From the NCBI GenBank assembly GCA_001564275.1, contig LKND01000005.1, forward strand, positions 1 to 60,835: a DNA stretch of 60,835 nt. Reading direction: 5' to 3'. Positions 1 to 60,835 of this stretch are shown here, in pieces. The notes under the pieces are model-generated. The model was not told the origin of the DNA. It saw only the letters and a program-made list of their open reading frames with translations, and ran no database searches. Origin of the DNA: Natrialbaceae archaeon Tc-Br11_E2g14. GTDB taxonomy: Archaea; Halobacteriota; Halobacteria; Halobacteriales; Natrialbaceae. Each line of letters opens with the position of its first letter. Position 1 is the first letter of the stretch. A program made the position numbers and the translations under genes.

Positions 1-64
1 GAACCCGTCGCCGGGGCTGGCGTAGCAGGCCAGTGGGGTCACCATTCCCCAGACACGGCACACT

Positions 65-136
65 GAGCCGACGAGGATTCGAACCTCGGTCCTGTGCGCC
101 CAAGGCACAGATCGTCGACCGCTGGACTATCGGCTC
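65..136 (-). tRNA. tRNA-Pro (TGG)
   Basis: A cloverleaf can be drawn on the minus strand. The 7-bp acceptor stem pairs 65-71 with 130-136, and the T arm is 72-88 with a TTCGAA-type loop. The anticodon arm is 93-109 with loop CTTGGGC, giving anticodon TGG after the invariant T33. The D arm lies in 110-129. It is the last of three tRNAs transcribed leftward. No CCA is encoded. Confidence 0.85.
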
Positions 137-389
137 ACGGGTACTGCCGAGCGTTCGGCGGTTAGTTATCTATCTGTACGACTGTTTCCAACTGCGCAAC
201 CACGAACGGGTAGTCGTGATTGCGCGTCTCATCGCGGGGGCGTACTTCGGGTGCTCCCGGGAATACCACACCGGCTCATGTAGGTTGCAGACCCTGCTGG
301 GCCCAGCATCGTAGGAACGATCCAGCTGATCGCACCAACGGGCTGCCTACCTCGATGGGTATCCCCACGTGGTTTGTCCACGCGTCCAC

Positions 390-462
390 GCCGACGCCGG
401 GATTTGAACCCGGATCACGGCCGTGACAGGACCGTATGCTCGCCGGATTACACCACGTCGGC
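390..462 (-). tRNA. tRNA-Asp (GTC)
   Basis: Minus-strand cloverleaf. The acceptor pairs 390-396 with 456-462, and the T arm is 397-413 with loop TTCAAAT. The anticodon loop is CTGTCAC, which reads GTC. Only three bases separate it from the neighbouring tRNA-Gln, so the two are probably cut from one transcript. Confidence 0.92.
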
Positions 463-465
463 ATG

Positions 466-541
466 TCGCCCCGGCCGGAATCGAACCGGCGGCCTCCGGA
501 TTCAAAGTCCGGCGTCCCTCGCCAGCGGAGACTCCGGGGCT
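466..541 (-). tRNA. tRNA-Gln (TTG)
   Basis: Minus-strand cloverleaf. The acceptor pairs 467-473 with 535-541, and the T arm 474-490 has loop TTCGATT. The anticodon loop is CTTTGAA, which reads TTG. It is the promoter-proximal tRNA of the Gln-Asp-Pro group. The first acceptor position would be an A-G mismatch, so the exact end could shift by one base. Confidence 0.9.
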
Positions 542-1130
542 CGACGTAGCCGCAGCTAACGCTGCGGGGGATGTGTGCTAGCGACTCCTCGTACGCTCAG
601 CGCGTACGGAATCGCTCGTTCGTTCCATTGTCAGGAACGAACGCAGACCAAACTGCCACGAGCTTCAGTCGCCGTACTCGCGTGACGCTGTGAGCTAAGC
701 GAGTACTAGGCGAAAGCAGGCGGCAATCCCGTGTTCCCCAGCTCCTGACGGGTAGTCCGCGTGGGAGCCGGGTTATGCGGGTGAGAGTGTCCGGAGATCG
801 CCGGAGTGCGTCACACTTTCGCGTTCGATGGCGACGCAAGCCCAGCGATTCTCGGCCGAACTCTTCGCACGCTGGTCTTGTAGATACTCGCCGAACACGC
901 GACCCGCGGCTAAGCGAGAACGAGCACGCCGCGGTTTGAAGCGAGCATCGACCATGTTTCGAAATTCTCCGTTTTCGAGATTTGTATCGGACGTCAATTA
1001 CGGGATATCGTGGCAACTGTATTAAATTTAGTTGGGGTGTGTTACCCACAGGCACGGCCACAAGACTGGTATTCATTTGCCTGTGGCCACCTCAATGAGG
1101 GTTAAGTGACCACGAGTTGAAAAGCCGAGT
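542..1130. other. Gene-free stretch upstream of the tRNAs with three hairpins
   Basis: I see no convincing gene here. Three perfect inverted repeats follow each other: 550-555 with 562-567, 590-596 with 602-608, and 617-626 with 634-643 (10-bp stem, 7-base loop, arms CGTTCGTTCC and GGAACGAACG). They lie just upstream of tRNA-Gln on its strand. They may be processing or termination structures for a transcript arriving from the right, or remains of an insertion. The open frames between 770 and 1025 have no start context or recognisable content. Confidence 0.5.
1046..1086. repeat. Inverted repeat CCACAGGCA / TGCCTGTGG
   Basis: A perfect 9-bp inverted repeat (1046-1054 and 1078-1086) has a 23-base loop. 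It lies about 45 bases before a possible 29-residue membrane peptide gene. It could be an operator or a transcript stem-loop; nothing else identifies it. Confidence 0.4.
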
Positions 1131-1220
1131 ATGCACGGCGTCGGCCCTCGGCAACTCCTGATCCTGCTGACCGGACTCGCTATGATCGTCGCAGGAATCG
1201 TAGGACTCGCCTGGTTCTAA
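1131..1220 (+). CDS. Possible 29-residue single-span membrane peptide
   Basis: An ATG at 1131 opens a 29-codon frame ending TAA. After a short polar start (MHGVGPRQ) the rest is a continuous hydrophobic stretch with small residues (LLILLTGLAMIVAGIVG), ending in WF. Haloarchaea carry many one-helix proteins of this size that annotation usually misses. There is no clear ribosome-binding site or neighbour that suggests a role. It could also be chance coding. Confidence 0.4.
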   Translation: MHGVGPRQLLILLTGLAMIVAGIVGLAWF

Positions 1221-1313
1221 CGGCGTATCACTGACGCGATGTGAGGCATCCCTCTTGACCTAAGTGTGCCTCCCCGTCAATTCATATCGGTTGCCGATAA
1301 ACTATTCAGTACG

Positions 1314-1778
1314 ATGACGGACTCGGATGCAGTAGAGTCAACAAATCCGCTCGACCGACAGAGAGAGTTGATGAACCCACTGTCCCACGAGACTCGTCAT
1401 CAGATCATCCAAGTAATGCTGGGTCACCCGGCACATCTCCCATCTACCGCAGAGTTCGACTACTTCCTCCCTGATACGACCCCGACGGACATTGGTGCCC
1501 AACTCGATCGGCTGCGTGAAGCGGAAATACTCGATGAGTATACGTCCGAGACAGAACACGATACTGACGTTCCTCACGCGTTCTACGGGCCGACCGAATA
1601 CGGGATCGAAGTTCTCGGTGAATTCAACTATCTCCGCGGCGTGCCGATAGCCCGAGCTGTCATTCAGCAAACGAAGACGACCGAAACGATTGACCAGTAC
1701 ATGGCTGCTCCCCGCCCATCACTCCCGGCAGACGTCCGGGATGCGCTCCGTCTCAAAGACAACGAAGAGAACCGTTGA
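1314..1778 (+). CDS. Winged-helix DNA-binding protein
   Basis: This 154-residue acidic protein looks like a haloarchaeal ArsR/PadR-like winged-helix regulator. About residues 17-80 carry the pattern PLSHETRHQIIQVML, a recognition-helix region (TPTDIGAQLDRLREAEIL) and a wing with an aromatic strand (HAFYGPTEYG). I chose the ATG at 1314 because an AT-rich TATA-like stretch (ATAAACTATT) lies about 20 bases before it, as in leaderless haloarchaeal genes. The frame stays open up to 1266. The ligand and targets are unknown. It sits alone between the tRNA region and a broken SRPBCC gene. Confidence 0.75.
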   Translation: MTDSDAVESTNPLDRQRELMNPLSHETRHQIIQVMLGHPAHLPSTAEFDYFLPDTTPTDIGAQLDRLREAEILDEYTSETEHDTDVPHAFYGPTEYGIEVLGEFNYLRGVPIARAVIQQTKTTETIDQYMAAPRPSLPADVRDALRLKDNEENR

Positions 1779-1922
1779 GTCGTCCGGGAACAGAGTGGAA
1801 TTTGCAGCCTCATTGAAGCCCTCGGGCGGTGATAGGTTTCAGCGGTCGTGCTGCATACAGGGGTTGCATGCAGCAGGACAATATATCCTCCTCGCCCCGT
1901 TACTAGGTACATAGTGGAGAGA

Positions 1923-2382
1923 ATGGATTCCGCGAGGAAACGAATGCAGGCCTCTCCAGAAGCCATCTACCAAGCGTTCGTAGAGCCCGGTGCCCATGGA
2001 ACGCTAGCTTCCACCAAGCGACATGACCGGCGAAATGCTCTATTTCGAATTCCACGAAGGAGGCACGTACCGAATGCGGCTCACCTACATGGACCAGCAG
2101 GCCGGGCAGGGCAAGACAACAGAGACATCCGACGAGATGGAAGTACGCCTCACTCGACTCGAACCGAGCCATCGAATTGAGCAGAATGTTGTCTTCGAGA
2201 GCGACGACCCAGCGTTCGCGGGCATCAAGCGTATGGTCTGGACGTTTGAGCCCGAGGGCAGTGGGGCGCTTGTGACCGTGCGCACTGAAAACGTTCCAGC
2301 AGGCATCAAGTCGGAAGACCACGAGGCAGCAATGAAATCGACACTCGACAACCTCGCGGCTTTCGTCGAACACGACGACTAA
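1923..2382 (+). pseudogene. SRPBCC/AHSA1-family protein, frameshifted
   Basis: Two frames together spell one SRPBCC (START-like, AHSA1-type) domain of about 150 residues. The first, from the ATG at 1923, reads a start typical of the family (ASPEAIYQAFVEPGA). The second, ending at 2382, continues with LPPSDMTGEMLYFEFHEGG and the later strands (YRMRLTY, VVWTFEPEG-like) to LDNLAAFVEHDD. The break is near 1995-2010, where a TAG replaces the expected Trp codon of the WLPP motif. The gene is therefore probably inactive, unless the break is a sequencing error. These proteins bind small hydrophobic ligands; no substrate can be named. Confidence 0.7.
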
Positions 2383-2544
2383 CTGGTCGGCAGGAACCGG
2401 GGAACGTGTGATTTTCGAAACCTACCGGCTGTGCGCGTTGATGGCTGTGCCGCAGCGCGAGCCCACGCGCTGAATTCGCGCACTTTGTGCAGCAGCCGCG
2501 TTAAAAATCAACAACCGACAGGTAGAAAGATGAACCCGTGGACG

Positions 2545-2685
2545 TCACTCGGTTTCAAGAGCGTCGTAGATGTCCCGGTTCGCGTCTCGGTCGTCCGCAG
2601 CGACTCGTCGAACGAGTTCTCGCCGGATATCTTCCATTACTTCGTCAAGCGGAGAGCCGGACTCCGCTCCGTCCTCAGTCGCCAT
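2545..2685 (-). CDS. Small acidic partner of the Doc-like toxin
   Basis: A 46-residue acidic protein (starts MATEDGAESG, ends YDALETE) begins 25 bases after the Fic/Doc gene on the same strand. Its helical charged body (DEVMEDIRRELVRRV) is compatible with an antitoxin that masks a Doc active site, but I recognise no family. An in-frame upstream start at 2736 would overlap the toxin end. I prefer 2685 because the upstream part is basic and unlike the rest. The order is unusual, since antitoxin genes usually precede doc. Confidence 0.5.
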   Translation of the reverse strand: MATEDGAESGSPLDEVMEDIRRELVRRVAADDRDANRDIYDALETE

Positions 2686-2710
2686 ATCTACTCTCTCATC
2701 CCGAGCGCCG

Positions 2711-3199
2711 TTAATCGTTCGGGTCCGACGAGCCACCGGTCAGTTCGCCCAGTCCATATCTGATGAGATCGTCACGCCACTCCTCGATTGCGCCGGCGAG
2801 GTCGATCTCTTCGGAATGTGAGCGGAGGTATTCGATGGCCGCAGCCTCATCGACGGCGGCTTCGTCAGTCCCGAACTGCTTGAGGAGCGACCTGACTTCG
2901 TCGTCGTACTCGAAGCGGTATCCGTTTAGGAAGTAGAACACGACCGCCGTGTTGAGCGCGGTGCGCTTGTTGGCGTCCACGAACGGGTGATTCGCAACTA
3001 GCAGTCGGAGCAGATGAAACGCTTTCTCGTGAATCGTCTCCGGTGCCGTCCCGAAACGGCCCTCTTCGATATAGTGCAGGGCGAACTCGATGTCGCCACG
3101 GTTCTGGATTCCGGAATGCGTGTCAGCATACTCCGACACGATATCGTCATGGATGGTGAGAACATCTTCGACGGAGGGGTACCAGAACGAGTCAGCCAT
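2711..3199 (-). CDS. doc: Fic/Doc-family (death-on-curing) toxin
   Basis: This 162-residue protein matches Doc-type Fic proteins. It has the core motif HPFVDANKRTAL (pattern H-x-F-x-x-x-N-K-R) near residue 71. It also has the upstream IHDDIVSEYADTHSGIQNRG region and the C-terminal YFLNGYRF helix seen in the Doc branch. The canonical Doc toxin phosphorylates EF-Tu and is neutralised by a small partner. Here the only candidate partner is the short gene just downstream. It probably forms a free-standing toxin-antitoxin module. Confidence 0.85.
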   Translation of the reverse strand: MADSFWYPSVEDVLTIHDDIVSEYADTHSGIQNRGDIEFALHYIEEGRFGTAPETIHEKAFHLLRLLVANHPFVDANKRTALNTAVVFYFLNGYRFEYDDEVRSLLKQFGTDEAAVDEAAAIEYLRSHSEEIDLAGAIEEWRDDLIRYGLGELTGGSSDPND

Positions 3200-3348
3200 T
3201 CGATTCGACGTTGCGTCCGAGCTGGTGTAATCCTTGCTATCGACTAAGTCAGTGCGCTGGGAACGACTGCGGTCGCGTGACCGATACGCGCTGTGTATTC
3301 AGCAGACTTACTAATAATTATCAGATGAAAACTAGTTTCGGAAATTCC

Positions 3349-3864
3349 CTACTGATTATGCCCGAAGTCGGCCTGAAAATGCGTCGCCAGGACGGCCTCC
3401 GTCTCGGCGGTTCCCCAGTAGACGAACCGGTACTCGCCCGAGAGGAGCGGCTGACGGTGAGTGACCTGCCCCTCGATTTCGAAGCCTCGCGGATGGAGCG
3501 TGAGGTCCCACGCCACCGCGTCATCGGACTCGAGAGCGAACCGATCGGTGGGGACGAAGCCATCGGGATTGCCGAAGAGCGTTACCCACTCCTTTTCGCC
3601 GACCCGCTGCTGTAGGGCGACTGGCGCCCAGCCCCGTATTCCGACGGACGTTGGCCCGTCGTTTCGCAGTCTGATCCGGCGGTCGGTGCGCAGCCCGTCC
3701 GGGTAGGTCGTCGTCTCGACGGTGAAACGCAGCGTCGAGCCGTCGATCTCCAGCTCGTCTTCCTCAACTAGTTCATGATCGAAGCCGGGTCCCAGTCGAT
3801 CGAACGCCCCGTTGCAGGCGTAGCAGTAGTACTCGACGTAGTCGTCGAGGGAGTTTCGCGTCAC
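3349..3864 (-). CDS. Zinc-ribbon domain protein, start codon missing
   Basis: From the first possible start (GTG at 3864) the product has 171 residues. It has a CxxC pair (YYCYACNGAFDRLG) and a beta-rich C-terminal domain (RIRLRNDGPTSVGIRGW, SGEYRFVYWG). However, the same frame stays open for 52 more codons to a TAG at 4021-4023. Those codons are clearly coding: they contain CPNCC, HCSRC and CPWC, so they form further zinc ribbons. No ATG, GTG or TTG is found in that extension, so either the gene start is damaged or an unusual start is used. Function unknown. I have not identified the C-terminal domain. Confidence 0.6.
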   Translation of the reverse strand: MTRNSLDDYVEYYCYACNGAFDRLGPGFDHELVEEDELEIDGSTLRFTVETTTYPDGLRTDRRIRLRNDGPTSVGIRGWAPVALQQRVGEKEWVTLFGNPDGFVPTDRFALESDDAVAWDLTLHPRGFEIEGQVTHRQPLLSGEYRFVYWGTAETEAVLATHFQADFGHNQ

Positions 3865-4020
3865 ATCGCTTTCGTCGTCACACCAGGGACAGGGCCACGA
3901 CGGCGGATTGAACGCGTGATCGCACCGCGAGCAGTGATAGACCGACGGCCGATTGGTCGCGTTTGCTTCGACGTGCGCTTCTGAGCAGCAGTTCGGACAC
4001 GTTTCGTTGGTAACGTTGCG

Positions 4021-4328
4021 CTACGGGGTGAGGGCGGTAGCGTATTTGAACACCTCGTCCGGAGGGGGCCGCTGGGCTCTCGCGGACGGTTGCAACGCGT
4101 GACGGGCAGTGCCCTGCCGCTATCGAGAAGAATTCTCGAATCGATCACAGACACCGTCTCGGCGGGAGCCACGCCGCAGCATCGATACCGTCGTAGAGAG
4201 AATAACCGTGGGTAGAAATCCGCGATCGAGAGCGACAACTCGCCCGACTCGCCTCCCCAGGACGGTCGATCACCGGTGAACACACATTTAACAAGTAACA
4301 TTTCGTTGGGCAACGAGGGGCGACCTAC
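4021..4328. promoter_or_regulatory. Divergent promoter region
   Basis: This spacer lies between the leftward zinc-ribbon gene and the rightward S9 peptidase. On the minus strand, TTCAAATACG (about 4041-4050) lies about 25 bases before the zinc-ribbon coding sequence. On the plus strand, ATTTAACA (about 4286-4293) lies about 38 bases before the peptidase ATG. Both look like archaeal TATA boxes. I see no gene in between. Confidence 0.5.
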
Positions 4329-6296
4329 ATGAGTGACGATGTTACTCGAACGGAACCGTACGGGACCTGGCCATCGCCGATTTCCGCCGACGTGGTCGCG
4401 AGCGACGCTCGCACGTTCGGGCACGTCGCAGTCGACGGCGAAGACGTATACTGGCGCGAAGAGCGCCCGACGGAAGACGGCCGCGGCGTTATCGTTCGAC
4501 ACGACGGCGAGGGAATCGAGGACGTCACGCCCGAGGGAGTCGACGTACGCACGCTCGTTCACGAGTACGGCGGCGGCGATTTCACAGTCCACGATGGCAT
4601 CGTGTTCTTCGCGGCGTTCGACGACCAACGCGTCTATCGCCAGCCGCCGGATGGCGACGCGATCGCCATTACGCCCGCACCGGAGAGCGAACGGGGACTG
4701 CGATACGCCGACTTCGAGGTGGCCCCGGACGGTCGCCACATGTACTGCGTCAGGGAGAACCACGACGTGACGACTGACGAGGACGGTACCGAGGAGCCGA
4801 CGAACGCGCTGGTTCGGCTCGCGTCGGACGGAAGCGACGAACCAGAGGTGATCGCATCGGGTCACGACTTCTACGCCGCGCCGCGACTCTCGCCCGATGG
4901 GGGTCGGCTCGCCTGGCTCACGTGGGATCATCCGCGAATGCCCTGGGACGGCACCGAGTTGCACGTCGCCACGGTGACGGACGACGGGACGCTCGCCGAC
5001 GAACGCGTGGTGCTCGGCGGGAACGCGGAGGCCGTCTTTCAGCCGACGTGGGCACCCGACGGCGACCTGTACGTCGCCTCCGATCGGAGCGGCTGGTGGA
5101 ACCTGTATCGCGTTCCCCTCGACGGGAGCGCCCCCGAACCGGTGATCGAACGCGACGCCGAGTACGGAGCTCCGCTCTGGCAGTTCGGGATGGCGACGTT
5201 CGCCGTCCTCGACGACGGAACGATCGTCGCCATTGCCACCGAGGACGGCACGCAACGGGTGGAGCTTCTCGAGGGAGGGGATCGGAAGGTGGCGGATCTC
5301 CCCTTCGAGACCGTCTCCCCCCGCATCAGGTCGAACGGCGAGACGGTGACCCTCGTTGCCGGCGGCCCGCGGACACCCACGAGCGTCGTCCGGTGGACGC
5401 CCGGAGCCGATCCGGAGGTCGTTCGCCGGAGCACGACCCTCGAGGTGGACGACGCGTACCTGGCGACGCCGGAGCACGTCAGCTACGAGACCCGCGACGG
5501 CGAGGTGTCCCACGCGTACGTCTACCCGCCGACGAATCCCGGAGTCGAGGCGCCGGTGGACGAGTGTCCGCCGCTGGTGGTGTTCGCCCACGGCGGACCG
5601 ACCGGCGCGACGACCCCGGCGCTGAATCTGACGATCCAGTACTTCACCTCCCGCGGGTTCGCCGTCGCGGACGTCAACTATCGTGGATCGACGGGATACG
5701 GCCGCGAATATCGGGAGGCACTCTACGGCGAGTGGGGAATCACCGACGTCGAAGACACGGTCGACGCCGCGATCCACCTGGCCGAAACGGGTCGGGCCGA
5801 TCCGGATCGGCTGGCCGTCCGCGGCGGCAGCGCCGGCGGCTTCGTCGTGCTGGCAACGCTCGCGTTTCACGACGCGTTCGACGCCGGAGCCAGTTACTTC
5901 GGCGTCGCGGATCTCGCTCGCCTCGCGGAACTGACGCACAAATTCGAGTCACGCTATCTCGATCAACTGGTCGGCCCGTATCCCGAGGCGGCGGACACCT
6001 ATCGCGAGCGCTCGCCCGTCGAACACGCCGATCGCATCGACGCACCCGTACTCCTGTTGCAGGGCGAGGACGATCCCGTGGTCCCGCTCTCGCAGGCGGA
6101 GGCGATGGTCGACGCGCTCGACGAGAACAACGTCCCGCACTCGTTGCTCGTGTTCGACGACGAGCGCCACGGCTTCCGGCGGGCGGATTCCCGCAAACGT
6201 GCCACAGAATCGGAACTCGCGTTCTACGGTGCGGTGTTCGGATTCGAACCGGCAGACGACCTGCCCCGGATCGATCCAGCGGCGAACGACGCATAG
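4329..6296 (+). CDS. S9-family prolyl oligopeptidase-type serine peptidase
   Basis: This 655-residue protein has an N-terminal seven-bladed beta-propeller (about 1-390) with repeated SPDG/APDG turns. An alpha/beta-hydrolase domain follows (about 390-650). The catalytic triad is visible: Ser501 in RGGSAGGF, Asp582 in GEDDPVVP and His614 in ERHGF. The oxyanion region VVFAHGGPTGAT lies before it. There is no export signal, so it acts in the cytoplasm on short peptides, as acylaminoacyl-peptidase relatives do. It ends 79 bases before the tail of a convergent M42 peptidase and lies 1.8 kb before the peptide transporter, which fits a peptide-degrading neighbourhood. Confidence 0.9.
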   Translation: MSDDVTRTEPYGTWPSPISADVVASDARTFGHVAVDGEDVYWREERPTEDGRGVIVRHDGEGIEDVTPEGVDVRTLVHEYGGGDFTVHDGIVFFAAFDDQRVYRQPPDGDAIAITPAPESERGLRYADFEVAPDGRHMYCVRENHDVTTDEDGTEEPTNALVRLASDGSDEPEVIASGHDFYAAPRLSPDGGRLAWLTWDHPRMPWDGTELHVATVTDDGTLADERVVLGGNAEAVFQPTWAPDGDLYVASDRSGWWNLYRVPLDGSAPEPVIERDAEYGAPLWQFGMATFAVLDDGTIVAIATEDGTQRVELLEGGDRKVADLPFETVSPRIRSNGETVTLVAGGPRTPTSVVRWTPGADPEVVRRSTTLEVDDAYLATPEHVSYETRDGEVSHAYVYPPTNPGVEAPVDECPPLVVFAHGGPTGATTPALNLTIQYFTSRGFAVADVNYRGSTGYGREYREALYGEWGITDVEDTVDAAIHLAETGRADPDRLAVRGGSAGGFVVLATLAFHDAFDAGASYFGVADLARLAELTHKFESRYLDQLVGPYPEAADTYRERSPVEHADRIDAPVLLLQGEDDPVVPLSQAEAMVDALDENNVPHSLLVFDDERHGFRRADSRKRATESELAFYGAVFGFEPADDLPRIDPAANDA

Positions 6297-6375
6297 GACG
6301 CCGGGATTTCGTCTTCCATGTTGGCGGTGACGATTCTTGCATGTCCAATGGGGCGACTCTCCATCACCACCTTGC

Positions 6376-7464
6376 TCACCGACCGCGGACTGCTGTCCGC
6401 GCTGGAAACTGCGACTCGAGGGCCGTCCGCAGGACGTCGACCGTCGCTTCCGCGTCGGTGAGATCGATCGTCTCGACGGGTGAGTGGGTGTATCGACAGG
6501 GGACCGCAATTGCGCCGGCGTGGCGCCCACCGCCGATAGATTGAAATTCGGTGGCATCGGTCGTTCCACCGATCATGACGTCGTGCTGGACCGTGACGCC
6601 TGCAGTCTCGCCTGCCTGCGTGAGCCACGTCAGTGTCTGTCGGTCGACGAGGACCCCACCGAAAAGGTACTCCGAGGTTCCATCGGCGAGTTCGACGACC
6701 GGGCCATCGCCCAGTGCGACGGTACTCGATCGATCGCCGTCGATGGGATAATCGTCGGTCGGGTAAATCTCCAGGGCGATGGCGACATCGGGATCGACAT
6801 CGTACGCTGTTGCTCGGGCACCCCGGAGTCCGACCTCTTCCTGAACGGTTGCCACATAGTGAACCGTTCGGTCGGTCGTCGTCTCGCGCGCGACGGCGAG
6901 AAGAGCGGCGAGGGCAATTCGATCGTCGAGGGCCCGTCCGGCTAAACGATTGTTCGCGAGGTCGGTGAGTTCGCGATCCCAGGTCGCGTGATCACCGGGC
7001 TCGACGTTCAGGTCGGCAACCGCCGATGCGTCTCCTGCGCCGAGATCGATGTGGAGGGTGTCCGGCAGCCCGTCTTTTTCCTCGTCACTCATGAAGTGTC
7101 GGGGCTTCGCTCCAATGACTCCGGGAACCCCGTCGGGCCCGACGCGAACGTGCTGGCCGAGAAGATAGCCTCGGTAGTGTCCACCGAGCATGCTAAACGT
7201 ACAGAGTCCGTCGTCGGTGATCCCATCGATCAGCAACGCGAGCTCGTCGGTGTGGGCCGCGAGCATCACGTCCATATCGGTTTCATCCCCATCACTGTCT
7301 CGCTCGCCGTAGGCTGTTGCGATCACGTTTCCCATCGCATCCCAGCGAACCTCGTCGACGTGAGGTTCGATCAGGTCCTCGAAGACGCGAGCAACGTGGT
7401 ACTCCCCACCCGGACCACCCCGGGCGTCGACGAGTCGATCCAGTTCGTTCCGGTCGAGTGCCAT
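6376..7464 (-). CDS. M42-family metallo-aminopeptidase
   Basis: This 362-residue protein has the M42 (glutamyl aminopeptidase/endoglucanase-M-like) metal-site motifs in order. They are AHTDE (His71, Asp73), GRALDDRIAL (bridging Asp), QEEVGLRG (catalytic and ligand Glu), EIYPTDD and RYTHSPVE near the C-terminus. M42 enzymes form dodecameric tetrahedral particles that trim N-terminal residues from oligopeptides in the cytoplasm. I chose the ATG at 7464 because the homologous sequence begins there; the open frame upstream is extra. Its neighbours are an S9 peptidase and a peptide-uptake operon. Confidence 0.92.
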   Translation of the reverse strand: MALDRNELDRLVDARGGPGGEYHVARVFEDLIEPHVDEVRWDAMGNVIATAYGERDSDGDETDMDVMLAAHTDELALLIDGITDDGLCTFSMLGGHYRGYLLGQHVRVGPDGVPGVIGAKPRHFMSDEEKDGLPDTLHIDLGAGDASAVADLNVEPGDHATWDRELTDLANNRLAGRALDDRIALAALLAVARETTTDRTVHYVATVQEEVGLRGARATAYDVDPDVAIALEIYPTDDYPIDGDRSSTVALGDGPVVELADGTSEYLFGGVLVDRQTLTWLTQAGETAGVTVQHDVMIGGTTDATEFQSIGGGRHAGAIAVPCRYTHSPVETIDLTDAEATVDVLRTALESQFPARTAVRGR

Positions 7465-7615
7465 GCAGGATCGGTCGAACGACTGGAAGGTAGTACTTCC
7501 GGCGGCCGGCCGATTCCGACGCGCCGAAAAACCCAAACCAGGATCGTTCCTCCGGTAGATCGTTCGGTGACGGGAGAGAATAGCCCCCGCACAGTTCTCA
7601 GCAAGGTACTCGAGG

Positions 7616-8062
7616 GTGATAGCCGTCCAGGGCGTCGAGTCGGCATCGCCGGCTCTCGATTGCCAACGAGGCTCTCTTGTCGGCTCCTTTCGTCTTCGAT
7701 CGAGGCCCCAGAGACAATCGTCGTCGGGCAACCAACCCTGTTTTTTAGGTGAAAAATCGAGTCCCAGGAGCCGCACTCTCGAGTGTCCCTCGAGTCGTTC
7801 GTGGGGGTGGACGATCAATGGAGTTCCCGAGGCTGGTGTGGAGCGGCTCGAACCACCGTCCGAGCCGGCGACAGTCGCCTTCGGGCCACGGGAGCGGCGA
7901 ACCTTCGCCGGTTGGTGGGACGGCCAGTTTTTTGACATCCATGATGGACGCGAACGGTGGGTGCCGGCGCACGGGACCCACACGCTCACGGCGTACCTCG
8001 CGGTCGATGAACCGAACGAGCGCGTTCTAACAGTGTCGGTCGGCCTCACGGTTCGGGGCTAG
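7616..8062 (+). pseudogene. Fragment resembling a BsuPI-like beta domain
   Basis: Only the last 85 or so codons of this frame look like protein: RERRTFAGWWDGQFFD, then GTHTLTAYLAVDEP and VLTVSVGLTVRG. That layout resembles the end of BsuPI/CARDB-like immunoglobulin-type domains found in exported haloarchaeal proteins. The upstream codons are poor in acidic residues and have no start context, so this is likely a gene remnant. The rest of 7465-8127 holds nothing else I can recognise. The identification is weak. Confidence 0.3.
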
Positions 8063-8070
8063 TATACTAG
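8059..8070. promoter_or_regulatory. Perfect palindrome CTAGTATACTAG before the transporter operon
   Basis: This 12-bp perfect palindrome lies 58 bases before the ATG of the peptide-binding protein. It is just upstream of an AT-rich stretch (GGATATTTG, about 8076-8084) that could be the TATA box. Its place suggests a regulator binding site, but no protein can be assigned. Confidence 0.4.
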
Positions 8071-8127
8071 GAGACGGATATTTGCCCCTCGTGTGGGAGT
8101 CCAACTCATACCACAAGGTTAGTTTCC

Positions 8128-9801
8128 ATGACCGACAACCTCAATCAATCGCACCTGGACCGACGGCGGTTCGTCAAGTCGATGGCAGCCGCTGGGAGTG
8201 TAGGACTGTTCGCTGGCTGTGTTGGGAGTGACCCGGAAGAGAGTGAGGACGGTGGCGTCTTCGTGATCGCGACTACCGACGAGGTCGAAACGTTCGACCC
8301 ACGTCAGAATCAGCTTGCGTGGTACAGCTCTGCTGCACACTACCTGTTCGATTCGTTACTCCTCCAGTCGCCCGACGGAAGCGAGTTCGAACCCCACCTC
8401 GCCGTCGATCACCCGGAAGAAATCGACGAGACGACGTACGTGGTCGAGATCCGTGACGACGTGGAGTTCCACGACGACTGGGGCCAACTCACGGCCGAAG
8501 ACGTCGAATACTCCATCAACTGGGTGCTCGACCCCGACAACGCGTCGCCGAATCAGTCGAACGTCGCCTACATCGACGAGGCTGAAGCGACCGGTGAGTT
8601 CGAGGTCACGCTCCACCTGGAGTATCCGTCCGGATTGATGGATCGATCGCTCGCGCACATGAACGCCGCCCCCATCGTCTGCAAGGAGGCCGCAGAGGAA
8701 ATGGGTGATGAAGAGTTCGGTCAAAATCCGGTGGGTAGTGGCCCGTTCAAACTCGAGAACCACGACCCCTCGTCGTCGGTCGAGCTGGTCGCAAATGCGG
8801 ATTACTTCCTCGGTGAGCCCATCCTCGAGGGACTCGAATATCGGATTATCCCGGAGGCCGAGGTTGGGTACGTCAATCTCGCACAGGGCGACCTCCATCA
8901 GTCGGGGGTCACCGAAGAGTTGCTCGGTGAGGCCGAGGAGGACGACGACATCGATACTTATCAGCTATCTAACATGGACTTCCAGGGGTTCATCTTGAAC
9001 TCCCTGGAAGGGCCATTTACTGACGTCAGAGCACGGGAAGCCGTCCATCACCTCATCGACTACGACGAGGTTCTCGACGCCGCTGCCGGTAGTCTCGCTG
9101 GGCGAAACTGGGGCCACATGCCACAGGAAACCGTCGATGCGTGGGACTTCCCTGCTGACGAGTGGGAAGAGAATTACTACCCAGAACAGGATCACGACCG
9201 CGCGGTCGAATTGTTCGAGGAAGCCGGCGTGGGTACCGACTTCGAAGTGGACCTCGTGATGACCGCCGGTGAGGCGAACGAAGGGCGGTCACTCGTCCTC
9301 CAGAACGAGTTCGAGGAAGTCGGAATCGACTGTGATATCCGTGAAATTTCGACTGGTGACTGGCTCGAGGCTCTCAACCAGGCGGACTACGACATCACCA
9401 CCTACGGCTGGGGTGGCAACGACGACCCGGACGGCTATTACTATCACATGTTTCGGGACCTGCAAAACGACGAGGGCGGGATGGACGACGACGTCGTCGG
9501 CCACTCTTCGATCGGCTACCTCTACGAGGGCAGCCGTGAGCGCGGCGACGATGACGTCCTCGAGGACTTGGATCGTCTCGACGATCTCGTCCGCGAGGCC
9601 CAAGCGACCGTCGCTCAGGAAGAACGCCGCGAGTACTACGTCGAGGCAGCTGAAATCGTCCTCTCGCTGTACCCGGTCATCGGGGTTTACTCCGCCGAGA
9701 GCGTGACGGGCGTACACACGAACGTCCAGAACTACGAGCCGAGTGAGTTCGGCGAGCAGGAGGCGTTCAACCACTGGCAAGAGGCCAGTATCGACGAATA
9801 A
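8128..9801 (+). CDS. Peptide ABC transporter substrate-binding lipoprotein
   Basis: This 557-residue family-5 extracellular solute-binding protein (DppA/OppA type) would capture peptides outside the membrane. The leader has a twin-arginine motif (DRRRFVKS, residues 11-18) and a lipobox FAGC (Cys31), so it is probably Tat-exported and lipid-anchored. Family signatures include the VETFDPRQN start of the mature fold, FEPHLAVDHPEEID, and the repeated hydrophobic core strands to FNHWQ. It is the first gene of a five-gene transporter operon, followed 41 bases later by the first permease. Ligand choice cannot be read directly; context suggests cell-wall peptides. Confidence 0.93.
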   Translation: MTDNLNQSHLDRRRFVKSMAAAGSVGLFAGCVGSDPEESEDGGVFVIATTDEVETFDPRQNQLAWYSSAAHYLFDSLLLQSPDGSEFEPHLAVDHPEEIDETTYVVEIRDDVEFHDDWGQLTAEDVEYSINWVLDPDNASPNQSNVAYIDEAEATGEFEVTLHLEYPSGLMDRSLAHMNAAPIVCKEAAEEMGDEEFGQNPVGSGPFKLENHDPSSSVELVANADYFLGEPILEGLEYRIIPEAEVGYVNLAQGDLHQSGVTEELLGEAEEDDDIDTYQLSNMDFQGFILNSLEGPFTDVRAREAVHHLIDYDEVLDAAAGSLAGRNWGHMPQETVDAWDFPADEWEENYYPEQDHDRAVELFEEAGVGTDFEVDLVMTAGEANEGRSLVLQNEFEEVGIDCDIREISTGDWLEALNQADYDITTYGWGGNDDPDGYYYHMFRDLQNDEGGMDDDVVGHSSIGYLYEGSRERGDDDVLEDLDRLDDLVREAQATVAQEERREYYVEAAEIVLSLYPVIGVYSAESVTGVHTNVQNYEPSEFGEQEAFNHWQEASIDE

Positions 9802-9842
9802 GCGGTTTCGCTCTCTCATAGCTTTCAGCATTATTCACACGA

Positions 9843-10793
9843 ATGGGACTCTTACGGTACACGATACGACGGTTGCTTCAGCTCATCCCGGTGTTGTTCG
9901 GTATCGTGACGCTGACGTTCGTCATGATGCATGCGTTGCCTGGTGACCCGGTTCGACTCTGGCTTGGGACCGAGCCGGGTCAGGAACTCGCTGACGAGCT
10001 GATCGAGGCCCACGGCTTCGACCGACCGATGCACGAGCAGTACGTCGATTACCTCGTTCGCCTCGCACAGGGTGACCTCGGCCATTCGTTCGTCTACAAC
10101 CGGCCGGTTGTCGACCTGATGTGGGAGCGTATGGAGCCAACACTGGTCGTGATGGGGCTCTCGTATCTCGTTGCGTTGCCGGTGGCCCTCGGACTCGGCA
10201 TCTACGGGGCGGCGCGGCACAATCGCGCTGGCGACCACGTCTCGCGCTTCGCCGGTCTCGCCGGAATATCGACGCCGAACTTCTGGCTCGCACTGATGAT
10301 GATCTATATGTTCTCGTACAATTTCGGGCTATTGCCGGCAACCGGCTACACCTCTCCCTTCGTCGATCCAGTCGAAGCCGCGGTCCTGCTGATCATGCCG
10401 GTCCTCACGCTTGCCACTGCCCAGACAGCACTGTTGATGCGGATGACTCGGTCCAGCATGATCGAAGAAATGCGCGAAGACTACGTCGAGACTGCTCGAG
10501 CGTATGGGATCCCCGAGCGGAAGATCCTCTTGCGACACTCGTTTCGAAACGCGCTGTTGCCACTGGTGACGATCGTTGGCTTGCAGGTGTCGACCCTGCT
10601 CGGTGGGAGTGTTATCGTCGAAGAGATTTTCGCGATCCCGGGACTGGGACGGCTCTTTTTCGATTCGGTGATCGAACAGGACTACTCGGTTGCAGTCGGT
10701 GTCACCCTGTTCTTTTCGACGCTGTTTCTCATCGGGGTCGTCCTCACCGACATCGCGTATGCGTATATCGATCCACGTATCAAATATGACTGA
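9843..10793 (+). CDS. Peptide ABC transporter permease (DppB type)
   Basis: This 316-residue membrane protein has about six transmembrane segments. Its N-terminus is typical of DppB (RYTIRRLLQLIPVLFGI). The ABC-interaction (EAA) loop ARAYGIPERKILLRHSFRNA lies around residues 218-238, and a standard VEEIFAIPGLG stretch follows. It pairs with the next gene to form the pore. It lies 45 bases before that permease and shares its direction. Confidence 0.95.
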   Translation: MGLLRYTIRRLLQLIPVLFGIVTLTFVMMHALPGDPVRLWLGTEPGQELADELIEAHGFDRPMHEQYVDYLVRLAQGDLGHSFVYNRPVVDLMWERMEPTLVVMGLSYLVALPVALGLGIYGAARHNRAGDHVSRFAGLAGISTPNFWLALMMIYMFSYNFGLLPATGYTSPFVDPVEAAVLLIMPVLTLATAQTALLMRMTRSSMIEEMREDYVETARAYGIPERKILLRHSFRNALLPLVTIVGLQVSTLLGGSVIVEEIFAIPGLGRLFFDSVIEQDYSVAVGVTLFFSTLFLIGVVLTDIAYAYIDPRIKYD

Positions 10794-10838
10794 GACACAG
10801 ACACACAGCGCCGAGATGGCACGGAATGGTGATGGCCA

Positions 10839-11894
10839 ATGAGTGGTGAAGGGGTTCCAGCCAACGATGCCGAATTCCACGACGAGGGGGGCGTCCTCGA
10901 GACGCTCACCAAACTCAGGCACAGCCCGACATCGCTCGCCGGGCTCCTGATTATATTTGCTCTGGTCCTCATGGCCCTGTTCAGCGCGGTCGACAACTTC
11001 GTTTTTGACCGGGCGATAATCACGTGGCTCCACGCTGATCCCCACGCGATGGATCAGAGCATGCGCTACGATGACCCCTCCTGGGAACACCCGATGGGTA
11101 CTGACCGATACGGTCGGGATATGCTCTCGCGAGTGATCTATGGTAGCCGAACCGCACTGACCATCGGTATCGTGGCCGTTGGAATCAGTTTCGTCGGCGG
11201 GGTAATCATCGGCGCAGTGTCCGCGTTCTTCGGTGGCTACGTCGACGACTTCTTGATGCGTAGCGTGGAGATCCTCTACGCGATTCCGGGGCTCGTGCTC
11301 GCGATCATTTTCATGGCTATTTTTGGACCGAGCATCTACAATCTCTTCATCGCGTATGGCATCGTCGGCATTCCGGCCTACGCCCGGGTGATGCGATCGG
11401 AAGCCCTCTCGATACGGGATCGCCAGTACGTTGAGGCCGCAAAGCTCGCTGGCTTGCCCCGCCGAACGATCCTCTTTAGAGAGATCGTTCCCAACGGCAT
11501 CGCCCCGGTGGTCGTTCAGGCAACGCTCTCGATGGGCGGCGTTATCATCGGGGCAGCGGCCCTCTCGTTTCTCGGGTTCGGCGTGCAGCCGCCGACACCC
11601 GATTGGGGGCGAATGCTCAGTGACGGACGAACCGCGATGGTCGTCGCCTGGTGGGTTGCTGTCTTTCCCGGCATCATGATATTCATCACCGTCATGGGGT
11701 TCAATATGCTCGGTGACGGCCTCCGTGACGTCATGGATCCAAAGATGACGGTCGAAGCGACACCGTACGACGACTGGAACATAGACGAGTGGAAAGAAAA
11801 ACAACGTGCAGCGACCACGGAATCCGACCTCGCGCCCGATACGCCGACGACCCGGGCCGATGGCTCCGGGCCGCAAGAGGGTGATCGATCGTGA
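10839..11894 (+). CDS. Peptide ABC transporter permease (DppC type)
   Basis: This 351-residue permease starts with a soluble acidic segment and then the DppC-type membrane domain (HPMGTDRYGRDMLSRVIYGSR). The EAA loop VEAAKLAGLPRRTILF lies near residue 200. The C-terminal tail of about 50 residues is hydrophilic (KEKQRAATTESD). Its stop overlaps the GTG start of the first ATPase, so the two are translationally coupled. Confidence 0.95.
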   Translation: MSGEGVPANDAEFHDEGGVLETLTKLRHSPTSLAGLLIIFALVLMALFSAVDNFVFDRAIITWLHADPHAMDQSMRYDDPSWEHPMGTDRYGRDMLSRVIYGSRTALTIGIVAVGISFVGGVIIGAVSAFFGGYVDDFLMRSVEILYAIPGLVLAIIFMAIFGPSIYNLFIAYGIVGIPAYARVMRSEALSIRDRQYVEAAKLAGLPRRTILFREIVPNGIAPVVVQATLSMGGVIIGAAALSFLGFGVQPPTPDWGRMLSDGRTAMVVAWWVAVFPGIMIFITVMGFNMLGDGLRDVMDPKMTVEATPYDDWNIDEWKEKQRAATTESDLAPDTPTTRADGSGPQEGDRS

Positions 11895-12910
11895 GCCTCC
11901 TCGAGGTCGAGAATCTCCGTACGTACTTCTTTACGCCTGCTGGAATCGTGCAAGCCGTCGACGGTGTCAGCTTCGAGGTCGATGCTGGCGAGTCACTCGG
12001 CATCGTGGGCGAAAGCGGGGCCGGGAAAAGCGTAGCCGTCAAGAGTATCATGGGCCTCATCCGCGATCCCGGTCGGATCGTCGAGGGCAGTGTTCGATTC
12101 GACGGCCGGGAGTTGACCGAACTCAGTGAGGCCGAACTCAGACGGGAGATACGTGGCAACGAGATCTCGATCGTCTTCCAGGACGCGATGTCCGCGCTCA
12201 ACCCCGTCTTCACCGTCGGCAGCCAGCTCGAGGAAGTGATCGTCGAGAACACCGACCGCTCGCCTTCTGCGGCTCGCGAGCGAGCGATCGAACTCCTCGA
12301 CGACGTCGGAATCCCCAACCCCGACCGACGCATCGACGAGTATCCACACCAGTACTCCGGGGGAATGCAACAGCGGGCAATGATCGCGATGGCACTTGCC
12401 TGTGACCCGAGACTCATTATCGCCGACGAGCCCACGACCGCCCTTGACGTGACCATCCAGGCCGGGATTCTCGAGCTGTTCGACGAGATTCAGGAGACCC
12501 ACGACACGAGTATCGTCTACGTTACCCATGACCTTGGGGTCGTCCGCGAGGTCTGTGATCGCGTCAGCGTCATGTACCTCGGCCGCGTCGTCGAGTCGGC
12601 TCCGTACGAAGAACTGTACCGATATCCAAAACACCCCTACACGCAGTCGCTGCTCAACTCGGTGGTGACCCCTGATGAAATCCTAGACGAGATCAATCCC
12701 ATCGGCGGAACGATGCCGTCAGCGGTATCGCCACCGTCGGGATGTCGCTTCCGGACGCGGTGTCCCGAGGCAGTCGAGGAGTGTGTCCACGTCACCCCAC
12801 GAGCACGACAAGTCGGCGATTCACATACCGCAGCATGTCTGCTCTACGATGAGTCGAACTCCCACGAAGAACCGACGCTCCGCGAGATCACTAATCAGAC
12901 CAATGACTGA
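11891..12910 (+). CDS. Peptide ABC transporter ATP-binding protein (DppD type)
   Basis: A GTG start at 11891 overlaps the previous stop by four bases. The 339-residue product has Walker A GESGAGKS (about residues 39-46), signature YSGGMQQR, Walker B LIIADEPTTALD and a switch His in VTHDLGVV. The C-terminal oligopeptide-transporter motif CRFRTRCP, with further Cys near AACLL, is present. It powers uptake together with the next ATPase. Confidence 0.95.
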   Translation: MSLLEVENLRTYFFTPAGIVQAVDGVSFEVDAGESLGIVGESGAGKSVAVKSIMGLIRDPGRIVEGSVRFDGRELTELSEAELRREIRGNEISIVFQDAMSALNPVFTVGSQLEEVIVENTDRSPSAARERAIELLDDVGIPNPDRRIDEYPHQYSGGMQQRAMIAMALACDPRLIIADEPTTALDVTIQAGILELFDEIQETHDTSIVYVTHDLGVVREVCDRVSVMYLGRVVESAPYEELYRYPKHPYTQSLLNSVVTPDEILDEINPIGGTMPSAVSPPSGCRFRTRCPEAVEECVHVTPRARQVGDSHTAACLLYDESNSHEEPTLREITNQTND

Positions 12911-13003
12911 CCCCAGATCGAACGACAGTACAGCCGTTAACGTGAGGAGGACCCGACACGAACACTCGAGCGTGAGTACGCCAGGATGGGGGTTGAAGTG
13001 ATC

Positions 13004-14326
13004 ATGAGCGCTGGTAGTCAGCAGACTGGTGACACCGCCGATGCGGCCGGCCAACCGCTTCTCGAGGTATCGGGCCTGAAAAAACACTTCCCGGTCAATT
13101 CGGGATTGTTCGCCTCGATTACGTTCGACCGCGACGCCGACGGCTTTCCGATCACCAGGGACGACTCGAGCGTCAAAGCCGTTGATGGCGTCGATTTTGC
13201 GCTCGAGGCAGGGAAGACCCTCGGTGTGGTTGGCGAGTCCGGCTGTGGCAAGTCGACGCTTGCTCGAACGATTCTGGGACTCGAGGAACCAACCGCGGGC
13301 GAGATCCGTTTCGACGGACGCCCGAAAGACGAGATCCCGGAAGCCGAGTTCCGCAAACGGAGTCAGATGGTTTTTCAGGACCCACAGTCGAGCCTGAACG
13401 GCCGGAGGCGGGTCGGTCACATCATCGAAGATCCGCTCGAGGGTGCGGGCTGGGAGAAAGCGCGTCGCCGCGAGCGGGCGCTGGAATTGCTCGAACAGGT
13501 CGGTCTCAAACGGGAGTACTACAACCGCTATCCTCACGAGTTCTCGGGGGGGCAGCGCCAGCGGATCAATCTGGCCCGGGCGCTGTCGATCAGCCCGGAT
13601 CTCATCGTCTGTGACGAGCCAGTGAGTGGCCTCGACGTGAGTATCCAGGCGCAGATTCTCAATCTGATGACCGATTTGCAAGCTGAGTACGGGCTCACCT
13701 ACCTCGTGATCTCTCACGATCTCAGCGTCGTCCGGTACATCGCCGATCGTGTCGCCGTGATGTATCTCGGCGAATTCGTCGAGGTTGCACCGACCGACCG
13801 ACTGTTCACTCACCAGTATCACCCCTACGCACGGGCACTCTTGAGTGCCGTGCCGAACCCCGACCCCGATATGCCGGGGGTCTCGTCTCAGCTCAGTGGT
13901 GCTGTTCCGAGCGCGTCGAATCCCCCACGCGGTTGTCGGTTCCACACGCGCTGCCCCTCCTTCATCATCCCCGACGGATTCACGGCCGAGGCGTACGACG
14001 GCTATGATCGACTCCGGTCGGACGTCAGTGAACGCAGCCTCGATCCCGAGGTGAACGACGTCAGTAGCGCCCTCGAGACCTACGTACCCGAGTTGGCTAG
14101 CGTTGCTGGGGACCGCAGGGCAGCACTCGAGTCGGCTGTCAGCGAGGCCCTCGACGGCGAGTGGGATCGGGCAGAACGAACACTCGAGAGCGAGCAATCG
14201 CCGTGTCAGGCAGAGGCGCCGTCACTCGAGACGGCCGGTGATCCGGCACACGAGGCCGCCTGTCACCTCTCGTTCGAAACACCGAGTGATGCCGATAGCG
14301 GGTCAACGGAGGATGGCCGACGATGA
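13004..14326 (+). CDS. Peptide ABC transporter ATP-binding protein (DppF type)
   Basis: This 440-residue ATPase has Walker A GESGCGKS, signature FSGGQRQR and Walker [13 protein letters not shown]. It is about 100 residues longer than most DppF proteins. The extra length lies in the C-terminal region, between CRFHTRCP and the final AACHLSFE, where a mostly acidic, helix-rich insert of about 90 residues sits. I chose the ATG at 13004 over the in-frame ATG at 12986, since the homologous part begins soon after. The end overlaps the start of the carboxypeptidase gene (ATGA), tying uptake and cell-wall peptide cleavage into one operon. Confidence 0.92.
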
Positions 14327-15657
14327 CCGCGAACGCGAGGCGTGAGGAAGCCTCGCCCCTTGGTATCGAACAGTTCACAACAAGCGTTTATGCAAAGGAC
14401 CTGGACACTGGCGAGACGTTACTTGCAGCCGATCCGGACGTACCGCTGCTCCCGGCGTCCAACACGAAGCTGGTGACGGCGGCACGCGCGTTCGCAGACC
14501 TCGGGCCGACCTATCGCTTCGAGACGACCGTCCACGCCAACGGTGAGTTCCACGGGACTCAGTTGGTCGGCGATCTCGTATTGACCGGACGAGGGGCCCC
14601 GGATCTCTCACAGGCCGATCTACTGACTCTCGCTTCGGAGGTTGCTGCCAACGGAATCGAGACCGTCGCCGGTGAACTCGTTATTGATGCGTCGGCGTTC
14701 GATGCTGAGTCGCTCGGCCCTGGCTGGACGTGGGACGATGGTCAGTTCGAGTACGGGGCGAAGAGTACGCCACTGGCGGTCGAACGAAACACCGTCGACA
14801 TCACGATCGCTCATGCCGATGGCTCGATCCGTGTCGACGCGTCACCAACATCCGAGATCGTCCGGTTCGACATCGATGTCGAAACGGGCCAAACTGCGGA
14901 TCTCGACGTCTACAAGAAACGCGCCTCGGAAGTGATTCGCGTCGAAGGGCAGGTACCAGCCGAGGAGACGACGATCGAGGCGAGCCCCGTAGACGATCCG
15001 ATGATGCACGCAGCGAGCCTCTTTCGAGACGCCCTCGAGGCCCACGACGTCACTCTCGACGGCTGGATCCGCATCGAGGGCGAGGCTGTCGAGACGTTCA
15101 ACCCTCCGTGTGCGGTGGTGGAATCCGCCCCGCTTTCGGAGATCACACGGGACATGTGCTGGCACTCGGACAACTTCGCTGCCGAACAACTCGCCAGAAC
15201 AATCGCCCTCGAACGGGACGGTCAGGGCTCTTGGCCGGCGTGGGAACGATATGCGATGGCGTTTCTCGAGGAACGAGGGGCCGATGCGGTTCGACTCCGT
15301 GACGGATCTGGCCTCTCACGATACAACCTCCTGTCTGCAACGAGTATCGTTTCGGTACTCGAGTGGTGTCTCGAGCAGCCCTGGAGTGAGGCGTACCGTC
15401 GGTCGCTTCCCAGGACGGGTCTCGAGGGCACGGTCTCGAGTCGACTCGAGGGGGTTGAGCCCACTGTCCGGGCGAAAACGGGGACACTCACCGGTGCACG
15501 GGCACTGTCGGGATACGTCGAGAACGATGATTCTGAGCCTGTCGTCGGGTTTTCGTGTCTCTTCTCCAATCTCACTGGGGAATACGAGCGATCAGCGACC
15601 GACCACATCGACGACGTCGTCCGAGAGATCATCTCACGGGCGCCCCTCGAAAGCTGA
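14323..15657 (+). CDS. dacB: S13 D-alanyl-D-alanine carboxypeptidase/endopeptidase
   Basis: This 444-residue penicillin-binding-protein-4-like enzyme would remove terminal D-Ala, or cut D-Ala crosslinks, in peptidoglycan peptides. All three active-site motifs are intact: Ser46-x-x-Lys49 (PASNTKL), Ser282-Asp-Asn284 (HSDNFAAEQL) and Lys385-Thr-Gly387 (AKTGTLTGA). Bacterial DacB is exported, but this protein starts [14 protein letters not shown] with no signal sequence, no twin-arginine motif and no membrane segment. It should therefore work in the cytoplasm. Its ATG overlaps the stop of the ATPase gene, so it is made with the transporter. Haloarchaea have no murein, so the substrate is presumably imported. 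Confidence 0.92.
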   Translation: MTANARREEASPLGIEQFTTSVYAKDLDTGETLLAADPDVPLLPASNTKLVTAARAFADLGPTYRFETTVHANGEFHGTQLVGDLVLTGRGAPDLSQADLLTLASEVAANGIETVAGELVIDASAFDAESLGPGWTWDDGQFEYGAKSTPLAVERNTVDITIAHADGSIRVDASPTSEIVRFDIDVETGQTADLDVYKKRASEVIRVEGQVPAEETTIEASPVDDPMMHAASLFRDALEAHDVTLDGWIRIEGEAVETFNPPCAVVESAPLSEITRDMCWHSDNFAAEQLARTIALERDGQGSWPAWERYAMAFLEERGADAVRLRDGSGLSRYNLLSATSIVSVLEWCLEQPWSEAYRRSLPRTGLEGTVSSRLEGVEPTVRAKTGTLTGARALSGYVENDDSEPVVGFSCLFSNLTGEYERSATDHIDDVVREIISRAPLES

Positions 15658-15686
15658 TGCACCTCGTGAGTCCCGCCTCGGGGCAG

Positions 15687-16391
15687 TTAGTGAGACGTCG
15701 GGTCGACGCCTTGCCGCTCACGCTCACGGATCGTCCCAAGCAGTCGGCTGAGTGCAACGGCTTCGCCTTTCCGGAGGTGTTCGAGCGCTGTCGGTCCGGA
15801 TACGTCGTGGTTCTCGGCGAGTTGTTTCGCCGATATGTCCCGGGGCCAGCCGTAATACCCCTCTTCGAACGCCGAAAGCAGATAGGTCAGCTGGCGGGAC
15901 GAGAGGTCATCACAGATCTCGTCGACGATATCGTGAGTGGCGGCGGTGTCGGGCTCGTAGTCGACGACACGACGTACGTCGACGTCGGCGACCTCCTCGA
16001 GATCCGCGATCGAGCGACTGATCGTGGAGCCGTCTGCGAGTAAGGTCCACCGTTCACAGTCATCGGTGATCCGAACCTCTCCGATTGGTGTCAGCGAGGA
16101 GGCCACCATCTCCGCATAGATCGAAGCCTCTGCAGCGTACCGGATGTGAATCCTGAGATATTCGGTCCTGGCCTCGAGGAGGTCCGTCGACCTGACCGTC
16201 GGGAACGCTCTCGCAGTTCCGAGTATCTCCTCGGCATCGAGGTCGTCGCCGCTGATAATGATGGTCGCGAGGATGTCGGTGCCGTCCGAACAGATATCGG
16301 TTATGACGAGCTCGATCTCGGGCCGTTCACGAGTGAGTTTCAGCATCCAACATCCTTCGTGCCACAGCGACAGGTCGATCCGTTTTTTCAT
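15687..16391 (-). CDS. HTH-10 (Bat-type) transcriptional regulator
   Basis: This 234-residue protein has a C-terminal HTH-10 domain (about 170-225: LSSRQLTYLLSAFEEGYYGWPRDISAKQLAE, then a recognition helix GPTALEHLRKGE). A mixed alpha/beta N-terminal domain may sense a ligand. It runs convergent to dacB and divergent from the decarboxylase-like gene, in the middle of the proposed muropeptide cluster. It is the natural candidate for its local regulator. No target site is proven. Confidence 0.85.
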   Translation of the reverse strand: MKKRIDLSLWHEGCWMLKLTRERPEIELVITDICSDGTDILATIIISGDDLDAEEILGTARAFPTVRSTDLLEARTEYLRIHIRYAAEASIYAEMVASSLTPIGEVRITDDCERWTLLADGSTISRSIADLEEVADVDVRRVVDYEPDTAATHDIVDEICDDLSSRQLTYLLSAFEEGYYGWPRDISAKQLAENHDVSGPTALEHLRKGEAVALSRLLGTIRERERQGVDPTSH

Positions 16392-16782
16392 ACCTTATCC
16401 GATCTTTGCCTGACAATGTTATACAATGTACTTATAATTTTGCACGAGTGACAGCGTATCGGATTGGTTCGGATGGAATCGGTCCGCCTACACACCCCCA
16501 GTGAGCGGGAGCTTACACCGCATCCGTCGACGTTCTATACGAACGCCCGGGACGATCTTGAGCCGTTTCTAGAGGGCCTAAGCGGAAATGTTGTACCGAG
16601 AGGTCGGCACTGGCCGGCAGGTGACGAAAACGAGCCCCATCAGCGGCAAGCTTGAGACTGTGGCCTCTCGAAACGCCAACGCGGTTCTCTCGTTTGATTC
16701 CGTTTTTGAACAGGCCCACCGAGACCGGCATCTAGTATGCGAGGGGGACGTGCTTTCCCTCCCCCACTCGTCTTTACGTCCA
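16392..16782. promoter_or_regulatory. Divergent control region with tandem ACAATGT repeats
   Basis: This 391-base spacer separates the HTH-10 gene from the decarboxylase-like gene. Two copies of ACAATGT at 16413-16419 and 16423-16429 repeat at exactly 10 bases, one DNA turn. They lie next to the TATA-like TTATAATTT (about 16432-16440), which would serve the leftward regulator gene. This is a plausible operator for autoregulation. An open reading frame runs through 16588-16782 ahead of the decarboxylase, but its composition is unlike the gene and I treat it as leader. Confidence 0.4.
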
Positions 16783-18048
16783 ATGGAACTACAGGCACGG
16801 AGGGATCGCCTCCTCGAAATCGAATCCGAGGTCCTCTCTCCGTACGGGACGCCGGTCTATGTCTTCTTCGAGGAGGACATCAGGGAGAACTATCGAACGC
16901 TGCGAACAGCCCTCGACGAGCAGTATCCGGACTCGGTGATTCACTTCGCGGTGAAGGCAAACTACAACCCAGGGATCCTCTCAGTGCTCCGGGATGAGGG
17001 TTGTCACGCCGAAGCCTACGCCACCGGCGAGCTGTCGGCTGCACTCGAGGCTGGCTACAGCCCGCAGGAGTTGCTGTTGACGGGAATGAATCGCCGACTC
17101 TCGGACGTCGAGCAGGCCCTCGAGACCGGCGTCGAGCACTTTCTCGTCGACAACGCGACTGAGCTCGAACGGTTGATCGTCGCCGCCGACGAAACGGAAG
17201 CGCAACCGAAGGTTCTCATCCGGGGGAACCCCTCAATGGAGGTCCCGACCCATCCCGAAGTCGCGACAGCGACCCGGGAGTCGAAGTTCGGGCTCGACAT
17301 CGAATCCGGGCGAGCCATGGCCGTCGCCGAGCGTACGGCGTCGGCGTCGGCAGTCGAACTCGCGGGCGTTCAGTTGCATATCGGCAGCCAAATCAACGGC
17401 GTCGAACCGTACGGCACTGCCGCCCGCGAGTTGCTCGGGTTCGCAGCCGACATCCGGGACGAACTCGGTATCGAAATCGACATCCTGGATCTTGGAGGGG
17501 GGTTCCCGGTTCCGTACGACGGTCCCGTCCCGGACACCGAAGCCATCGTCACGGAAATCTCGAGGACGGTTCGCGAAACTGCCAATACGCTCGATCTCCC
17601 GCTCCCGACACTCTTTCTCGAGCCCGGTCGCCGGCTGGTCGGCAACGCCGGGACCCTGGTGACGACCGTCGGTGTGATCAAGCAGACCCCGCACACGTCG
17701 TTTGCGGTGCTCGATGCCGGGACCAACGCAGTCTCGTCGTACTGGCCGTACCCGATGTTTGCACTGACGGACGGTAAAGCGACCGAACACTACGACGTCG
17801 CCGGACCACTCTGTTACACCGGTGACGTACTCGCAGCGGACGTCGAGTTGCCGCCCCTTGAGGCAGGGGCGCTCCTCGCGATCGATCGGATTGGAGCCTA
17901 CTCACTCGGCAGTGCCTCACATACGAACGCTCAGCCAAAACCGCCGGTGTTGCTCTGTCGGTCTGACGGTGACGTCACCGTGATCCGCCGGCCCGAAACG
18001 CCCACCGACGTGTTCGCCAACGCGGAGGTGCCCGATGACCTCCGTTGA
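16783..18048 (+). CDS. Diaminopimelate-decarboxylase-like PLP enzyme
   Basis: This 421-residue fold-III PLP decarboxylase is closest in layout to LysA. It has the PLP lysine (Lys58 in HFAVKANYNP), HIGSQI, the glycine-rich phosphate loop LGGGFP and EPGRRLVGNAG. LysA would turn meso-diaminopimelate into lysine. However, the second-half signature that normally reads CESxD is LCYTGDVLA here. The usual GAYG...NYN...P region reads GAYSLGSASHTNAQPKP. Substrate-contact residues therefore differ, and another D- or diamino acid is possible. I chose the ATG at 16783, where homology begins. It overlaps the next gene by 14 bases. Confidence 0.82.
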   Translation: MELQARRDRLLEIESEVLSPYGTPVYVFFEEDIRENYRTLRTALDEQYPDSVIHFAVKANYNPGILSVLRDEGCHAEAYATGELSAALEAGYSPQELLLTGMNRRLSDVEQALETGVEHFLVDNATELERLIVAADETEAQPKVLIRGNPSMEVPTHPEVATATRESKFGLDIESGRAMAVAERTASASAVELAGVQLHIGSQINGVEPYGTAARELLGFAADIRDELGIEIDILDLGGGFPVPYDGPVPDTEAIVTEISRTVRETANTLDLPLPTLFLEPGRRLVGNAGTLVTTVGVIKQTPHTSFAVLDAGTNAVSSYWPYPMFALTDGKATEHYDVAGPLCYTGDVLAADVELPPLEAGALLAIDRIGAYSLGSASHTNAQPKPPVLLCRSDGDVTVIRRPETPTDVFANAEVPDDLR

Positions 18049-19072
18049 GGAACTAACCGTGCAGCGACTACAAACCCTCCTCGCACCCGACGACCGGGTT
18101 GCCTGCTTCGAGGTTAGCGTCGAGCGAACCGACCGGCACCATAATCAGCGTCCGCCGATCGCGCTCACTGGAACCGTCCAGACGGACCGGATCAGGGGGG
18201 CAATCCTCGAGGAGTTACAGCGGCTGTACGGCGACCTCGACGTTCGGGACAACCTCTCTGTCCTCGAGGGAGCCGGCAACGCACTGACGACCGATCGACA
18301 CGTTCTCCCGATCCGTGGCGAACCACGTGCAGACGCCGAGCAGGTCACACAGGTGCTGTACGGCGCCGCGCTCACGGCCTACGATACACAGGAGGGGTGG
18401 CGTCGGGTCCGAACGCCCAGTGGCTACCTTGGCTGGACCGACGGTGAGGCACTGACGGAACCGGTATGTAATGGGACGGCCGCCGGGGACGCCTCGGCGG
18501 CGACCCCTGCCGAGTGGGCCCCAGACGCTGTCGTGGTGGCGGCTCAGGCCCCGATCACTCGATCGGAGATGGCTCACGAGACCGTCCCGGCCGGTGTCGA
18601 CTGCTGCGTTGAGGCCCGCGACGGTGACGCGGTGCGCATCTCGTTCAGGAATGGAACTCGAGCGACAGTACCGGTAGCGACCGTCAGGGAGACATCGACA
18701 CCGACGAGCAAAGACGAGGTCGTCACTGTCGCCAGACAGTTCCTGCAAACGCCCTACGAGTGGGGTGGGATGACCGCAGATGGCATCGACTGCTCGGGAC
18801 TGGTCTGGATCGCCTACACGGCCCTCGGCGTCACGCTCCCGCGGGATGCAGACCAGCAGCGTGCACTCGGTACCCCCGTCTCGCGGAAGGAGCTCGAGGC
18901 AGGGGACCTCCTCTTTTTCCCGGGTCACGTCGCGATCAGTCTCGGCGGATCCGAGTACATCCACGCCTCTGGTAGCGCAGATGCCGTCACGGTCAACAGC
19001 CTCGATCCGGACGACGAACGCTACGTCGAGGGTCTCGATGCGGACCTCTCAGCGATGAAGCGGTTGTTGTAA
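18035..19072 (+). CDS. NlpC/P60 peptidase with SH3-like region (YkfC-like)
   Basis: This 345-residue protein has a C-terminal NlpC/P60 domain (about 228-345). The triad residues are Cys253 (GIDCSGLVW), His298 (PGHVAISLG) and His310 (IHASG). The preceding part (about 80-215) looks like one or two SH3-type modules (YDTQEGWRRVRTPSGYLGWTDG), the layout of bacterial YkfC. YkfC cleaves gamma-D-Glu-diaminopimelate bonds in stem peptides carrying free N-terminal L-Ala. There is no signal peptide. The gene overlaps the decarboxylase by 14 bases, implying joint translation. Exact bond specificity is inferred. Confidence 0.88.
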   Translation: MTSVEELTVQRLQTLLAPDDRVACFEVSVERTDRHHNQRPPIALTGTVQTDRIRGAILEELQRLYGDLDVRDNLSVLEGAGNALTTDRHVLPIRGEPRADAEQVTQVLYGAALTAYDTQEGWRRVRTPSGYLGWTDGEALTEPVCNGTAAGDASAATPAEWAPDAVVVAAQAPITRSEMAHETVPAGVDCCVEARDGDAVRISFRNGTRATVPVATVRETSTPTSKDEVVTVARQFLQTPYEWGGMTADGIDCSGLVWIAYTALGVTLPRDADQQRALGTPVSRKELEAGDLLFFPGHVAISLGGSEYIHASGSADAVTVNSLDPDDERYVEGLDADLSAMKRLL

Positions 19073-19338
19073 CGTCACACCAGGCCGCTGCGCCTCGGCG
19101 GACAGACCAGGCTCACTCGAGCATGGCGACACCCCACTCTCGTGGAACGGGAGAGCTCGCCAGTCAGCGCCCATGCCTTCGGACGAGTCGGATTATCCAT
19201 CCGGAACGTGGCAATGGGGTTCGGGATTCACGCATGATTGGGCATCCATTGATAAGCATTCGATCGAAAGCCCCCGACCGTGTCCACTCACAACTCGTAT
19301 ACAAACGTCCACTGGCACAACCCGAGGTGCCACGCTGG

Positions 19339-20415
19339 ATGATTGTCGACCGTGTCGACGTCTTCGGGCTCGATCTTCCGCTCACCGACCCGTTCGAAAT
19401 TTCACTGGGTACGAAACACGAGGCGGCGAACGTACTCGTCAGGCTCGAAACCGAGACGGGAACCGTCGGCTACGGCGAGGCGGCACCACTCGAGACGATC
19501 GTCGGTGAGACCCAAGCGAGTGCCATCGCACAGGCCGAGGCGGGTGCAGCGTTGCTCGAGGGTCGAAACGTTGTCGATAGACGGCGCCTCGTCGCCGATC
19601 TGCGGGCGGCACTTCCAGGCGCTGTCTCGGCGATATTCGCCCTCGAAACGGCGCTCTACGACGCCTACTGTCGTGAAGAGGGGCTCGCCCTGGCAGCGTG
19701 TTTCGGTGGCACACCCGGGCCCGTGACGACCGATCTCACGATCGGGATGGTCGACCCCGAAACCGCGGTGACCGAGGCCGAGGCTGCACTCGAGGACGGA
19801 TTCGACCAACTCAAAGTGAAGGTGGGCGGGGACCTCGAGTCCGACCTCAAGCGGGTCGCAGCCGTCAGCGATGTCGCCCCCGACACCGGCCTAACGGTCG
19901 ACGCAAATCAGGGCTGGACCCCGAAGCAGGCCATCCAGTTCGCAACCCGAGCGCGGTCGCGTGACCTCCATCTCGACCTGCTCGAACAGCCCGTCCGACT
20001 GGACGACGTCGCGGGACTGAAGCGGGTGACCCAGGCGGTCGAGGTTCCCGTTGGGGCAGACGAGTCCGTCTTCAGCATCGAGGATGCGTTGCGCGTCGCC
20101 AGCGAAGGAGCTGCGGATGTCATCAACATCAAAGCCGCAAAGTCGGGACTCGCCGACAGCGTGGCCATCGCTGAAATTGCTCGAGCAGCAAACCTCGAGG
20201 TAATGATCGGGTGTATGCTCGAGAGCGCCATCGGGCTACACGCGAGTGCCCATCTGGTGTCAGGACTCGGCGGCTTTTCCCACGTCGATCTTGACGGCAA
20301 CTTCTCGTTTGAACGACAGGTGTCCGACGTCGAGGTGGGCCCGACGCTCGAAACCAGCGGGCCCGGACACGGTATCGTGCCCGACCCAGCCCTGGTTCCG
20401 GACCGACTGGGGTGA
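19339..20415 (+). CDS. Dipeptide epimerase (L-Ala-D/L-Glu epimerase type)
   Basis: This 358-residue enolase-superfamily enzyme has the acid/base lysines Lys159-x-Lys161 (LKVKVG) and Lys265 (NIKAAKSG). The Mg2+ ligands are Asp188 (VDANQ), Glu216 (EQP) and Asp241 (ADES). Residues Asp317-x-Asp319 (DLDGNF) are the pair that holds the dipeptide amino group in Ala-Glu epimerases. Spacing closely follows Bacillus subtilis YkfB. It would convert L-Ala-D-Glu from murein to L-Ala-L-Glu, which ordinary peptidases can split. I chose the ATG at 19339, where homology starts. It follows the NlpC/P60 gene by 266 bases. Confidence 0.92.
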   Translation: MIVDRVDVFGLDLPLTDPFEISLGTKHEAANVLVRLETETGTVGYGEAAPLETIVGETQASAIAQAEAGAALLEGRNVVDRRRLVADLRAALPGAVSAIFALETALYDAYCREEGLALAACFGGTPGPVTTDLTIGMVDPETAVTEAEAALEDGFDQLKVKVGGDLESDLKRVAAVSDVAPDTGLTVDANQGWTPKQAIQFATRARSRDLHLDLLEQPVRLDDVAGLKRVTQAVEVPVGADESVFSIEDALRVASEGAADVINIKAAKSGLADSVAIAEIARAANLEVMIGCMLESAIGLHASAHLVSGLGGFSHVDLDGNFSFERQVSDVEVGPTLETSGPGHGIVPDPALVPDRLG

Positions 20416-20656
20416 AGCCAGTGGCTGGAGAACGCGACCACGGACCGGACGGACTTCCGGGGTAAATTCACGATGGCTGACAGGGACTGGTGTCGGGGTG
20501 CACCGGCGGTTACTGATCCGGAACAGCCAATCACCGAAAAGAGACGATAGGAACCATCGATCTCCTCTCGACGAGTTTCCACCGCCGGCTCTGAGAGACA
20601 GCATTTCGATCGCCCCTCCAAGCTTAAGACCGAACCCGTGGTCGGGAACACGAATC

Positions 20657-22936
20657 ATGCCCACAGACGACTTCGTCCGGTGGCTGTCGGACGTCGGGAG
20701 CGAAGACTCGACCGCCGTCGGCGGGAAGAGCGCGAATCTTGGCGAGCTAGCTGACCTCGACGTTCCGGTAATCCCGGGCTTTACCACGACCGCCGAAGCG
20801 TACGACTACTACGTCGAACGGACGGGTGTTGACGAGGGAATCGAATCCGAGCTCGACGGACTCGACGTCGACGACGTCTCGGATCTCCAGGCGCGGGGCG
20901 AGCGAGTGCGTCAGCGCATTTCGGAGGCGGCAATGCCCGCCGAGTTGGAGTCCCGTATCGTCGACCGCTACGAGGAACTGGCGACGCGCCTCGAACTCGA
21001 CGATCCGGAGGTCGCCGTGCGGAGCTCGGCGACCGCCGAGGACCTCCCGGAAGCCTCCTTCGCCGGCCAGCAGGAGACGTTCCTGAACGTCGCCGGGCGG
21101 ACGGAGCTGATCGAGTCGATCAAACACTGTTTCGCCTCGCTGTTTACCGACCGGGCGATCGCCTACCGCGAGAACAACGACTTCGATCACTTCGACGTGA
21201 AGCTCGCCTGCACGGTCCAGAAGATGGGGCGGGCGGACCTGGCGTCCTCGGGCGTGCTCTTCACCCTCGACCCGGACACCGGCTTCGAGGACGTCGTCGT
21301 GATCGAGGCGGCTTACGGCTTCGGCGAGCCGATCGTCCAGGGCGTCGTCGACCCCGACAGGTACGTCGTGTTCAAACCGACGAACGGAATCGTCGAGAAA
21401 GAACTCGGGGGGAAGTCCCAGCGGATGGTCCGGCGCAACGGCGGCACCAAACTGGAGTCGGTTTCGGCGGAGCAACGAGACGAATTCGCGCTCTCCGACG
21501 AGCGGATCCGGGAACTCGCGACGTACGCGAGCCGGATCGAGGACCACTTCGATTGTCCCCAGGACGTCGAGTGGCTCGTCGACGGCGAACTCGACGAGCT
21601 GTTCGTCGTCCAGGCCAGACCGGAGACGGTCCACGGGGCGGCGGAGGGGAACGTGCTTCGTACGTACGAACTCGTCGAATCGGGCGAGGAGCTGCTCGAG
21701 GGGGTTGCGATCGGCAACGCCGTGGCGACCGGCTCAGTCCGTGTCCTCGCTGACCACCGGGAGATGCACCGTGTGGAGGAGGGTGACGTCCTCGTCACCG
21801 AAATGACCGATCCGGACTGGGTGCCAGTGATGAAACGGGCGAGCGCGATCATCACCGACAAGGGCGGCAAGACCTCCCACGCGGCGATCGTCTCGCGGGA
21901 GCTCGGAATTCCGGCGATCGTCCGCACGGGGGACGCGACGGAGGCCCTGTCCAATGGCGACCCGGTGACCGTCGACTGTTCGACAGAGACCGGACGGGTC
22001 TACGAGGGCGAACTCGAGTTCGAGGTCACTGAGGAGGCCATCGACGAGCTGCCGGAGACCGACACCGAGGTCAAGTTAATCCTCGGCGATCCCGACCGCG
22101 CGTTCTCGCTCGCGAGCCTCCCAGTCGACGGCGTCGGACTGGCCCGCGAGGAGTTCATTGTGACCGCCCACATCGGCTCCCATCCGCAGGAGCTGCTTGA
22201 ACGCGGCGAGGAGGAGCAGTTTATCGACGCGCTGCGAACCGGGATCGCGAAGATCGGCGCCGCCTTCTACCCGGACGACGTCATTTTTCGACTCAGCGAC
22301 TTCAAGACCGACGAGTACCGCAATCTCGAGGGTGGGTGGAAGTACGAACCCGAGGAGGACAACCCGATGCTGGGCTGGCGCGGGGCCTCTCGATACTACG
22401 ACGATGCGTTTTCCGACGCGTTCCGGCTGGAGTGTGAAGCGCTCCGGCAGGTGCGTTCGGACGTCGGCCTGGAGAACGTCACCGTGATGGTGCCGTTCTG
22501 TCGCACCCCGGAGGAGGGCGAGCGAGTACTCGAACTGATGACCAAGTACGGCCTCTCGCGCGAGGAGATGGACGTCTGGGTCATGGCGGAACTCCCGTCG
22601 AACGTCGTCCTCGCGGACCGGTTCTCGGCACTGTTCGACGGGTTTTCGGTCGGCTCGAACGATCTCACGCAGCTCGTCCTCGGCGTCGATCGGAACTCCG
22701 AGAAACTCGCGCCGCTCTTCGACGAGACCGACGAGGCGGTCACCCGGTCGATCGAGGCACTGATCGAGGAGGCCCACCGCCACGACCGTCCGGTCGGTAT
22801 CTGTGGCGACGCGCCGTCGACGATCCCCGAGTACGCGGCGTTCCTGGTCGATGCCGGCATCGACTCGATTTCGGTGTCGCCGGACGTCGCGGTCGAGACG
22901 ATACTGTCCATCGCTGCGCTCGAGGACGAGTCGTGA
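20657..22936 (+). CDS. ppsA: Phosphoenolpyruvate synthase
   Basis: This 759-residue enzyme makes PEP from pyruvate, ATP and water for gluconeogenesis. It has the N-terminal nucleotide-binding domain (GGKSANLGEL, RSSATAEDLPEASFAGQQ) and the swivelling phosphohistidine domain (GGKTSHAAIVSRELG, His408). The C-terminal PEP/pyruvate barrel includes MLGWRGASRYY, GSNDLTQ and the catalytic Cys in ICGDAPS. The ATG at 20657 is where the family begins. It follows the epimerase after 241 bases with its own spacer, so it may be a separate unit. Alanine from peptides would enter here through pyruvate. Confidence 0.95.
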   Translation: MPTDDFVRWLSDVGSEDSTAVGGKSANLGELADLDVPVIPGFTTTAEAYDYYVERTGVDEGIESELDGLDVDDVSDLQARGERVRQRISEAAMPAELESRIVDRYEELATRLELDDPEVAVRSSATAEDLPEASFAGQQETFLNVAGRTELIESIKHCFASLFTDRAIAYRENNDFDHFDVKLACTVQKMGRADLASSGVLFTLDPDTGFEDVVVIEAAYGFGEPIVQGVVDPDRYVVFKPTNGIVEKELGGKSQRMVRRNGGTKLESVSAEQRDEFALSDERIRELATYASRIEDHFDCPQDVEWLVDGELDELFVVQARPETVHGAAEGNVLRTYELVESGEELLEGVAIGNAVATGSVRVLADHREMHRVEEGDVLVTEMTDPDWVPVMKRASAIITDKGGKTSHAAIVSRELGIPAIVRTGDATEALSNGDPVTVDCSTETGRVYEGELEFEVTEEAIDELPETDTEVKLILGDPDRAFSLASLPVDGVGLAREEFIVTAHIGSHPQELLERGEEEQFIDALRTGIAKIGAAFYPDDVIFRLSDFKTDEYRNLEGGWKYEPEEDNPMLGWRGASRYYDDAFSDAFRLECEALRQVRSDVGLENVTVMVPFCRTPEEGERVLELMTKYGLSREEMDVWVMAELPSNVVLADRFSALFDGFSVGSNDLTQLVLGVDRNSEKLAPLFDETDEAVTRSIEALIEEAHRHDRPVGICGDAPSTIPEYAAFLVDAGIDSISVSPDVAVETILSIAALEDES

Positions 22937-23182
22937 CCGAGTGCGTTGGCACGCCGCGTTGACCGGGACGTCGGTCTGTCACTCGACGGTCTCGATCACG
23001 CTCTCGAGGAGGAGGCCCATCGAGGCCGGACAGCCGCTCCGTTTTCTCGGGACAGGAGAACGTTCTGCCGGGAGCGGAGAGTGCATTGCCAAACGGTACT
23101 CGGGCGTTCTCGCCGAACCCGGTTCGGCGACACTCGTCAGCGAGGGTGTCGACGACCCGGTCGGCGGTCTGGGCCGCGCTGC

Positions 23183-24088
23183 TCACTCCACGATCTCGAC
23201 CTCGAAGGTGTCCGTCCAGCGGTAGCGGCGGCCGCCCCAGACGAACGTCGGCCTGAGGATGCCAGCGACGCCGATGAACGGCGCCACTACCAGCGACGGG
23301 ATCGCGAACACCCACGTGCGCCGGTCGATCCCCAGGGCCCGGTAACGCAGGTATGCAACAACCGTGACGCCAACCGCGACGGGAATTGGCACGACGGCCC
23401 CGACCGCGAGAACGGCGAGGAAGGTTGCAAGCACGGCAACCGTTTTGACGCGCTCGAACCGGTAGAAGATCTTGACGAAGCGTGTGATTCGCTCGTAGGT
23501 CGTGCGGGCGTCACCCGGTACCGCGACCCGGTTGACCAACTCCCGCGGGGCGACGATCTCGTCCGCGTACTCGGCCAGCAGCGCGTCGTCCGAGACGGTC
23601 CGGCGGAGGTCGTCGACGTAGTTGTCGATGTCGATCTCGCGGCGATCGAACGTGACGCCGCCACCCCAGGGAACCCAGGTCGTCCGCTCGAGGACGAGGG
23701 AGGCCATGACGATACATAGCGGCTCGAACACCCTGAACGGGTGCTCTTCGCTCGTGAATATCGGGATCGCCGTCACCACGCCGTGGGACTCCCCGTGACG
23801 CTTGAGGGTTTCGAGCCAGTCGTCGTCACGATCGACGTCGTCGTCGGTCAGCACGATGCGATCCTGCGTCGCTCGTTCGAGCGCGTAGGCGACGGCGTTC
23901 GCCTTCCCGGAGCATCCCTTGGGCTCGCCGGCGACGAGCAGTTCCGCCGCTTCGGGCAACGCGGCGCTCGCCACCGGGTCGTTCTCGGTATCACAGACGA
24001 CGAGCAACTCGTCGTCGGCCTCGAGTTGTGCGGTCAGTTGCTCGCAGGACCTCGTCCACTCGATCGTGGGCAGGATGACACTCGCCAC
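23183..24088 (-). CDS. Family-2 glycosyltransferase, membrane-anchored
   Basis: This 301-residue GT2-type protein has an N-terminal GT-A domain. Its nucleotide-sugar motifs are LVVCDTENDP, GCSGKANAVAYAL and TDDDVDRDDDW, with a later WVPWGGGVTFDR. Two or three C-terminal transmembrane stretches follow (VAVLATFLAVLAVGAVV, WVFAIPSLVVAPFIG). I chose a GTG start at 24088, because the family sequence begins SVILPTIEW and a TATA-like TACTTTGATC lies about 30 bases upstream. It probably adds a sugar to a lipid or surface glycan. Substrate unknown. Confidence 0.82.
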   Translation of the reverse strand: MASVILPTIEWTRSCEQLTAQLEADDELLVVCDTENDPVASAALPEAAELLVAGEPKGCSGKANAVAYALERATQDRIVLTDDDVDRDDDWLETLKRHGESHGVVTAIPIFTSEEHPFRVFEPLCIVMASLVLERTTWVPWGGGVTFDRREIDIDNYVDDLRRTVSDDALLAEYADEIVAPRELVNRVAVPGDARTTYERITRFVKIFYRFERVKTVAVLATFLAVLAVGAVVPIPVAVGVTVVAYLRYRALGIDRRTWVFAIPSLVVAPFIGVAGILRPTFVWGGRRYRWTDTFEVEIVE

Positions 24089-24463
24089 CCGTCGACGGTC
24101 CACGTGGAGGATCAAAGTACCGAGGGGTGTACTTCCAGCACACGCTCGCGTTCGCATTCGTCGCCAGGATTGCCGGAGGTCGCTTACACCGTCGGAGCGA
24201 CGCTGGCACGGATGCACTGCCAGCGCGCGTGGGAATCCTGGCGACGCCCTCGTGGCCGGGGTTGCCTTTGCGGTTCATCGTGGGTGCGGCTCTGGAGTTG
24301 AGACTGAGAGGGATTATCGCGGGAGTTGCTACTATTCCCGCGAGCGAAGCGAGATGCCGAGAGATTGGATTCGAATGCTTCGGTCGACTCCCACCATCCC
24401 TCTCATAAGTTGGCCACGATCCAGGTGCCAAAGATAACCCAAGGTGGCATGTTCGTTAGCTGA
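24089..24463. other. Gene-free stretch upstream of the glycosyltransferase
   Basis: The first 30 bases hold the glycosyltransferase promoter. The rest has open frames on both strands, but none has a start context or recognisable motif. An inverted repeat CGCGGGA/TCCCGCG (24318-24324 and 24336-24342) is present. This may be decayed coding DNA next to the IS remnant. Confidence 0.4.
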
Positions 24464-24990
24464 ATGCAGGCGCTAAGCCCCCGTCCTCAACGAGCATCAC
24501 AGTCCACGCAAGCGGACAAGAAGCGCAGTAGGCGGGGATACAGCGCCGTCGTCACCTTTCCTTGCATGTTCTGGAGGCTGTCTCACAGGCCCACACAAGC
24601 ATTTTTTCGGAGAACGCCCAACTGGTCTGCAAGATGGGCGTTCCGACCTGTGGACTTCGACTCGCTGGCCGTTCCATCTGGCATGGCTCGCTCCTTGCGA
24701 AGTCTCCAGTCACGGACAGGGTTAGAACGCGACAAGAAGCGTGCGCTGTCCCACGGAACAGTCCCGTCGAACCACTAGGAGTGGGACCCTCCGAAGGAAC
24801 GTCCTCAGAATCATATAGTGATTCTGATGGGCTGTGAAAATCGCTGCGCGATTTTCGAACGCCTGTGGAGACTGCGCTCCCTGTGGGAACCTCTCCGGTT
24901 CCTGCAAAGCGTGTCTTGGAAGCAGGAAGCCCCACCCTCAGCAAGCGCGTCAGCGCGAGCAGGGTGGGGTAGTTCACGTTCTCACTGCGA
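24464..24990 (+). mobile_element. Eroded IS200/IS605-type (TnpB) remnant
   Basis: The plus strand near 24862-24970 reads a tail PVETALPVGTSPVPAKRV followed by LEAGSPTLSKR and a stop. That is the kind of C-terminus found on haloarchaeal TnpB (IS1341-type) proteins. It ends inside a hairpin with a 9-bp stem (24930-24938 with 24961-24969, CCCCACCCT/AGGGTGGGG), as at IS605-family right ends. A similar but imperfect CCCCCGTCCT hairpin lies near 24478. The upstream frame is broken by stops and shifts, and no TnpB catalytic region remains. The family assignment rests on remembered tail patterns. Confidence 0.5.
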
Positions 24991-25034
24991 TTCGTTCGAT
25001 TGGTCCAGCGTCATTCGGGGCCACCGGATAGGGC

Positions 25035-25155
25035 TATAGTAGCCACTGAACGTCATTGCACACACCCTCACGACACCATGGCTCAGACCCGGTCACAAAC
25101 CGGTCCGGAGCCGACTCGCTGTGAGGGTGTGAAAATCGTTTCAATTGGTACTATA
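25035..25155 (+). repeat. Inverted-repeat element, copy A (121 bp)
   Basis: This is a short non-coding element bounded by imperfect terminal inverted repeats. The left end is TATAGTAGCCACTGAACG and the right end, read inward, is TATAGTACCAATTGAAACG. Both continue to an inner CACACCCTCAC/GTGAGGGTGTG pairing. Other copies lie at 28331-28450 and 34144-34231, with a partial end at 26044-26075. It looks like a MITE. Its right end is 41 bases before a UspA gene and supplies AT-rich DNA there. Confidence 0.75.
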
Positions 25156-25195
25156 TTGCATTCGACACGGTACGTCCCCCGAGGGACTTCATCAA

Positions 25196-26017
25196 ATGGA
25201 AACACGCGTGCTGGATGCGATCGATGGGTCAGACCAGGCGTTCCGTGCATTGGAGTGCAGTTTCGTAACCGTTCTCAACCCAACCCACACCACACTCCAC
25301 GTTATCAATCCGACAAAAAAGCGATATGAGGGACCAGGACACGAGGAAAACTGGGTTTCAAACGCCGAACGCGAGGCCGAAGAGATACATGATACAGCAC
25401 GCGAGATGGCCGGCAGTCGTGCGATACCGCTCGAAGAGACGGTGACGCGGCGCGGGCGTCCAGCCGAGCGAATACTCGAGTACGTCGACGACAACGAGGT
25501 CGACCGGATCTCGGTCGGAAGCACGGGTCGATCGCGCATCGACACCGTGTTGGTCGGCAGCGTCGCGAAAAAGGTAACCCGTGGGTCCCCGACGACCGTC
25601 ACGGTGGTGCGGAACGTCGACGGCGGGAACGTCACCCCACCCGAACGGGTCCTCGTCGCGGTCGACGGATTCGACCGTGCGGCAGGTGCCCTCGAGTTCG
25701 CCCTGCGCGAATTTTCCGACGCGACTGTCACCGCCTTGTACGTAGTCGACCCGTCGGAGGTGTTCGCGACGACTCCCGATGCCGACGCCGTCCTCGAAAC
25801 GACACGGCAGCGCGCGGATGCCCTCGAGTCGACGATTCGGACCGAGTCCGATCGCGGCGACCCAGCCCGAACCGTTGGCGAATACGTCACCGAGCAGGAC
25901 ATCGAACACCTGGTCGTTGGCCGGTCCGGTCGCTCCGGATGGCCGCGAATCCGTCTCGGCAGCGTGGCAGAGGCACTGGTTCTTCGAGCGCCGGTACCGG
26001 TCACTGTCGTCAGCTGA
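25196..26017 (+). CDS. Tandem-domain universal stress protein
   Basis: This 273-residue protein is made of two UspA domains (about 1-140 and 148-273). The first ends with the nucleotide-binding pattern SVGSTGRSRIDTVLVGSV and the second with VVGRSGRSGWPRIRLGSV (both G-2x-G-9x-G-S type). It probably binds ATP or AMP. I chose the ATG at 25196 because the domain begins METRVLDAIDGSD. The gene sits between a full inverted-repeat element and a partial one in opposite orientation, so it may have been carried or rewired by them. Confidence 0.88.
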   Translation: METRVLDAIDGSDQAFRALECSFVTVLNPTHTTLHVINPTKKRYEGPGHEENWVSNAEREAEEIHDTAREMAGSRAIPLEETVTRRGRPAERILEYVDDNEVDRISVGSTGRSRIDTVLVGSVAKKVTRGSPTTVTVVRNVDGGNVTPPERVLVAVDGFDRAAGALEFALREFSDATVTALYVVDPSEVFATTPDADAVLETTRQRADALESTIRTESDRGDPARTVGEYVTEQDIEHLVVGRSGRSGWPRIRLGSVAEALVLRAPVPVTVVS

Positions 26018-26632
26018 ACGCCGTGGAGATCATCACTGTCACAGGATGCGTGCAATGACGTTCAGTGGCTCTGTAGTCGCTGCTGGTGCGTTCAACGGTC
26101 GCTGGTCGGACGATAGCGGGGCGGTCGAATACCCGCTTCGATAGACTCGGCGTCGACGTGGGCCGCGGCGACTTGGTGAACCGCCTCGGGGTCAAGCCCC
26201 GAGGCACTCGTCTTGTTTCCTCTGTAGAGGCTGGCCCCTCGATGGACGGTTACGCGGCGGTAGGGGGACGCTCACGGGCCACAACCACTGGAGCCCGCGA
26301 ACCGTCCCACTCCCGTTGCTCGGACGAGAGACTTCGGCAGTCGGCAGGATGTGATGGTGGGTGTCCCTGACGCATACGACGTCGAACCCAACCGAATCTC
26401 CGAGTATCCAGGATTGCGATCAGGTCCTCAACTGACTGTCTCTGTAGGCTATAGGAACCCTGTGCATTCACGTCTTCGGTCAGTGGACACGACACACGAT
26501 GACTGTCACGGGATCGTCCGCCGACTCGAACTCCGAACTGACTGCCCAGGCGTCGGTCGAACGGCGAAGTCATTTTTCGAGTGTCGCTGCTCGGTTTCGG
26601 GCCGAGGACCACTCCAACAGCCGCTGTGGCAC
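26018..26632. other. Gene-free stretch with partial repeat end and hairpin
   Basis: This interval holds a partial inverted-repeat element end (26044-26075, minus orientation) and a perfect 9-bp hairpin (26183-26191 with 26197-26205, GCCTCGGGG/CCCCGAGGC). Such hairpins are common at ends of haloarchaeal transposons. The minus strand at 26100-26210 reads a short protein-like stretch (LDPEAVHQVAAAHVDAE) that may be a transposase scrap. No intact gene is seen. Confidence 0.4.
26044..26075 (-). repeat. Partial inverted-repeat element end
   Basis: On the minus strand this matches the left end of copy A (AGCCACTGAACGTCATTGCA) almost exactly, then diverges. Only one end remains. With copy A it brackets the UspA gene in inverted orientation. 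Confidence 0.65.
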
Positions 26633-27085
26633 ATGTACGAGACGATCTTGATCCCGACGGATGGCAGCGAGTGCGCAGCTCGCGCGATCGCTCATGGGCT
26701 CGACGTCGCACAGCGGTACGACGCAACCGTCCATGTACTGTCGGTGATCGACACGGCCGAGCTGCTCGAGCTGGGCTACGTCGGTGATCGATCCGACTTT
26801 GAAAGCAGAATCGAGCCACTCGAAGCGCAGGCGAAACGCGCGGTCCGCGAGGTCGATTCGAACCCCCGCCGTGAGGGCCTGGACGTAGTGACCGTCGTTC
26901 GCGAGGGTGCCCCCGTCGAGACGATTGCGAAGTACGTCGATGATACTGACGTCGACCTGATCGTGATGGGGACCCACGGTCGACACGGTGTCGAGCGGTA
27001 TCTCTTGGGGAGCGTCACCGAGCGTGTGCTTCGGACCGTGGACGTTCCGGTGCTGGGAGTCGGGCCATCCGACGGCGAGGGATGA
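26633..27085 (+). CDS. Universal stress protein (single UspA domain)
   Basis: This 150-residue protein begins MYETILIPTDGSE and ends with the ATP-binding pattern IVMGTHGRHGVERYLLGSVTERV (G-2x-G-9x-G-S), so it is of the nucleotide-binding class. The ATG at 26633 matches the domain start; the longer upstream frame has no homology. Its stop lies 33 bases from the tail of a convergent lipid-kinase gene. Confidence 0.92.
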   Translation: MYETILIPTDGSECAARAIAHGLDVAQRYDATVHVLSVIDTAELLELGYVGDRSDFESRIEPLEAQAKRAVREVDSNPRREGLDVVTVVREGAPVETIAKYVDDTDVDLIVMGTHGRHGVERYLLGSVTERVLRTVDVPVLGVGPSDGEG

Positions 27086-27117
27086 CGGAACGGGCCAACG
27101 GCGCTGGGCCAATGCGA

Positions 27118-28047
27118 TCACGTGGTCCGATCGGTCGATCCGGCCAAGACGGAGAGGGCCCGTTTCTCGACGGTGATCTCGATTTGAGCCGTCGACCACG
27201 GCTCGCCGTCGAGGGTCACGGACACGTCTTTGCCTTCGAGCGAGGTGATCGACAGCGACGACGCCTCGAGCCGCTCGATCGGGGTCACCCCATGGTCGAG
27301 CAGGTCGGAAATCGCATCCAGCTCGAGCGCGTCGACCGACAGCGGCTCCGCGACGACCGTCACCTCGAGCAGGCCGTCTGCCACGCTCGGGCGCTCTCGA
27401 GAGCCGCCACCGGGCAACCGAAACGCGTTCCCGACGAGGACGAGGAGGGCTCGTCCGGACCAGCGTTCCAGTGTCGGATCCGTCCCCGGCTCTGCCGGCT
27501 CGATCGTCAGCCTGATCGATGACCCCTCGTACTCGGGGAAAAGCCTGATCGTCGTCACCAGGTACGCGATGACGCCGAGCCGTCGCTTCAATCGACCAGG
27601 GGTGGCTGCATTCGCCTCTGCGGAAAGACCTGCCAGACAGGTGTTCATAAAAGGCCGACCGTCGGCTAACGCGACGTCGATATCCATTTGCTCCCCCCGG
27701 TCCAACACCTCGAATGCGTGATCTATGTCGTCGATACCGAGGTTTTGCGCAACGAAATTGGCGGTGCCCGTGGGGATTATTCCGACCGTGGTTACCTCGA
27801 ACGCGCCGGCGTCGTGGATTCCCCGGACGACCTCGTTGACGGTGCCGTCGCCGCCCGCTACCGCTACCAGTGAAACGCCCTGGGCGACTGCCTCCCGAGC
27901 GAGACGCCTCGCGTCCCCTCCCGTCCCCGTCTCTCGAACGTCGATCCCCCGCTCGGCTGCGCGGACCCGAATGGCTGGAGCGTGATCGCCCGACCCGCTC
28001 TCTGGATTGAGGACGAGCACACGATCGCCTCGGATTGAGTTTGTCAT
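27118..28047 (-). CDS. Diacylglycerol/lipid kinase family protein
   Basis: This 309-residue protein has the DAGK catalytic fold. The start is RVLVLNPESGSGDH, the phosphate-binding motif is VAGGDGTVNEVV, then GIIPTGTANFVAQNLGI, and the C-terminal domain reads DVSVTLDGEPW. It would phosphorylate a lipid or sphingoid-like acceptor at the membrane face. In archaea the acceptor is likely an isoprenoid lipid, but this is not known. The ATG at 28047 (MTNSIRGDR) fits the family better than the longer frame. Confidence 0.9.
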   Translation of the reverse strand: MTNSIRGDRVLVLNPESGSGDHAPAIRVRAAERGIDVRETGTGGDARRLAREAVAQGVSLVAVAGGDGTVNEVVRGIHDAGAFEVTTVGIIPTGTANFVAQNLGIDDIDHAFEVLDRGEQMDIDVALADGRPFMNTCLAGLSAEANAATPGRLKRRLGVIAYLVTTIRLFPEYEGSSIRLTIEPAEPGTDPTLERWSGRALLVLVGNAFRLPGGGSRERPSVADGLLEVTVVAEPLSVDALELDAISDLLDHGVTPIERLEASSLSITSLEGKDVSVTLDGEPWSTAQIEITVEKRALSVLAGSTDRTT

Positions 28048-28330
28048 CGGCACTTGCTCCGACCGGTCCGTCGGCACCGTATCAATCCCGTCGTGCATAC
28101 CTGCCGTTCGACGCGGACAACGAAAGGGATCCGGCATTCATTTTCGGTCGGTTCGTTGTCCTCGGCGCGCGTCGTTCGATTCCTCACCGCATTATTCGGA
28201 CCCCATCGACGTCGCGGGAACCGGATCGGCCAGGATCTGTCTCCATCGCGTTTGCCTGTCACTCCTTCTGATCGGTCTCGATCAGTATCGGCCACGTAGT
28301 GCGAACCGGTTCCTCATTGCAGCCGGCCCA

Positions 28331-28450
28331 TACAGTAACAACTGGGCGATGCACACTCTCACAGCGAGTCGGCTCAGAAACGGCCCTCACCGGTTCTGAG
28401 CCACGGTGTCGTGAGGAGGTGTCAACGATGATTTTTAGTGGCTACTGTAG
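28331..28450 (-). repeat. Inverted-repeat element, copy B (120 bp)
   Basis: Read on the minus strand it starts CTACAGTAGCCACT and ends GTTACTGTA. The inner region matches copy A (CACGACACCGTGGCTCAGA, GCCGACTCGCTGTGAG). It is more diverged at the ends than the other copies. It abuts a truncated coding fragment on its right. Confidence 0.7.
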
Positions 28451-28674
28451 GAACGACTGTGGACCCTCTCGATTGCACGTCAGCGTGGATCATCTCGTCG
28501 CCTCGATTGCTATCGTTCACCGCTCTGGAGAGCTTATATCGAATTCGTTCCACGCCCGGTCGAAGCCGGTACAACTGTCGGTCGCGATCGGATAAGCGTT
28601 CGACGAAGCCGCCTACCGGAACAGCTCCGTCCCTTGGGTCCGGGCCATCGGTCCCATATCGGAAAGCTCATTGC
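28451..28674 (-). pseudogene. Coding fragment cut by repeat element B
   Basis: One minus-strand frame between 28674 and 28450 reads like real haloarchaeal protein (VGGFVERLSDRDRQLYRL, then a charged helix ERIRYKLSRAVND). It has no start codon and runs straight into the repeat element, where it stops. I read it as the surviving part of a gene interrupted by the element; the family is not recognised. The rest of 28451-28906 holds nothing I can identify. Confidence 0.35.
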
Positions 28675-28906
28675 GCCCATCGGTACGGACTAACCGATCG
28701 CTCCGAGCTCGAGTTCGGATTCGGCATCGTCGGCTATCAGCTCCTTGTGGACGGTCGACTGGGATCGGTCCGGGGACGAGAACGACCGATCCGGTGCCCT
28801 CAGCCGTTCTCGCGATCCAACGAGTCGGTCAATCAGCTCGCACCGCGCGGTCCGGTGACTCCCTTTTCGTAGACCTCAATCCTGTCGGCCCGTCTCGCGG
28901 GGACCG

Positions 28907-29671
28907 TCACTGGAACATTCCGGACGTCGGCGTCCGCTGGCTCGGATCCTCTCCCGCCTCTGTCATCTGCTGATATTGCTCGGCGACCTGTTGCATCCGC
29001 CGCTGGATCTCGTCGGCCTGCTCGTCGAGTGCCGTCGTATCGATGTCGAACTCGACGAGCGGTTCGAGCGCCGTCTCGATAACCCCCTTTGCGGCCTGCG
29101 GGTCGGGGAGGAACGGGTGGGAGCGGACGGTCAGCAGTGCAGCCGATACGTTGGCGCGATAACACTCTCGGACGAGTGAGCCGGTGACGCCGCCGACGAG
29201 GCCCGGTTCCTCCGGGACAGGGACGCCGGCTTCGAGGAGATCGGCTTTGACCGCATCGGTCGTTGCGACGCCGGTCACCTCGCCGATCTGGTCTTCCGAC
29301 TCGGCCGGCGCTCCCGCGAGAAAGATCGCCCGGCCGAACTCGTCAGCGAGGTCGTTGAGGACGCATCGGGCCAGCGGCTCGAACGATGGCTGCGGAAGTG
29401 CGAGGTCGCTCTCGAGGGTCATCACCGCCGGCTCCGTGCCGGCGTAGACGCGGACGAGATCCTGGACGAGGCCGTTTTCGAACGTGACGACGGGTGGAAA
29501 CTCGTCAGCGGCGATGTTACCGCAGTGAGTGAGCCCGAGCTGTTCGGAGATCTGGTCGACGGCGATCGAGGCGACGAGTCCATGACCGGGGAGTCCCTCG
29601 ATTAGGGTCGGCGGCTTCGACGGGAGGCTCGATACCTGTTCGAACGACGCGGGTGGACTTCGGTCGGACAT
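28907..29671 (-). CDS. PAC2-family protein (proteasome assembly chaperone-like)
   Basis: This 254-residue protein has the PAC2 opening PPTLIEGLPGHGLVASIAV, the core GNIAADEFPPVVTF and the conserved GVTGSLVRECYR region near residue 165. A long C-terminal helix follows (DEQADEIQRRMQQVAEQYQQM). Archaeal PAC2 proteins are related to proteasome assembly chaperones. It shares a divergent promoter region with a methyltransferase; AT-rich GGGATATAGG lies near 29693-29702. Confidence 0.92.
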   Translation of the reverse strand: MSDRSPPASFEQVSSLPSKPPTLIEGLPGHGLVASIAVDQISEQLGLTHCGNIAADEFPPVVTFENGLVQDLVRVYAGTEPAVMTLESDLALPQPSFEPLARCVLNDLADEFGRAIFLAGAPAESEDQIGEVTGVATTDAVKADLLEAGVPVPEEPGLVGGVTGSLVRECYRANVSAALLTVRSHPFLPDPQAAKGVIETALEPLVEFDIDTTALDEQADEIQRRMQQVAEQYQQMTEAGEDPSQRTPTSGMFQ

Positions 29672-29792
29672 GCACGCCTCCTACGATGCCCGGCGGGATA
29701 TAGGGGCCATCTATCGCCGAGCCCAGACCATCGGCGCCAGGACGCCGATGCCTGGAGACATTCATGTCGCTTCCGACCGAAGCGTCGGATCG

Positions 29793-30461
29793 ATGCTACC
29801 CGTCGACCCGGAGGCGACCGAGCACATTCCCCCTGGGGCCGCCAGCACGTACGCCAAACTGGCCGCGGTGTACGGGCGAGCCTACTACCAGTCCGTCGCC
29901 GACGAGGTGGCGCCGCTGGTCCGACCCGGCGACCGCGCGCTCGACGTCGGTACCGGGCCCGGACAGCTCCCGGCGACGCTCGCCCAGCGTACCGAGGACG
30001 TCCGGATCCACGCGTTCGACGTTACCCGTGAACTCCTCGAGCACGGCCGCCAAAAGGCTGCGAACCGGGGCGTCGACCGACGCATCTCGTTTTTTGCGGC
30101 CGACTGCTACACCGTTCCGATCCGAGACCGGCGTTACGCGCTCGTCGTGGCGACGGGCGTCCTCCACGCACTCGAGGAACCCGCGCAGGCGCTGGCCGAG
30201 TTCCACCGGGTGCTCGAGCCCGGCGGGACGGCGTGGATCTCCGACCCCGCGATCCTGGACGTGCCCGAGGACCCGGACATCGAGCTCACGGCCCACGAGC
30301 GGGAGGTCTTCGAGGCCTACGGCGTCAGGTCGGAGGACGAACGGCGGCCGCTCCCGACCGTCGAGGCGACGCGACTGGCGGCCGAGTCCCCGTTCGACGA
30401 CGCGACGGTCGAGGTTGGCAAACCTGGGGACGTGCGATTGACACTTTCGCGCCACGAGTGA
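29793..30461 (+). CDS. Class I SAM-dependent methyltransferase
   Basis: From the ATG at 29793 this is a 222-residue Rossmann methyltransferase. It has SAM motif I ALDVGTGPGQLPATLA, an acidic loop (IHAFDVTRELLEHGRQ) and motif IV-V (VVATGVLHALEEPAQALAEFHRVLEPGG). In-frame ATGs at 29748 and 29670 are possible, but the upstream part has no domain content. The substrate is unknown. It may be co-regulated with the divergent PAC2 gene. Confidence 0.85.
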   Translation: MLPVDPEATEHIPPGAASTYAKLAAVYGRAYYQSVADEVAPLVRPGDRALDVGTGPGQLPATLAQRTEDVRIHAFDVTRELLEHGRQKAANRGVDRRISFFAADCYTVPIRDRRYALVVATGVLHALEEPAQALAEFHRVLEPGGTAWISDPAILDVPEDPDIELTAHEREVFEAYGVRSEDERRPLPTVEATRLAAESPFDDATVEVGKPGDVRLTLSRHE

Positions 30462-30514
30462 GCCGCACCCGGCATCTATGTTTAAACAGCGATAGTTCGG
30501 GCAGGCCGTCCGGT

Positions 30515-33340
30515 TCAGTACCGCTCGAAGTGCCGATCCTGTACCTTCACGAAGATCGCCATCAGTAGGCCGAACACGAGCGCTGCGATCGCAATCTGGA
30601 CCCAGTGGACGACTCCGAGGGGCTCGACGTCGAACAGGAGCTGACCGGTCGGAGTGTACAGGACCAGCAACTGGAGCGTGACCGCGACACCGACCGCGAT
30701 GACGAGCCACGTGTTCGAAAAGAGGCCGAGGCCGTACCGGAAACGGATCGCCTGGATGCGCACGATTTCGAAGACGACGAAGCCGGTGAACACCATCGTC
30801 TGGGCGAGGTCGCGGCCCACGTCGTAGTCAGGGCTCCAGCCGAATAGGGTGTCCGTGACGTCGTATCCCGGGATCACCTCGCCGTAAAAGTTGAGGGTAA
30901 AAAGCGGGAGCAGACAGACCGTCATGAAGGCCGCAATGCCAATGATCGAGGTGACGATCCGCGTCGTGATGACTCCCTCGCTGGGCGGGCGCGGGTCGCG
31001 CTCCATGATATCCTCGGCGGCCGGGTCGACCCCCATCGTGAGTGCCGGGATCCCGTCGGTGACGACGTTGATCCAGAGGACCTGAATCGGTGTGATGACG
31101 AGGCCGAGTCCGGCGAGCGTTCCCGTGAAGATCATCGTCACTTCGCCGCCGTTGCCCGACAGGAGGTAGTTGACGAACTTTCGCACGTTGTCGAAGATGC
31201 GCCGACCACCCTCGACCGCGTCCCGGATCGTCGCGAAGTTGTCGTCCAGCAGGACGATGTCCGAGGCCTGTTCGGTGACGTCGGTACCCCGAATGCCCAT
31301 CGCCACCCCGACGTCGGCGTTCTTGACCGCTGGCGCGTCATTGACGCCGTCACCGGTCATCGCGACGGTGTGGCCCTTGCCCTGAAGCGTCTGTAGGATA
31401 CGGGTCTTGTGCTCCGGGGACGTCCGGGCGAAGATGTCGACGTCGTCGACCACCTCTCGCAACTCGTCGTCGCTCATCTCCTCGAGTTCGGGGCCGGTGA
31501 TCACGCGCGTCGATCGGAGGCCGACCTCCTCGCCGACGGCGCGAGCGGTGACGGCGTTGTCGCCGGTGATCATCACGACGTTGATCCCGGCGTCGAGACA
31601 GCCGGCGATGGCACCGGGAACCTCCGGACGCGGCGGGTCGAGCATCCCCTGGAGGCCCAGAAACACCATCTCGCGCTCTACGTCCTCGTCGGTCGATTCG
31701 ACCTGCTCCTCGGGGACGTCCGGCCGATAGGCGAACCCCATCACCCGCAGGGCGTCCTCGGCGAACGACTCGTTGCGCGCATCGATCTCGGCACGGCGCT
31801 CGTCGGTCAGCTCGGTGACCTCGCCGTCGACGAGTTCACGGTCACAGCGCTCCAGGACGGTCTCCGGGGCGCCCTTCATGTAGGCGATGGCGTCGCCGTC
31901 TGGCGTCCGGTGGACGGTCGTCATCCGCTTACGCGCGGAGGTGAAGTCGACCTCGCCGAGGCGGGGGTACGTCTCGTCCAGCTCGTCGTGGTCGAAGCCG
32001 GCCTTCTGTGCGGCGACGAAGAGGGCGATCTCCGTCGGGTCGCCGAGATAGATCCGCTCACGTTTGCCATTTTTGCCCGCTTCACCATCGCCGTGGCCGC
32101 TCTCATCTACATCGCGGTCCCGGGTTCCCAGGTCGACGTTGTTACACAGCATGCCACAGCGGAGTATCTCGGCAACCCGTTCGTCCTCGACAGGTTCGTC
32201 GTCGCGAAGGAACTCGCCGTCGGTGTCGTACCCGGTTCCAGTGACGTCGTAGACCGCCCGATTGGCGAGAATCCGCTGGACGGTCATCTCCTCCTCGGTG
32301 AGGGTCCCGGTCTTGTCCGTGCAGACGACGTCGACCGAGCCCAGCGCCTCGACGATGGGGAGTCGGCGGACGAGCGCTTGCTGGTCGGCCATCCGCCTCG
32401 CCCCGAGTGCGAGCGAGAGGGTGACGACCGCCGGAAGCCCCTCGGGAACCGCGGAGACGGCGATGCCGACGGCCGTCAAGAACACCTGCAGCGGCGGTGT
32501 GTCGCCAATCACCAGTTCGGTGATGGCGATGATCGAGACGATGACGATCACACCCAGGGCGATGAGTTTGCCCAGGCGGTCCATCTCGGTCTGGAATGGG
32601 GTGTCTCGCTCCTCGGCCTCCCCGAGAGCCGTCGCGATCTGTCCAATCTCGGTCTCGGGGCCCGTTTCGACGACGACGGCGGTGGCCGAGCCGCGCTCGA
32701 CGATCGTGTCCTTGAACAGCATGTTCTCGCGGTCGGCCAGCGCGGCGGCCTCGTCGACCTGGCCGGCCGCCTTCGAGACGGCGACGCTCTCTCCCGTCAG
32801 CGCGGCCTCGTCCACGCTCAGGTTCGACTCCTCGACGATGCGGGCGTCAGCAGGGACGATATCCCCCGATTCGATAAAGATGATATCGCCGGGAACAACG
32901 CTTCTCGCGTCTATCTCTGTCTTCTCACCACCGCGCCTGACGAGCGCGTCCGTCGTGGACATTTCCTGTAAGGCCTGGATGCTCTGTTCGGCCCGGTAGT
33001 CCTGTAGAAAGCCGAAGACGGTGATGAACACGACCACACCGGCGATGACGCCGGCGTCGATTGTGTGGCCCACGAACGCCATCACCGCTGCAGCGACGAT
33101 CAGCACCCAGATGAGCGCCGGTTTGTACTGCTCGATGAAGATCGAAAGCGGAGAAATGCCCTCTTCGGCCTCGATATCGTTCGGCCCCTCGCGCTCGAGT
33201 CGATCCCGCGCCGCTGCTGGTTTGAGGCCCTGTTCTGTCGTCTCGAGCGCCTCGTAGACCGATTCCAGGGGTAGAGAGTGCCAGTCGGGCTCCGATTCGG
33301 ACTCGGCGGCTATCTCCGCGTATTCCTCTGTACGTGCCAC
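30515..33340 (-). CDS. P-type cation (Ca2+-type, P2A) ATPase
   Basis: This 941-residue pump has the N-terminal cation-ATPase domain ([19 protein letters not shown]), the actuator motif TGESVAV, the phosphorylated Asp342 in CTDKTGTLT, the nucleotide domain KGAPE, and the hinge [10 protein letters not shown]. About ten membrane segments are visible. M4 carries VPEGLPAVV, the PEGL pattern of Ca2+/Mn2+ pumps of the PMR1/SERCA type. It would export a divalent cation. It lies alone on the minus strand. Confidence 0.93.
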
Positions 33341-33429
33341 GTGTGTTTCGTTGGTGACGGGAGCGATGGTATTCGTGCGCGATCCTCAGGGGATGGAGAC
33401 CGCCGCCACTGGGGCGACCGGACGCCTCC

Positions 33430-33796
33430 ATCGACGTGGTCGTGACGAAATGGGACGCAACCGGCGCACCCGTCGTCTCCGAAGGGGGTGGCCGGGATCC
33501 AGACGTCGACCCCTTTGCCGTCGATCCCCTCGTGAGTGCTTACCCCGTGCTCGAGGACGCCAAAGGACTCGAGTGTCGAGGCTGTGCCGATGGGAGACCA
33601 GCCGTGGTGTTCGGTGACCTCGACATCGTCGTGTCCCCTCTCGGTGTCCGCGCCAGCGCGGTCGATGGGTCACCTCCGCACGCGGTCTGACCTCCTCCAC
33701 CAGCGCCAACCAGCGACTCGACTGACCACTGCCGGTGATGGGACCCGGCGCGTCGAGGTTGTTGTACTCGTTGACGCCGGCGATGTGAACGGGCAT
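33430..33796 (-). pseudogene. Unrecognised gene, apparently frameshifted
   Basis: A TATA-like GGATTAAGGAAAC lies about 30 bases before an ATG at 33796. That ATG opens a plausible N-terminus (MPVHIAGVNEYNNLD, then ITGSGQSSRWLALVEEV). After about 45 codons the acidic, protein-like sequence continues in another frame (DDVEVTEHHGWSPIG, then FGVLEHGVSTHEG and DVWIPATPFGDDG). One frameshift near 33650 would join them. I do not recognise the family. Open plus-strand frames here are probably antisense shadows. Confidence 0.3.
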
Positions 33797-34143
33797 AGAA
33801 ACCCCGTACCACGACCGTTTCCTTAATCCCCCCACAGATCCGCTGGGCAGTAAAATCACCGTGACAGGGTTATTGTAGCCACTGGATCTCGATACTTGCG
33901 CCCTCGATGTCCCACGTCCAATTCGGCTTACAATCTCTCTTCCCCAGTGATGACACCTACGGGCATAACATTCAACGGAGAAAGTTGCAATACGCCGTAG
34001 CAAGGCTGCCGGTCCCGAGCCAGCTCGCTGTACGGGTTGTATCTCGGCGATCCGGAACGGAGTAACGAGTCAGCCGCGAGCGCCCGACACGGGATCGGCG
34101 CTCGGCGGGATTTGACCACAACGATCCCTCTCCGTTAGGATCC
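33797..34143. other. Spacer with a short repeat-element match
   Basis: No gene is visible. ATTGTAGCCACTG (33873-33885) matches the left end of the inverted-repeat element found nearby and may be a decayed copy. The remaining sequence is unassigned. Confidence 0.4.
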
Positions 34144-34231
34144 TATAGTAGCCACTGAACGTCATCGCACACACCCTCACGAGACCATGGCTCACTGTGA
34201 GGGTGTGTAAATCGTTTCAATTGTTACTATA
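34144..34231 (+). repeat. Inverted-repeat element, copy C (88 bp)
   Basis: This is the shortest and cleanest copy. It starts TATAGTAGCCACTGAACG and ends TTGTTACTATA, with an inner CACACCCTCAC...GTGAGGGTGTG stem enclosing only about 15 bases. Compared with copy A it lacks about 33 internal bases, so the ends define the family and the centre varies. It lies 123 bases before a methyltransferase gene. Confidence 0.78.
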
Positions 34232-34353
34232 GCGATTCACATCCGATCCGACACGTTGGTCGTCCTGGAACAGTCCCGTGGACCCCTTTGGTGACCCAGC
34301 GGACACCCTGCGCAAAACAAATACTCATAGGATATCCGTGCAAAGAGCCCGAT

Positions 34354-34962
34354 ATGACCTCGTGGGACGAGCGCTTCCGGAAGGGCGAGTATCCGCTTGA
34401 CCCGGATCCGGCGCCGATATTGCAACGATACGTCGATGTCTTTCCCGACGGCCGAGCACTGGACATCGCGACTGGAACCGGGAGAAACGCCGTGTTTCTG
34501 GCAGCACAGGGATACACGGTCGATGCACTCGATACGTCACGGGAGGGGTTAACTATCGCCCGGGAAAACGCGGCGAAACGGGGGATAGAAGATCGGTGTT
34601 CGTGGATCCACGCTGATGCCTTCGAGTACTCCTATCCCGAGGCGGCGTACGACGTGATCACGATCCAGTCGTTTCAGGTCATAGAGCGCCTCACCGATAT
34701 CAAGGCGGCCCTCGCCCCGGGGGGCGTTCTCTACTACAAGGCTCACCTTCGGGCGAGCGAACCGCTCGATTATGGCCCGTCGGACCGCCATCGACTCGGG
34801 GCAAACGAACTCCTTCGTGCCTGCCTCGATTTGAACGTCCTGCACTACCGGGAGTACACGACCGGCGAGTCGGACCACCGAGGAGCGTATGCGCAAGTGA
34901 TCGCACGGAAATCGACTGGCCATACCCAATCGCTCCCTCACTCGCAAATTTTCGGGGAGTAG
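34354..34962 (+). CDS. Class I SAM-dependent methyltransferase (TehB-like)
   Basis: This 202-residue protein begins MTSWDERFRKGEYPLDPDP, a start seen in TehB-like methyltransferases. SAM motif I is ALDIATGTGRNAVFLAAQG, with the acidic-loop residue in DALDTSREGL. The ATG at 34354 is where the homology begins. TehB relatives methylate chalcogen oxyanions or thiol-like small molecules, but the real substrate here is unknown. It precedes the hydrogenase operon by about 300 bases. Confidence 0.85.
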   Translation: MTSWDERFRKGEYPLDPDPAPILQRYVDVFPDGRALDIATGTGRNAVFLAAQGYTVDALDTSREGLTIARENAAKRGIEDRCSWIHADAFEYSYPEAAYDVITIQSFQVIERLTDIKAALAPGGVLYYKAHLRASEPLDYGPSDRHRLGANELLRACLDLNVLHYREYTTGESDHRGAYAQVIARKSTGHTQSLPHSQIFGE

Positions 34963-35257
34963 GAGGCCAGGTTTCTGTATACGATTCGCTGGTCACCCGT
35001 GGTCGCCCATGTACGTCCGTTTGACCTGATCGCTACATCTGTCGGTAATTAGATTATAAAACCAAAAGGAATCCAGAGATACCGATACCTGATTATTAAT
35101 TGTAGTAGTAACCGGCGAAGGCGACAGCTACCGACGCTGTGTCGAACGTGGGGGTGTTTCACCGGGTGTCGGGTCTATGGGCAACTGGTGTCATCTCCGA
35201 AGAGCGAAACGAGCACTCGTAGAGAAAGGCCATATTCACGATCCATGCCAATAACCA
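34963..35257. promoter_or_regulatory. Promoter region of the hydrogenase operon
   Basis: This AT-rich spacer holds two TATA candidates. One is a strong TTATAAAAC at 35054-35062. The other, CATATTC at about 35231-35237, lies close to the ATG at 35258 and would fit a leaderless start. A further AT-rich patch (GATTATTAATTG) lies at 35091-35102. No gene is visible. Confidence 0.5.
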
Positions 35258-36454
35258 ATGACAGCAGCTGAAACACGTACCGAACAGAGACGTACCGATA
35301 GGGACCCGGGTCGCGGACCAACGCGACGGAACTTCCTACAGCTCGCCGCTGGGGCCACAGCGGGAACAGTGATCACCCGATACGCATCGGATATCGCCCA
35401 CGCACTCGAACGGACTACAGCGGGCGACATGGAGGTCGTCTGGCTTCAGGGCCAGTCCTGCTCGGGCTGTACCATTTCGGTGCTCCAGGGGCAGTATCCA
35501 ACGCTCGAGGAGACGCTGCGTGAGTTTCGACTGGACGTGACCTTCCACCCGACGATCATGCCCGAACAGGGCGATGCAGCCATCGATGCAATGAGTGCCG
35601 CCCCGGACGTACTCATCGTCGAGGGTTCCGTTCCGACGGAAATTCCATCGGCTGCGACGGTCGGACGGACTGCAGACGGTGGGAGTAAATCAGTCTACGA
35701 CTGGGTACAGGAACTGGCCCCCGAGTCGGAGTACGTCATCGGACTCGGGAACTGTGCGTCGTTTGGTGGGTGGCCGGCAGCCGAGAACAAAGAACGGCTC
35801 TACGACCTCGGGTCGAACGTGACGGGCGCAAAGGGACTCCAGTTCGAACAACAGGATCAGCCCGGTGTGCTCGGACCGGATTTCACCTCCGGTGTCGGTC
35901 TTCCGGTGATCAATCTGGGTGGTTGTCCGCCCCACCCGGATTATCTGTTGTTGACGATCGCGACGGTGCTCAACGGCCACGTCCCGGAACTCGACGAATA
36001 CAATCGACCGAAACCCTTCTACGAACCACTCGTTCACGACAACTGCCCGTTACGGGGGTACTTCGACCGCGGGGAATTCGCCGAAAAGCCCGGCGGCGAG
36101 GGGTGTCTGATCAAACAGGGCTGTGCGGGTCCGTACACCCACTGTGACGATCAATCTCGTCTCTGGAACGATGGGACGAGCGTTTGTCTCAACGTCGGCG
36201 CACCCTGTATCGGCTGTATGGAGCCCGGATTCTGGGATCGGTTCCAGCCGTTCGATGCCGAAGTCGAACGGCAGTCCTTCGCTGGACCGATTACTCCCGA
36301 GCAGGCCGGATGGATTGGCCTCGCTGGGGCTGGGATTGGAATCGGTGCACACGTCGCACGCAAACTGACTGGCTACGGATCGTTCGAGAACGACGAAGAT
36401 TCCATCGGATCGGGTGAATCGGCCGAAACGGACGGCAAGGAACGATCGGAGTGA
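35258..36454 (+). CDS. [NiFe] hydrogenase small subunit (group 1, Tat-exported)
   Basis: This 398-residue electron-transfer subunit carries three Fe-S clusters from the NiFe site toward cytochrome b. A twin-arginine leader (TRRNFLQLAAG, about residues 22-32) sends the folded heterodimer across the membrane. Proximal-cluster ligands are Cys68 and Cys71 (SCSGCT), GNC and GGC. The distal and medial clusters use HDNC, GCLIKQGC, THC and APCIGC. The proximal site lacks the extra cysteines of oxygen-tolerant enzymes. A short hydrophobic segment near the C-terminus (GWIGLAGAGIGIGA) may anchor it. It lies 6 bases before the large subunit. Confidence 0.95.
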   Translation: MTAAETRTEQRRTDRDPGRGPTRRNFLQLAAGATAGTVITRYASDIAHALERTTAGDMEVVWLQGQSCSGCTISVLQGQYPTLEETLREFRLDVTFHPTIMPEQGDAAIDAMSAAPDVLIVEGSVPTEIPSAATVGRTADGGSKSVYDWVQELAPESEYVIGLGNCASFGGWPAAENKERLYDLGSNVTGAKGLQFEQQDQPGVLGPDFTSGVGLPVINLGGCPPHPDYLLLTIATVLNGHVPELDEYNRPKPFYEPLVHDNCPLRGYFDRGEFAEKPGGEGCLIKQGCAGPYTHCDDQSRLWNDGTSVCLNVGAPCIGCMEPGFWDRFQPFDAEVERQSFAGPITPEQAGWIGLAGAGIGIGAHVARKLTGYGSFENDEDSIGSGESAETDGKERSE

Positions 36455-36460
36455 TACGTC

Positions 36461-38005
36461 ATGGTAGAAGTAACAATTGATCCGACGACACGAATCGAGG
36501 GGCACCACGGAACAGAACTCGAGATCGAAGACGGGACCGTCACGGAGGCAAAAAGCATGATGAAGATGTTCCGTGGGGCGGAGATAATCACGGTCGGACG
36601 GACGCCACGCGATGCTGCACAGCTCACCGGGACGGTCTGTGGGGTCTGCTTTCTCTGCCATCGTCTCTGTTCCTCGAAAGCAGCCGAGGACGCAGCACGG
36701 AACGCCAGTGCCTTCGATGGACCACCGGCGAACGCCGTGTTGACGCGCGATGCCTCGGAGGGGATATTCTACCTCTGGAATCACGCGATTCACCTGTTTG
36801 CGCTCGTCGGTCCCGACTACAGCGACGCCGTCGCAGGGACGGGCTTCGACCGTCTCGACCCCTTAGAGGGGGACGGCTATATGGGTGCCCTGGAGAGCCA
36901 GCGGAAGATCATGAACGCACTCGCGGAGTTCGGTGGCCGATCACCACACCCGCTCTCGTACGTGCCCGGTGGTCTGGCGACCCGCCCCGACGCATCGACG
37001 ATCGAAGCGGTGCGGTCACGGGTTCGGGAAGTGAGCAACTGGCTCGGCCCAACCGAAGCGGTTCCGGAAGTTCTCGAGAACGTCCAGAACGGGACGTTCG
37101 ACCCGGAACTGGGCGAGGGACTGCACGATATCGTCTCCATTCTGGTCGCTGCCGCCCGGGAGGGTGCCGCCGATATCGGTCAGGGTCCGAACCGCTACTA
37201 CAGTAACGGCATCTTCGAGGACCCGGAGACCGACGAACTGTTCTTCCCACGAGGAGTCTACCGGAACGGATCAGTCGAACTGTTGAGTAAAGCGGAGGTC
37301 GTCGACGGCATCACGGAGGACACGGAATACGCGTGGTACACCGACGACTCCGGCGGCAGTCCCACCGAGGCAAAACCACCGGAACCGGAGCCCGACAAGG
37401 AAGCGGCCTACTCCTGGGGAAAGGCTCCACGGTTCGACGGCGAATCGATGGAGGTGGGGCCGCTTGCCCGCCTCGTCATCGCGGATATGGATCCGTTCAA
37501 TCTCCGGGAGGAGTTAGGCGGTGGCCCAGCAGAGAGCAATACGCTCAACCGCCTCGTTGCACGCGCTCAGGAGACACTTCTCGTCCGCGACCAGGTTCTG
37601 GAGTGGCTCGACGCGATCGATCCAGCGGACCCGTTTATGAGTGACGACTGGCCGGCGGCGTTCACCGGCGAAGGGGTTGGCCTGTTCGAACCGTCACGGG
37701 GGGCCCTCTCACACTACATGGACGTGCAGGATGGCACGATCGAACGGTATCAGATAATCACGCCGACGCTCTGGAACATCGGTCCCCGTGACGGTGCTGG
37801 TGACCCCTCTATCCTCGAGGAGGCAGTCGTGGGAGACGACGTGGACGATATCGAGAACCCACTGGGCGTGATGCGAACTATCCGCTCGTTCGATCCGTGT
37901 CTGGCCTGTGGCGTCCACGTCAGAAGTCCGGATGCGGAGTACGAGACAGTCATCGAACCGGTCAAACCCGGAAGCGCGGAGTGCCTGGTGGAAACCGATG
38001 GCTAA
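36461..38005 (+). CDS. [NiFe] hydrogenase large (catalytic) subunit
   Basis: This 514-residue subunit binds the NiFe(CN)2CO centre. The L0 motif TRIEGH is present. The four Ni/Fe cysteines are Cys60 and Cys63 (TVCGVCFLCH, with His67) and Cys480 and Cys483 (DPCLACGVH). The active-site Arg region reads PSRGALSH. The residue two before Cys60, almost always Arg in the RxCGxC signature, is Thr58 here. A 28-residue tail follows His486, to be removed by the maturation protease encoded two genes later. It moves to the outside with the Tat-bearing small subunit. Its end overlaps cytochrome b by 8 bases. Confidence 0.95.
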   Translation: MVEVTIDPTTRIEGHHGTELEIEDGTVTEAKSMMKMFRGAEIITVGRTPRDAAQLTGTVCGVCFLCHRLCSSKAAEDAARNASAFDGPPANAVLTRDASEGIFYLWNHAIHLFALVGPDYSDAVAGTGFDRLDPLEGDGYMGALESQRKIMNALAEFGGRSPHPLSYVPGGLATRPDASTIEAVRSRVREVSNWLGPTEAVPEVLENVQNGTFDPELGEGLHDIVSILVAAAREGAADIGQGPNRYYSNGIFEDPETDELFFPRGVYRNGSVELLSKAEVVDGITEDTEYAWYTDDSGGSPTEAKPPEPEPDKEAAYSWGKAPRFDGESMEVGPLARLVIADMDPFNLREELGGGPAESNTLNRLVARAQETLLVRDQVLEWLDAIDPADPFMSDDWPAAFTGEGVGLFEPSRGALSHYMDVQDGTIERYQIITPTLWNIGPRDGAGDPSILEEAVVGDDVDDIENPLGVMRTIRSFDPCLACGVHVRSPDAEYETVIEPVKPGSAECLVETDG

Positions 38006-38912
38006 CAACGATATCGATGCGACGGGGGAGACTGAGTCGTCCAGAAGCGGTGAGCGGATCAGTATCGAGGTGCTTCCAGGTGGGAGTCGTCTCGCTGCTC
38101 TCCGGACCGACGTGGTCAGCAAGTATCGGGGGTATATGACCCTCGATACAGCCGACAAAACCGAACTGGATCGGTGGGGGCTCGGGTCGATCGTCTCCCA
38201 CTGGTTGCTGGTCCTCTGTATGCTGAGTGCCATCGTCTCGGGGATTGCATTCTGGACCGGCTGGTACGGCGCCATGGATATCGGGATCTGGGATGGGTAT
38301 CAGGTCGCATTTCAACTCCACGTCTGGTCGGGGGTGTTGCTCGCCGTCATCGCAGTCGTCGTCTTCCCGTTCTATCACAGGGTTGTCGACGGACACGAGC
38401 TGCTGGTGAGTCGCGAACAGCTCAAAGAAGAGATCGTTGTCGCGTTGTCGTTCGTCGGTCTCATGCGATACATTCCCGGCTACAAGCAGGCACGCCGGGC
38501 TTACGACGAGGACCGCGACGAGTGGGTCGGATATCACCCGATGCAGACGGTGTTCTGGTACGTAACCTGGTTTTTCGTGCTCGCGCTCACCCTCACTGGC
38601 TTTGCCCTCTGGCGTTCGCTCTCGACAGATCCGTCGTGGTGGATCGGTGTGCTCGGGTTCATGGACGGCTGGGTCGCCTACGAGACGATGCTCCAGCTTC
38701 ATCTCCTCGCGACGTTCTGGGTCCTCGCGGCAATCGCGGTGCACGTGTACTTCGCGATCACCCCAGGGAACTGGGATATCCTTCGTTCGATGGTCGTCGG
38801 CTCGGTCGAGGGGTGGCGAGTCGACGAGGTCTGTCGGCCGGAATCGGAGACAGCCACGAAACGAGAGCGCGACAAATCAGTAACGCAGGGTGAACAAGGA
38901 ACCGATGACTGA
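37998..38912 (+). CDS. Hydrogenase cytochrome b subunit
   Basis: This 304-residue membrane protein has four or five transmembrane helices in the HyaC/formate-dehydrogenase-gamma style. The start of the core is RWGLGSIVSHWLLVL, then FQLHVWSGVLL, WYVTWFFVLALTLTGFAL and LQLHLLATFWVLAAIAVHVYFA. The histidines in these helices would hold two b haems and pass electrons from H2 to menaquinone. A soluble region with a charged loop (YKQARRAYDEDRDEWVGYHP) lies in the middle. The start (ATG 37998) overlaps the large-subunit stop and the end overlaps the protease gene, so all three are coupled. Confidence 0.92.
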   Translation: MANNDIDATGETESSRSGERISIEVLPGGSRLAALRTDVVSKYRGYMTLDTADKTELDRWGLGSIVSHWLLVLCMLSAIVSGIAFWTGWYGAMDIGIWDGYQVAFQLHVWSGVLLAVIAVVVFPFYHRVVDGHELLVSREQLKEEIVVALSFVGLMRYIPGYKQARRAYDEDRDEWVGYHPMQTVFWYVTWFFVLALTLTGFALWRSLSTDPSWWIGVLGFMDGWVAYETMLQLHLLATFWVLAAIAVHVYFAITPGNWDILRSMVVGSVEGWRVDEVCRPESETATKRERDKSVTQGEQGTDD

Positions 38913-39528
38913 CAACGCCAACTCACGAGCCGGAACGATGAGCGACGAAGCTGGATCACGGGACGAGACAATGCCCGACGGCGCGACATCCTCGGGGACG
39001 GACGTCTCGACACCGGCGGAGTCGCCAGCGATCGCGATCGTCGGCATCGGAAGCGAAATTATGGGTGACGACGGTGTTGGACCCGCGATCATCGAACGAC
39101 TCGAGGGCCGTGCGATCGGGTCGCTCGATTCCGTTCGCGTTGCCAACGCTGGTACGACTGGCTTTCTCGCACTCGAGGCGATGAGTGGTGCCGAGAAGGC
39201 GATCGTGATCGACGCAGTGCAGACGGGCGACCCCCCTGGCTCGGTCCACGAGTACAGCTGTGTCGACGGACGCTTCGAAGCCGAGCCACCCGAGATGACG
39301 ATGCACGACCTCTCGTTCACCGAGGCACTGGTGTACGCACGCGACGTGTACGATCTGCCTGACGAAATCAGGATCCTCGGCATCGAACCCGCCAATATCG
39401 CTCCATCCCTCGAGCTGAGCGACGTTGTGGAATCGGCTGTTCCGGACGTGATCGACGCCATCATGGACAACGTTTCGACCGCGACTGACACCAACGTGAG
39501 AAGAGACCACGGGGAACCCGACGTATGA
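38905..39528 (+). CDS. Hydrogenase maturation endopeptidase
   Basis: This 207-residue protein belongs to the HyaD/HybD/HycI family that trims the large-subunit C-terminus after nickel insertion. The core (about 45-190) shows AIVGIGSEIMGDDGVGPAII, where GxGN is GIGS, and the conserved metal-binding Asp is in DDGVG. VIDAVQTG and the later IEPANIAPS follow. An acidic N-terminal extension of about 40 residues precedes the domain. Start: ATG 38905 overlaps the cytochrome stop. An in-frame GTG at 38890 is also possible. Confidence 0.9.
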   Translation: MTDNANSRAGTMSDEAGSRDETMPDGATSSGTDVSTPAESPAIAIVGIGSEIMGDDGVGPAIIERLEGRAIGSLDSVRVANAGTTGFLALEAMSGAEKAIVIDAVQTGDPPGSVHEYSCVDGRFEAEPPEMTMHDLSFTEALVYARDVYDLPDEIRILGIEPANIAPSLELSDVVESAVPDVIDAIMDNVSTATDTNVRRDHGEPDV

Positions 39529-39707
39529 CAACAAACTGGTACTGCAGCGACTGTGAGCGGCGGATCGACCGGGCCGCGATCGACAGCCACGAGGCCGAAG
39601 GGCACCGTGTTTGTGGGGTTATCCGCCCGAATCGCCTCCTCGGAAACGACCCCTGGAGTCTCGAACTACCGCGTCACGAACCGTCCGACGAGGAGGTGGA
39701 CGACTGA
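39525..39707 (+). CDS. Small zinc-binding protein of the hydrogenase operon
   Basis: This 60-residue protein has a CxxC pair (WYCSDCERRID), then two His (DSHEAEGH) and a Cys (VCGV), enough for one or two metal sites. It lies between the maturation protease and hypC with ATGA-type overlaps at both ends. Its link to hydrogenase assembly is therefore strong, although it belongs to no Hyp family I know. It is too short to be a rubredoxin and has only one CxxC. Confidence 0.85.
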   Translation: MTTNWYCSDCERRIDRAAIDSHEAEGHRVCGVIRPNRLLGNDPWSLELPRHEPSDEEVDD

Positions 39708-40093
39708 TGTGTCTCGGTATCCCGGGTGAGGTTCTCGAAATCGACGGCTACGAGGCACGCGCCGAGTTCTGGAACGTCGAAAAGACGGTGCGACTCGATA
39801 TCGTCGGCGCGTCCGTCGAACCGGGTGATTACATCCTGAATCACGCAGGCTTTGCAATCCGCAAGATCCCGGACGACGAAGTCGCAGAAACCATCGAGAT
39901 CTACGAATCATTCCTCGAGGACGACGAGGACGAGGCGCTGGAGGAAATCGGAGCCACCGACGCCGTACTGGAGTTTGGCGACCGGCCGACGGCAGTCGAT
40001 GGCGAGGTGCAAGCGCGTGCTCCGGATCCCGGAGAAACACGGCTGCAACCACCGACATCGAAACCGGAACGGGAGGGTAACGATGGCGGCTGA
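39707..40093 (+). CDS. hypC: HypC hydrogenase maturation chaperone
   Basis: It starts MCLGIPGEVLEI, with the essential Cys2 that carries the Fe(CN)2CO unit with HypD. The OB-like core continues to YILNHAGFAIRKIP. Usual HypC proteins have 75-95 residues. This one has 128, with an acidic tail of about 45 residues (EALEEIGATDAVLEF onward). It overlaps both neighbours (hypD starts 11 bases before its end). Confidence 0.95.
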   Translation: MCLGIPGEVLEIDGYEARAEFWNVEKTVRLDIVGASVEPGDYILNHAGFAIRKIPDDEVAETIEIYESFLEDDEDEALEEIGATDAVLEFGDRPTAVDGEVQARAPDPGETRLQPPTSKPEREGNDGG

Positions 40094-41189
40094 GCCGACA
40101 CTCCAGTTTCGGGACCCCGATGCGGCGGACGAACTCGTCGGTCGGCTCGAGACGCTGATGGCGGAGATCGCCCAACCGGTCAGTGTGATGCACGTCTGTG
40201 GATCACACGAACAGGCTATCGCGAAGTTCGGCCTGCGATCGATGCTTCCGGCGGATCTGACGATCCGAATGGGGCCCGGCTGTCCGGTCTGTGTGACGAA
40301 CATGCCAGAAGTCGACGAGGCCGTCTCACTCGCCAGGGACGGAGCGATCGTCACCACCTACGGCGACATGTATCGGGTGCCAGGCACAACGGAGAGTCTG
40401 GGTGACGCGAGTGCGACTGGAGCGGACGTCGAAATCGTCTACGCCGCCAGTGAAGCGGTCGAACTCGCCGAAGCGAATCCGAACCGCGAAGTGGTGTTCT
40501 TCGCGACGGGGTTCGAGACGACCGCCGCCCCAACGGCAGCGGTTCTCAGGGACGACCCACCGGCGAACTTCTCGGTCCTTTCGGCACACAAGTACGTTCC
40601 GCCGGCGATGAACGTCGTTGCGGAGCTTCCAGAGACGGATATCGACGGCTTTCTCGCCGCGGGCCATGCGGCCGTCATCACGGGCTACAGCCTGTTCGAA
40701 CCGTTTGTCGAGGAGTACGAGACACCGGTTGTCGTCGGCGGGTTCGAGCCACTGGACATCCTCCTCGGGTTGGAGCGACTGCTCGAGCATATCAACGACG
40801 ACCGTGCCGCGCTAGAGAACGCTTACCCACGCTGTGTCACGGAAGACGGGAACACCGCGGCCTTGGAAGCGATGTGGGACGTCTTCGAGCCGACGACTGG
40901 AGAGTGGCGTGGAATTGCTGACATACCCGACGCGAACCTGGTGCTTCGGGAGGAGTATGCCGAGTACGATGCCAGGAAACGGTTCGACATCGATCCAGAT
41001 GTCGGGACCGCCGATCCGTTGACAGCGGAGTGTCGCTGTGGCGATATCATGGCCGGGACTGCGGATCCGGACGACTGTGCGCTGTTTGGGGAGGAGTGTG
41101 GGCCCCAAACACCTGTCGGAGCGTGTATGGTCAGCAGCGAAGGGCCGTGCAAAATCTGGCTCGAATACGGGGGGAAACCGGACCTATGA
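40083..41189 (+). CDS. hypD: HypD Fe-S scaffold for Fe(CN)2CO assembly
   Basis: This 368-residue protein has the HypD signatures VMHVCGSHEQAI, GPGCPVC, the redox-active region VFFATGFETTAAPT and VLSAHKYVPPAM. The C-terminal cluster cysteines are ECRCGDIMAG, CALFGEEC and GACMVSSEGPC. With HypC it assembles the iron ligands of the active site in the cytoplasm. Its stop overlaps the hypE start. Confidence 0.96.
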   Translation: MAAEPTLQFRDPDAADELVGRLETLMAEIAQPVSVMHVCGSHEQAIAKFGLRSMLPADLTIRMGPGCPVCVTNMPEVDEAVSLARDGAIVTTYGDMYRVPGTTESLGDASATGADVEIVYAASEAVELAEANPNREVVFFATGFETTAAPTAAVLRDDPPANFSVLSAHKYVPPAMNVVAELPETDIDGFLAAGHAAVITGYSLFEPFVEEYETPVVVGGFEPLDILLGLERLLEHINDDRAALENAYPRCVTEDGNTAALEAMWDVFEPTTGEWRGIADIPDANLVLREEYAEYDARKRFDIDPDVGTADPLTAECRCGDIMAGTADPDDCALFGEECGPQTPVGACMVSSEGPCKIWLEYGGKPDL

Positions 41190-42283
41190 CCGACAATAAC
41201 CGATCGGGAGCGAAGACGGTGGATCGAGCAGCCCAGATGGACGATTCGGTGATCACGCTGGCTCACGGGGCCGGGGCTGGGACGATGCGCTCACTCGTCG
41301 ACGAACTCGCCGTGTCCCGGTTCACTGCCGGCGAGAAGGCACCGTCCATGGCCCCCGGAAGGGTCGAGTTAGCCGCGCTCGACGACGGCTCAGCTCAGCC
41401 CGTCGGGGACGGATTGCAGTCGGTCGTGACGACGACCGATAGCCACGTCGTGTCACCGCCTGTCTTCCCCGGGGGCGATATCGGCCGGCTTGCCGTCGCT
41501 GGAACGGTCAACGACCTCGCAGTCATGGGGGCAACCGAACCCCAGTCGCTGACCTGCTCGCTGGTTGTCGAGGAGGGGTATCCAGTCGCTGCGCTCGAAT
41601 CCGTAATCGAGTCGATGCAGGCAACCTGTGAGGAGGCAGGCACGCAGGTGACGACCGGTGACACCAAGGTGATGCCCAGCGGTGACCTCGACGGCCCCGT
41701 GATCAATACGACCGGGGTAGCAGTCGTTTCCCACGAGGACATCGTCACGGACGCCGGTGTCTCCCCGGGCGATGCACTCCTCGTCAGTGGGACCGTCGGC
41801 GACCACGGCATCGCGCTGCTTTCCGAACGTGAGGGGTTCGGATTCGGGGGGACACTCGAAAGCGATGTCGCGCCCGTCAACGATCTCGTTCGGAGCGCCC
41901 TCGAGGCTGGTGAGATCACGGCGATGAAAGATCCAACACGTGGTGGAGTGGCGACGACACTGAACGAACTGGCCGAGAAAGGCGGGGTCGGACTGGAACT
42001 CGACGAGCAGAAGATCCCCGTCGACGAAACCGTTGCCGCCGCGGGTGAGGTCCTCGGAATCTCTCCGTTCCACGTGGCCAACGAGGGGAAAGTTGTGCTG
42101 GCCGTCGAGGCCGCGGACGCGGAGGATGTCCTGGCCGCTCTCCAGGGGCATCCGAAGGGCACGGACGCGGCGATCGTCGGACACGCAACGGCAGAACACA
42201 CCGGACGCGTGGTCCTCGATACCGGCTTCGGGCGACGGTATCTGAGCGAACCGGAGGGGCAGGCACTGCCACGGATCTGCTGA
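41186..42283 (+). CDS. hypE: HypE carbamoyl-dehydratase making the CN ligands
   Basis: This 365-residue AIR-synthase-like protein ends in PRIC, the C-terminal Cys that receives carbamoyl from HypF and is dehydrated to thiocyanate. Motifs include HGAGAGTMRSLV, SHVVSPPVFPGGDIGRLAV, GTVNDLAVMGA and MKDPTRGGVATTLNE. Its start overlaps hypD (ATGA), and hypA begins one base after its stop. Confidence 0.96.
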   Translation: MTDNNRSGAKTVDRAAQMDDSVITLAHGAGAGTMRSLVDELAVSRFTAGEKAPSMAPGRVELAALDDGSAQPVGDGLQSVVTTTDSHVVSPPVFPGGDIGRLAVAGTVNDLAVMGATEPQSLTCSLVVEEGYPVAALESVIESMQATCEEAGTQVTTGDTKVMPSGDLDGPVINTTGVAVVSHEDIVTDAGVSPGDALLVSGTVGDHGIALLSEREGFGFGGTLESDVAPVNDLVRSALEAGEITAMKDPTRGGVATTLNELAEKGGVGLELDEQKIPVDETVAAAGEVLGISPFHVANEGKVVLAVEAADAEDVLAALQGHPKGTDAAIVGHATAEHTGRVVLDTGFGRRYLSEPEGQALPRIC

Positions 42284-42284
42284 C

Positions 42285-42701
42285 ATGCACGAACTGAGCA
42301 TCGCCACTGGAATCCTCGACCGGGCGTTGTCGGCCGCCGAAGCGCACGGAGCGGACCGGATCGAAGCACTCCGGATCGAGCTCGGGGAGGCCACCCACGT
42401 GAACCAGCGGCAGTTACGGTTCTGTCTGGAAACCTCCCTCGAGGGCACAATCGCGGCCGGTGCACGGGTCCGTATCGATGAAATCACACCGCAGGCGGCC
42501 TGTGACTGTGGCTGGAACGGACGGCCACAGACGCTCGAGATTGCCCTCTCGTACGCCCCGGACGTGCGCTGTCCGGAGTGTGACTCCAGGGCGACACTAG
42601 TCCGGGGCCGTGAGTGTCGGCTGGCCAGTATCGACGTTCCAGACGAGGCGTATCGCTCGACGGAGACCCCTGAGACAACTCCCACAGAACGACAGACATG
42701 A
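42285..42701 (+). CDS. hypA: HypA nickel metallochaperone
   Basis: It starts MHELSIATGIL, with the nickel-binding His2 motif. The zinc domain has CDCGW and CPECDS. The first pair is Cys-x-Cys where most HypA proteins have Cys-x-x-Cys, a small but unusual change. The length (138 residues) exceeds the usual 113-120 because of a Thr/Glu-rich tail. It delivers nickel with HypB. The stop overlaps the hypB start. Confidence 0.93.
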   Translation: MHELSIATGILDRALSAAEAHGADRIEALRIELGEATHVNQRQLRFCLETSLEGTIAAGARVRIDEITPQAACDCGWNGRPQTLEIALSYAPDVRCPECDSRATLVRGRECRLASIDVPDEAYRSTETPETTPTERQT

Positions 42702-43552
42702 CATACCACACGACTATGAGCCGTCTCCGACAGTTGGACAGCCGCTTCGAACGCATCTTCGGGACACTCCTGGGCCTCGGCCCGCTTCGTCTCCATCGGT
42801 TTGGTCACGATCACGATCACGACGAACCGGCAAGTGACGTCGAGGCGGACGTTCTGGCCGAGGTTCGTGAGCGAGCTGGCGACGTTCACGAGCGCCTGAG
42901 CCACGAACACGACGTCTTCGCGGTCGAACTCGCTGGCAGTACGGGTGGCGGCAAGACGATGTTGATCGAGCGCCTCATCGAACGGGCCGACGAGGGCGAA
43001 CGGATCGGCGTCGTCGTCGGTGACGTCACCGGCGAGGACGACGCCGAACGACTCCGGGCGCACGGTGTTGCCGTCGAAAATATCAACACCGGTAGGGAGT
43101 GTCACCTCGATCCGATGGTCGTCGCGGAGGCACTCGATGGGTTCGACCTCGAGGAACTCGATACGCTCTATATCGAGAACGTCGGCAACATGGTCTGCCC
43201 CGCCGATTTCCCGTTAGGGGCGAACAGACGGGTGCTCGTCGTCAGCACGACCGAGGGTGATGACGTCGTCCGCAAGCACCCAATGCTCGTGCAGACGGCC
43301 GACGTGGTCGTCGTCAACAAGGTCGATCTCGCAGATGCGGTCGGCACCAGTGTCGAGCGCATCCGGAGTGACGTCGGGGCAGTTTCACCGGAGACGCCGA
43401 TGCTCGAGATAGCTGCCAAGACCGGGCAGGGCATCGATGGGGTCGTCGACGTTCTGGACGAGAGTCGAACCGAACACCACTCACACCGTACAGCGCCGCC
43501 CCATCACGGGGACGATACAGAGAGCAACCACACCGGTGACAGCGGTCACTGA
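42698..43552 (+). CDS. hypB: HypB nickel-insertion GTPase
   Basis: This 284-residue protein has P-loop GSTGGGKT, the metal-site region NTGRECHLDPMVV, ENVGNMVCPADFPLG and NKVDLAD for guanine binding. The N-terminal CxxGCG nickel site of Escherichia coli HypB is absent. Instead there are His-rich stretches near the start (HDHDHDEP) and at the C-terminus (EHHSHRTAPPHH onward), which may store nickel. It follows hypA by overlap. Confidence 0.93.
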   Translation: MTYHTTMSRLRQLDSRFERIFGTLLGLGPLRLHRFGHDHDHDEPASDVEADVLAEVRERAGDVHERLSHEHDVFAVELAGSTGGGKTMLIERLIERADEGERIGVVVGDVTGEDDAERLRAHGVAVENINTGRECHLDPMVVAEALDGFDLEELDTLYIENVGNMVCPADFPLGANRRVLVVSTTEGDDVVRKHPMLVQTADVVVVNKVDLADAVGTSVERIRSDVGAVSPETPMLEIAAKTGQGIDGVVDVLDESRTEHHSHRTAPPHHGDDTESNHTGDSGH

Positions 43553-43558
43553 TCGACG

Positions 43559-45880
43559 ATGACGCCCAAGGACTCGAACCGAATACGGGCCAGAATCACG
43601 GTTAGCGGCGTCGTTCAGGCGGTCGGCTTTCGCCCGTTCGTCTACCGACGAGCCACCGACCGTGGGTTGACAGGGTCAGTTCGAAACACGGGAGACGCGG
43701 GTGTCGTGATAACACTGGTGGGAGCGGAGCAAGAGATCGATCGCTTTCGTTCCGATCTCCGGGAACGGCCGCCACCGCTTGCGGTTATCGATGAAATAAC
43801 TGTCGAAAAAGAATCGAGCGCCGGGAGTGCATCGATCGGGAGTGATCGGTTCGAAATCGTCCCCTCCACCGGCGGCGACGGTGAAGTCGGCACGATCCCT
43901 CCGGATACGGGCATCTGTGACGCCTGTCTGGCGGACATCCGCGATCCAGACTCGCGGTATCACGGCTACTGGGCGACATCCTGTGTGGACTGTGGCCCGA
44001 GGTACACGGTGATCGACTCCCTTCCGTACGACCGGCCACGGACGACGATGGCTCCCTTCCCGATGTGCGACGAGTGCAGAGCGGAGTACGAAGCGCCGAG
44101 TGATCGACGGTATCACGCACAGACGATCGCTTGCCCGGAATGTGGCCCGGCGGTATCGCTCCTGGGAGCCGACCGCGAACGGCACGCCAGCGGGCTCGAG
44201 GCCATCAGGGCGACCGGGCAGCGACTCACAGCAGGGGACATCGTCGCTATTCGCGGCATCGGTGGAACGCATCTGGCGTGTCTCGGGACCGACCACTCGG
44301 TCGTCGAACGGCTCCGTAGCCGGACGGGTAGACCGGCCAAACCGTTCGCACTGATGGCTCCCTCGATGGAGTCCGTAACCCAGTTCGCGACGGTCAGTGA
44401 CCGCGAGCGTGACCTGCTCGCGGACGTGCGCCGGCCGATCGTCGTCGTCGAAAAAGATGGGGGAGAATACTCCAGACCCTGGCTCGAGGCCGTTTCACCG
44501 GGCCTCCACACGGTCGGTGTAATGCTGCCCTACGCTGGACTGCATCACCTGCTTTTCGACACGGTGGATGCACCGCTCGTGATGACCAGTGCGAACCGCC
44601 CCGGCAAACCGATGGCGACGACCGTAGACGCCATCTACGGCGACCTCGAGGACGTGATCGATGGGGCGCTGGTCCACGACCGGGAGATCGTAACCCGGTG
44701 TGACGACAGCGTCCTGCGAGTCGTCGATGGCGACACACAGTTCCTTCGGCGCTCTCGCGGCTGGGTCCCCAGACCGCTCCCCCGGGGGACAGGGGATGGT
44801 ACTGTACTCGCACTGGGGGCCGAATTCGACACCGTCGTCGGCCTTGCCCGTGACAACGAGGTAATTCTCTCACAGCATCTCGGTGCTATCGACGGCCCGG
44901 AGACGGAAGCGTTTCTGCACGAGGCCGTCGACCACCTCACGGCTCTGTTCGGGGTCGAACCGACCGCGGTCGCCTGTGACCGCCATCCCGCGTTCGTCAC
45001 GTCGAAAATCGCCGAAGCCGCTCTGGAAGAGGAAGCGCTCGCAGTCCGGAACGGCCCGATCCGAGTCCAGCATCACCACGCACACGCGGCCGGATTGCTC
45101 GGCGAGCACGAACTCGACCGGGCGATAGTCATTACGGCCGATGGCACTGGGTACGGTTCGGACGGCACCATCTGGGGGGGCGAGGTTCTCGATGCACGTC
45201 GGGAATCGTTCGAGCGGGTCGGTGGCCTCGGAACGTTCAGACTCCCCGGCGGTGAGCGGGCTGTTCGTCATCCCGGACGGATCCTTGCGGACCTGTTCGA
45301 GGATTCTGAACACACTGCAGCGCTCGTCGCCGACCGAACCCCCCTCGACAGCGCGGGCGCACAGACGGTGCTCGACAGCCTTGCCGCGGACGTCAATTCC
45401 CCGCGGACGACGAGTGCGGGTCGGTATCTCGATGCAGCCAGTGCGCTCCTCGACATCTGTACCGTTCGCCGATACCAGGGCGAGCCAGCGATCCGTCTGG
45501 AGGCAGCGGCCGCCGGCAGCAAACCGCTCGACATGGCCGTTCCCTACACGAAGCGAAACGGGATACGGGTTATCGACGTGAGAACCGTGTTTCGACACCT
45601 GGCGGATCGTCGGGAGCGGTACCCACCGGCGCGACTCGCGGCAACTGCACAGGAACTCCTTGGCCGTGGCCTGGCGACGATTGCCGTTCAGGAGGCTGAC
45701 AGCCGCGGACTGAACCGTGTGGGATTCTCCGGGGGTGTCGCGTACAACGATTCGATAGCCAGGGTGATCCGTCAGACTGTCGAATCAGCTGGCTTACAAT
45801 ACCTCTGTCACGATCTGGTTCCGCCCGGGGATGCCGGCATCTCGTACGGTCAGGCGATCGTTGCATCGGCGAGCGAGTAG
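43559..45880 (+). CDS. hypF: HypF carbamoyltransferase
   Basis: This 773-residue protein has four parts. They are an acylphosphatase domain (GVVQAVGFRPFVYRRA), two zinc fingers (CDACLADIRDPDSRYHG...CVDCGPRY and CDECRAEY...CPECGP), a YrdC-like domain (LRSRTGRPAKPFALM), and a Kae1-like domain with metal-binding His (HHHAHAAGLLGE, ITADGTGYGSDGTIWGGE). It makes carbamoyl-AMP and loads HypE. It is the last gene of the operon. Confidence 0.96.
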   Translation: MTPKDSNRIRARITVSGVVQAVGFRPFVYRRATDRGLTGSVRNTGDAGVVITLVGAEQEIDRFRSDLRERPPPLAVIDEITVEKESSAGSASIGSDRFEIVPSTGGDGEVGTIPPDTGICDACLADIRDPDSRYHGYWATSCVDCGPRYTVIDSLPYDRPRTTMAPFPMCDECRAEYEAPSDRRYHAQTIACPECGPAVSLLGADRERHASGLEAIRATGQRLTAGDIVAIRGIGGTHLACLGTDHSVVERLRSRTGRPAKPFALMAPSMESVTQFATVSDRERDLLADVRRPIVVVEKDGGEYSRPWLEAVSPGLHTVGVMLPYAGLHHLLFDTVDAPLVMTSANRPGKPMATTVDAIYGDLEDVIDGALVHDREIVTRCDDSVLRVVDGDTQFLRRSRGWVPRPLPRGTGDGTVLALGAEFDTVVGLARDNEVILSQHLGAIDGPETEAFLHEAVDHLTALFGVEPTAVACDRHPAFVTSKIAEAALEEEALAVRNGPIRVQHHHAHAAGLLGEHELDRAIVITADGTGYGSDGTIWGGEVLDARRESFERVGGLGTFRLPGGERAVRHPGRILADLFEDSEHTAALVADRTPLDSAGAQTVLDSLAADVNSPRTTSAGRYLDAASALLDICTVRRYQGEPAIRLEAAAAGSKPLDMAVPYTKRNGIRVIDVRTVFRHLADRRERYPPARLAATAQELLGRGLATIAVQEADSRGLNRVGFSGGVAYNDSIARVIRQTVESAGLQYLCHDLVPPGDAGISYGQAIVASASE

Positions 45881-46354
45881 CCGCTGATGAACGCCCCATC
45901 CACACCCCTCCCGGAGTCACTACGGGAGTCGCTAGCTCACTCGCGTCCTGGATGGGGAAGTGTCGAATGGAGTGGTAGTGATGTCGCTGCCAGATCGGTC
46001 CCCGGCCGTCAGCACCAGGTGTCTCTCGTCGAACTCGATGATCCCCTCGAGTGGCCCACAACCAACCGGCAAAATGTCGTCCCCCGGCACCGAGTCAGAA
46101 GGCAACGCAGTCGCGAGCCCTCCAGTCAGCTAGAAGCCCCAGGCACGGTCGGTTGCGGTCACTGTGTCGTTCCGGGTGCGCCCGCGGCCGCACCGATTCG
46201 CCGCGTCAGCGATTACCGTCGGTCCCGCAATTGCCGTCGCCTCCTGGTTTTGAAGGGAACGGTGTTAGCGGAGCGACTACTGGTCCACGAGGCGACAACG
46301 ACATCGGATCGAGATCACGGCGATCCCGACCGTGATCACGCCACTCGCGGCGGG
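45881..46354. terminator. Convergent intergenic region with inverted repeat
   Basis: This spacer lies between the ends of hypF (plus) and a small Mo-cofactor-domain gene (minus). A perfect 8-bp inverted repeat GATCACGG/CCGTGATC (46313-46320 and 46330-46337) sits 18 bases past the minus gene and could end transcription from either side. Open frames through 45887-46335 lack recognisable content and are probably chance or decayed coding. Confidence 0.4.
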
Positions 46355-46855
46355 TTACGTTTCCGGTTCCGGCCACTCCTCGTCCCTCCGCCGATGGTGC
46401 TCGAGCTCGTGGGGGTCCTCCTCTGGGGCGAGCGACACCGGTTCGATCGCCCGGACGTTCCTGACGGCTCGAGCGGAATCGATGTCGGGCGCGAGAAAAC
46501 GAGGGGTGTCGACGATGGCTGGGCCGGTGCCCTCGGCCGAGTCGTCCGCTCGCCCGCGGTCGACCTCTTCACAGACGAATCCGATGACCGCCTCGAGGGC
46601 CCGCCGAATCTCGACGCAGACGCGGTGACCGTCTGCGCCGTGGACGAGTAGGTGCGTGGTGTCAGCCGGAAAGACACCGGCATCCACGATCGACGCGAGC
46701 GGGACACCCGTCCAGCGTCCGTCGATGACGCGTCCGGTGTGGCAGTTGATTACGAAGCGTTCCGACGTCCAGCCGTATTGCTCGCGGATCGCCGGCGAGG
46801 GCGACAGCTTGAGGGTCGTGGGGCCATCGATCGTGACCGTTGGAGGGGATGCCAT
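46355..46855 (-). CDS. Small molybdopterin-binding (sulfite-oxidase-fold) protein
   Basis: This 166-residue protein resembles the Mo-cofactor domain of SUOX/YedY-like proteins. It has FVINCHTGRVIDGRWTGVPL (a Cys at the usual Mo-ligand position), THLLVHGADGHRV and the C-terminal TPRFLAPDIDSARAVRNV. It is far shorter than YedY (about 300 residues) and has no export leader. It lies 161 bases after the HTH gene that ends the molybdoenzyme operon and may be part of it. A cofactor-handling or stand-alone redox role is possible. Confidence 0.72.
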   Translation of the reverse strand: MASPPTVTIDGPTTLKLSPSPAIREQYGWTSERFVINCHTGRVIDGRWTGVPLASIVDAGVFPADTTHLLVHGADGHRVCVEIRRALEAVIGFVCEEVDRGRADDSAEGTGPAIVDTPRFLAPDIDSARAVRNVRAIEPVSLAPEEDPHELEHHRRRDEEWPEPET

Positions 46856-47016
46856 CCGTTGTCTGTCTCTCGGTTGGGGTGGGAAATGTGTGTTTGCTTC
46901 GGTGATGTGGTGGGACCTCGTTGATCGTCAGTCACACGATCGGCAGCGTGTGATGGCGACGATCCGTACGACGGGGTCATGGGTGACGGGGCGGCCGCCA
47001 GCGACTCTCGCGGTGA

Positions 47017-47370
47017 CTATCGACTCGCCTCGATGAGCGACTGCACCAGGTTGCGCTCGACCCGTTTGAGCCGCTGGGAGACCGCCGACTTGGAAACGCC
47101 GAGCTCCTCCGCGAGCTCCTCGAGCGAGGCGTTCTTCGGTGTCTGGTAGTAGCCACGGTCGACGGCAACCTCGATGGTCTCCAGTTGTTTGGGCGAGATG
47201 CCATCGACCACGACCGTCCGTGTCTTCTCGTTGCCGAGGGAGACGGATTCGATCCGGTACTCCGCCTCGGGGGTGGCGTTCTCGGCGAGACAGCTGAAGA
47301 GTCCCATGCTCGAATCAGGATCCGTCAGCGACACCGTGACCTGAATCGGCGATGACTTTTCAGTGCTCAT
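47017..47370 (-). CDS. Short HTH-10 regulator of the molybdoenzyme operon
   Basis: This 117-residue protein is almost only an HTH-10 domain (about 55-115: ISPKQLETIEVAVDRGYYQTP, then LEELAEELGVSKSAVSQRLKRVERNLV) with a short sensor-like N-terminus. It overlaps the TorD gene upstream by 11 bases. It is probably co-expressed with, and acts on, the reductase operon. Confidence 0.88.
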   Translation of the reverse strand: MSTEKSSPIQVTVSLTDPDSSMGLFSCLAENATPEAEYRIESVSLGNEKTRTVVVDGISPKQLETIEVAVDRGYYQTPKNASLEELAEELGVSKSAVSQRLKRVERNLVQSLIEASR

Positions 47371-48028
47371 CGGAATTCACCTCAGACGCTGCCTGTTTCG
47401 ACGACTGTGACTGTGCCTCCAGGGTGGCGTCGTCCTCGAGGCTCCCCTGGATCCACGCATCGGCTCGGTCGATCGTCCGCTCGAGCACCGAGACGACCCA
47501 GGCGTAGAACGGATCGTCGACGGTCGCCTCCACGCGCTCGACGAAGTCCGGAATCCAGTCGAAGTGCTCGCGGTGAAACGCCACATAGGCGTCACCGTTG
47601 CCGGCCTCGAGTAAGAGGCTAGCGTACTCGAGTTCGAGCGCCAGGTGATCCGCCGGATACGGACCGGGCGGTTCGATCTCGAGGGCCTCGAACCGTCGAC
47701 GCATGTCCGTTGCCGCCGGCCCCGAGAGGATCTCGCGTTGCTGGCCGTCCCACCACGGCTCGTAGACCGACTCCACGGGCGGGGCGGAGGGACCGTCGTA
47801 CCCTTCGAAGGTGCGGCGGTAGCCCTCGATCAAGTCGCCGCGATCCTCGACCGGCGGGGCCGGATCGACGTCCAGATCGAGCGCCGCGAGGTGGGCCGTC
47901 AGGACCTCGTCGAGTTCGCCCGAGTGGATCGCCTCGAGGAACGTCTCGTCCGGTTTGTCGAAACACCGGGCGAGCGTCGTGTAGCAGTCGGCGACGTCGG
48001 TGGGATCGACGTCCGTGAAGTGACTCAT
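47360..48028 (-). CDS. TorD/DmsD-family molybdoenzyme chaperone
   Basis: This 222-residue all-helical protein has family features. The YTTLARCFDKPDETFLEAIHSG start is followed by VESVYEPWWDG and the AFHREHFDWIPDFVERVEA region. Such chaperones bind the Tat leader of the catalytic subunit and guard cofactor loading. It overlaps the membrane-subunit gene by 4 bases. Confidence 0.88.
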   Translation of the reverse strand: MSHFTDVDPTDVADCYTTLARCFDKPDETFLEAIHSGELDEVLTAHLAALDLDVDPAPPVEDRGDLIEGYRRTFEGYDGPSAPPVESVYEPWWDGQQREILSGPAATDMRRRFEALEIEPPGPYPADHLALELEYASLLLEAGNGDAYVAFHREHFDWIPDFVERVEATVDDPFYAWVVSVLERTIDRADAWIQGSLEDDATLEAQSQSSKQAASEVNSDEH

Positions 48029-49119
48029 CCAATCACCACCAGTGGGTTCTGTGCAGCTGCAAGCAGGAGCAAGATCCTGAACAGCAACCCGCCGACCAGG
48101 AGCAGGCCGAACGAGCCGATCAATGCGGGCCCACCGACGCGCTCGAGCGTGGGCGAGAGTCGGTCGGCGAACGTCGCGAGGCCGATGACCAGGCCGATGA
48201 TCATCGGCGCGACGAATCCGAGTACGACCAGCCAGGCGCCGACGTAGTACCAGCCGTCGGTAAGCGTCGCGTACGAGGCGGCCGCAGCGGGGGCGTCACT
48301 GGCAGCCAGGAGGATCCAGCCGTAGTACAGCAACGCCAGGCTGACCGCCGAGAGGAGGCTGACGGTGAGTGCGTAGCCGGCGAACACCGGCCCGATCTCG
48401 CGTTCGAAGAGCATCGTCAGGGCGAGCGTCGCCCCGATGCCGGCGGCCACGCCGCTTGTCAGGAACAGCGCCGGAATGATGACCGGATCGTTCCACAGCG
48501 GCACGGTGTCGACGATGGCGAGTTCGAACCCGGTGTAGATCGTCCCCAGCGCGAAGAGCGAGCCAAGCAGGTGTAGCCCGGCGAAGACGGACATCGGCGG
48601 GCGGACGCGATCGACAAGCCCGTCGATGGTCTCGAGCAGGACGGGGCTGACCCAGGCGACGATCGTGCGCGGGAAGAGGCTCGCGCCCTCGTCGCTGGCG
48701 GCGTGCTCGCCGAACAGCTGCAAGAGCAGGCAGACGACGGCGAACAGCGACAGCAACACCAGGATCCAGGTCCCGATGGTGATCCACGAGTCGAAGTTCG
48801 TGAGGTAGATCGGGAACAGGATCGCCCGGTAGATCACCGCGAGGTGCGAGAGAACGGCCAGTCCCGCCCCAGCGGCGGCGGCGATGGCGACGAGAAAGCC
48901 CCAGCGGGCGATCTCGGTCTCGAGACAGCAGGCGCCCTTCCCGCGCAGGGACCTGATTAGGCAGGCCGACGCGCCGGTGAGGTAGGCTCCACCGGCGACG
49001 ACCGCCAGGAAGAGGTAGACGGGAATCGAGAGGTCCCAGTAGTCGGCGGGGTGCCAGATGACCTCCGAGTTGCCAGCGGCGGCCAGGGCCGCCGACAGTA
49101 CCGAGATAGTGGTACTCAT
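48025..49119 (-). CDS. NrfD/PsrC-type membrane subunit
   Basis: This 364-residue polytopic protein has about eight to nine transmembrane helices. It begins in the NrfD style (HPADYWDLSIPVYLFLAVVAGGAYLTG), with ILFPIYLTNFDSW and FALGTIYTGFELAI. It exchanges electrons between menaquinone and the Fe-S subunit. I chose ATG 49119 because an AGGTGATC ribosome-binding site lies just before it. The in-frame GTG at 49128 falls inside that site. Confidence 0.93.
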   Translation of the reverse strand: MSTTISVLSAALAAAGNSEVIWHPADYWDLSIPVYLFLAVVAGGAYLTGASACLIRSLRGKGACCLETEIARWGFLVAIAAAAGAGLAVLSHLAVIYRAILFPIYLTNFDSWITIGTWILVLLSLFAVVCLLLQLFGEHAASDEGASLFPRTIVAWVSPVLLETIDGLVDRVRPPMSVFAGLHLLGSLFALGTIYTGFELAIVDTVPLWNDPVIIPALFLTSGVAAGIGATLALTMLFEREIGPVFAGYALTVSLLSAVSLALLYYGWILLAASDAPAAAASYATLTDGWYYVGAWLVVLGFVAPMIIGLVIGLATFADRLSPTLERVGGPALIGSFGLLLVGGLLFRILLLLAAAQNPLVVIG

Positions 49120-49124
49120 CGGGA

Positions 49125-49778
49125 TCACCTCGCCATGTCGACGATGTTGAGTTCATCGCCGTTTCGGATCGAGTCGGCCATCTCGCCGTCTTCTTTCAAC
49201 GGCTCGACGATGACCCGGCCCTCGTAGGCCCCTTGCTCGAAGCGCTCGGCGGCTTCCTCGGAGACCTCTTGCATGATCTCGCTCTTCGGGCCGGCCTTGA
49301 TTGCACCGCCGACGCAGTCGTCGACGCAGGCGGGCACGGCGCCACCTTCTTCGGGCGTCTGTCGTTCCGGCTGGCCGTGGCCGCCGCCAGGCCCTTCGCC
49401 GAGACAGAGGTTGCACTTTGACATCAGCCCCTCCTCGTCGTACGTCGGCGCGCCGAACGGGCAAGCCCACGCACAGTAGTGACAGCCGATACAGCGATCG
49501 CGGTCGACGGTCACGATGCCGTCCTCCTCACGCTTGATGATCGCGTCCGGCGGACACACCTGTTCACAGGGTGCGTCGTGGCAGTGCATACACGACATCG
49601 AGATCGGGACCTCCCGGAAGTCCGGGTACTCCCCGCTCGAGACGTGGCTCACCGTCCGCCAGTCGTCGGCGTCTGCGTCGCGGTTGTGCCGTTGCTTACA
49701 GGACACCGAACAGGCGTGACAGCCGATACACCGGTTCGGGTCGAAGTAGAACATCCAGTGGTCGTCGTCTGCGCTCAT
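49125..49778 (-). CDS. Four-cluster ferredoxin subunit (PsrB/DmsB type)
   Basis: This 217-residue protein has cysteine groups for four [4Fe-4S] clusters: CIGCHACSVSC, CMHCHDAPCEQVC, CIGCHYCAWAC, and CNLC with the later CVDDC. It links the catalytic and membrane subunits of DMSO-reductase-family enzymes. It has no leader, so it travels across the membrane with the Tat-bearing catalytic subunit. Its start overlaps the catalytic gene stop. Confidence 0.95.
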   Translation of the reverse strand: MSADDDHWMFYFDPNRCIGCHACSVSCKQRHNRDADADDWRTVSHVSSGEYPDFREVPISMSCMHCHDAPCEQVCPPDAIIKREEDGIVTVDRDRCIGCHYCAWACPFGAPTYDEEGLMSKCNLCLGEGPGGGHGQPERQTPEEGGAVPACVDDCVGGAIKAGPKSEIMQEVSEEAAERFEQGAYEGRVIVEPLKEDGEMADSIRNGDELNIVDMAR

Positions 49779-52069
49779 TAGTTGTCACCTCCGGTGGCCG
49801 AAACCTCGACAGCCAGGTGCCGATCGGGCTGTGAGGAAACGGGGTCGTGCTGGTCGTCGTGGACCAGCATCGTGTTCATTCCCTCCTCGTGGGAGTTGCC
49901 GGTGCCGAAGCCGAACTCCGCAGTGGTGAACCCGGGTCGGGTTCGTTCGCTGACGTAGGCCATCAGCTCACCAGATCCCGCCGGGGACTCGACAGTGATC
50001 ATGTCGCCCGTCTCGATCCCGCGCGGTTCGGCGTCCCGCGGGTTGAGCACGAGGTAGTTGCCCCGGTACTCCTCGTTCTCGAGGTTGTGTTTGCGGGCGT
50101 ACTGCTCGTGTAGTTGCGCGAGCGGCTGGTCGGCCCCGAAGGAGAAGAACACGCTGCGGGTGTCGTAGAAGTGCAGCGGGTACTCGTCGTCGGGTTCCTC
50201 ACCCCAGGTTCCCGGTGGCAGCCACTGCGGACCGGTCTCGATACCGAGTTCCATCGCCGACTGGACGTAGCCCTCCTCTTGGTCGAGGTCGAATTGGAAC
50301 TTCCCAGTCGCGGTGGGGAAGCCGTTTTCTTTCCACTGCTCGTAGCCGAACTCCTCGAGCAGGACGAAGTTCTGCTCGGCGACTTCCTCGAACGTGTAGT
50401 CGATGTTCGCGAGCATGTCCTCGTTGTACTCGGCCTCGGTCTCCCAAGGGACGAACTCGCCCCAGCCCATCTCCTCGGCGAGGTCGACGAGGATCTCGAA
50501 GCCGGGGCGCGCCTCGCCCAGCGGTTCGTGGACGGCCTTCGAGCCGCTGATCCAGCGCCGGTCGTGGTAGGCGCTCCAGGTCGGCGCGTAGTTGATGAGC
50601 GTGTCCTTCTCGAGCTGGATCGCCTCGGGGAAGACCACGTCGGCGTTCCGGGTGAGCTCGTTCCAGTAGGCGTCGATCGTGATAACGAGATCCATCGTCT
50701 CGAGGGCCTCGAGCCACGCCTGGGTACTCCCGTCGGTCAGCGGGTTGTCGTAGTGACAGAACATGCCCATGAGGTGGCCGTTGTCGACCATTTCGGGGAC
50801 GACGGTGTGACCAATGCCCGTCGTGTGGCGGAACGGGTAGGTCTCGTACTCGTCGTACGTCCGGAGCGCCGGGGTCGCCCCCTCCGCGTTGTTCGGCAGG
50901 TCGATGTCCCGAACCTGGAAGGGGTTCGCGAGCGGCGGTGCCTGCCACATGCGGAATCCACCGGGGCGGTCGATGTTGCCGACCAGCCCGTTGAGCGCGA
51001 AGACGTTCTGGGAGGCTTTCTGTGCCTCGCCGTACTGTCCGACGCCGGTCCAGAGGGCGATACCCGCCGCCGGTGCCGCCTCGGCGAAGCCGATGGCCAC
51101 CTCGCGGATGACGTCGGCGTCGATGCCCGTGATGTCCTCGGCCCACTCGGGGGTCTTGTCCGCGACGGCTTCCTCGTACGCCTCGAAGCCGTAGGTCTCT
51201 TCCTCGACGAACGTCTGGTCGTAGAGCCCCTCCTCGAGGATCACGTGTCCCATCGCGAGCGCGAGCGCGCCATCGGTTCGGGGCTCGATCGGGAGCCAGT
51301 AATCCGCCTTCTGGGCGGTTGGGGTGTGCTGGGGATCGACGACGACGAGCGTCGCGCCGTTGTCGAGGGCTTCGAGGACGCCCTTTGGCTCCCACTGGCC
51401 GGCGAAGGACTCGAAGATGTTGCGTCCCCAGGCGATGATGTACTCGGAGTGCTGGTAGTCGACGAACCGCATGTTCGAACCGAGCCCCATCAGGTCGCCG
51501 CTGAGGTGTGGGCCGCCGAAACAGACGTGGCGGCCGCGCCCGATGCGCTCGGGCGTCCCGTAGAGGTTACCCCAGAAGAACCCGTGGAAGTTCGTCGTCG
51601 ACCAGCTCGTGGCGTCGAGCATCTTCTCGGCGCCGTGTTCGTCGTCGAACTCATGGAGTCGCTGGGCGGTGTACTCGATCGCTTCGTCCCAGTCGACGGC
51701 CTCGAGTTCGCCGTCTTTCCGGATGTGGGGTTCGGTAATACGGTCGGGATCGTACAGTTTCTCGAGTTCGGCCTGTCCCTTCGGACAGAGGGTCCCCGGC
51801 GTGTCGGGCCCGGCACTCCCTCGTGGGTGTTCGTCGACGCCGGTGATGTCGACGGCCGTCCCTTCGCGAACCGTCAGTTCCTGGCCGCAGGCGTGGTGGC
51901 ACATCCAGCAATTGCCGTAGGCGTACTCCTCGTCGCCGGTTGGCGTCGTCGCCGGGTCTGGCTCCTCGCCCGAGGAGAGACAGCCGCCAATCGCCGCAGC
52001 GGCAGTCACGGCAGCCCCCGTCTGCAGGAGCCGTCGTCGGCTCAGCTCGAGGCTGCTGTCGCTACTCAT
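49778..52069 (-). CDS. Molybdopterin oxidoreductase (PsrA/PhsA/DmsA-like)
   Basis: This 763-residue catalytic subunit has a twin-arginine leader (LSRRRLLQTG) followed by a lipobox-like GGC (Cys30), so it is exported and perhaps lipid-anchored. A [4Fe-4S] site is formed by Cys54, Cys57, Cys61 and Cys95 (NCWMCHHAC...LCPKG). Cys183 (HVCFGG) is at the usual Mo-ligand position, which favours the thiosulfate/polysulfide/arsenic branches over DMSO (Ser) enzymes. The C-terminal domain reads YLVLNPRDAEPRGIETGD. Substrate is inferred from the neighbouring rhodanese. I chose ATG 52069 because the leader begins there. Confidence 0.92.
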   Translation of the reverse strand: MSSDSSLELSRRRLLQTGAAVTAAAAIGGCLSSGEEPDPATTPTGDEEYAYGNCWMCHHACGQELTVREGTAVDITGVDEHPRGSAGPDTPGTLCPKGQAELEKLYDPDRITEPHIRKDGELEAVDWDEAIEYTAQRLHEFDDEHGAEKMLDATSWSTTNFHGFFWGNLYGTPERIGRGRHVCFGGPHLSGDLMGLGSNMRFVDYQHSEYIIAWGRNIFESFAGQWEPKGVLEALDNGATLVVVDPQHTPTAQKADYWLPIEPRTDGALALAMGHVILEEGLYDQTFVEEETYGFEAYEEAVADKTPEWAEDITGIDADVIREVAIGFAEAAPAAGIALWTGVGQYGEAQKASQNVFALNGLVGNIDRPGGFRMWQAPPLANPFQVRDIDLPNNAEGATPALRTYDEYETYPFRHTTGIGHTVVPEMVDNGHLMGMFCHYDNPLTDGSTQAWLEALETMDLVITIDAYWNELTRNADVVFPEAIQLEKDTLINYAPTWSAYHDRRWISGSKAVHEPLGEARPGFEILVDLAEEMGWGEFVPWETEAEYNEDMLANIDYTFEEVAEQNFVLLEEFGYEQWKENGFPTATGKFQFDLDQEEGYVQSAMELGIETGPQWLPPGTWGEEPDDEYPLHFYDTRSVFFSFGADQPLAQLHEQYARKHNLENEEYRGNYLVLNPRDAEPRGIETGDMITVESPAGSGELMAYVSERTRPGFTTAEFGFGTGNSHEEGMNTMLVHDDQHDPVSSQPDRHLAVEVSATGGDN

Positions 52070-52387
52070 GGGTTGACACCCCCGATACTCCCGCTGGCCC
52101 CGTCCACACTCGGTGATCGAGTTGACCTCGCCATTGCAGCTGGGATGCATTCGTCATGGAGATCTACCTCTCACCTGCAGGTACGTTCCCCTCCCGAGTA
52201 GGGTCGACGCTGGATGAGAATAGGTTTTAAATAGGGGTGGGAACGTGACCCTGCGCGATAGCAACGCTCACGTTGGTCTCACCGAGGATCGTGATTTGCC
52301 GTGCATTCCCGACTGGGAACGCTGTATTCGGTTCGACCACCGCGTTCGAAAAACGGAGCGCCATCCGCCTCGAGCGAACCCAACCGA
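52070..52387 (-). promoter_or_regulatory. Promoter region of the molybdoenzyme operon
   Basis: Read on the minus strand, TATTTAAAA at about 52225-52233 is a strong TATA box about 155 bases before the catalytic-subunit ATG, implying an untranslated leader. No gene is visible in the spacer. Confidence 0.55.
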
Positions 52388-53095
52388 TTACCGGGAGTCG
52401 GACAGGTGCACGGGTTTTTCAGTCTCTCCCGCAGCGCAGGCACAGGTATCCGAGAGTTGCCGGATAATGTTCCGCTCGGCGCGCTGTAAACGCTGTGAGA
52501 GCGCGGATTTCGAGATCGACAGCCCCTCACCAACCTCCTCAAGTGAGACTGACGAGTCCGGATCGTAGTACCCCGCTTCTGTCGCGAGGTGTACGGCCTC
52601 TCGCTGTTTGGGCGTCAAGGCCGAGACGTCGACGTCACAGATCTCGGGGACGTTCGATCCGTCGGTGGCGACGATACTTCTGAGGGTCACTCGTTCACAG
52701 ACGTCGCGCACGTCGCTGACGATTTCGCTGACCGTCTCGGTATCCCCGACGTAGGTTTCCATCACGAACCATCCGTTTCCGACCCGGCGGTACCGTGGAA
52801 TACAGCCATGTTTGGAGAACACAGTACCCGGACAATGATCACAGAGGTCGTTCGAGGAGTATTTGGTCGTCGTCCGTGTCCCTTCGGGCGTCGATTTCCG
52901 GACCGAGACGTCACACTGGCATCGCTCGTCGTCGAGACGGACGTTCACGTCGACGATATCTCCCTCGAGATTGTCCATGAAACAGGGACCACCGCGAACG
53001 ATCTCGAGGACGACGCGGAGGGTTCGATCCTCCACGTCGTGGGCACTGCTCGCCCCCTGATCCACGTGATCGCTCGAGGGCTCAGACTGACTCAT
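52388..53095 (-). CDS. Cysteine-rich HTH-10 regulator, paralogue 1
   Basis: This 235-residue protein has a C-terminal HTH-10 domain (about 160-220: LTPKQREAVHLATEAGYYDP, then SLEEVGEGLSISKSALSQRL). Its N-terminal sensory domain holds conserved cysteines: GGPCFMD, RCQCDVS, LCDHCPG and HGCIPRY. These could bind a metal or Fe-S cluster, or respond to redox. It lies between the molybdoenzyme promoter and the rhodanese gene and is about as long as its paralogue at 55031-55741. It resembles DmsR-type activators of anaerobic respiration. Confidence 0.9.
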   Translation of the reverse strand: MSQSEPSSDHVDQGASSAHDVEDRTLRVVLEIVRGGPCFMDNLEGDIVDVNVRLDDERCQCDVSVRKSTPEGTRTTTKYSSNDLCDHCPGTVFSKHGCIPRYRRVGNGWFVMETYVGDTETVSEIVSDVRDVCERVTLRSIVATDGSNVPEICDVDVSALTPKQREAVHLATEAGYYDPDSSVSLEEVGEGLSISKSALSQRLQRAERNIIRQLSDTCACAAGETEKPVHLSDSR

Positions 53096-53295
53096 GGGTC
53101 ATCGTAGGTGTTCCACCGCGTAATACGGCGTTGCGATTCTCGGGTTCTGGGAACCGATGTCGGTTCTTCGCCACCGCAGCCGACTCACGTGTAGCCGGTG
53201 ATTGTTACCGAAACGCAGAGCCGGCACCACCTGCCTCCTCGCTCGAGGTCGCTCACTCCCGTCGATCGTATCGAGCCGTCTCGACTGCGAGCGTG

Positions 53296-54621
53296 CTAAC
53301 ACGCCCAGTCGTCCTCGTCATCGTCGGCGTCATCGTCGTCGGCCTCGCCACCAGCCATGTACTCGAGGTCTTCACCCTCGACCTGGTTGGCCTCGGCTGA
53401 CTGCAACTCGGGGATCTCGTCGACGAGGATCTCGAGGTCGCTGTCGCCGGTGTCCCCGTCGGTCCGATCGTGTAAGTCGATGCGCCACTCGTCCGGGGGT
53501 GTGTGTTCGTCGTCGTTGTTCCCGTCGTACTGGGCCCACTGCCTCCAGGAGCCATCGTACAGCATGACGTCGTCGTGCCCGAGGACCCCATCGAGCAGGA
53601 AGAAGCTGATGGCGGCTCGATAGCCGGAGCCACAGTAGGTGATGACGGTATCGTTAGCCGACACGCCGAGCTCGTCGTAGTGGGCTTCCACGACGTCCGG
53701 TTCTTTGAAGTAGGCGCCCTCCACCTCGAACGTATCGAAGTGGTGGTCCCCTGCGTGCCCGGCGAGTGGGTTATCCCAGATCGCGTTTTCGATCATGACG
53801 TCCGGCGCCGAGGGTCCCGCTTCCTGGCGGTTCTCGAGAATAACGTCGTCGCTTTCGCCTGCATTGAGGTTGTCGACGCGCTGGATCATCTGGGCGATCC
53901 CGACTCGGAGGTCGTTGTTGAGTTCGTCGTTCGCCTGCACGCTGAACGTCGAGTCCGGAGTCGTCTCCGGATCGAAGGCGCCCGTCTCGAGGTCGTACTC
54001 CTCGCCGTAGGCGTGATAGCCACCGTTGAGCACTTTGATTCGTTCCCGCGGGAAGCCCCAGTACCGGAGCGTCCAGTAGCCGCGAGCGACCCGAAGTGGC
54101 TTGGATCCCGAAACGACGATCGTCGTTCGCGGACACGCCCCGGCTCTGACCAGGACCTCGTCGACCACGTCCCCGGGTGCCACCATCGGTGCGGCCGACC
54201 CGAGTCCTTCGGTCCGTGCGGCGTGAAGCTCGCCACCCTCCCACGGAACGGCTCCGGGGACGTGTCCGTCCTCGTAGGACTGGATCGTCCCGTCTTCGGG
54301 ATACCAGTCGTCGATCCGGAGAACGGCAACGCGGTGGGGATGGGTCATGTCGTGGTTGTTCACGAGCCCGGCGTCGTGCCACTCGTTGAGCGTCGCCGGT
54401 TCGATCAATGCCGTCTCGGTGTCCGTGGGATCCGGCAGCTCCTCCGTCTCTCCTTCGTCCGTTTCGTCGCCGGTCTTGGATTCGGTTCCGTCCTCGGTGC
54501 CAGGTTCGGGTTCGTCGGCTGACGGGTCCTCGTCATCATCGTCACCCAGGCAGCCCGCGACCGATGCGACACCCACAGCGCCGGTTGCGACGAGAAACCG
54601 TCGCCGATCGATTGAAGTCAT
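53296..54621 (-). CDS. Exported rhodanese-like sulfurtransferase lipoprotein
   Basis: This 441-residue protein starts with a twin-arginine leader (DRRRFLVATG) and lipobox VAGC (Cys24). A long acidic linker follows (DEPEPGTEDGTES onward). Two rhodanese domains come next (about 80-215 and 235-375). The second has the active Cys330 in YCGSGYRA. The first lacks a matching Cys. The C-terminus is an unusual run of Asp/Glu ending in a lone Cys (DDEDDWAC). It would accept or donate sulfane sulfur outside the cell. Its position between two cysteine-rich regulators and near the molybdoenzyme suggests a role in thiosulfate or polysulfide handling. Confidence 0.9.
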   Translation of the reverse strand: MTSIDRRRFLVATGAVGVASVAGCLGDDDDEDPSADEPEPGTEDGTESKTGDETDEGETEELPDPTDTETALIEPATLNEWHDAGLVNNHDMTHPHRVAVLRIDDWYPEDGTIQSYEDGHVPGAVPWEGGELHAARTEGLGSAAPMVAPGDVVDEVLVRAGACPRTTIVVSGSKPLRVARGYWTLRYWGFPRERIKVLNGGYHAYGEEYDLETGAFDPETTPDSTFSVQANDELNNDLRVGIAQMIQRVDNLNAGESDDVILENRQEAGPSAPDVMIENAIWDNPLAGHAGDHHFDTFEVEGAYFKEPDVVEAHYDELGVSANDTVITYCGSGYRAAISFFLLDGVLGHDDVMLYDGSWRQWAQYDGNNDDEHTPPDEWRIDLHDRTDGDTGDSDLEILVDEIPELQSAEANQVEGEDLEYMAGGEADDDDADDDEDDWAC

Positions 54622-55030
54622 GCATGTCTCACTCTCGAGTGGGACGGAGTAGGACTGACTCGGATATGATTTAGCCTTTATATAGTATTGTCACGGACCA
54701 CCATGGCATCGTGCAGCACTTTATACGCACCGGTTGTGGATGTGCCACAGGTTCGCTCCGCGATCACCGCTCCTATTAGGAGCCACGGGGGAAACGATCG
54801 ATGCAGCGCCCGCCGTCCCGGGCGACTGTGGGAACCGATATGAGCTGGCAGTCGATGGTTGAGGTCCGTTCACTCGACGGATCGTTCACCAGCGCCCCGC
54901 CTCGCGACCGGAGCCGCTGAACGCCCTCGAGAACGGACTGTACTGGGTAGGCCAGTGTGTTCACTTACCGAAACTACACAGCGTCCCAGGTGGTTCTACG
55001 GCTGGACTGCTTAACCTTCCTCACCCAGCG
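54622..55030. promoter_or_regulatory. Rhodanese promoter region with palindrome
   Basis: On the minus strand CTATATAAA (about 54678-54686) is a strong TATA box for the rhodanese gene. A perfect 13-base palindrome CTCCTATTAGGAG lies at 54770-54782 and could be a regulator site. A short frame at 54776-54964 has no start context and is not credited. Confidence 0.45.
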
Positions 55031-55741
55031 TCACCGGCGATCGACCAATTCGTCCGCCCGACAGACACACGACCCACTCTCGGAACCCAAACACCCCTCC
55101 GAGAGCTGTCGCATGACGTTTGCCTCGGCCCGGCGGAGCCGCTGTGAGAGCGCCGAACTCGAGAGCGAGAGTCGCTCGGCGACCTGGCTCAGCGACGGCG
55201 AGGAGTCGGAATCGTAGTAGCCAGCTTCGACGGCCGCGTGGACAGCCTGTCGCTGTTTGGTGGTCAATGCAGCGACATCGACGTTACAGATGTCGGAGAC
55301 GGCCTGCGTCTCGATCGGGACGATACTTCGGACGGTCACCCGTTCACAGATCTCCCTGATTTCGCCGACGATTTCGGCGACTGTCTCGGTGTCACTCACG
55401 CAGGTCTCCATGACGAACCAGCCATCGCCGACGCGTTTGTACCGTGGCAGACAGCCGTATTCGCTGAATACCGTGCCGGGGCAATGATCGCAAATCGGTC
55501 GCGACCCGTATTTTGTAACGACCCCCCGAGAGTCGCCGGGCTCACGGACCGACACGTCACAGTGACAGCGACCGTCCCCGAGCCGAACGTCGACGTCGAC
55601 GATGTCTCCCTCGAGGTCGTCCATCAAACAGGGACCGCCCCGAACGATCTCGAGGACGACACGGACCTTTCGGTCCTCGATCCCGCGCGTCGCTCTGGGT
55701 GGGACGGGGTCTCCGTTGCTCGTGGTGAAACCCTGGCCCAT
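55031..55741 (-). CDS. Cysteine-rich HTH-10 regulator, paralogue 2
   Basis: This 236-residue protein is collinear with the regulator at 52388-53095. It has GGPCLMD, RCHCDVS, ICDHCPG and YGCLPRY in the sensor domain, and LTTKQRQAVHAAVEAGYYD plus SLSSSALSQRLRRAE in the HTH. Its tail is richer in Cys (GCLGSESGSCVC). I chose ATG 55741 over GTG 55756, because the TATA-like GTATACT lies about 27 bases before it. It may control the AOR operon or the rhodanese. Confidence 0.88.
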   Translation of the reverse strand: MGQGFTTSNGDPVPPRATRGIEDRKVRVVLEIVRGGPCLMDDLEGDIVDVDVRLGDGRCHCDVSVREPGDSRGVVTKYGSRPICDHCPGTVFSEYGCLPRYKRVGDGWFVMETCVSDTETVAEIVGEIREICERVTVRSIVPIETQAVSDICNVDVAALTTKQRQAVHAAVEAGYYDSDSSPSLSQVAERLSLSSSALSQRLRRAEANVMRQLSEGCLGSESGSCVCRADELVDRR

Positions 55742-55873
55742 ATGCGAGTTTTGCACGATGGGGTGGTTAGTATACAGTCAGACTCCCAGGTGCTGGGAAT
55801 CGCAGGCGACACCAACGTCCCCCGAACGCGACGACAGATCTCGCCGAGAGATCGGCCTCGAGTCAGGTTCGTC

Positions 55874-57760
55874 TCAGTGATCGGACGGTCGTCCGCCGTC
55901 GGGAAGCGCATCCCTTCGACGTGGATTGGGAGCCACCTCGATGTCCAGTCGCTCGCCGAGGGACGTCAGGCCGAGGCGGGCGAGTGTCGCTCGCTCGATT
56001 CCGTCGGCGGTCCACCCGCGGCGGCGATAGTAGGCGGCTTTCATCGTCTCGAGTTCCTCCACAGTGAGGCTGGCCGGTGGAAGGTCGACGCCACCGGGGT
56101 CGTCAGCCAGCGGTTTTCGCAACCGTTTGGGCAATCGGTCGTCGACGATCGAGAATCCCTCACGAAGCGAGACGAGTTTCCCGAGTGTGAAGTTGCGCTC
56201 GCCGATTTCGAGTGCGTCGCCGATCGTGAACGCACGACCGGTGACTGCTTCGACGAGTCTGCACAGGGCCCGGAAATTCCGGTCGGGGCCGACAGTCACG
56301 ACGACGTGTGAGCAGTAAACTAGCGAGTTGATGAAACTTCGAGCGTTCTCGAACGTGACGACCGCGGTGGGTTTGTGGGCCGTCGACCGCGAGGCGAGCC
56401 CGGTTTCGACGGGAAGATCGGTCTGGAGCCGTCGTTCGACGAGCGTATCGTGAAACCCTTCGGCGTGTGTTGCCCCCCGTGGTGAGGTCGCCGCCGAGAG
56501 CCCGAGTCCCTTCTTGCCGCGTGGATCGTGCATCCCGGCGGGGGCGCCCTTGACTGTGGCCGCCTCGTCGGTGTCCAGCGCGGCGGCGGCAGCGTCGGGC
56601 CCGTCCGCGAGTACGTCACCGAGCCCCGATTGGGTGGCGATCCCCTCGACGTACTCGAGCATGGCGTCGGCATCACCCCAATCGGCACGACCCGCCTCCA
56701 TCGCCGTCGCGATGACGTGACCGACGCCGATCGTGTCCATCCCGAGCTGGTTACAGCGCTGATTGGCGAGCGCGATCGACTCGAGGTCGTCGTTACAGAG
56801 CAGACTGCCGAACGAGGCCAGCGTTTCGTACTCCGGACCGGACGCCGCGTCGAGTTCGGTGCCGTGACACTCGCCCTGAACGACGGGTTTACACTCGAGT
56901 GGACAGCCGTGACAGCCCCGCTGGCCGACCGTGAGTCCCTTGAGTGCCTCGCCGCCGATCGCTTCGGCACCCTCGAACCGCCCCCGCCTGAAGTGTTCGG
57001 TCGGAAGCAACCCCTGTTCGGAGAGGATTTCGACGGCCGCGGTCGTTCCGAACGCCGCCCACTGGGTCAGCTTATCGTTCTCGCGGAGGCCGCTGGCGAA
57101 CGCCTCGCGAGCGCGGTCGAACGCCGCCTGATCGGCGACGGGTGGCGGACTGTTGCCGCCGACGACGACCGCCTTGAGACGCTTCGAACCCATGACCGCA
57201 CCGAGGCCGCGTCCGCCAGCGGCGTGGCCGCTGTCGTTGATGATCGACGCGAGGAGCACCTCGTTTTCGCCCGCAGGCCCGATGGCGGCACAGGACTGCA
57301 TCGGACAGCCAGCCAGGACGTCGTCGACGACGTCGGTCGTCTCTCCCCAGAGCTCACCAGCCGATTCCAGGGCGATCCTCTCGTCGGTCACCCGGAGGAC
57401 GACGGGCTCCGTCGCCTGACCGCTGACGACGATTGCGTCGACGCCCGAACGGGTGAGAAGGTGGCCGAACGATCCCCCGGAGTACGATTCGCCGAGACTC
57501 CCGGTGAGGGGCGACTTCGCCCCGACCCAGTGACGGGCTGCCCCCGGCAGCCCGAATCCGGTCAGTGGACCGGTCGCGAAGATCAGCTGATTGTCGGGGC
57601 CGAGCGGATCGACGCCGGCGGATTGCCCCTCGAGGAGGAGCCGAACGCCCAGTCCACGGCCACCCAGATAGTCCTCGTGCCACCGTTCGGGGATCGTTTC
57701 GGTCGTCACCGTCTCATTGGTCAGGTCGACGAACGCGATTCGGCCGTGCATTCCCATCAT
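55874..57760 (-). CDS. Aldehyde ferredoxin oxidoreductase family protein
   Basis: This 628-residue tungsten/molybdenum bis-pterin enzyme has the AOR start MHGRIAFVDLTNETV, YLGGRGLGVRLL and the substrate-domain GPAGENEVLLASIINDSGHAAGGRGLG. The [4Fe-4S] motif CHGCPLEC lies near residue 295, with the distal Cys in NSLVYCSH. It oxidises aldehydes (or a related substrate) and passes electrons to ferredoxin. It overlaps the polyferredoxin stop (ATGATG start), so that protein is probably its partner. The true substrate is unknown. Confidence 0.93.
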   Translation of the reverse strand: MMGMHGRIAFVDLTNETVTTETIPERWHEDYLGGRGLGVRLLLEGQSAGVDPLGPDNQLIFATGPLTGFGLPGAARHWVGAKSPLTGSLGESYSGGSFGHLLTRSGVDAIVVSGQATEPVVLRVTDERIALESAGELWGETTDVVDDVLAGCPMQSCAAIGPAGENEVLLASIINDSGHAAGGRGLGAVMGSKRLKAVVVGGNSPPPVADQAAFDRAREAFASGLRENDKLTQWAAFGTTAAVEILSEQGLLPTEHFRRGRFEGAEAIGGEALKGLTVGQRGCHGCPLECKPVVQGECHGTELDAASGPEYETLASFGSLLCNDDLESIALANQRCNQLGMDTIGVGHVIATAMEAGRADWGDADAMLEYVEGIATQSGLGDVLADGPDAAAAALDTDEAATVKGAPAGMHDPRGKKGLGLSAATSPRGATHAEGFHDTLVERRLQTDLPVETGLASRSTAHKPTAVVTFENARSFINSLVYCSHVVVTVGPDRNFRALCRLVEAVTGRAFTIGDALEIGERNFTLGKLVSLREGFSIVDDRLPKRLRKPLADDPGGVDLPPASLTVEELETMKAAYYRRRGWTADGIERATLARLGLTSLGERLDIEVAPNPRRRDALPDGGRPSDH

Positions 57761-59628
57761 GGTTCCGTCTCTCGTCCGCCGACGCCCCGCCGCCGACAGT
57801 TCGGACAGCACTCGAGGCCGAGGTTCTCGAGGTTGTCGACCCCGTCGAGGGTGCGGTGGATCTGTGCCAGGCCGGCTTTCGTGCCGAAGGGCTCGCCACA
57901 CTGTGTACACGTGACCGGTTCGTGTTCGACGACCGGTTCACGAGTGTTCACAGGGACGCTCACCGTCTCTTCGACGTCTATGGCGCCCTCTGGACAGGCA
58001 GTACAGAGACCACAGCCGACACACACGGTCGGATCGAACAGCAACGTTTCGTCGTCGGGTTGCTCGAGTGCGCCGGTCGGACACATCGAATCACAGCCAC
58101 GACAGAGGGTGCAATCGGTCGCCTCGACCGTGACGGTGCCTACAGCCGGTGCAGGAACACCATCCGTGGGGCCATTGGCCAGCGAGTCGAGAGCGCGGAC
58201 CGAGAGCGTTGCCGCGCTGATCGGGTGTCCTCCATTCTGAGCCGGCGCTCCTGGGAGTGGCTCCGAGTCGTTCAGTGAATGGGAAACCGGTGTCTGGGTG
58301 AGGACGCGGCCGATGTGAGCCTGCTCGAACGCTTCGTTCACGGCTGCCGGGTTCGTCGACGCCACCCACGACACCGCCGGCTCGAGAGCGAGCGCCGAGA
58401 GCGTCGCTTTCACCTCGTCGACCACCCGCTCGAGGGCGCCAGTCGAACGTTCAGGATCGCCAATCAGTGAGACACCACCAGCGCCCGCTGCGAGCGCATA
58501 GAGCACCAGCGACGCCGGAATCCGTCTGACGTCGGTGACGGGGATCGGGATCGTCGGGATGTCGTCGCTCGCGTTTACGACGGTCGGCTCCAGGTCGTGT
58601 TGGGTAAACGCGACGACCGGTGGTTCGTCCGTGCTGTGGCGGCCGACGATCGGAAGCGAAAGCCCGTCGTCAGAACCACCGACGATCTCGAGCCCCGCCG
58701 TCGTCGCGTCGGCCAGGCTCTCGAGCGGTGCTGCCCGCGGTGAGGCAATCGATTCGGTCGGGCAAACTCCCAAGCAGACGCCGCAATCGGTGCAGGATCG
58801 CTCGTCGATGGCGACCTGACCATCGCCGCTGACGTCGATCGAGACGGCGTCGTAGGGACAGACCGTCGCACACGCTCGACAGCCCGCCGTTCCCTTTCGG
58901 CCGACGACGCACGTCGAGGGGTCGACGGTGACCGGTTCGTGGCCTCGCTCTCGGGCCACCCGCAACACGGCGTCGACGACACCATTCGAGTCGTCGTGCA
59001 CGGCCTCACTGTCGACGTCGCCCTCGTATCCGGGCCAGACCAGTTGGTCGGGATACAGGCGGTCGGCCCCTTCCTCGGTCTCGAAGAGTAGCGTCAGTTC
59101 CGCACCGAGGATCTCGAGTGCTCGTCCCTCACGCACCCTCACGTTTGGCCGTTGTCTGCCGACAGGAGTGCTCGTGAGCAGCGTGATTGGGACGTGCGTC
59201 GCGAGGTCGGCGGCGAGCGCCGGGGCGTCGACGACGACGATCTCCCCCGGTTCGGGCACGTCACTTCCCGTCTGCCCTCCCACACCGGTCGTGTCGGCGC
59301 GGGCGAGGACCAGCCGCGCATGCACCGCGCCAGCGACGAGTCGGCCGCGTTCAGCCTTCGGTAAGCCGGCGCCGAGCCGTGCGTCGATCCAGGTGACCGT
59401 GTCGGCACCGGCGGCCGTCAGTTGATGCTCGACAGGGCCACGTCGGATCGCCTCGGCGGTCACGATCACGACCAGATCGAATTCGTGGTCGCTGACTGCC
59501 TCGAGTGCGGTCGGAAGCACCTGCTCGAGGCGGGAACCGACGATCGATTCCCCAGGTAACGCCGACGTGACCGATTGGCGTTCCAGCGAGCAGTTACCGT
59601 CACACACGATCGTGAGAGCACTGGTCAT
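57757..59628 (-). CDS. Multi-ferredoxin-domain protein
   Basis: This 623-residue cytoplasmic protein has two double-cluster ferredoxin modules. One is at about 245-300 (GCRACATVCPYDAV, CTDCGVCLGVCPTESI) and the other at about 500-555 (CTLCRGCDSMCPTGAL, CVGCGLCTACPEGAI). It has an N-terminal CDGNC and a C-terminal zinc-ribbon-like part (CTQCGEPF, CCPNCRRR). The middle (LVLYALAAGAGGVSLIG) faintly recalls the MvhD/HdrA-associated fold. It is probably an electron hub between AOR and the formate-dehydrogenase-type unit encoded upstream. It is coupled to AOR by overlap. Confidence 0.85.
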   Translation of the reverse strand: MTSALTIVCDGNCSLERQSVTSALPGESIVGSRLEQVLPTALEAVSDHEFDLVVIVTAEAIRRGPVEHQLTAAGADTVTWIDARLGAGLPKAERGRLVAGAVHARLVLARADTTGVGGQTGSDVPEPGEIVVVDAPALAADLATHVPITLLTSTPVGRQRPNVRVREGRALEILGAELTLLFETEEGADRLYPDQLVWPGYEGDVDSEAVHDDSNGVVDAVLRVARERGHEPVTVDPSTCVVGRKGTAGCRACATVCPYDAVSIDVSGDGQVAIDERSCTDCGVCLGVCPTESIASPRAAPLESLADATTAGLEIVGGSDDGLSLPIVGRHSTDEPPVVAFTQHDLEPTVVNASDDIPTIPIPVTDVRRIPASLVLYALAAGAGGVSLIGDPERSTGALERVVDEVKATLSALALEPAVSWVASTNPAAVNEAFEQAHIGRVLTQTPVSHSLNDSEPLPGAPAQNGGHPISAATLSVRALDSLANGPTDGVPAPAVGTVTVEATDCTLCRGCDSMCPTGALEQPDDETLLFDPTVCVGCGLCTACPEGAIDVEETVSVPVNTREPVVEHEPVTCTQCGEPFGTKAGLAQIHRTLDGVDNLENLGLECCPNCRRRGVGGRETEP

Positions 59629-59631
59629 GGC

Positions 59632-60369
59632 TTATGCGGTCTGATCGTGATCGATGTACGATGGCGACTCGAGCTCCTCGAGATCGATGCCGGCCCGTTC
59701 GGCGTCGAACTGGACCAGGCCAGCGGCAATCGACCCGACAGCCCGATAGAACGGGTGGGCGTCGATCTCCTCGAGGTCGGCGGCGAGTTCGTCGAACCAC
59801 CAGCCGTGGGTGTGAACGAACAGGTCCTTCGCTTCGGGCTCCGCTGGTTCACGATCGCTGAGGATGGCGAGTGTCGCCAGCTCGACGGCCGCGTGATCGG
59901 CCTCTTCGCGGCTGTCCTCGGCTGGTTCAATGCCCAGACCCGTGTAGGTCCCCTGGACGACGGCCAACGGCCTCCCCAGGAAGTCGTCGGCGTAGTAAGA
60001 CTCGTGGATCTGGAGTTTCGGCCGGGGCCCGACGAACAGGCGGGTGTGCGCTCGCTCGAGTTCGCGGGTCGCCTCGCCCACGTCGTCGACCTCGTCAGCC
60101 CACCGTCTGAGCGCGTCGAATCCGGTCTCGAGACGTGCGTTCGGGGCCGCCTCGAGTGCGGGGCCGCCCTCTGTGAGGAGCCGTTCGACCAGTTCCCTGG
60201 ACGGTGGGTCGGCGAGTACGGTCGCACAGAACTCGTACAGGCCGCCGGTGACCGACGGTTCGGCCGGTTCGTTCGCAGCCGTCGCCGACCGCGTCGTCGA
60301 ATCGGGTTCCGATTGTGTGGTTCCCGGCTCTTCGACACCGCCGTCGTGGGTCTCATCCGTTTGAGTCAT
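59632..60369 (-). CDS. TorD-family molybdoenzyme chaperone, second copy
   Basis: This 245-residue helical protein has an acidic N-terminal stretch. TorD-like features follow: GLYEFCATVLADPPSRELV, EYTRLFVG-like HTRLFVGPRPKLQIHESYY and FVHTHGWWFDELA. It sits between the cytochrome b fragment and the polyferredoxin, so it probably serves the formate-dehydrogenase-type enzyme whose genes lie beyond the window. Its start overlaps the cytochrome stop. Confidence 0.87.
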   Translation of the reverse strand: MTQTDETHDGGVEEPGTTQSEPDSTTRSATAANEPAEPSVTGGLYEFCATVLADPPSRELVERLLTEGGPALEAAPNARLETGFDALRRWADEVDDVGEATRELERAHTRLFVGPRPKLQIHESYYADDFLGRPLAVVQGTYTGLGIEPAEDSREEADHAAVELATLAILSDREPAEPEAKDLFVHTHGWWFDELAADLEEIDAHPFYRAVGSIAAGLVQFDAERAGIDLEELESPSYIDHDQTA

Positions 60370-60833
60370 CAGAGTTCACCTCGAAGTCGTTGAATCAGGC
60401 CGTAACAGATCGCGACCGCCGCGGCCACGATCAGGAGGACCGCGGCGTTCAGGCCGACGAAGAAGACGATGCTCGCGGCACCGTGGGTCACCGGATCCGC
60501 CGGGAGCGCGATCAGATACTCGCGGGTCGGCAGCGGCGAGAGGACCGCCGCAAAGAGCGTCGCAACGAGAACGAGCGCGAAGAACGTGAGCAACGAGAGC
60601 CCCGTGACCCAGAGGAACCGCGAGGACGGGACCGGCTGGTCTTCGCTCGACTCGTGACCAGTCGCCGTCTGCCCGAGTTCGTCGTCGGCCCAGTCCGCCC
60701 AGTGATGACGGGCGCGGTCCGCCGAGACGGTCCCGGAGAACATCGTCTTGTTGAACGGAAACCGCTCTTTGACGTTCACCATGTAGAGGTGGAACGCGAT
60801 CCCCATCAGCATCGTCAGCGCGACGACGACGTG
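60369..60833 (-). CDS. Formate-dehydrogenase-type cytochrome b, 3' part
   Basis: This frame enters from the right edge, so the N-terminus is missing; about 154 residues are present. It starts HVVVALTMLMGIAFHLYMVNVKERFP, typical of a helix with a haem ligand His followed by the FPFNKTMFSG loop of FdhI/FdoI-type gamma subunits. Three hydrophobic segments are seen, two of them near the C-terminus. It would link an exported formate dehydrogenase to quinone. The catalytic genes must lie outside the window. Confidence 0.8.
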   Translation of the reverse strand, partial: HVVVALTMLMGIAFHLYMVNVKERFPFNKTMFSGTVSADRARHHWADWADDELGQTATGHESSEDQPVPSSRFLWVTGLSLLTFFALVLVATLFAAVLSPLPTREYLIALPADPVTHGAASIVFFVGLNAAVLLIVAAAVAICYGLIQRLRGEL

Positions 60834-60835
60834 GA

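Follow-up and report, generated by a model that had tools for sequence, protein, structure and literature searches.

A candidate gene cluster for the import and breakdown of bacterial murein stem peptides in a haloarchaeon

The window analysed here is a 60,835-nt stretch of contig LKND01000005.1 from Natrialbaceae archaeon Tc-Br11_E2g14. A scan with Pfam and NCBIfam profiles placed all ten genes listed in a first-pass annotation where that annotation had put them (Table 1), and two descriptions were corrected. The regulator does follow the S13 peptidase gene, but it lies on the opposite (minus) strand. The gene described as DAP-decarboxylase-like is a LysA-type homologue, but of a divergent subfamily. 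Homologues of the HTH_10 regulator, 65% identical, occupy the same place in L031, L032, L033, L037 and L046. The S13 gene overlaps the last ABC gene (dppF type) by 4 nt and the NlpC/P60 gene overlaps the decarboxylase gene by 14 nt; in the relatives L030 and L031, the NlpC/P60 and epimerase genes overlap by 4 nt.

Table 1. Genes of the cluster and two possible associates, with positions in the window.
Product	Position	Strand	Basis or remark
SBP_bac_5 peptide-binding protein, ABC importer	8128..9801	+	Pfam 220 bits; sequence read directly
Permease DppB/OppB type, BPD_transp_1	9843..10793	+	profile match
Permease DppC/OppC type, BPD_transp_1	10839..11894	+	profile match
ATPase DppD/OppD type, ABC_tran+oligo_HPY	11891..12910	+	profile match
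ATPase DppF/OppF type, ABC_tran+oligo_HPY	12986..14326	+	profile match
Peptidase_S13, PBP4-type D-Ala-D-Ala peptidase	14323..15657	+	Pfam 290.6 bits; TIGR00666 232.7
HTH_10 (bat-type) regulator	15687..16391	-	Pfam match
Fold-III PLP decarboxylase, divergent DAP-decarboxylase subfamily	16786..18048; ORF from 16588	+	homologues align from ~16786
YkfC-type peptidase, SH3_16 + NlpC/P60	18035..19072	+	profile, alignment, fold match
Enolase-superfamily (MR_MLE) dipeptide-epimerase-like enzyme	19339..20415; ORF from 19123	+	homologues (among matches listed) align from ~19339
M42 aminopeptidase, possible associate, divergent from cluster	6376..8049	-	membership suggested by position only
S9-family peptidase, possible associate	4329..6296	+	homologues also at L036, L048

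The NlpC/P60 protein comprises a BON-like N-terminal domain, SH3b domains and a catalytic domain with the Cys/His/His residues present, and it has no signal-like N-terminus by a crude hydrophobicity test. According to PMC2954226, the YkfC subfamily is marked by Asp256 in a PRD[S/A] segment, which binds the free amine of L-Ala, and by a conserved SH3b Tyr118. Mapped on BcYkfC by alignment, Asp256 corresponds to D271, which is invariant in 24 aligned proteins, and Tyr118 to Y131, also invariant. Y131 aligns to chain residue 96 of 3h41, which we read as Tyr118 through an offset of 22, counted by hand, that also places Cys238. C253, H298 and H310 (Cys238/His291/His303), together with Y241, W243, D252, S254 and R270 (Tyr226, Trp228, Asp237, Ser239 and Arg255), are likewise invariant in the 24 proteins, which represent 24 of 26 rows, the broken L053 being left out, as was L033 for its closeness to L031 and L032. 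The Ser257 position holds Ala, as it does in DPP VI according to PMC2954226. The top Foldseek matches of the protein model (pLDDT 88.9) were DPP VI (E ~1e-19) and YkfC 3h41 (1e-16), and the same two were the best PDB profile matches. The earlier label of a YkfC-like peptidase is thus borne out by sequence, profile and fold.

The S13 peptidase carries the motifs SNTK, SDN and KTG (SxxK-SxN-KTG), and its TIGR00666 score of 232.7 exceeds the cut-off of 107.8 for S13/PBP4 DD-peptidases. A hydrophobic N-terminal stretch was looked for by the crude hydrophobicity test and was absent; being signal-less, the enzyme is probably cytosolic. No hydrophobic start was seen in 10 of 11 cluster-type copies, the start of L063 being unclear and five partial matches (L075-L079) being left out of the count. 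Of the 14 genomes with S13, 10 have an S13 gene adjoining dppF. The D-Ala removal proposed earlier can be kept for D,D bonds, which S13 is predicted to cut, but not beyond them, as no L,D-carboxypeptidase was found among the cluster genes scanned. On the import side, direct reading of the SBP_bac_5 protein revealed a Tat motif (DRRRFVK) and a lipobox (LFAGC). None of the transporter genes reaches an NCBIfam equivalog cut-off, and they therefore give no indication of the substrate. That this transporter family serves many substrates weighs against a link to murein peptides.

The PLP decarboxylase scored 318.7 bits for TIGR01048 (cut-off 297.9), and its model (pLDDT 75.5) matched the fold of 1tuf/1twi. 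The distal DAP site of TmDAPDC includes Arg285 and Glu315, according to PMC8277567. These residues, which their spacing places on RPALY and CES (counted by hand on the alignment), have changed to Ser and Tyr, respectively, in the copies of 14/14 genomes, which means that two of three distal DAP ligands are gone. Because the changed loops (312-322 and 340-346) lie below pLDDT 50, we read no pocket from the model. A separate canonical LysA is encoded elsewhere in the genome; in the motif survey, row L042 is also a canonical LysA paralogue. With two of three distal ligands missing and a canonical LysA elsewhere, the use of free DAP is unsupported. The first-pass annotation had assigned DAP use to this gene; decarboxylation of free DAP was dropped as the leading idea for its role.

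The enolase-superfamily enzyme has the KxK, the metal-ligand segments and the C-terminal DxD (DLD), a motif of YkfB-type dipeptide epimerases. At the position aligned with YkfB Arg24, a contact for the Glu side chain, it has Gly. The motif survey also took in distant paralogues that lack DLD (rows L029 and L040), and the true copy of L046 is L100. The enzyme reached neither the cut-off of NF041118 (dipeptide epimerase; 269 vs 500 bits) nor that of NF042940 (DgcA, N-acetyl-D-Glu racemase; 171 vs 400 bits). NCBIfam was rejected as an arbiter between Ala-Glu epimerases and DgcA, as it gave no separation in nine proteins. Alignment A3 holds 9 of 10 rows, the L157 reference being too short. The Ala-Glu epimerisation claimed earlier is plausible, but Arg24 is missing and the profiles cannot tell the enzyme from the DgcA type.

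Among 371 sampled Halobacteria genomes, NlpC/P60 was found in 26, S13 in 14 (14/14 among the NlpC genomes), the decarboxylase subfamily in 16 (NlpC being present in 14) and M55 in 29 (14 among the NlpC genomes); the decarboxylase subfamily and S13 share 13 genomes. Fisher tests of the association between NlpC and S13 (p=1e-18 over the 371 genomes, p=1.5e-8 by genus) showed that the grouping is not due to chance. The epimerase type is not tied to NlpC, because relatives at E<=1e-40 occur in at least 226 of the 371 genomes. Importer, YkfC and epimerase occur together in the window and in L031, L032, L033, L035, L037 and L046, the importer being visible only in part in L033 and L037. Near-full clusters were found in four families, for example M55-DC-REG-S13-Dpp-DUF1611-EPI in L231. 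The co-location on which the first-pass proposal depended thus recurs across Halobacteria. Among 25 NlpC neighbourhoods, 12 had no or weak matches to other window proteins, and two of the 25 genomes (L231 and L232) hold the remaining genes on another contig. The distribution is patchy: of the 7 genomes sampled from the genus of the window, only 2 have NlpC, the second of which (G045) has DC-NlpC-epimerase with no S13 match. Across the 26 NlpC genomes, each of the 11 strong Beta-lactamase2 matches has an NlpC or decarboxylase gene no more than 4.3 kb away; the window genome has no match. This genome (91% complete) also has no match to M23 or PG_binding_1, and any such peptides would therefore need to originate in other organisms. 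Counted over the NlpC genomes only, so that no enrichment is claimed, M23 occurs in 14/26 and PG_binding_1 in 5/26.

The haloarchaeon has no bacterial-type cell wall. We consider it probable, at roughly 0.72, that the cluster serves the scavenging and cytosolic breakdown of bacterial murein stem peptides. The basis is the gene set, its co-occurrence, the YkfC hallmarks and the lack of signal-like N-termini in the crude hydrophobicity test, all taken from sequence, and from these we infer what the transporter carries, how the steps follow one another, all of the enzyme activities and a nutritional purpose. A Tat-exported lipoprotein would capture peptides containing L-Ala-gamma-D-Glu-(meso-DAP or Lys), and DppBCDF would import them whole. 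Cytosolic S13 would then cut D,D bonds, both at D-Ala-D-Ala ends and in cross-links. The YkfC-type peptidase, which would need a free N-terminal L-Ala, would split gamma-D-Glu from the diamino acid. In the freed Ala-Glu dipeptide, the epimerase would convert the D-Glu centre to L, leaving the rest of the breakdown to ordinary peptidases. The PLP decarboxylase would act on an intermediate of the pathway, at a D-amino centre; free DAP is probably not its substrate. The import-and-breakdown set proposed earlier fits peptides with D-residues, but DAP use and D-Ala removal beyond D,D bonds are not supported, and the earlier interpretation holds in part.

It is conceivable, at rather long odds, that the decarboxylase acts on meso-DAP still within the stem peptide, which would be a new enzyme step. 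In the peptide, the D-centre would be free, with gamma-Glu bound to the distal amine and D-Ala to the distal carboxylate. Binding of this kind would explain the loss of Glu315 and Arg285 and the tracking of S13 by the gene (13 common genomes). DAP-type peptides would become Lys-type peptides ahead of YkfC cleavage. The other carboxylate ligand, Arg249, is retained and calls for caution. As the first-pass annotation had supposed, no described archaeal murein-peptide pathway was found in a literature search, most subscription journals lying outside its scope. As far as this search goes, murein-peptide scavenging by the cluster would be the first such route in archaea; the same route with the in-peptide step added is an unlikely proposition.

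Another explanation is general nutrition on D-amino acids and on D-residue peptides of mixed origin, the epimerase being a DgcA-like N-acyl-D-Glu racemase, not an Ala-Glu epimerase. We regard it as unlikely, although several observations are in its favour. Haloarchaeal D-Glu catabolism by DgcN-DgcA has reportedly been published, DUF1611 occurs in 26/26 NlpC genomes, and the NCBIfam scores fail to separate the two epimerase types. Enzymes of the clade sister to that of the window epimerase have DUF1611 as a partner in 23/23 loci (L104-L126) and in L048, with L039 as the sole exception. However, the window epimerase falls in a 7-member clade near NlpC (six adjoin it and one, in L046, is ~2.4 kb off) with no DUF1611 in the stretches around the members; this tree, like one other in the analysis, was a quick one with SH-aLRT support only. 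The sole DUF1611 match of the genome lies on contig 55, away from the cluster and with its own epimerase homologue; the window epimerase has no such partner alongside. A YkfC-type peptidase needing free L-Ala-gamma-D-Glu, together with S13, also points to murein peptides.

The enzymes could also attack living bacteria in defence or antagonism. Bacteria-killing archaeal peptidoglycan hydrolases exist, and a 2025 paper leaves undecided whether they serve killing or scavenging (PMC12352652). Tat-motif S13 copies, present in ten related genomes, agree with such an attack, and possibly they are an extracellular source of peptides. However, S13, NlpC, the decarboxylase and the epimerase of the window all lack a signal-like N-terminus by the crude hydrophobicity test, and an importer and a decarboxylase are ill-suited to a weapon, which makes this explanation very improbable. 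Some NlpC/P60 enzymes cut gamma-PGA. Breakdown of the poly-gamma-glutamate of haloarchaea such as Natrialba (mentioned in two gamma-PGA reviews), with NlpC/P60 as a gamma-glutamyl hydrolase, is the least credible and was rejected, since the CapC synthesis protein occurs in 6/26 NlpC genomes and is absent from the window genome, and S13 and the L-Ala-binding Asp/Tyr pair would have no role.

Under murein-peptide scavenging, the cluster supplies a candidate importer and four candidate enzymes for archaea feeding on bacterial wall material. One of these, the decarboxylase, is conserved and has a substrate site that has been rebuilt. Its carriers include Natronorubrum texcoconense (L147), Natrialba hulunbeirensis (L148), Haladaptatus (L152) and Halorussus (L159).

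The order of the dpp and ykfABCD murein-peptide genes of Bacillus subtilis is given in part by PMC2954226. Like that system, the window has a Dpp importer, a signal-less YkfC-type NlpC/P60 peptidase and an enolase-superfamily epimerase. B. subtilis DppA is an M55 peptidase; M55 is present in 14/26 related haloarchaea, and in the window genome it lies on another contig. M55 rings are a B. subtilis observation. Unlike B. subtilis, the window has no YkfA among its cluster genes, and it has a signal-less S13 coupled to dppF, a divergent decarboxylase, a BON-like domain in NlpC and an archaeal HTH_10 regulator. Among 61 bacterial loci found via NlpC, 15 hold the epimerase, Dpp-type B/C/D/F and NlpC together. 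These clostridial clusters (e.g. L174, L178, L182, L196 and L206) have component types as in the window, often with Beta-lactamase2 or M55, but the matched stretches are 23-53% identical and S13 and decarboxylase matches occur in 0/15. Zixibacteria RBG_16_53_22 (L195) has S13-LysA-NlpC-epimerase in a single locus, although its LysA is canonical (CENSD, RPALY) and no Dpp match was found in 20 kb. The haloarchaeal DUF1611 and enolase-superfamily pairs (DgcN-DgcA type) share a related epimerase and the D-Glu theme, but they form a separate clade and occupy a separate locus in the window genome. Fidelibacter, a muropeptide-scavenging organism, likewise lives on the cell-wall fragments of others, but it is a bacterium and reportedly also builds its own wall from the fragments (PMC11652737).

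The first-pass annotation had described a Dpp-type peptide importer followed by an S13 peptidase, a regulator, a DAP-decarboxylase-like enzyme, an NlpC/P60 peptidase and an epimerase. This observation was upheld, and all the cluster genes it named were matched by Pfam and NCBIfam models. The haloarchaeal genome, 91% complete, comprises 3.16 Mb in 136 contigs; the window, of 60,835 bases, is its contig 96. The importer's binding protein has a Tat motif and a lipobox. S13 overlaps dppF by 4 nt, and the decarboxylase gene overlaps NlpC by 14 nt. NlpC and the epimerase gene overlap by 4 nt in relatives L030 and L031 and are 266 bases apart in the window, with the epimerase start taken as tabulated. 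M42 and S9 peptidase genes flank the cluster on its 5′ side and a PEP-synthase/PPDK-type gene on its 3′ side. At the latter place, Natrialba and Natronorubrum loci (L031, L032, L033, L037) have a PF00144 beta-lactamase-fold protein and, farther on, an Amidohydro_3 protein.

Coordinates of features in the window and in related sequences
Feature	Sequence	Positions	Remark
Transporter part	window	8001-14000	GC 0.59-0.61, against 0.63-0.66 in many window blocks
BON-like region, NlpC	window	18035-18274	first 80 residues
Epimerase start (as taken)	window	19339	
M55 D-aminopeptidase	G000:C40 (window genome, separate contig)	21231-22019	no other cluster homologue in fetched 20 kb
PF01425 amidase	L030	12306-14138	near decarboxylase gene
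PF01425 amidase	L037	13865-15379	near decarboxylase gene

We surveyed 371 evenly drawn Halobacteria genomes. NlpC/P60 was found in 26 of them (15 of 83 genera), with one match per genome, one of them broken. Only 2/7 of the genomes surveyed from the window's genus had it. Named haloarchaea with NlpC are, among others, Natronorubrum texcoconense, Natrialba hulunbeirensis, Haladaptatus, Halorussus, Haloprofundus, Halolamina and Halocatena. All 14 genomes with S13 were among the 26 NlpC genomes of the survey (Fisher P = 1e-18). Shared ancestry was allowed for by the genus table only, in which the association was 9/9 (P = 1.5e-8). The decarboxylase subfamily (E below 1e-80) occurred in 16 genomes, 14 of them among the 26; the two outside copies (G298 and G300) were just 44-45% identical. 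S13 and the decarboxylase were common to 13 genomes and tracked each other inside the 26 (P = 2e-5). M55 D-aminopeptidase was present in 29 genomes, 14 of which carried NlpC (P = 5e-11). Epimerase relatives (E ≤ 1e-40) occurred in at least 226/371 genomes, so this type is not confined to NlpC carriers.

The set also recurs together, as the first-pass annotation had proposed to check. We compared 25 NlpC neighbourhoods with the window proteins. Most of the set was present in eight (L031, L032, L033, L035, L037, L044, L046, L048), part of it in five (L030, L036, L038, L039, L043) and weak matches alone in six (L029, L034, L040, L042, L049, L050); six had no match to it (L041, L045, L047, L051, L052 and the broken L053). 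In two of the 25 genomes the remaining genes were on another contig, ordered M55-decarboxylase-regulator-S13-binding protein-B-C-D-F-DUF1611-epimerase (L231) and Beta-lactamase2-decarboxylase-binding protein-B-C-D-F-S13 (L232). With these included, near-full sets were seen in four families (f1, f4, f6, f8). Of the 14 genomes with S13, 10 have it adjoining dppF. M55 was found in 5/25 neighbourhoods; three further genomes have it adjacent to S13 or to the decarboxylase gene. The 26 genomes gave 11 strong Beta-lactamase2 matches, each at most 4.3 kb away from NlpC or from the decarboxylase gene; the window genome had none. The tabulated amidases could deamidate amidated stem peptides.

The NlpC proteins pointed in the same direction. 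D271 and Y131, equivalent to the YkfC hallmarks Asp256 and Tyr118, are invariant in the haloarchaeal proteins, and so are the catalytic and S1/S2 residues. A profile of 24 of these proteins ranked DPP VI (7e-37) and YkfC (6.5e-29) above all other PDB entries, Foldseek with the model agreed, and SH3_16, the dipeptidyl-peptidase SH3 domain, was found in 24/24. Together, co-occurrence and hallmarks strongly support the murein-peptide theme of the stepwise pathway proposed earlier. The N-terminal region of the haloarchaeal YkfC-type peptidases looks like a BON domain, modelled as alpha-beta-beta-alpha-beta; Pfam BON matched 5/24 proteins, and an OsmY match had E 9e-4. The available portion of the YkfC description (PMC2954226) does not mention such a domain.

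The individual steps fared less evenly. The epimerase has the DxD and catalytic residues, and Gly at the position of YkfB Arg24, which calls for caution. It forms one clade with six others (70-73% identical; SH-aLRT 100), six members being beside NlpC and one about 2.4 kb off (L046). In the sister clade (25 rows, support 89; both clades together 97), 24/25 had a DUF1611 partner, the exception being the NlpC-linked L039. Other NlpC-neighbour epimerases (L035, L038, L164) fell outside both clades. The sole DUF1611 match of the window genome is on contig 55, with an epimerase homologue alongside. Some haloarchaea (L104-L126) have a second, lower-scoring DUF1611-epimerase pair, besides the DUF1611 present in 26/26 genomes checked. 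Putative Ala-Glu epimerisation is the likeliest role of the window enzyme.

The decarboxylase step did not stand as proposed. The enzyme exceeds the LysA model cut-off, and its predicted structure best matches DAPDC folds. The same fold includes BtrK and N-citrylornithine decarboxylase, which act on acylated substrates. The distal site, judged from the alignment, is changed. TmDAPDC binds the distal carboxylate through Arg249 and Arg285 and the distal amine through Glu315, and its DAP activity drops when Glu315 is replaced (PMC8277567). We placed these sites on EPGR, RPAMY and CES by residue spacing, counted by hand, in the M. jannaschii alignment. In the copies of all 14 genomes, EPGR was kept, the RPALY Arg was Ser with an adjoining four-residue deletion, and the CES Glu was Tyr. 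The second LysA of the window genome (L003) is canonical. From the changed site and the acylated substrates of fold relatives, we infer peptide-bound DAP as a candidate substrate. Canonical LysA near NlpC in two bacterial loci (L190, L195) argues that a decarboxylase does belong to the theme.

D-Ala removal by S13 also needs correction. S13 enzymes cut D,D bonds, and the D-Ala of a tetrapeptide is held by an L,D bond; thus, another enzyme would be needed, and none was seen among the cluster genes scanned. Of the cluster-type S13 copies, 10/11 had no signal-like start, and the window genome has the signal-less copy only; no intact one was found in G209 or G073. Ten haloarchaeal genomes (L064, L065, L067-L074) have a second, Tat-motif S13 type, which is probably secreted and could release peptides extracellularly. 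A simple hydropathy scan found no signal-like hydrophobic N-terminus on S13, the decarboxylase, NlpC/P60 or the epimerase. The breakdown steps are therefore predicted to be cytosolic, in line with the argument made in PMC2954226 for B. subtilis YkfC.

A literature search found no archaeal murein-peptide pathway among the matches listed. Of 61 bacterial loci found through NlpC, 15 each had matches to the epimerase, to NlpC and to transporter components B, C, D and F. Since the family of these transporter components is widespread, such loci are evidence of shared types of component but not of orthology. In a quick NlpC tree, 19 named haloarchaeal proteins and the window's lay on one side of a branch and 60 bacterial ones on the other (SH-aLRT 98). 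The cluster would work in like manner to the B. subtilis dpp-ykf genes, and is best called their archaeal variant.
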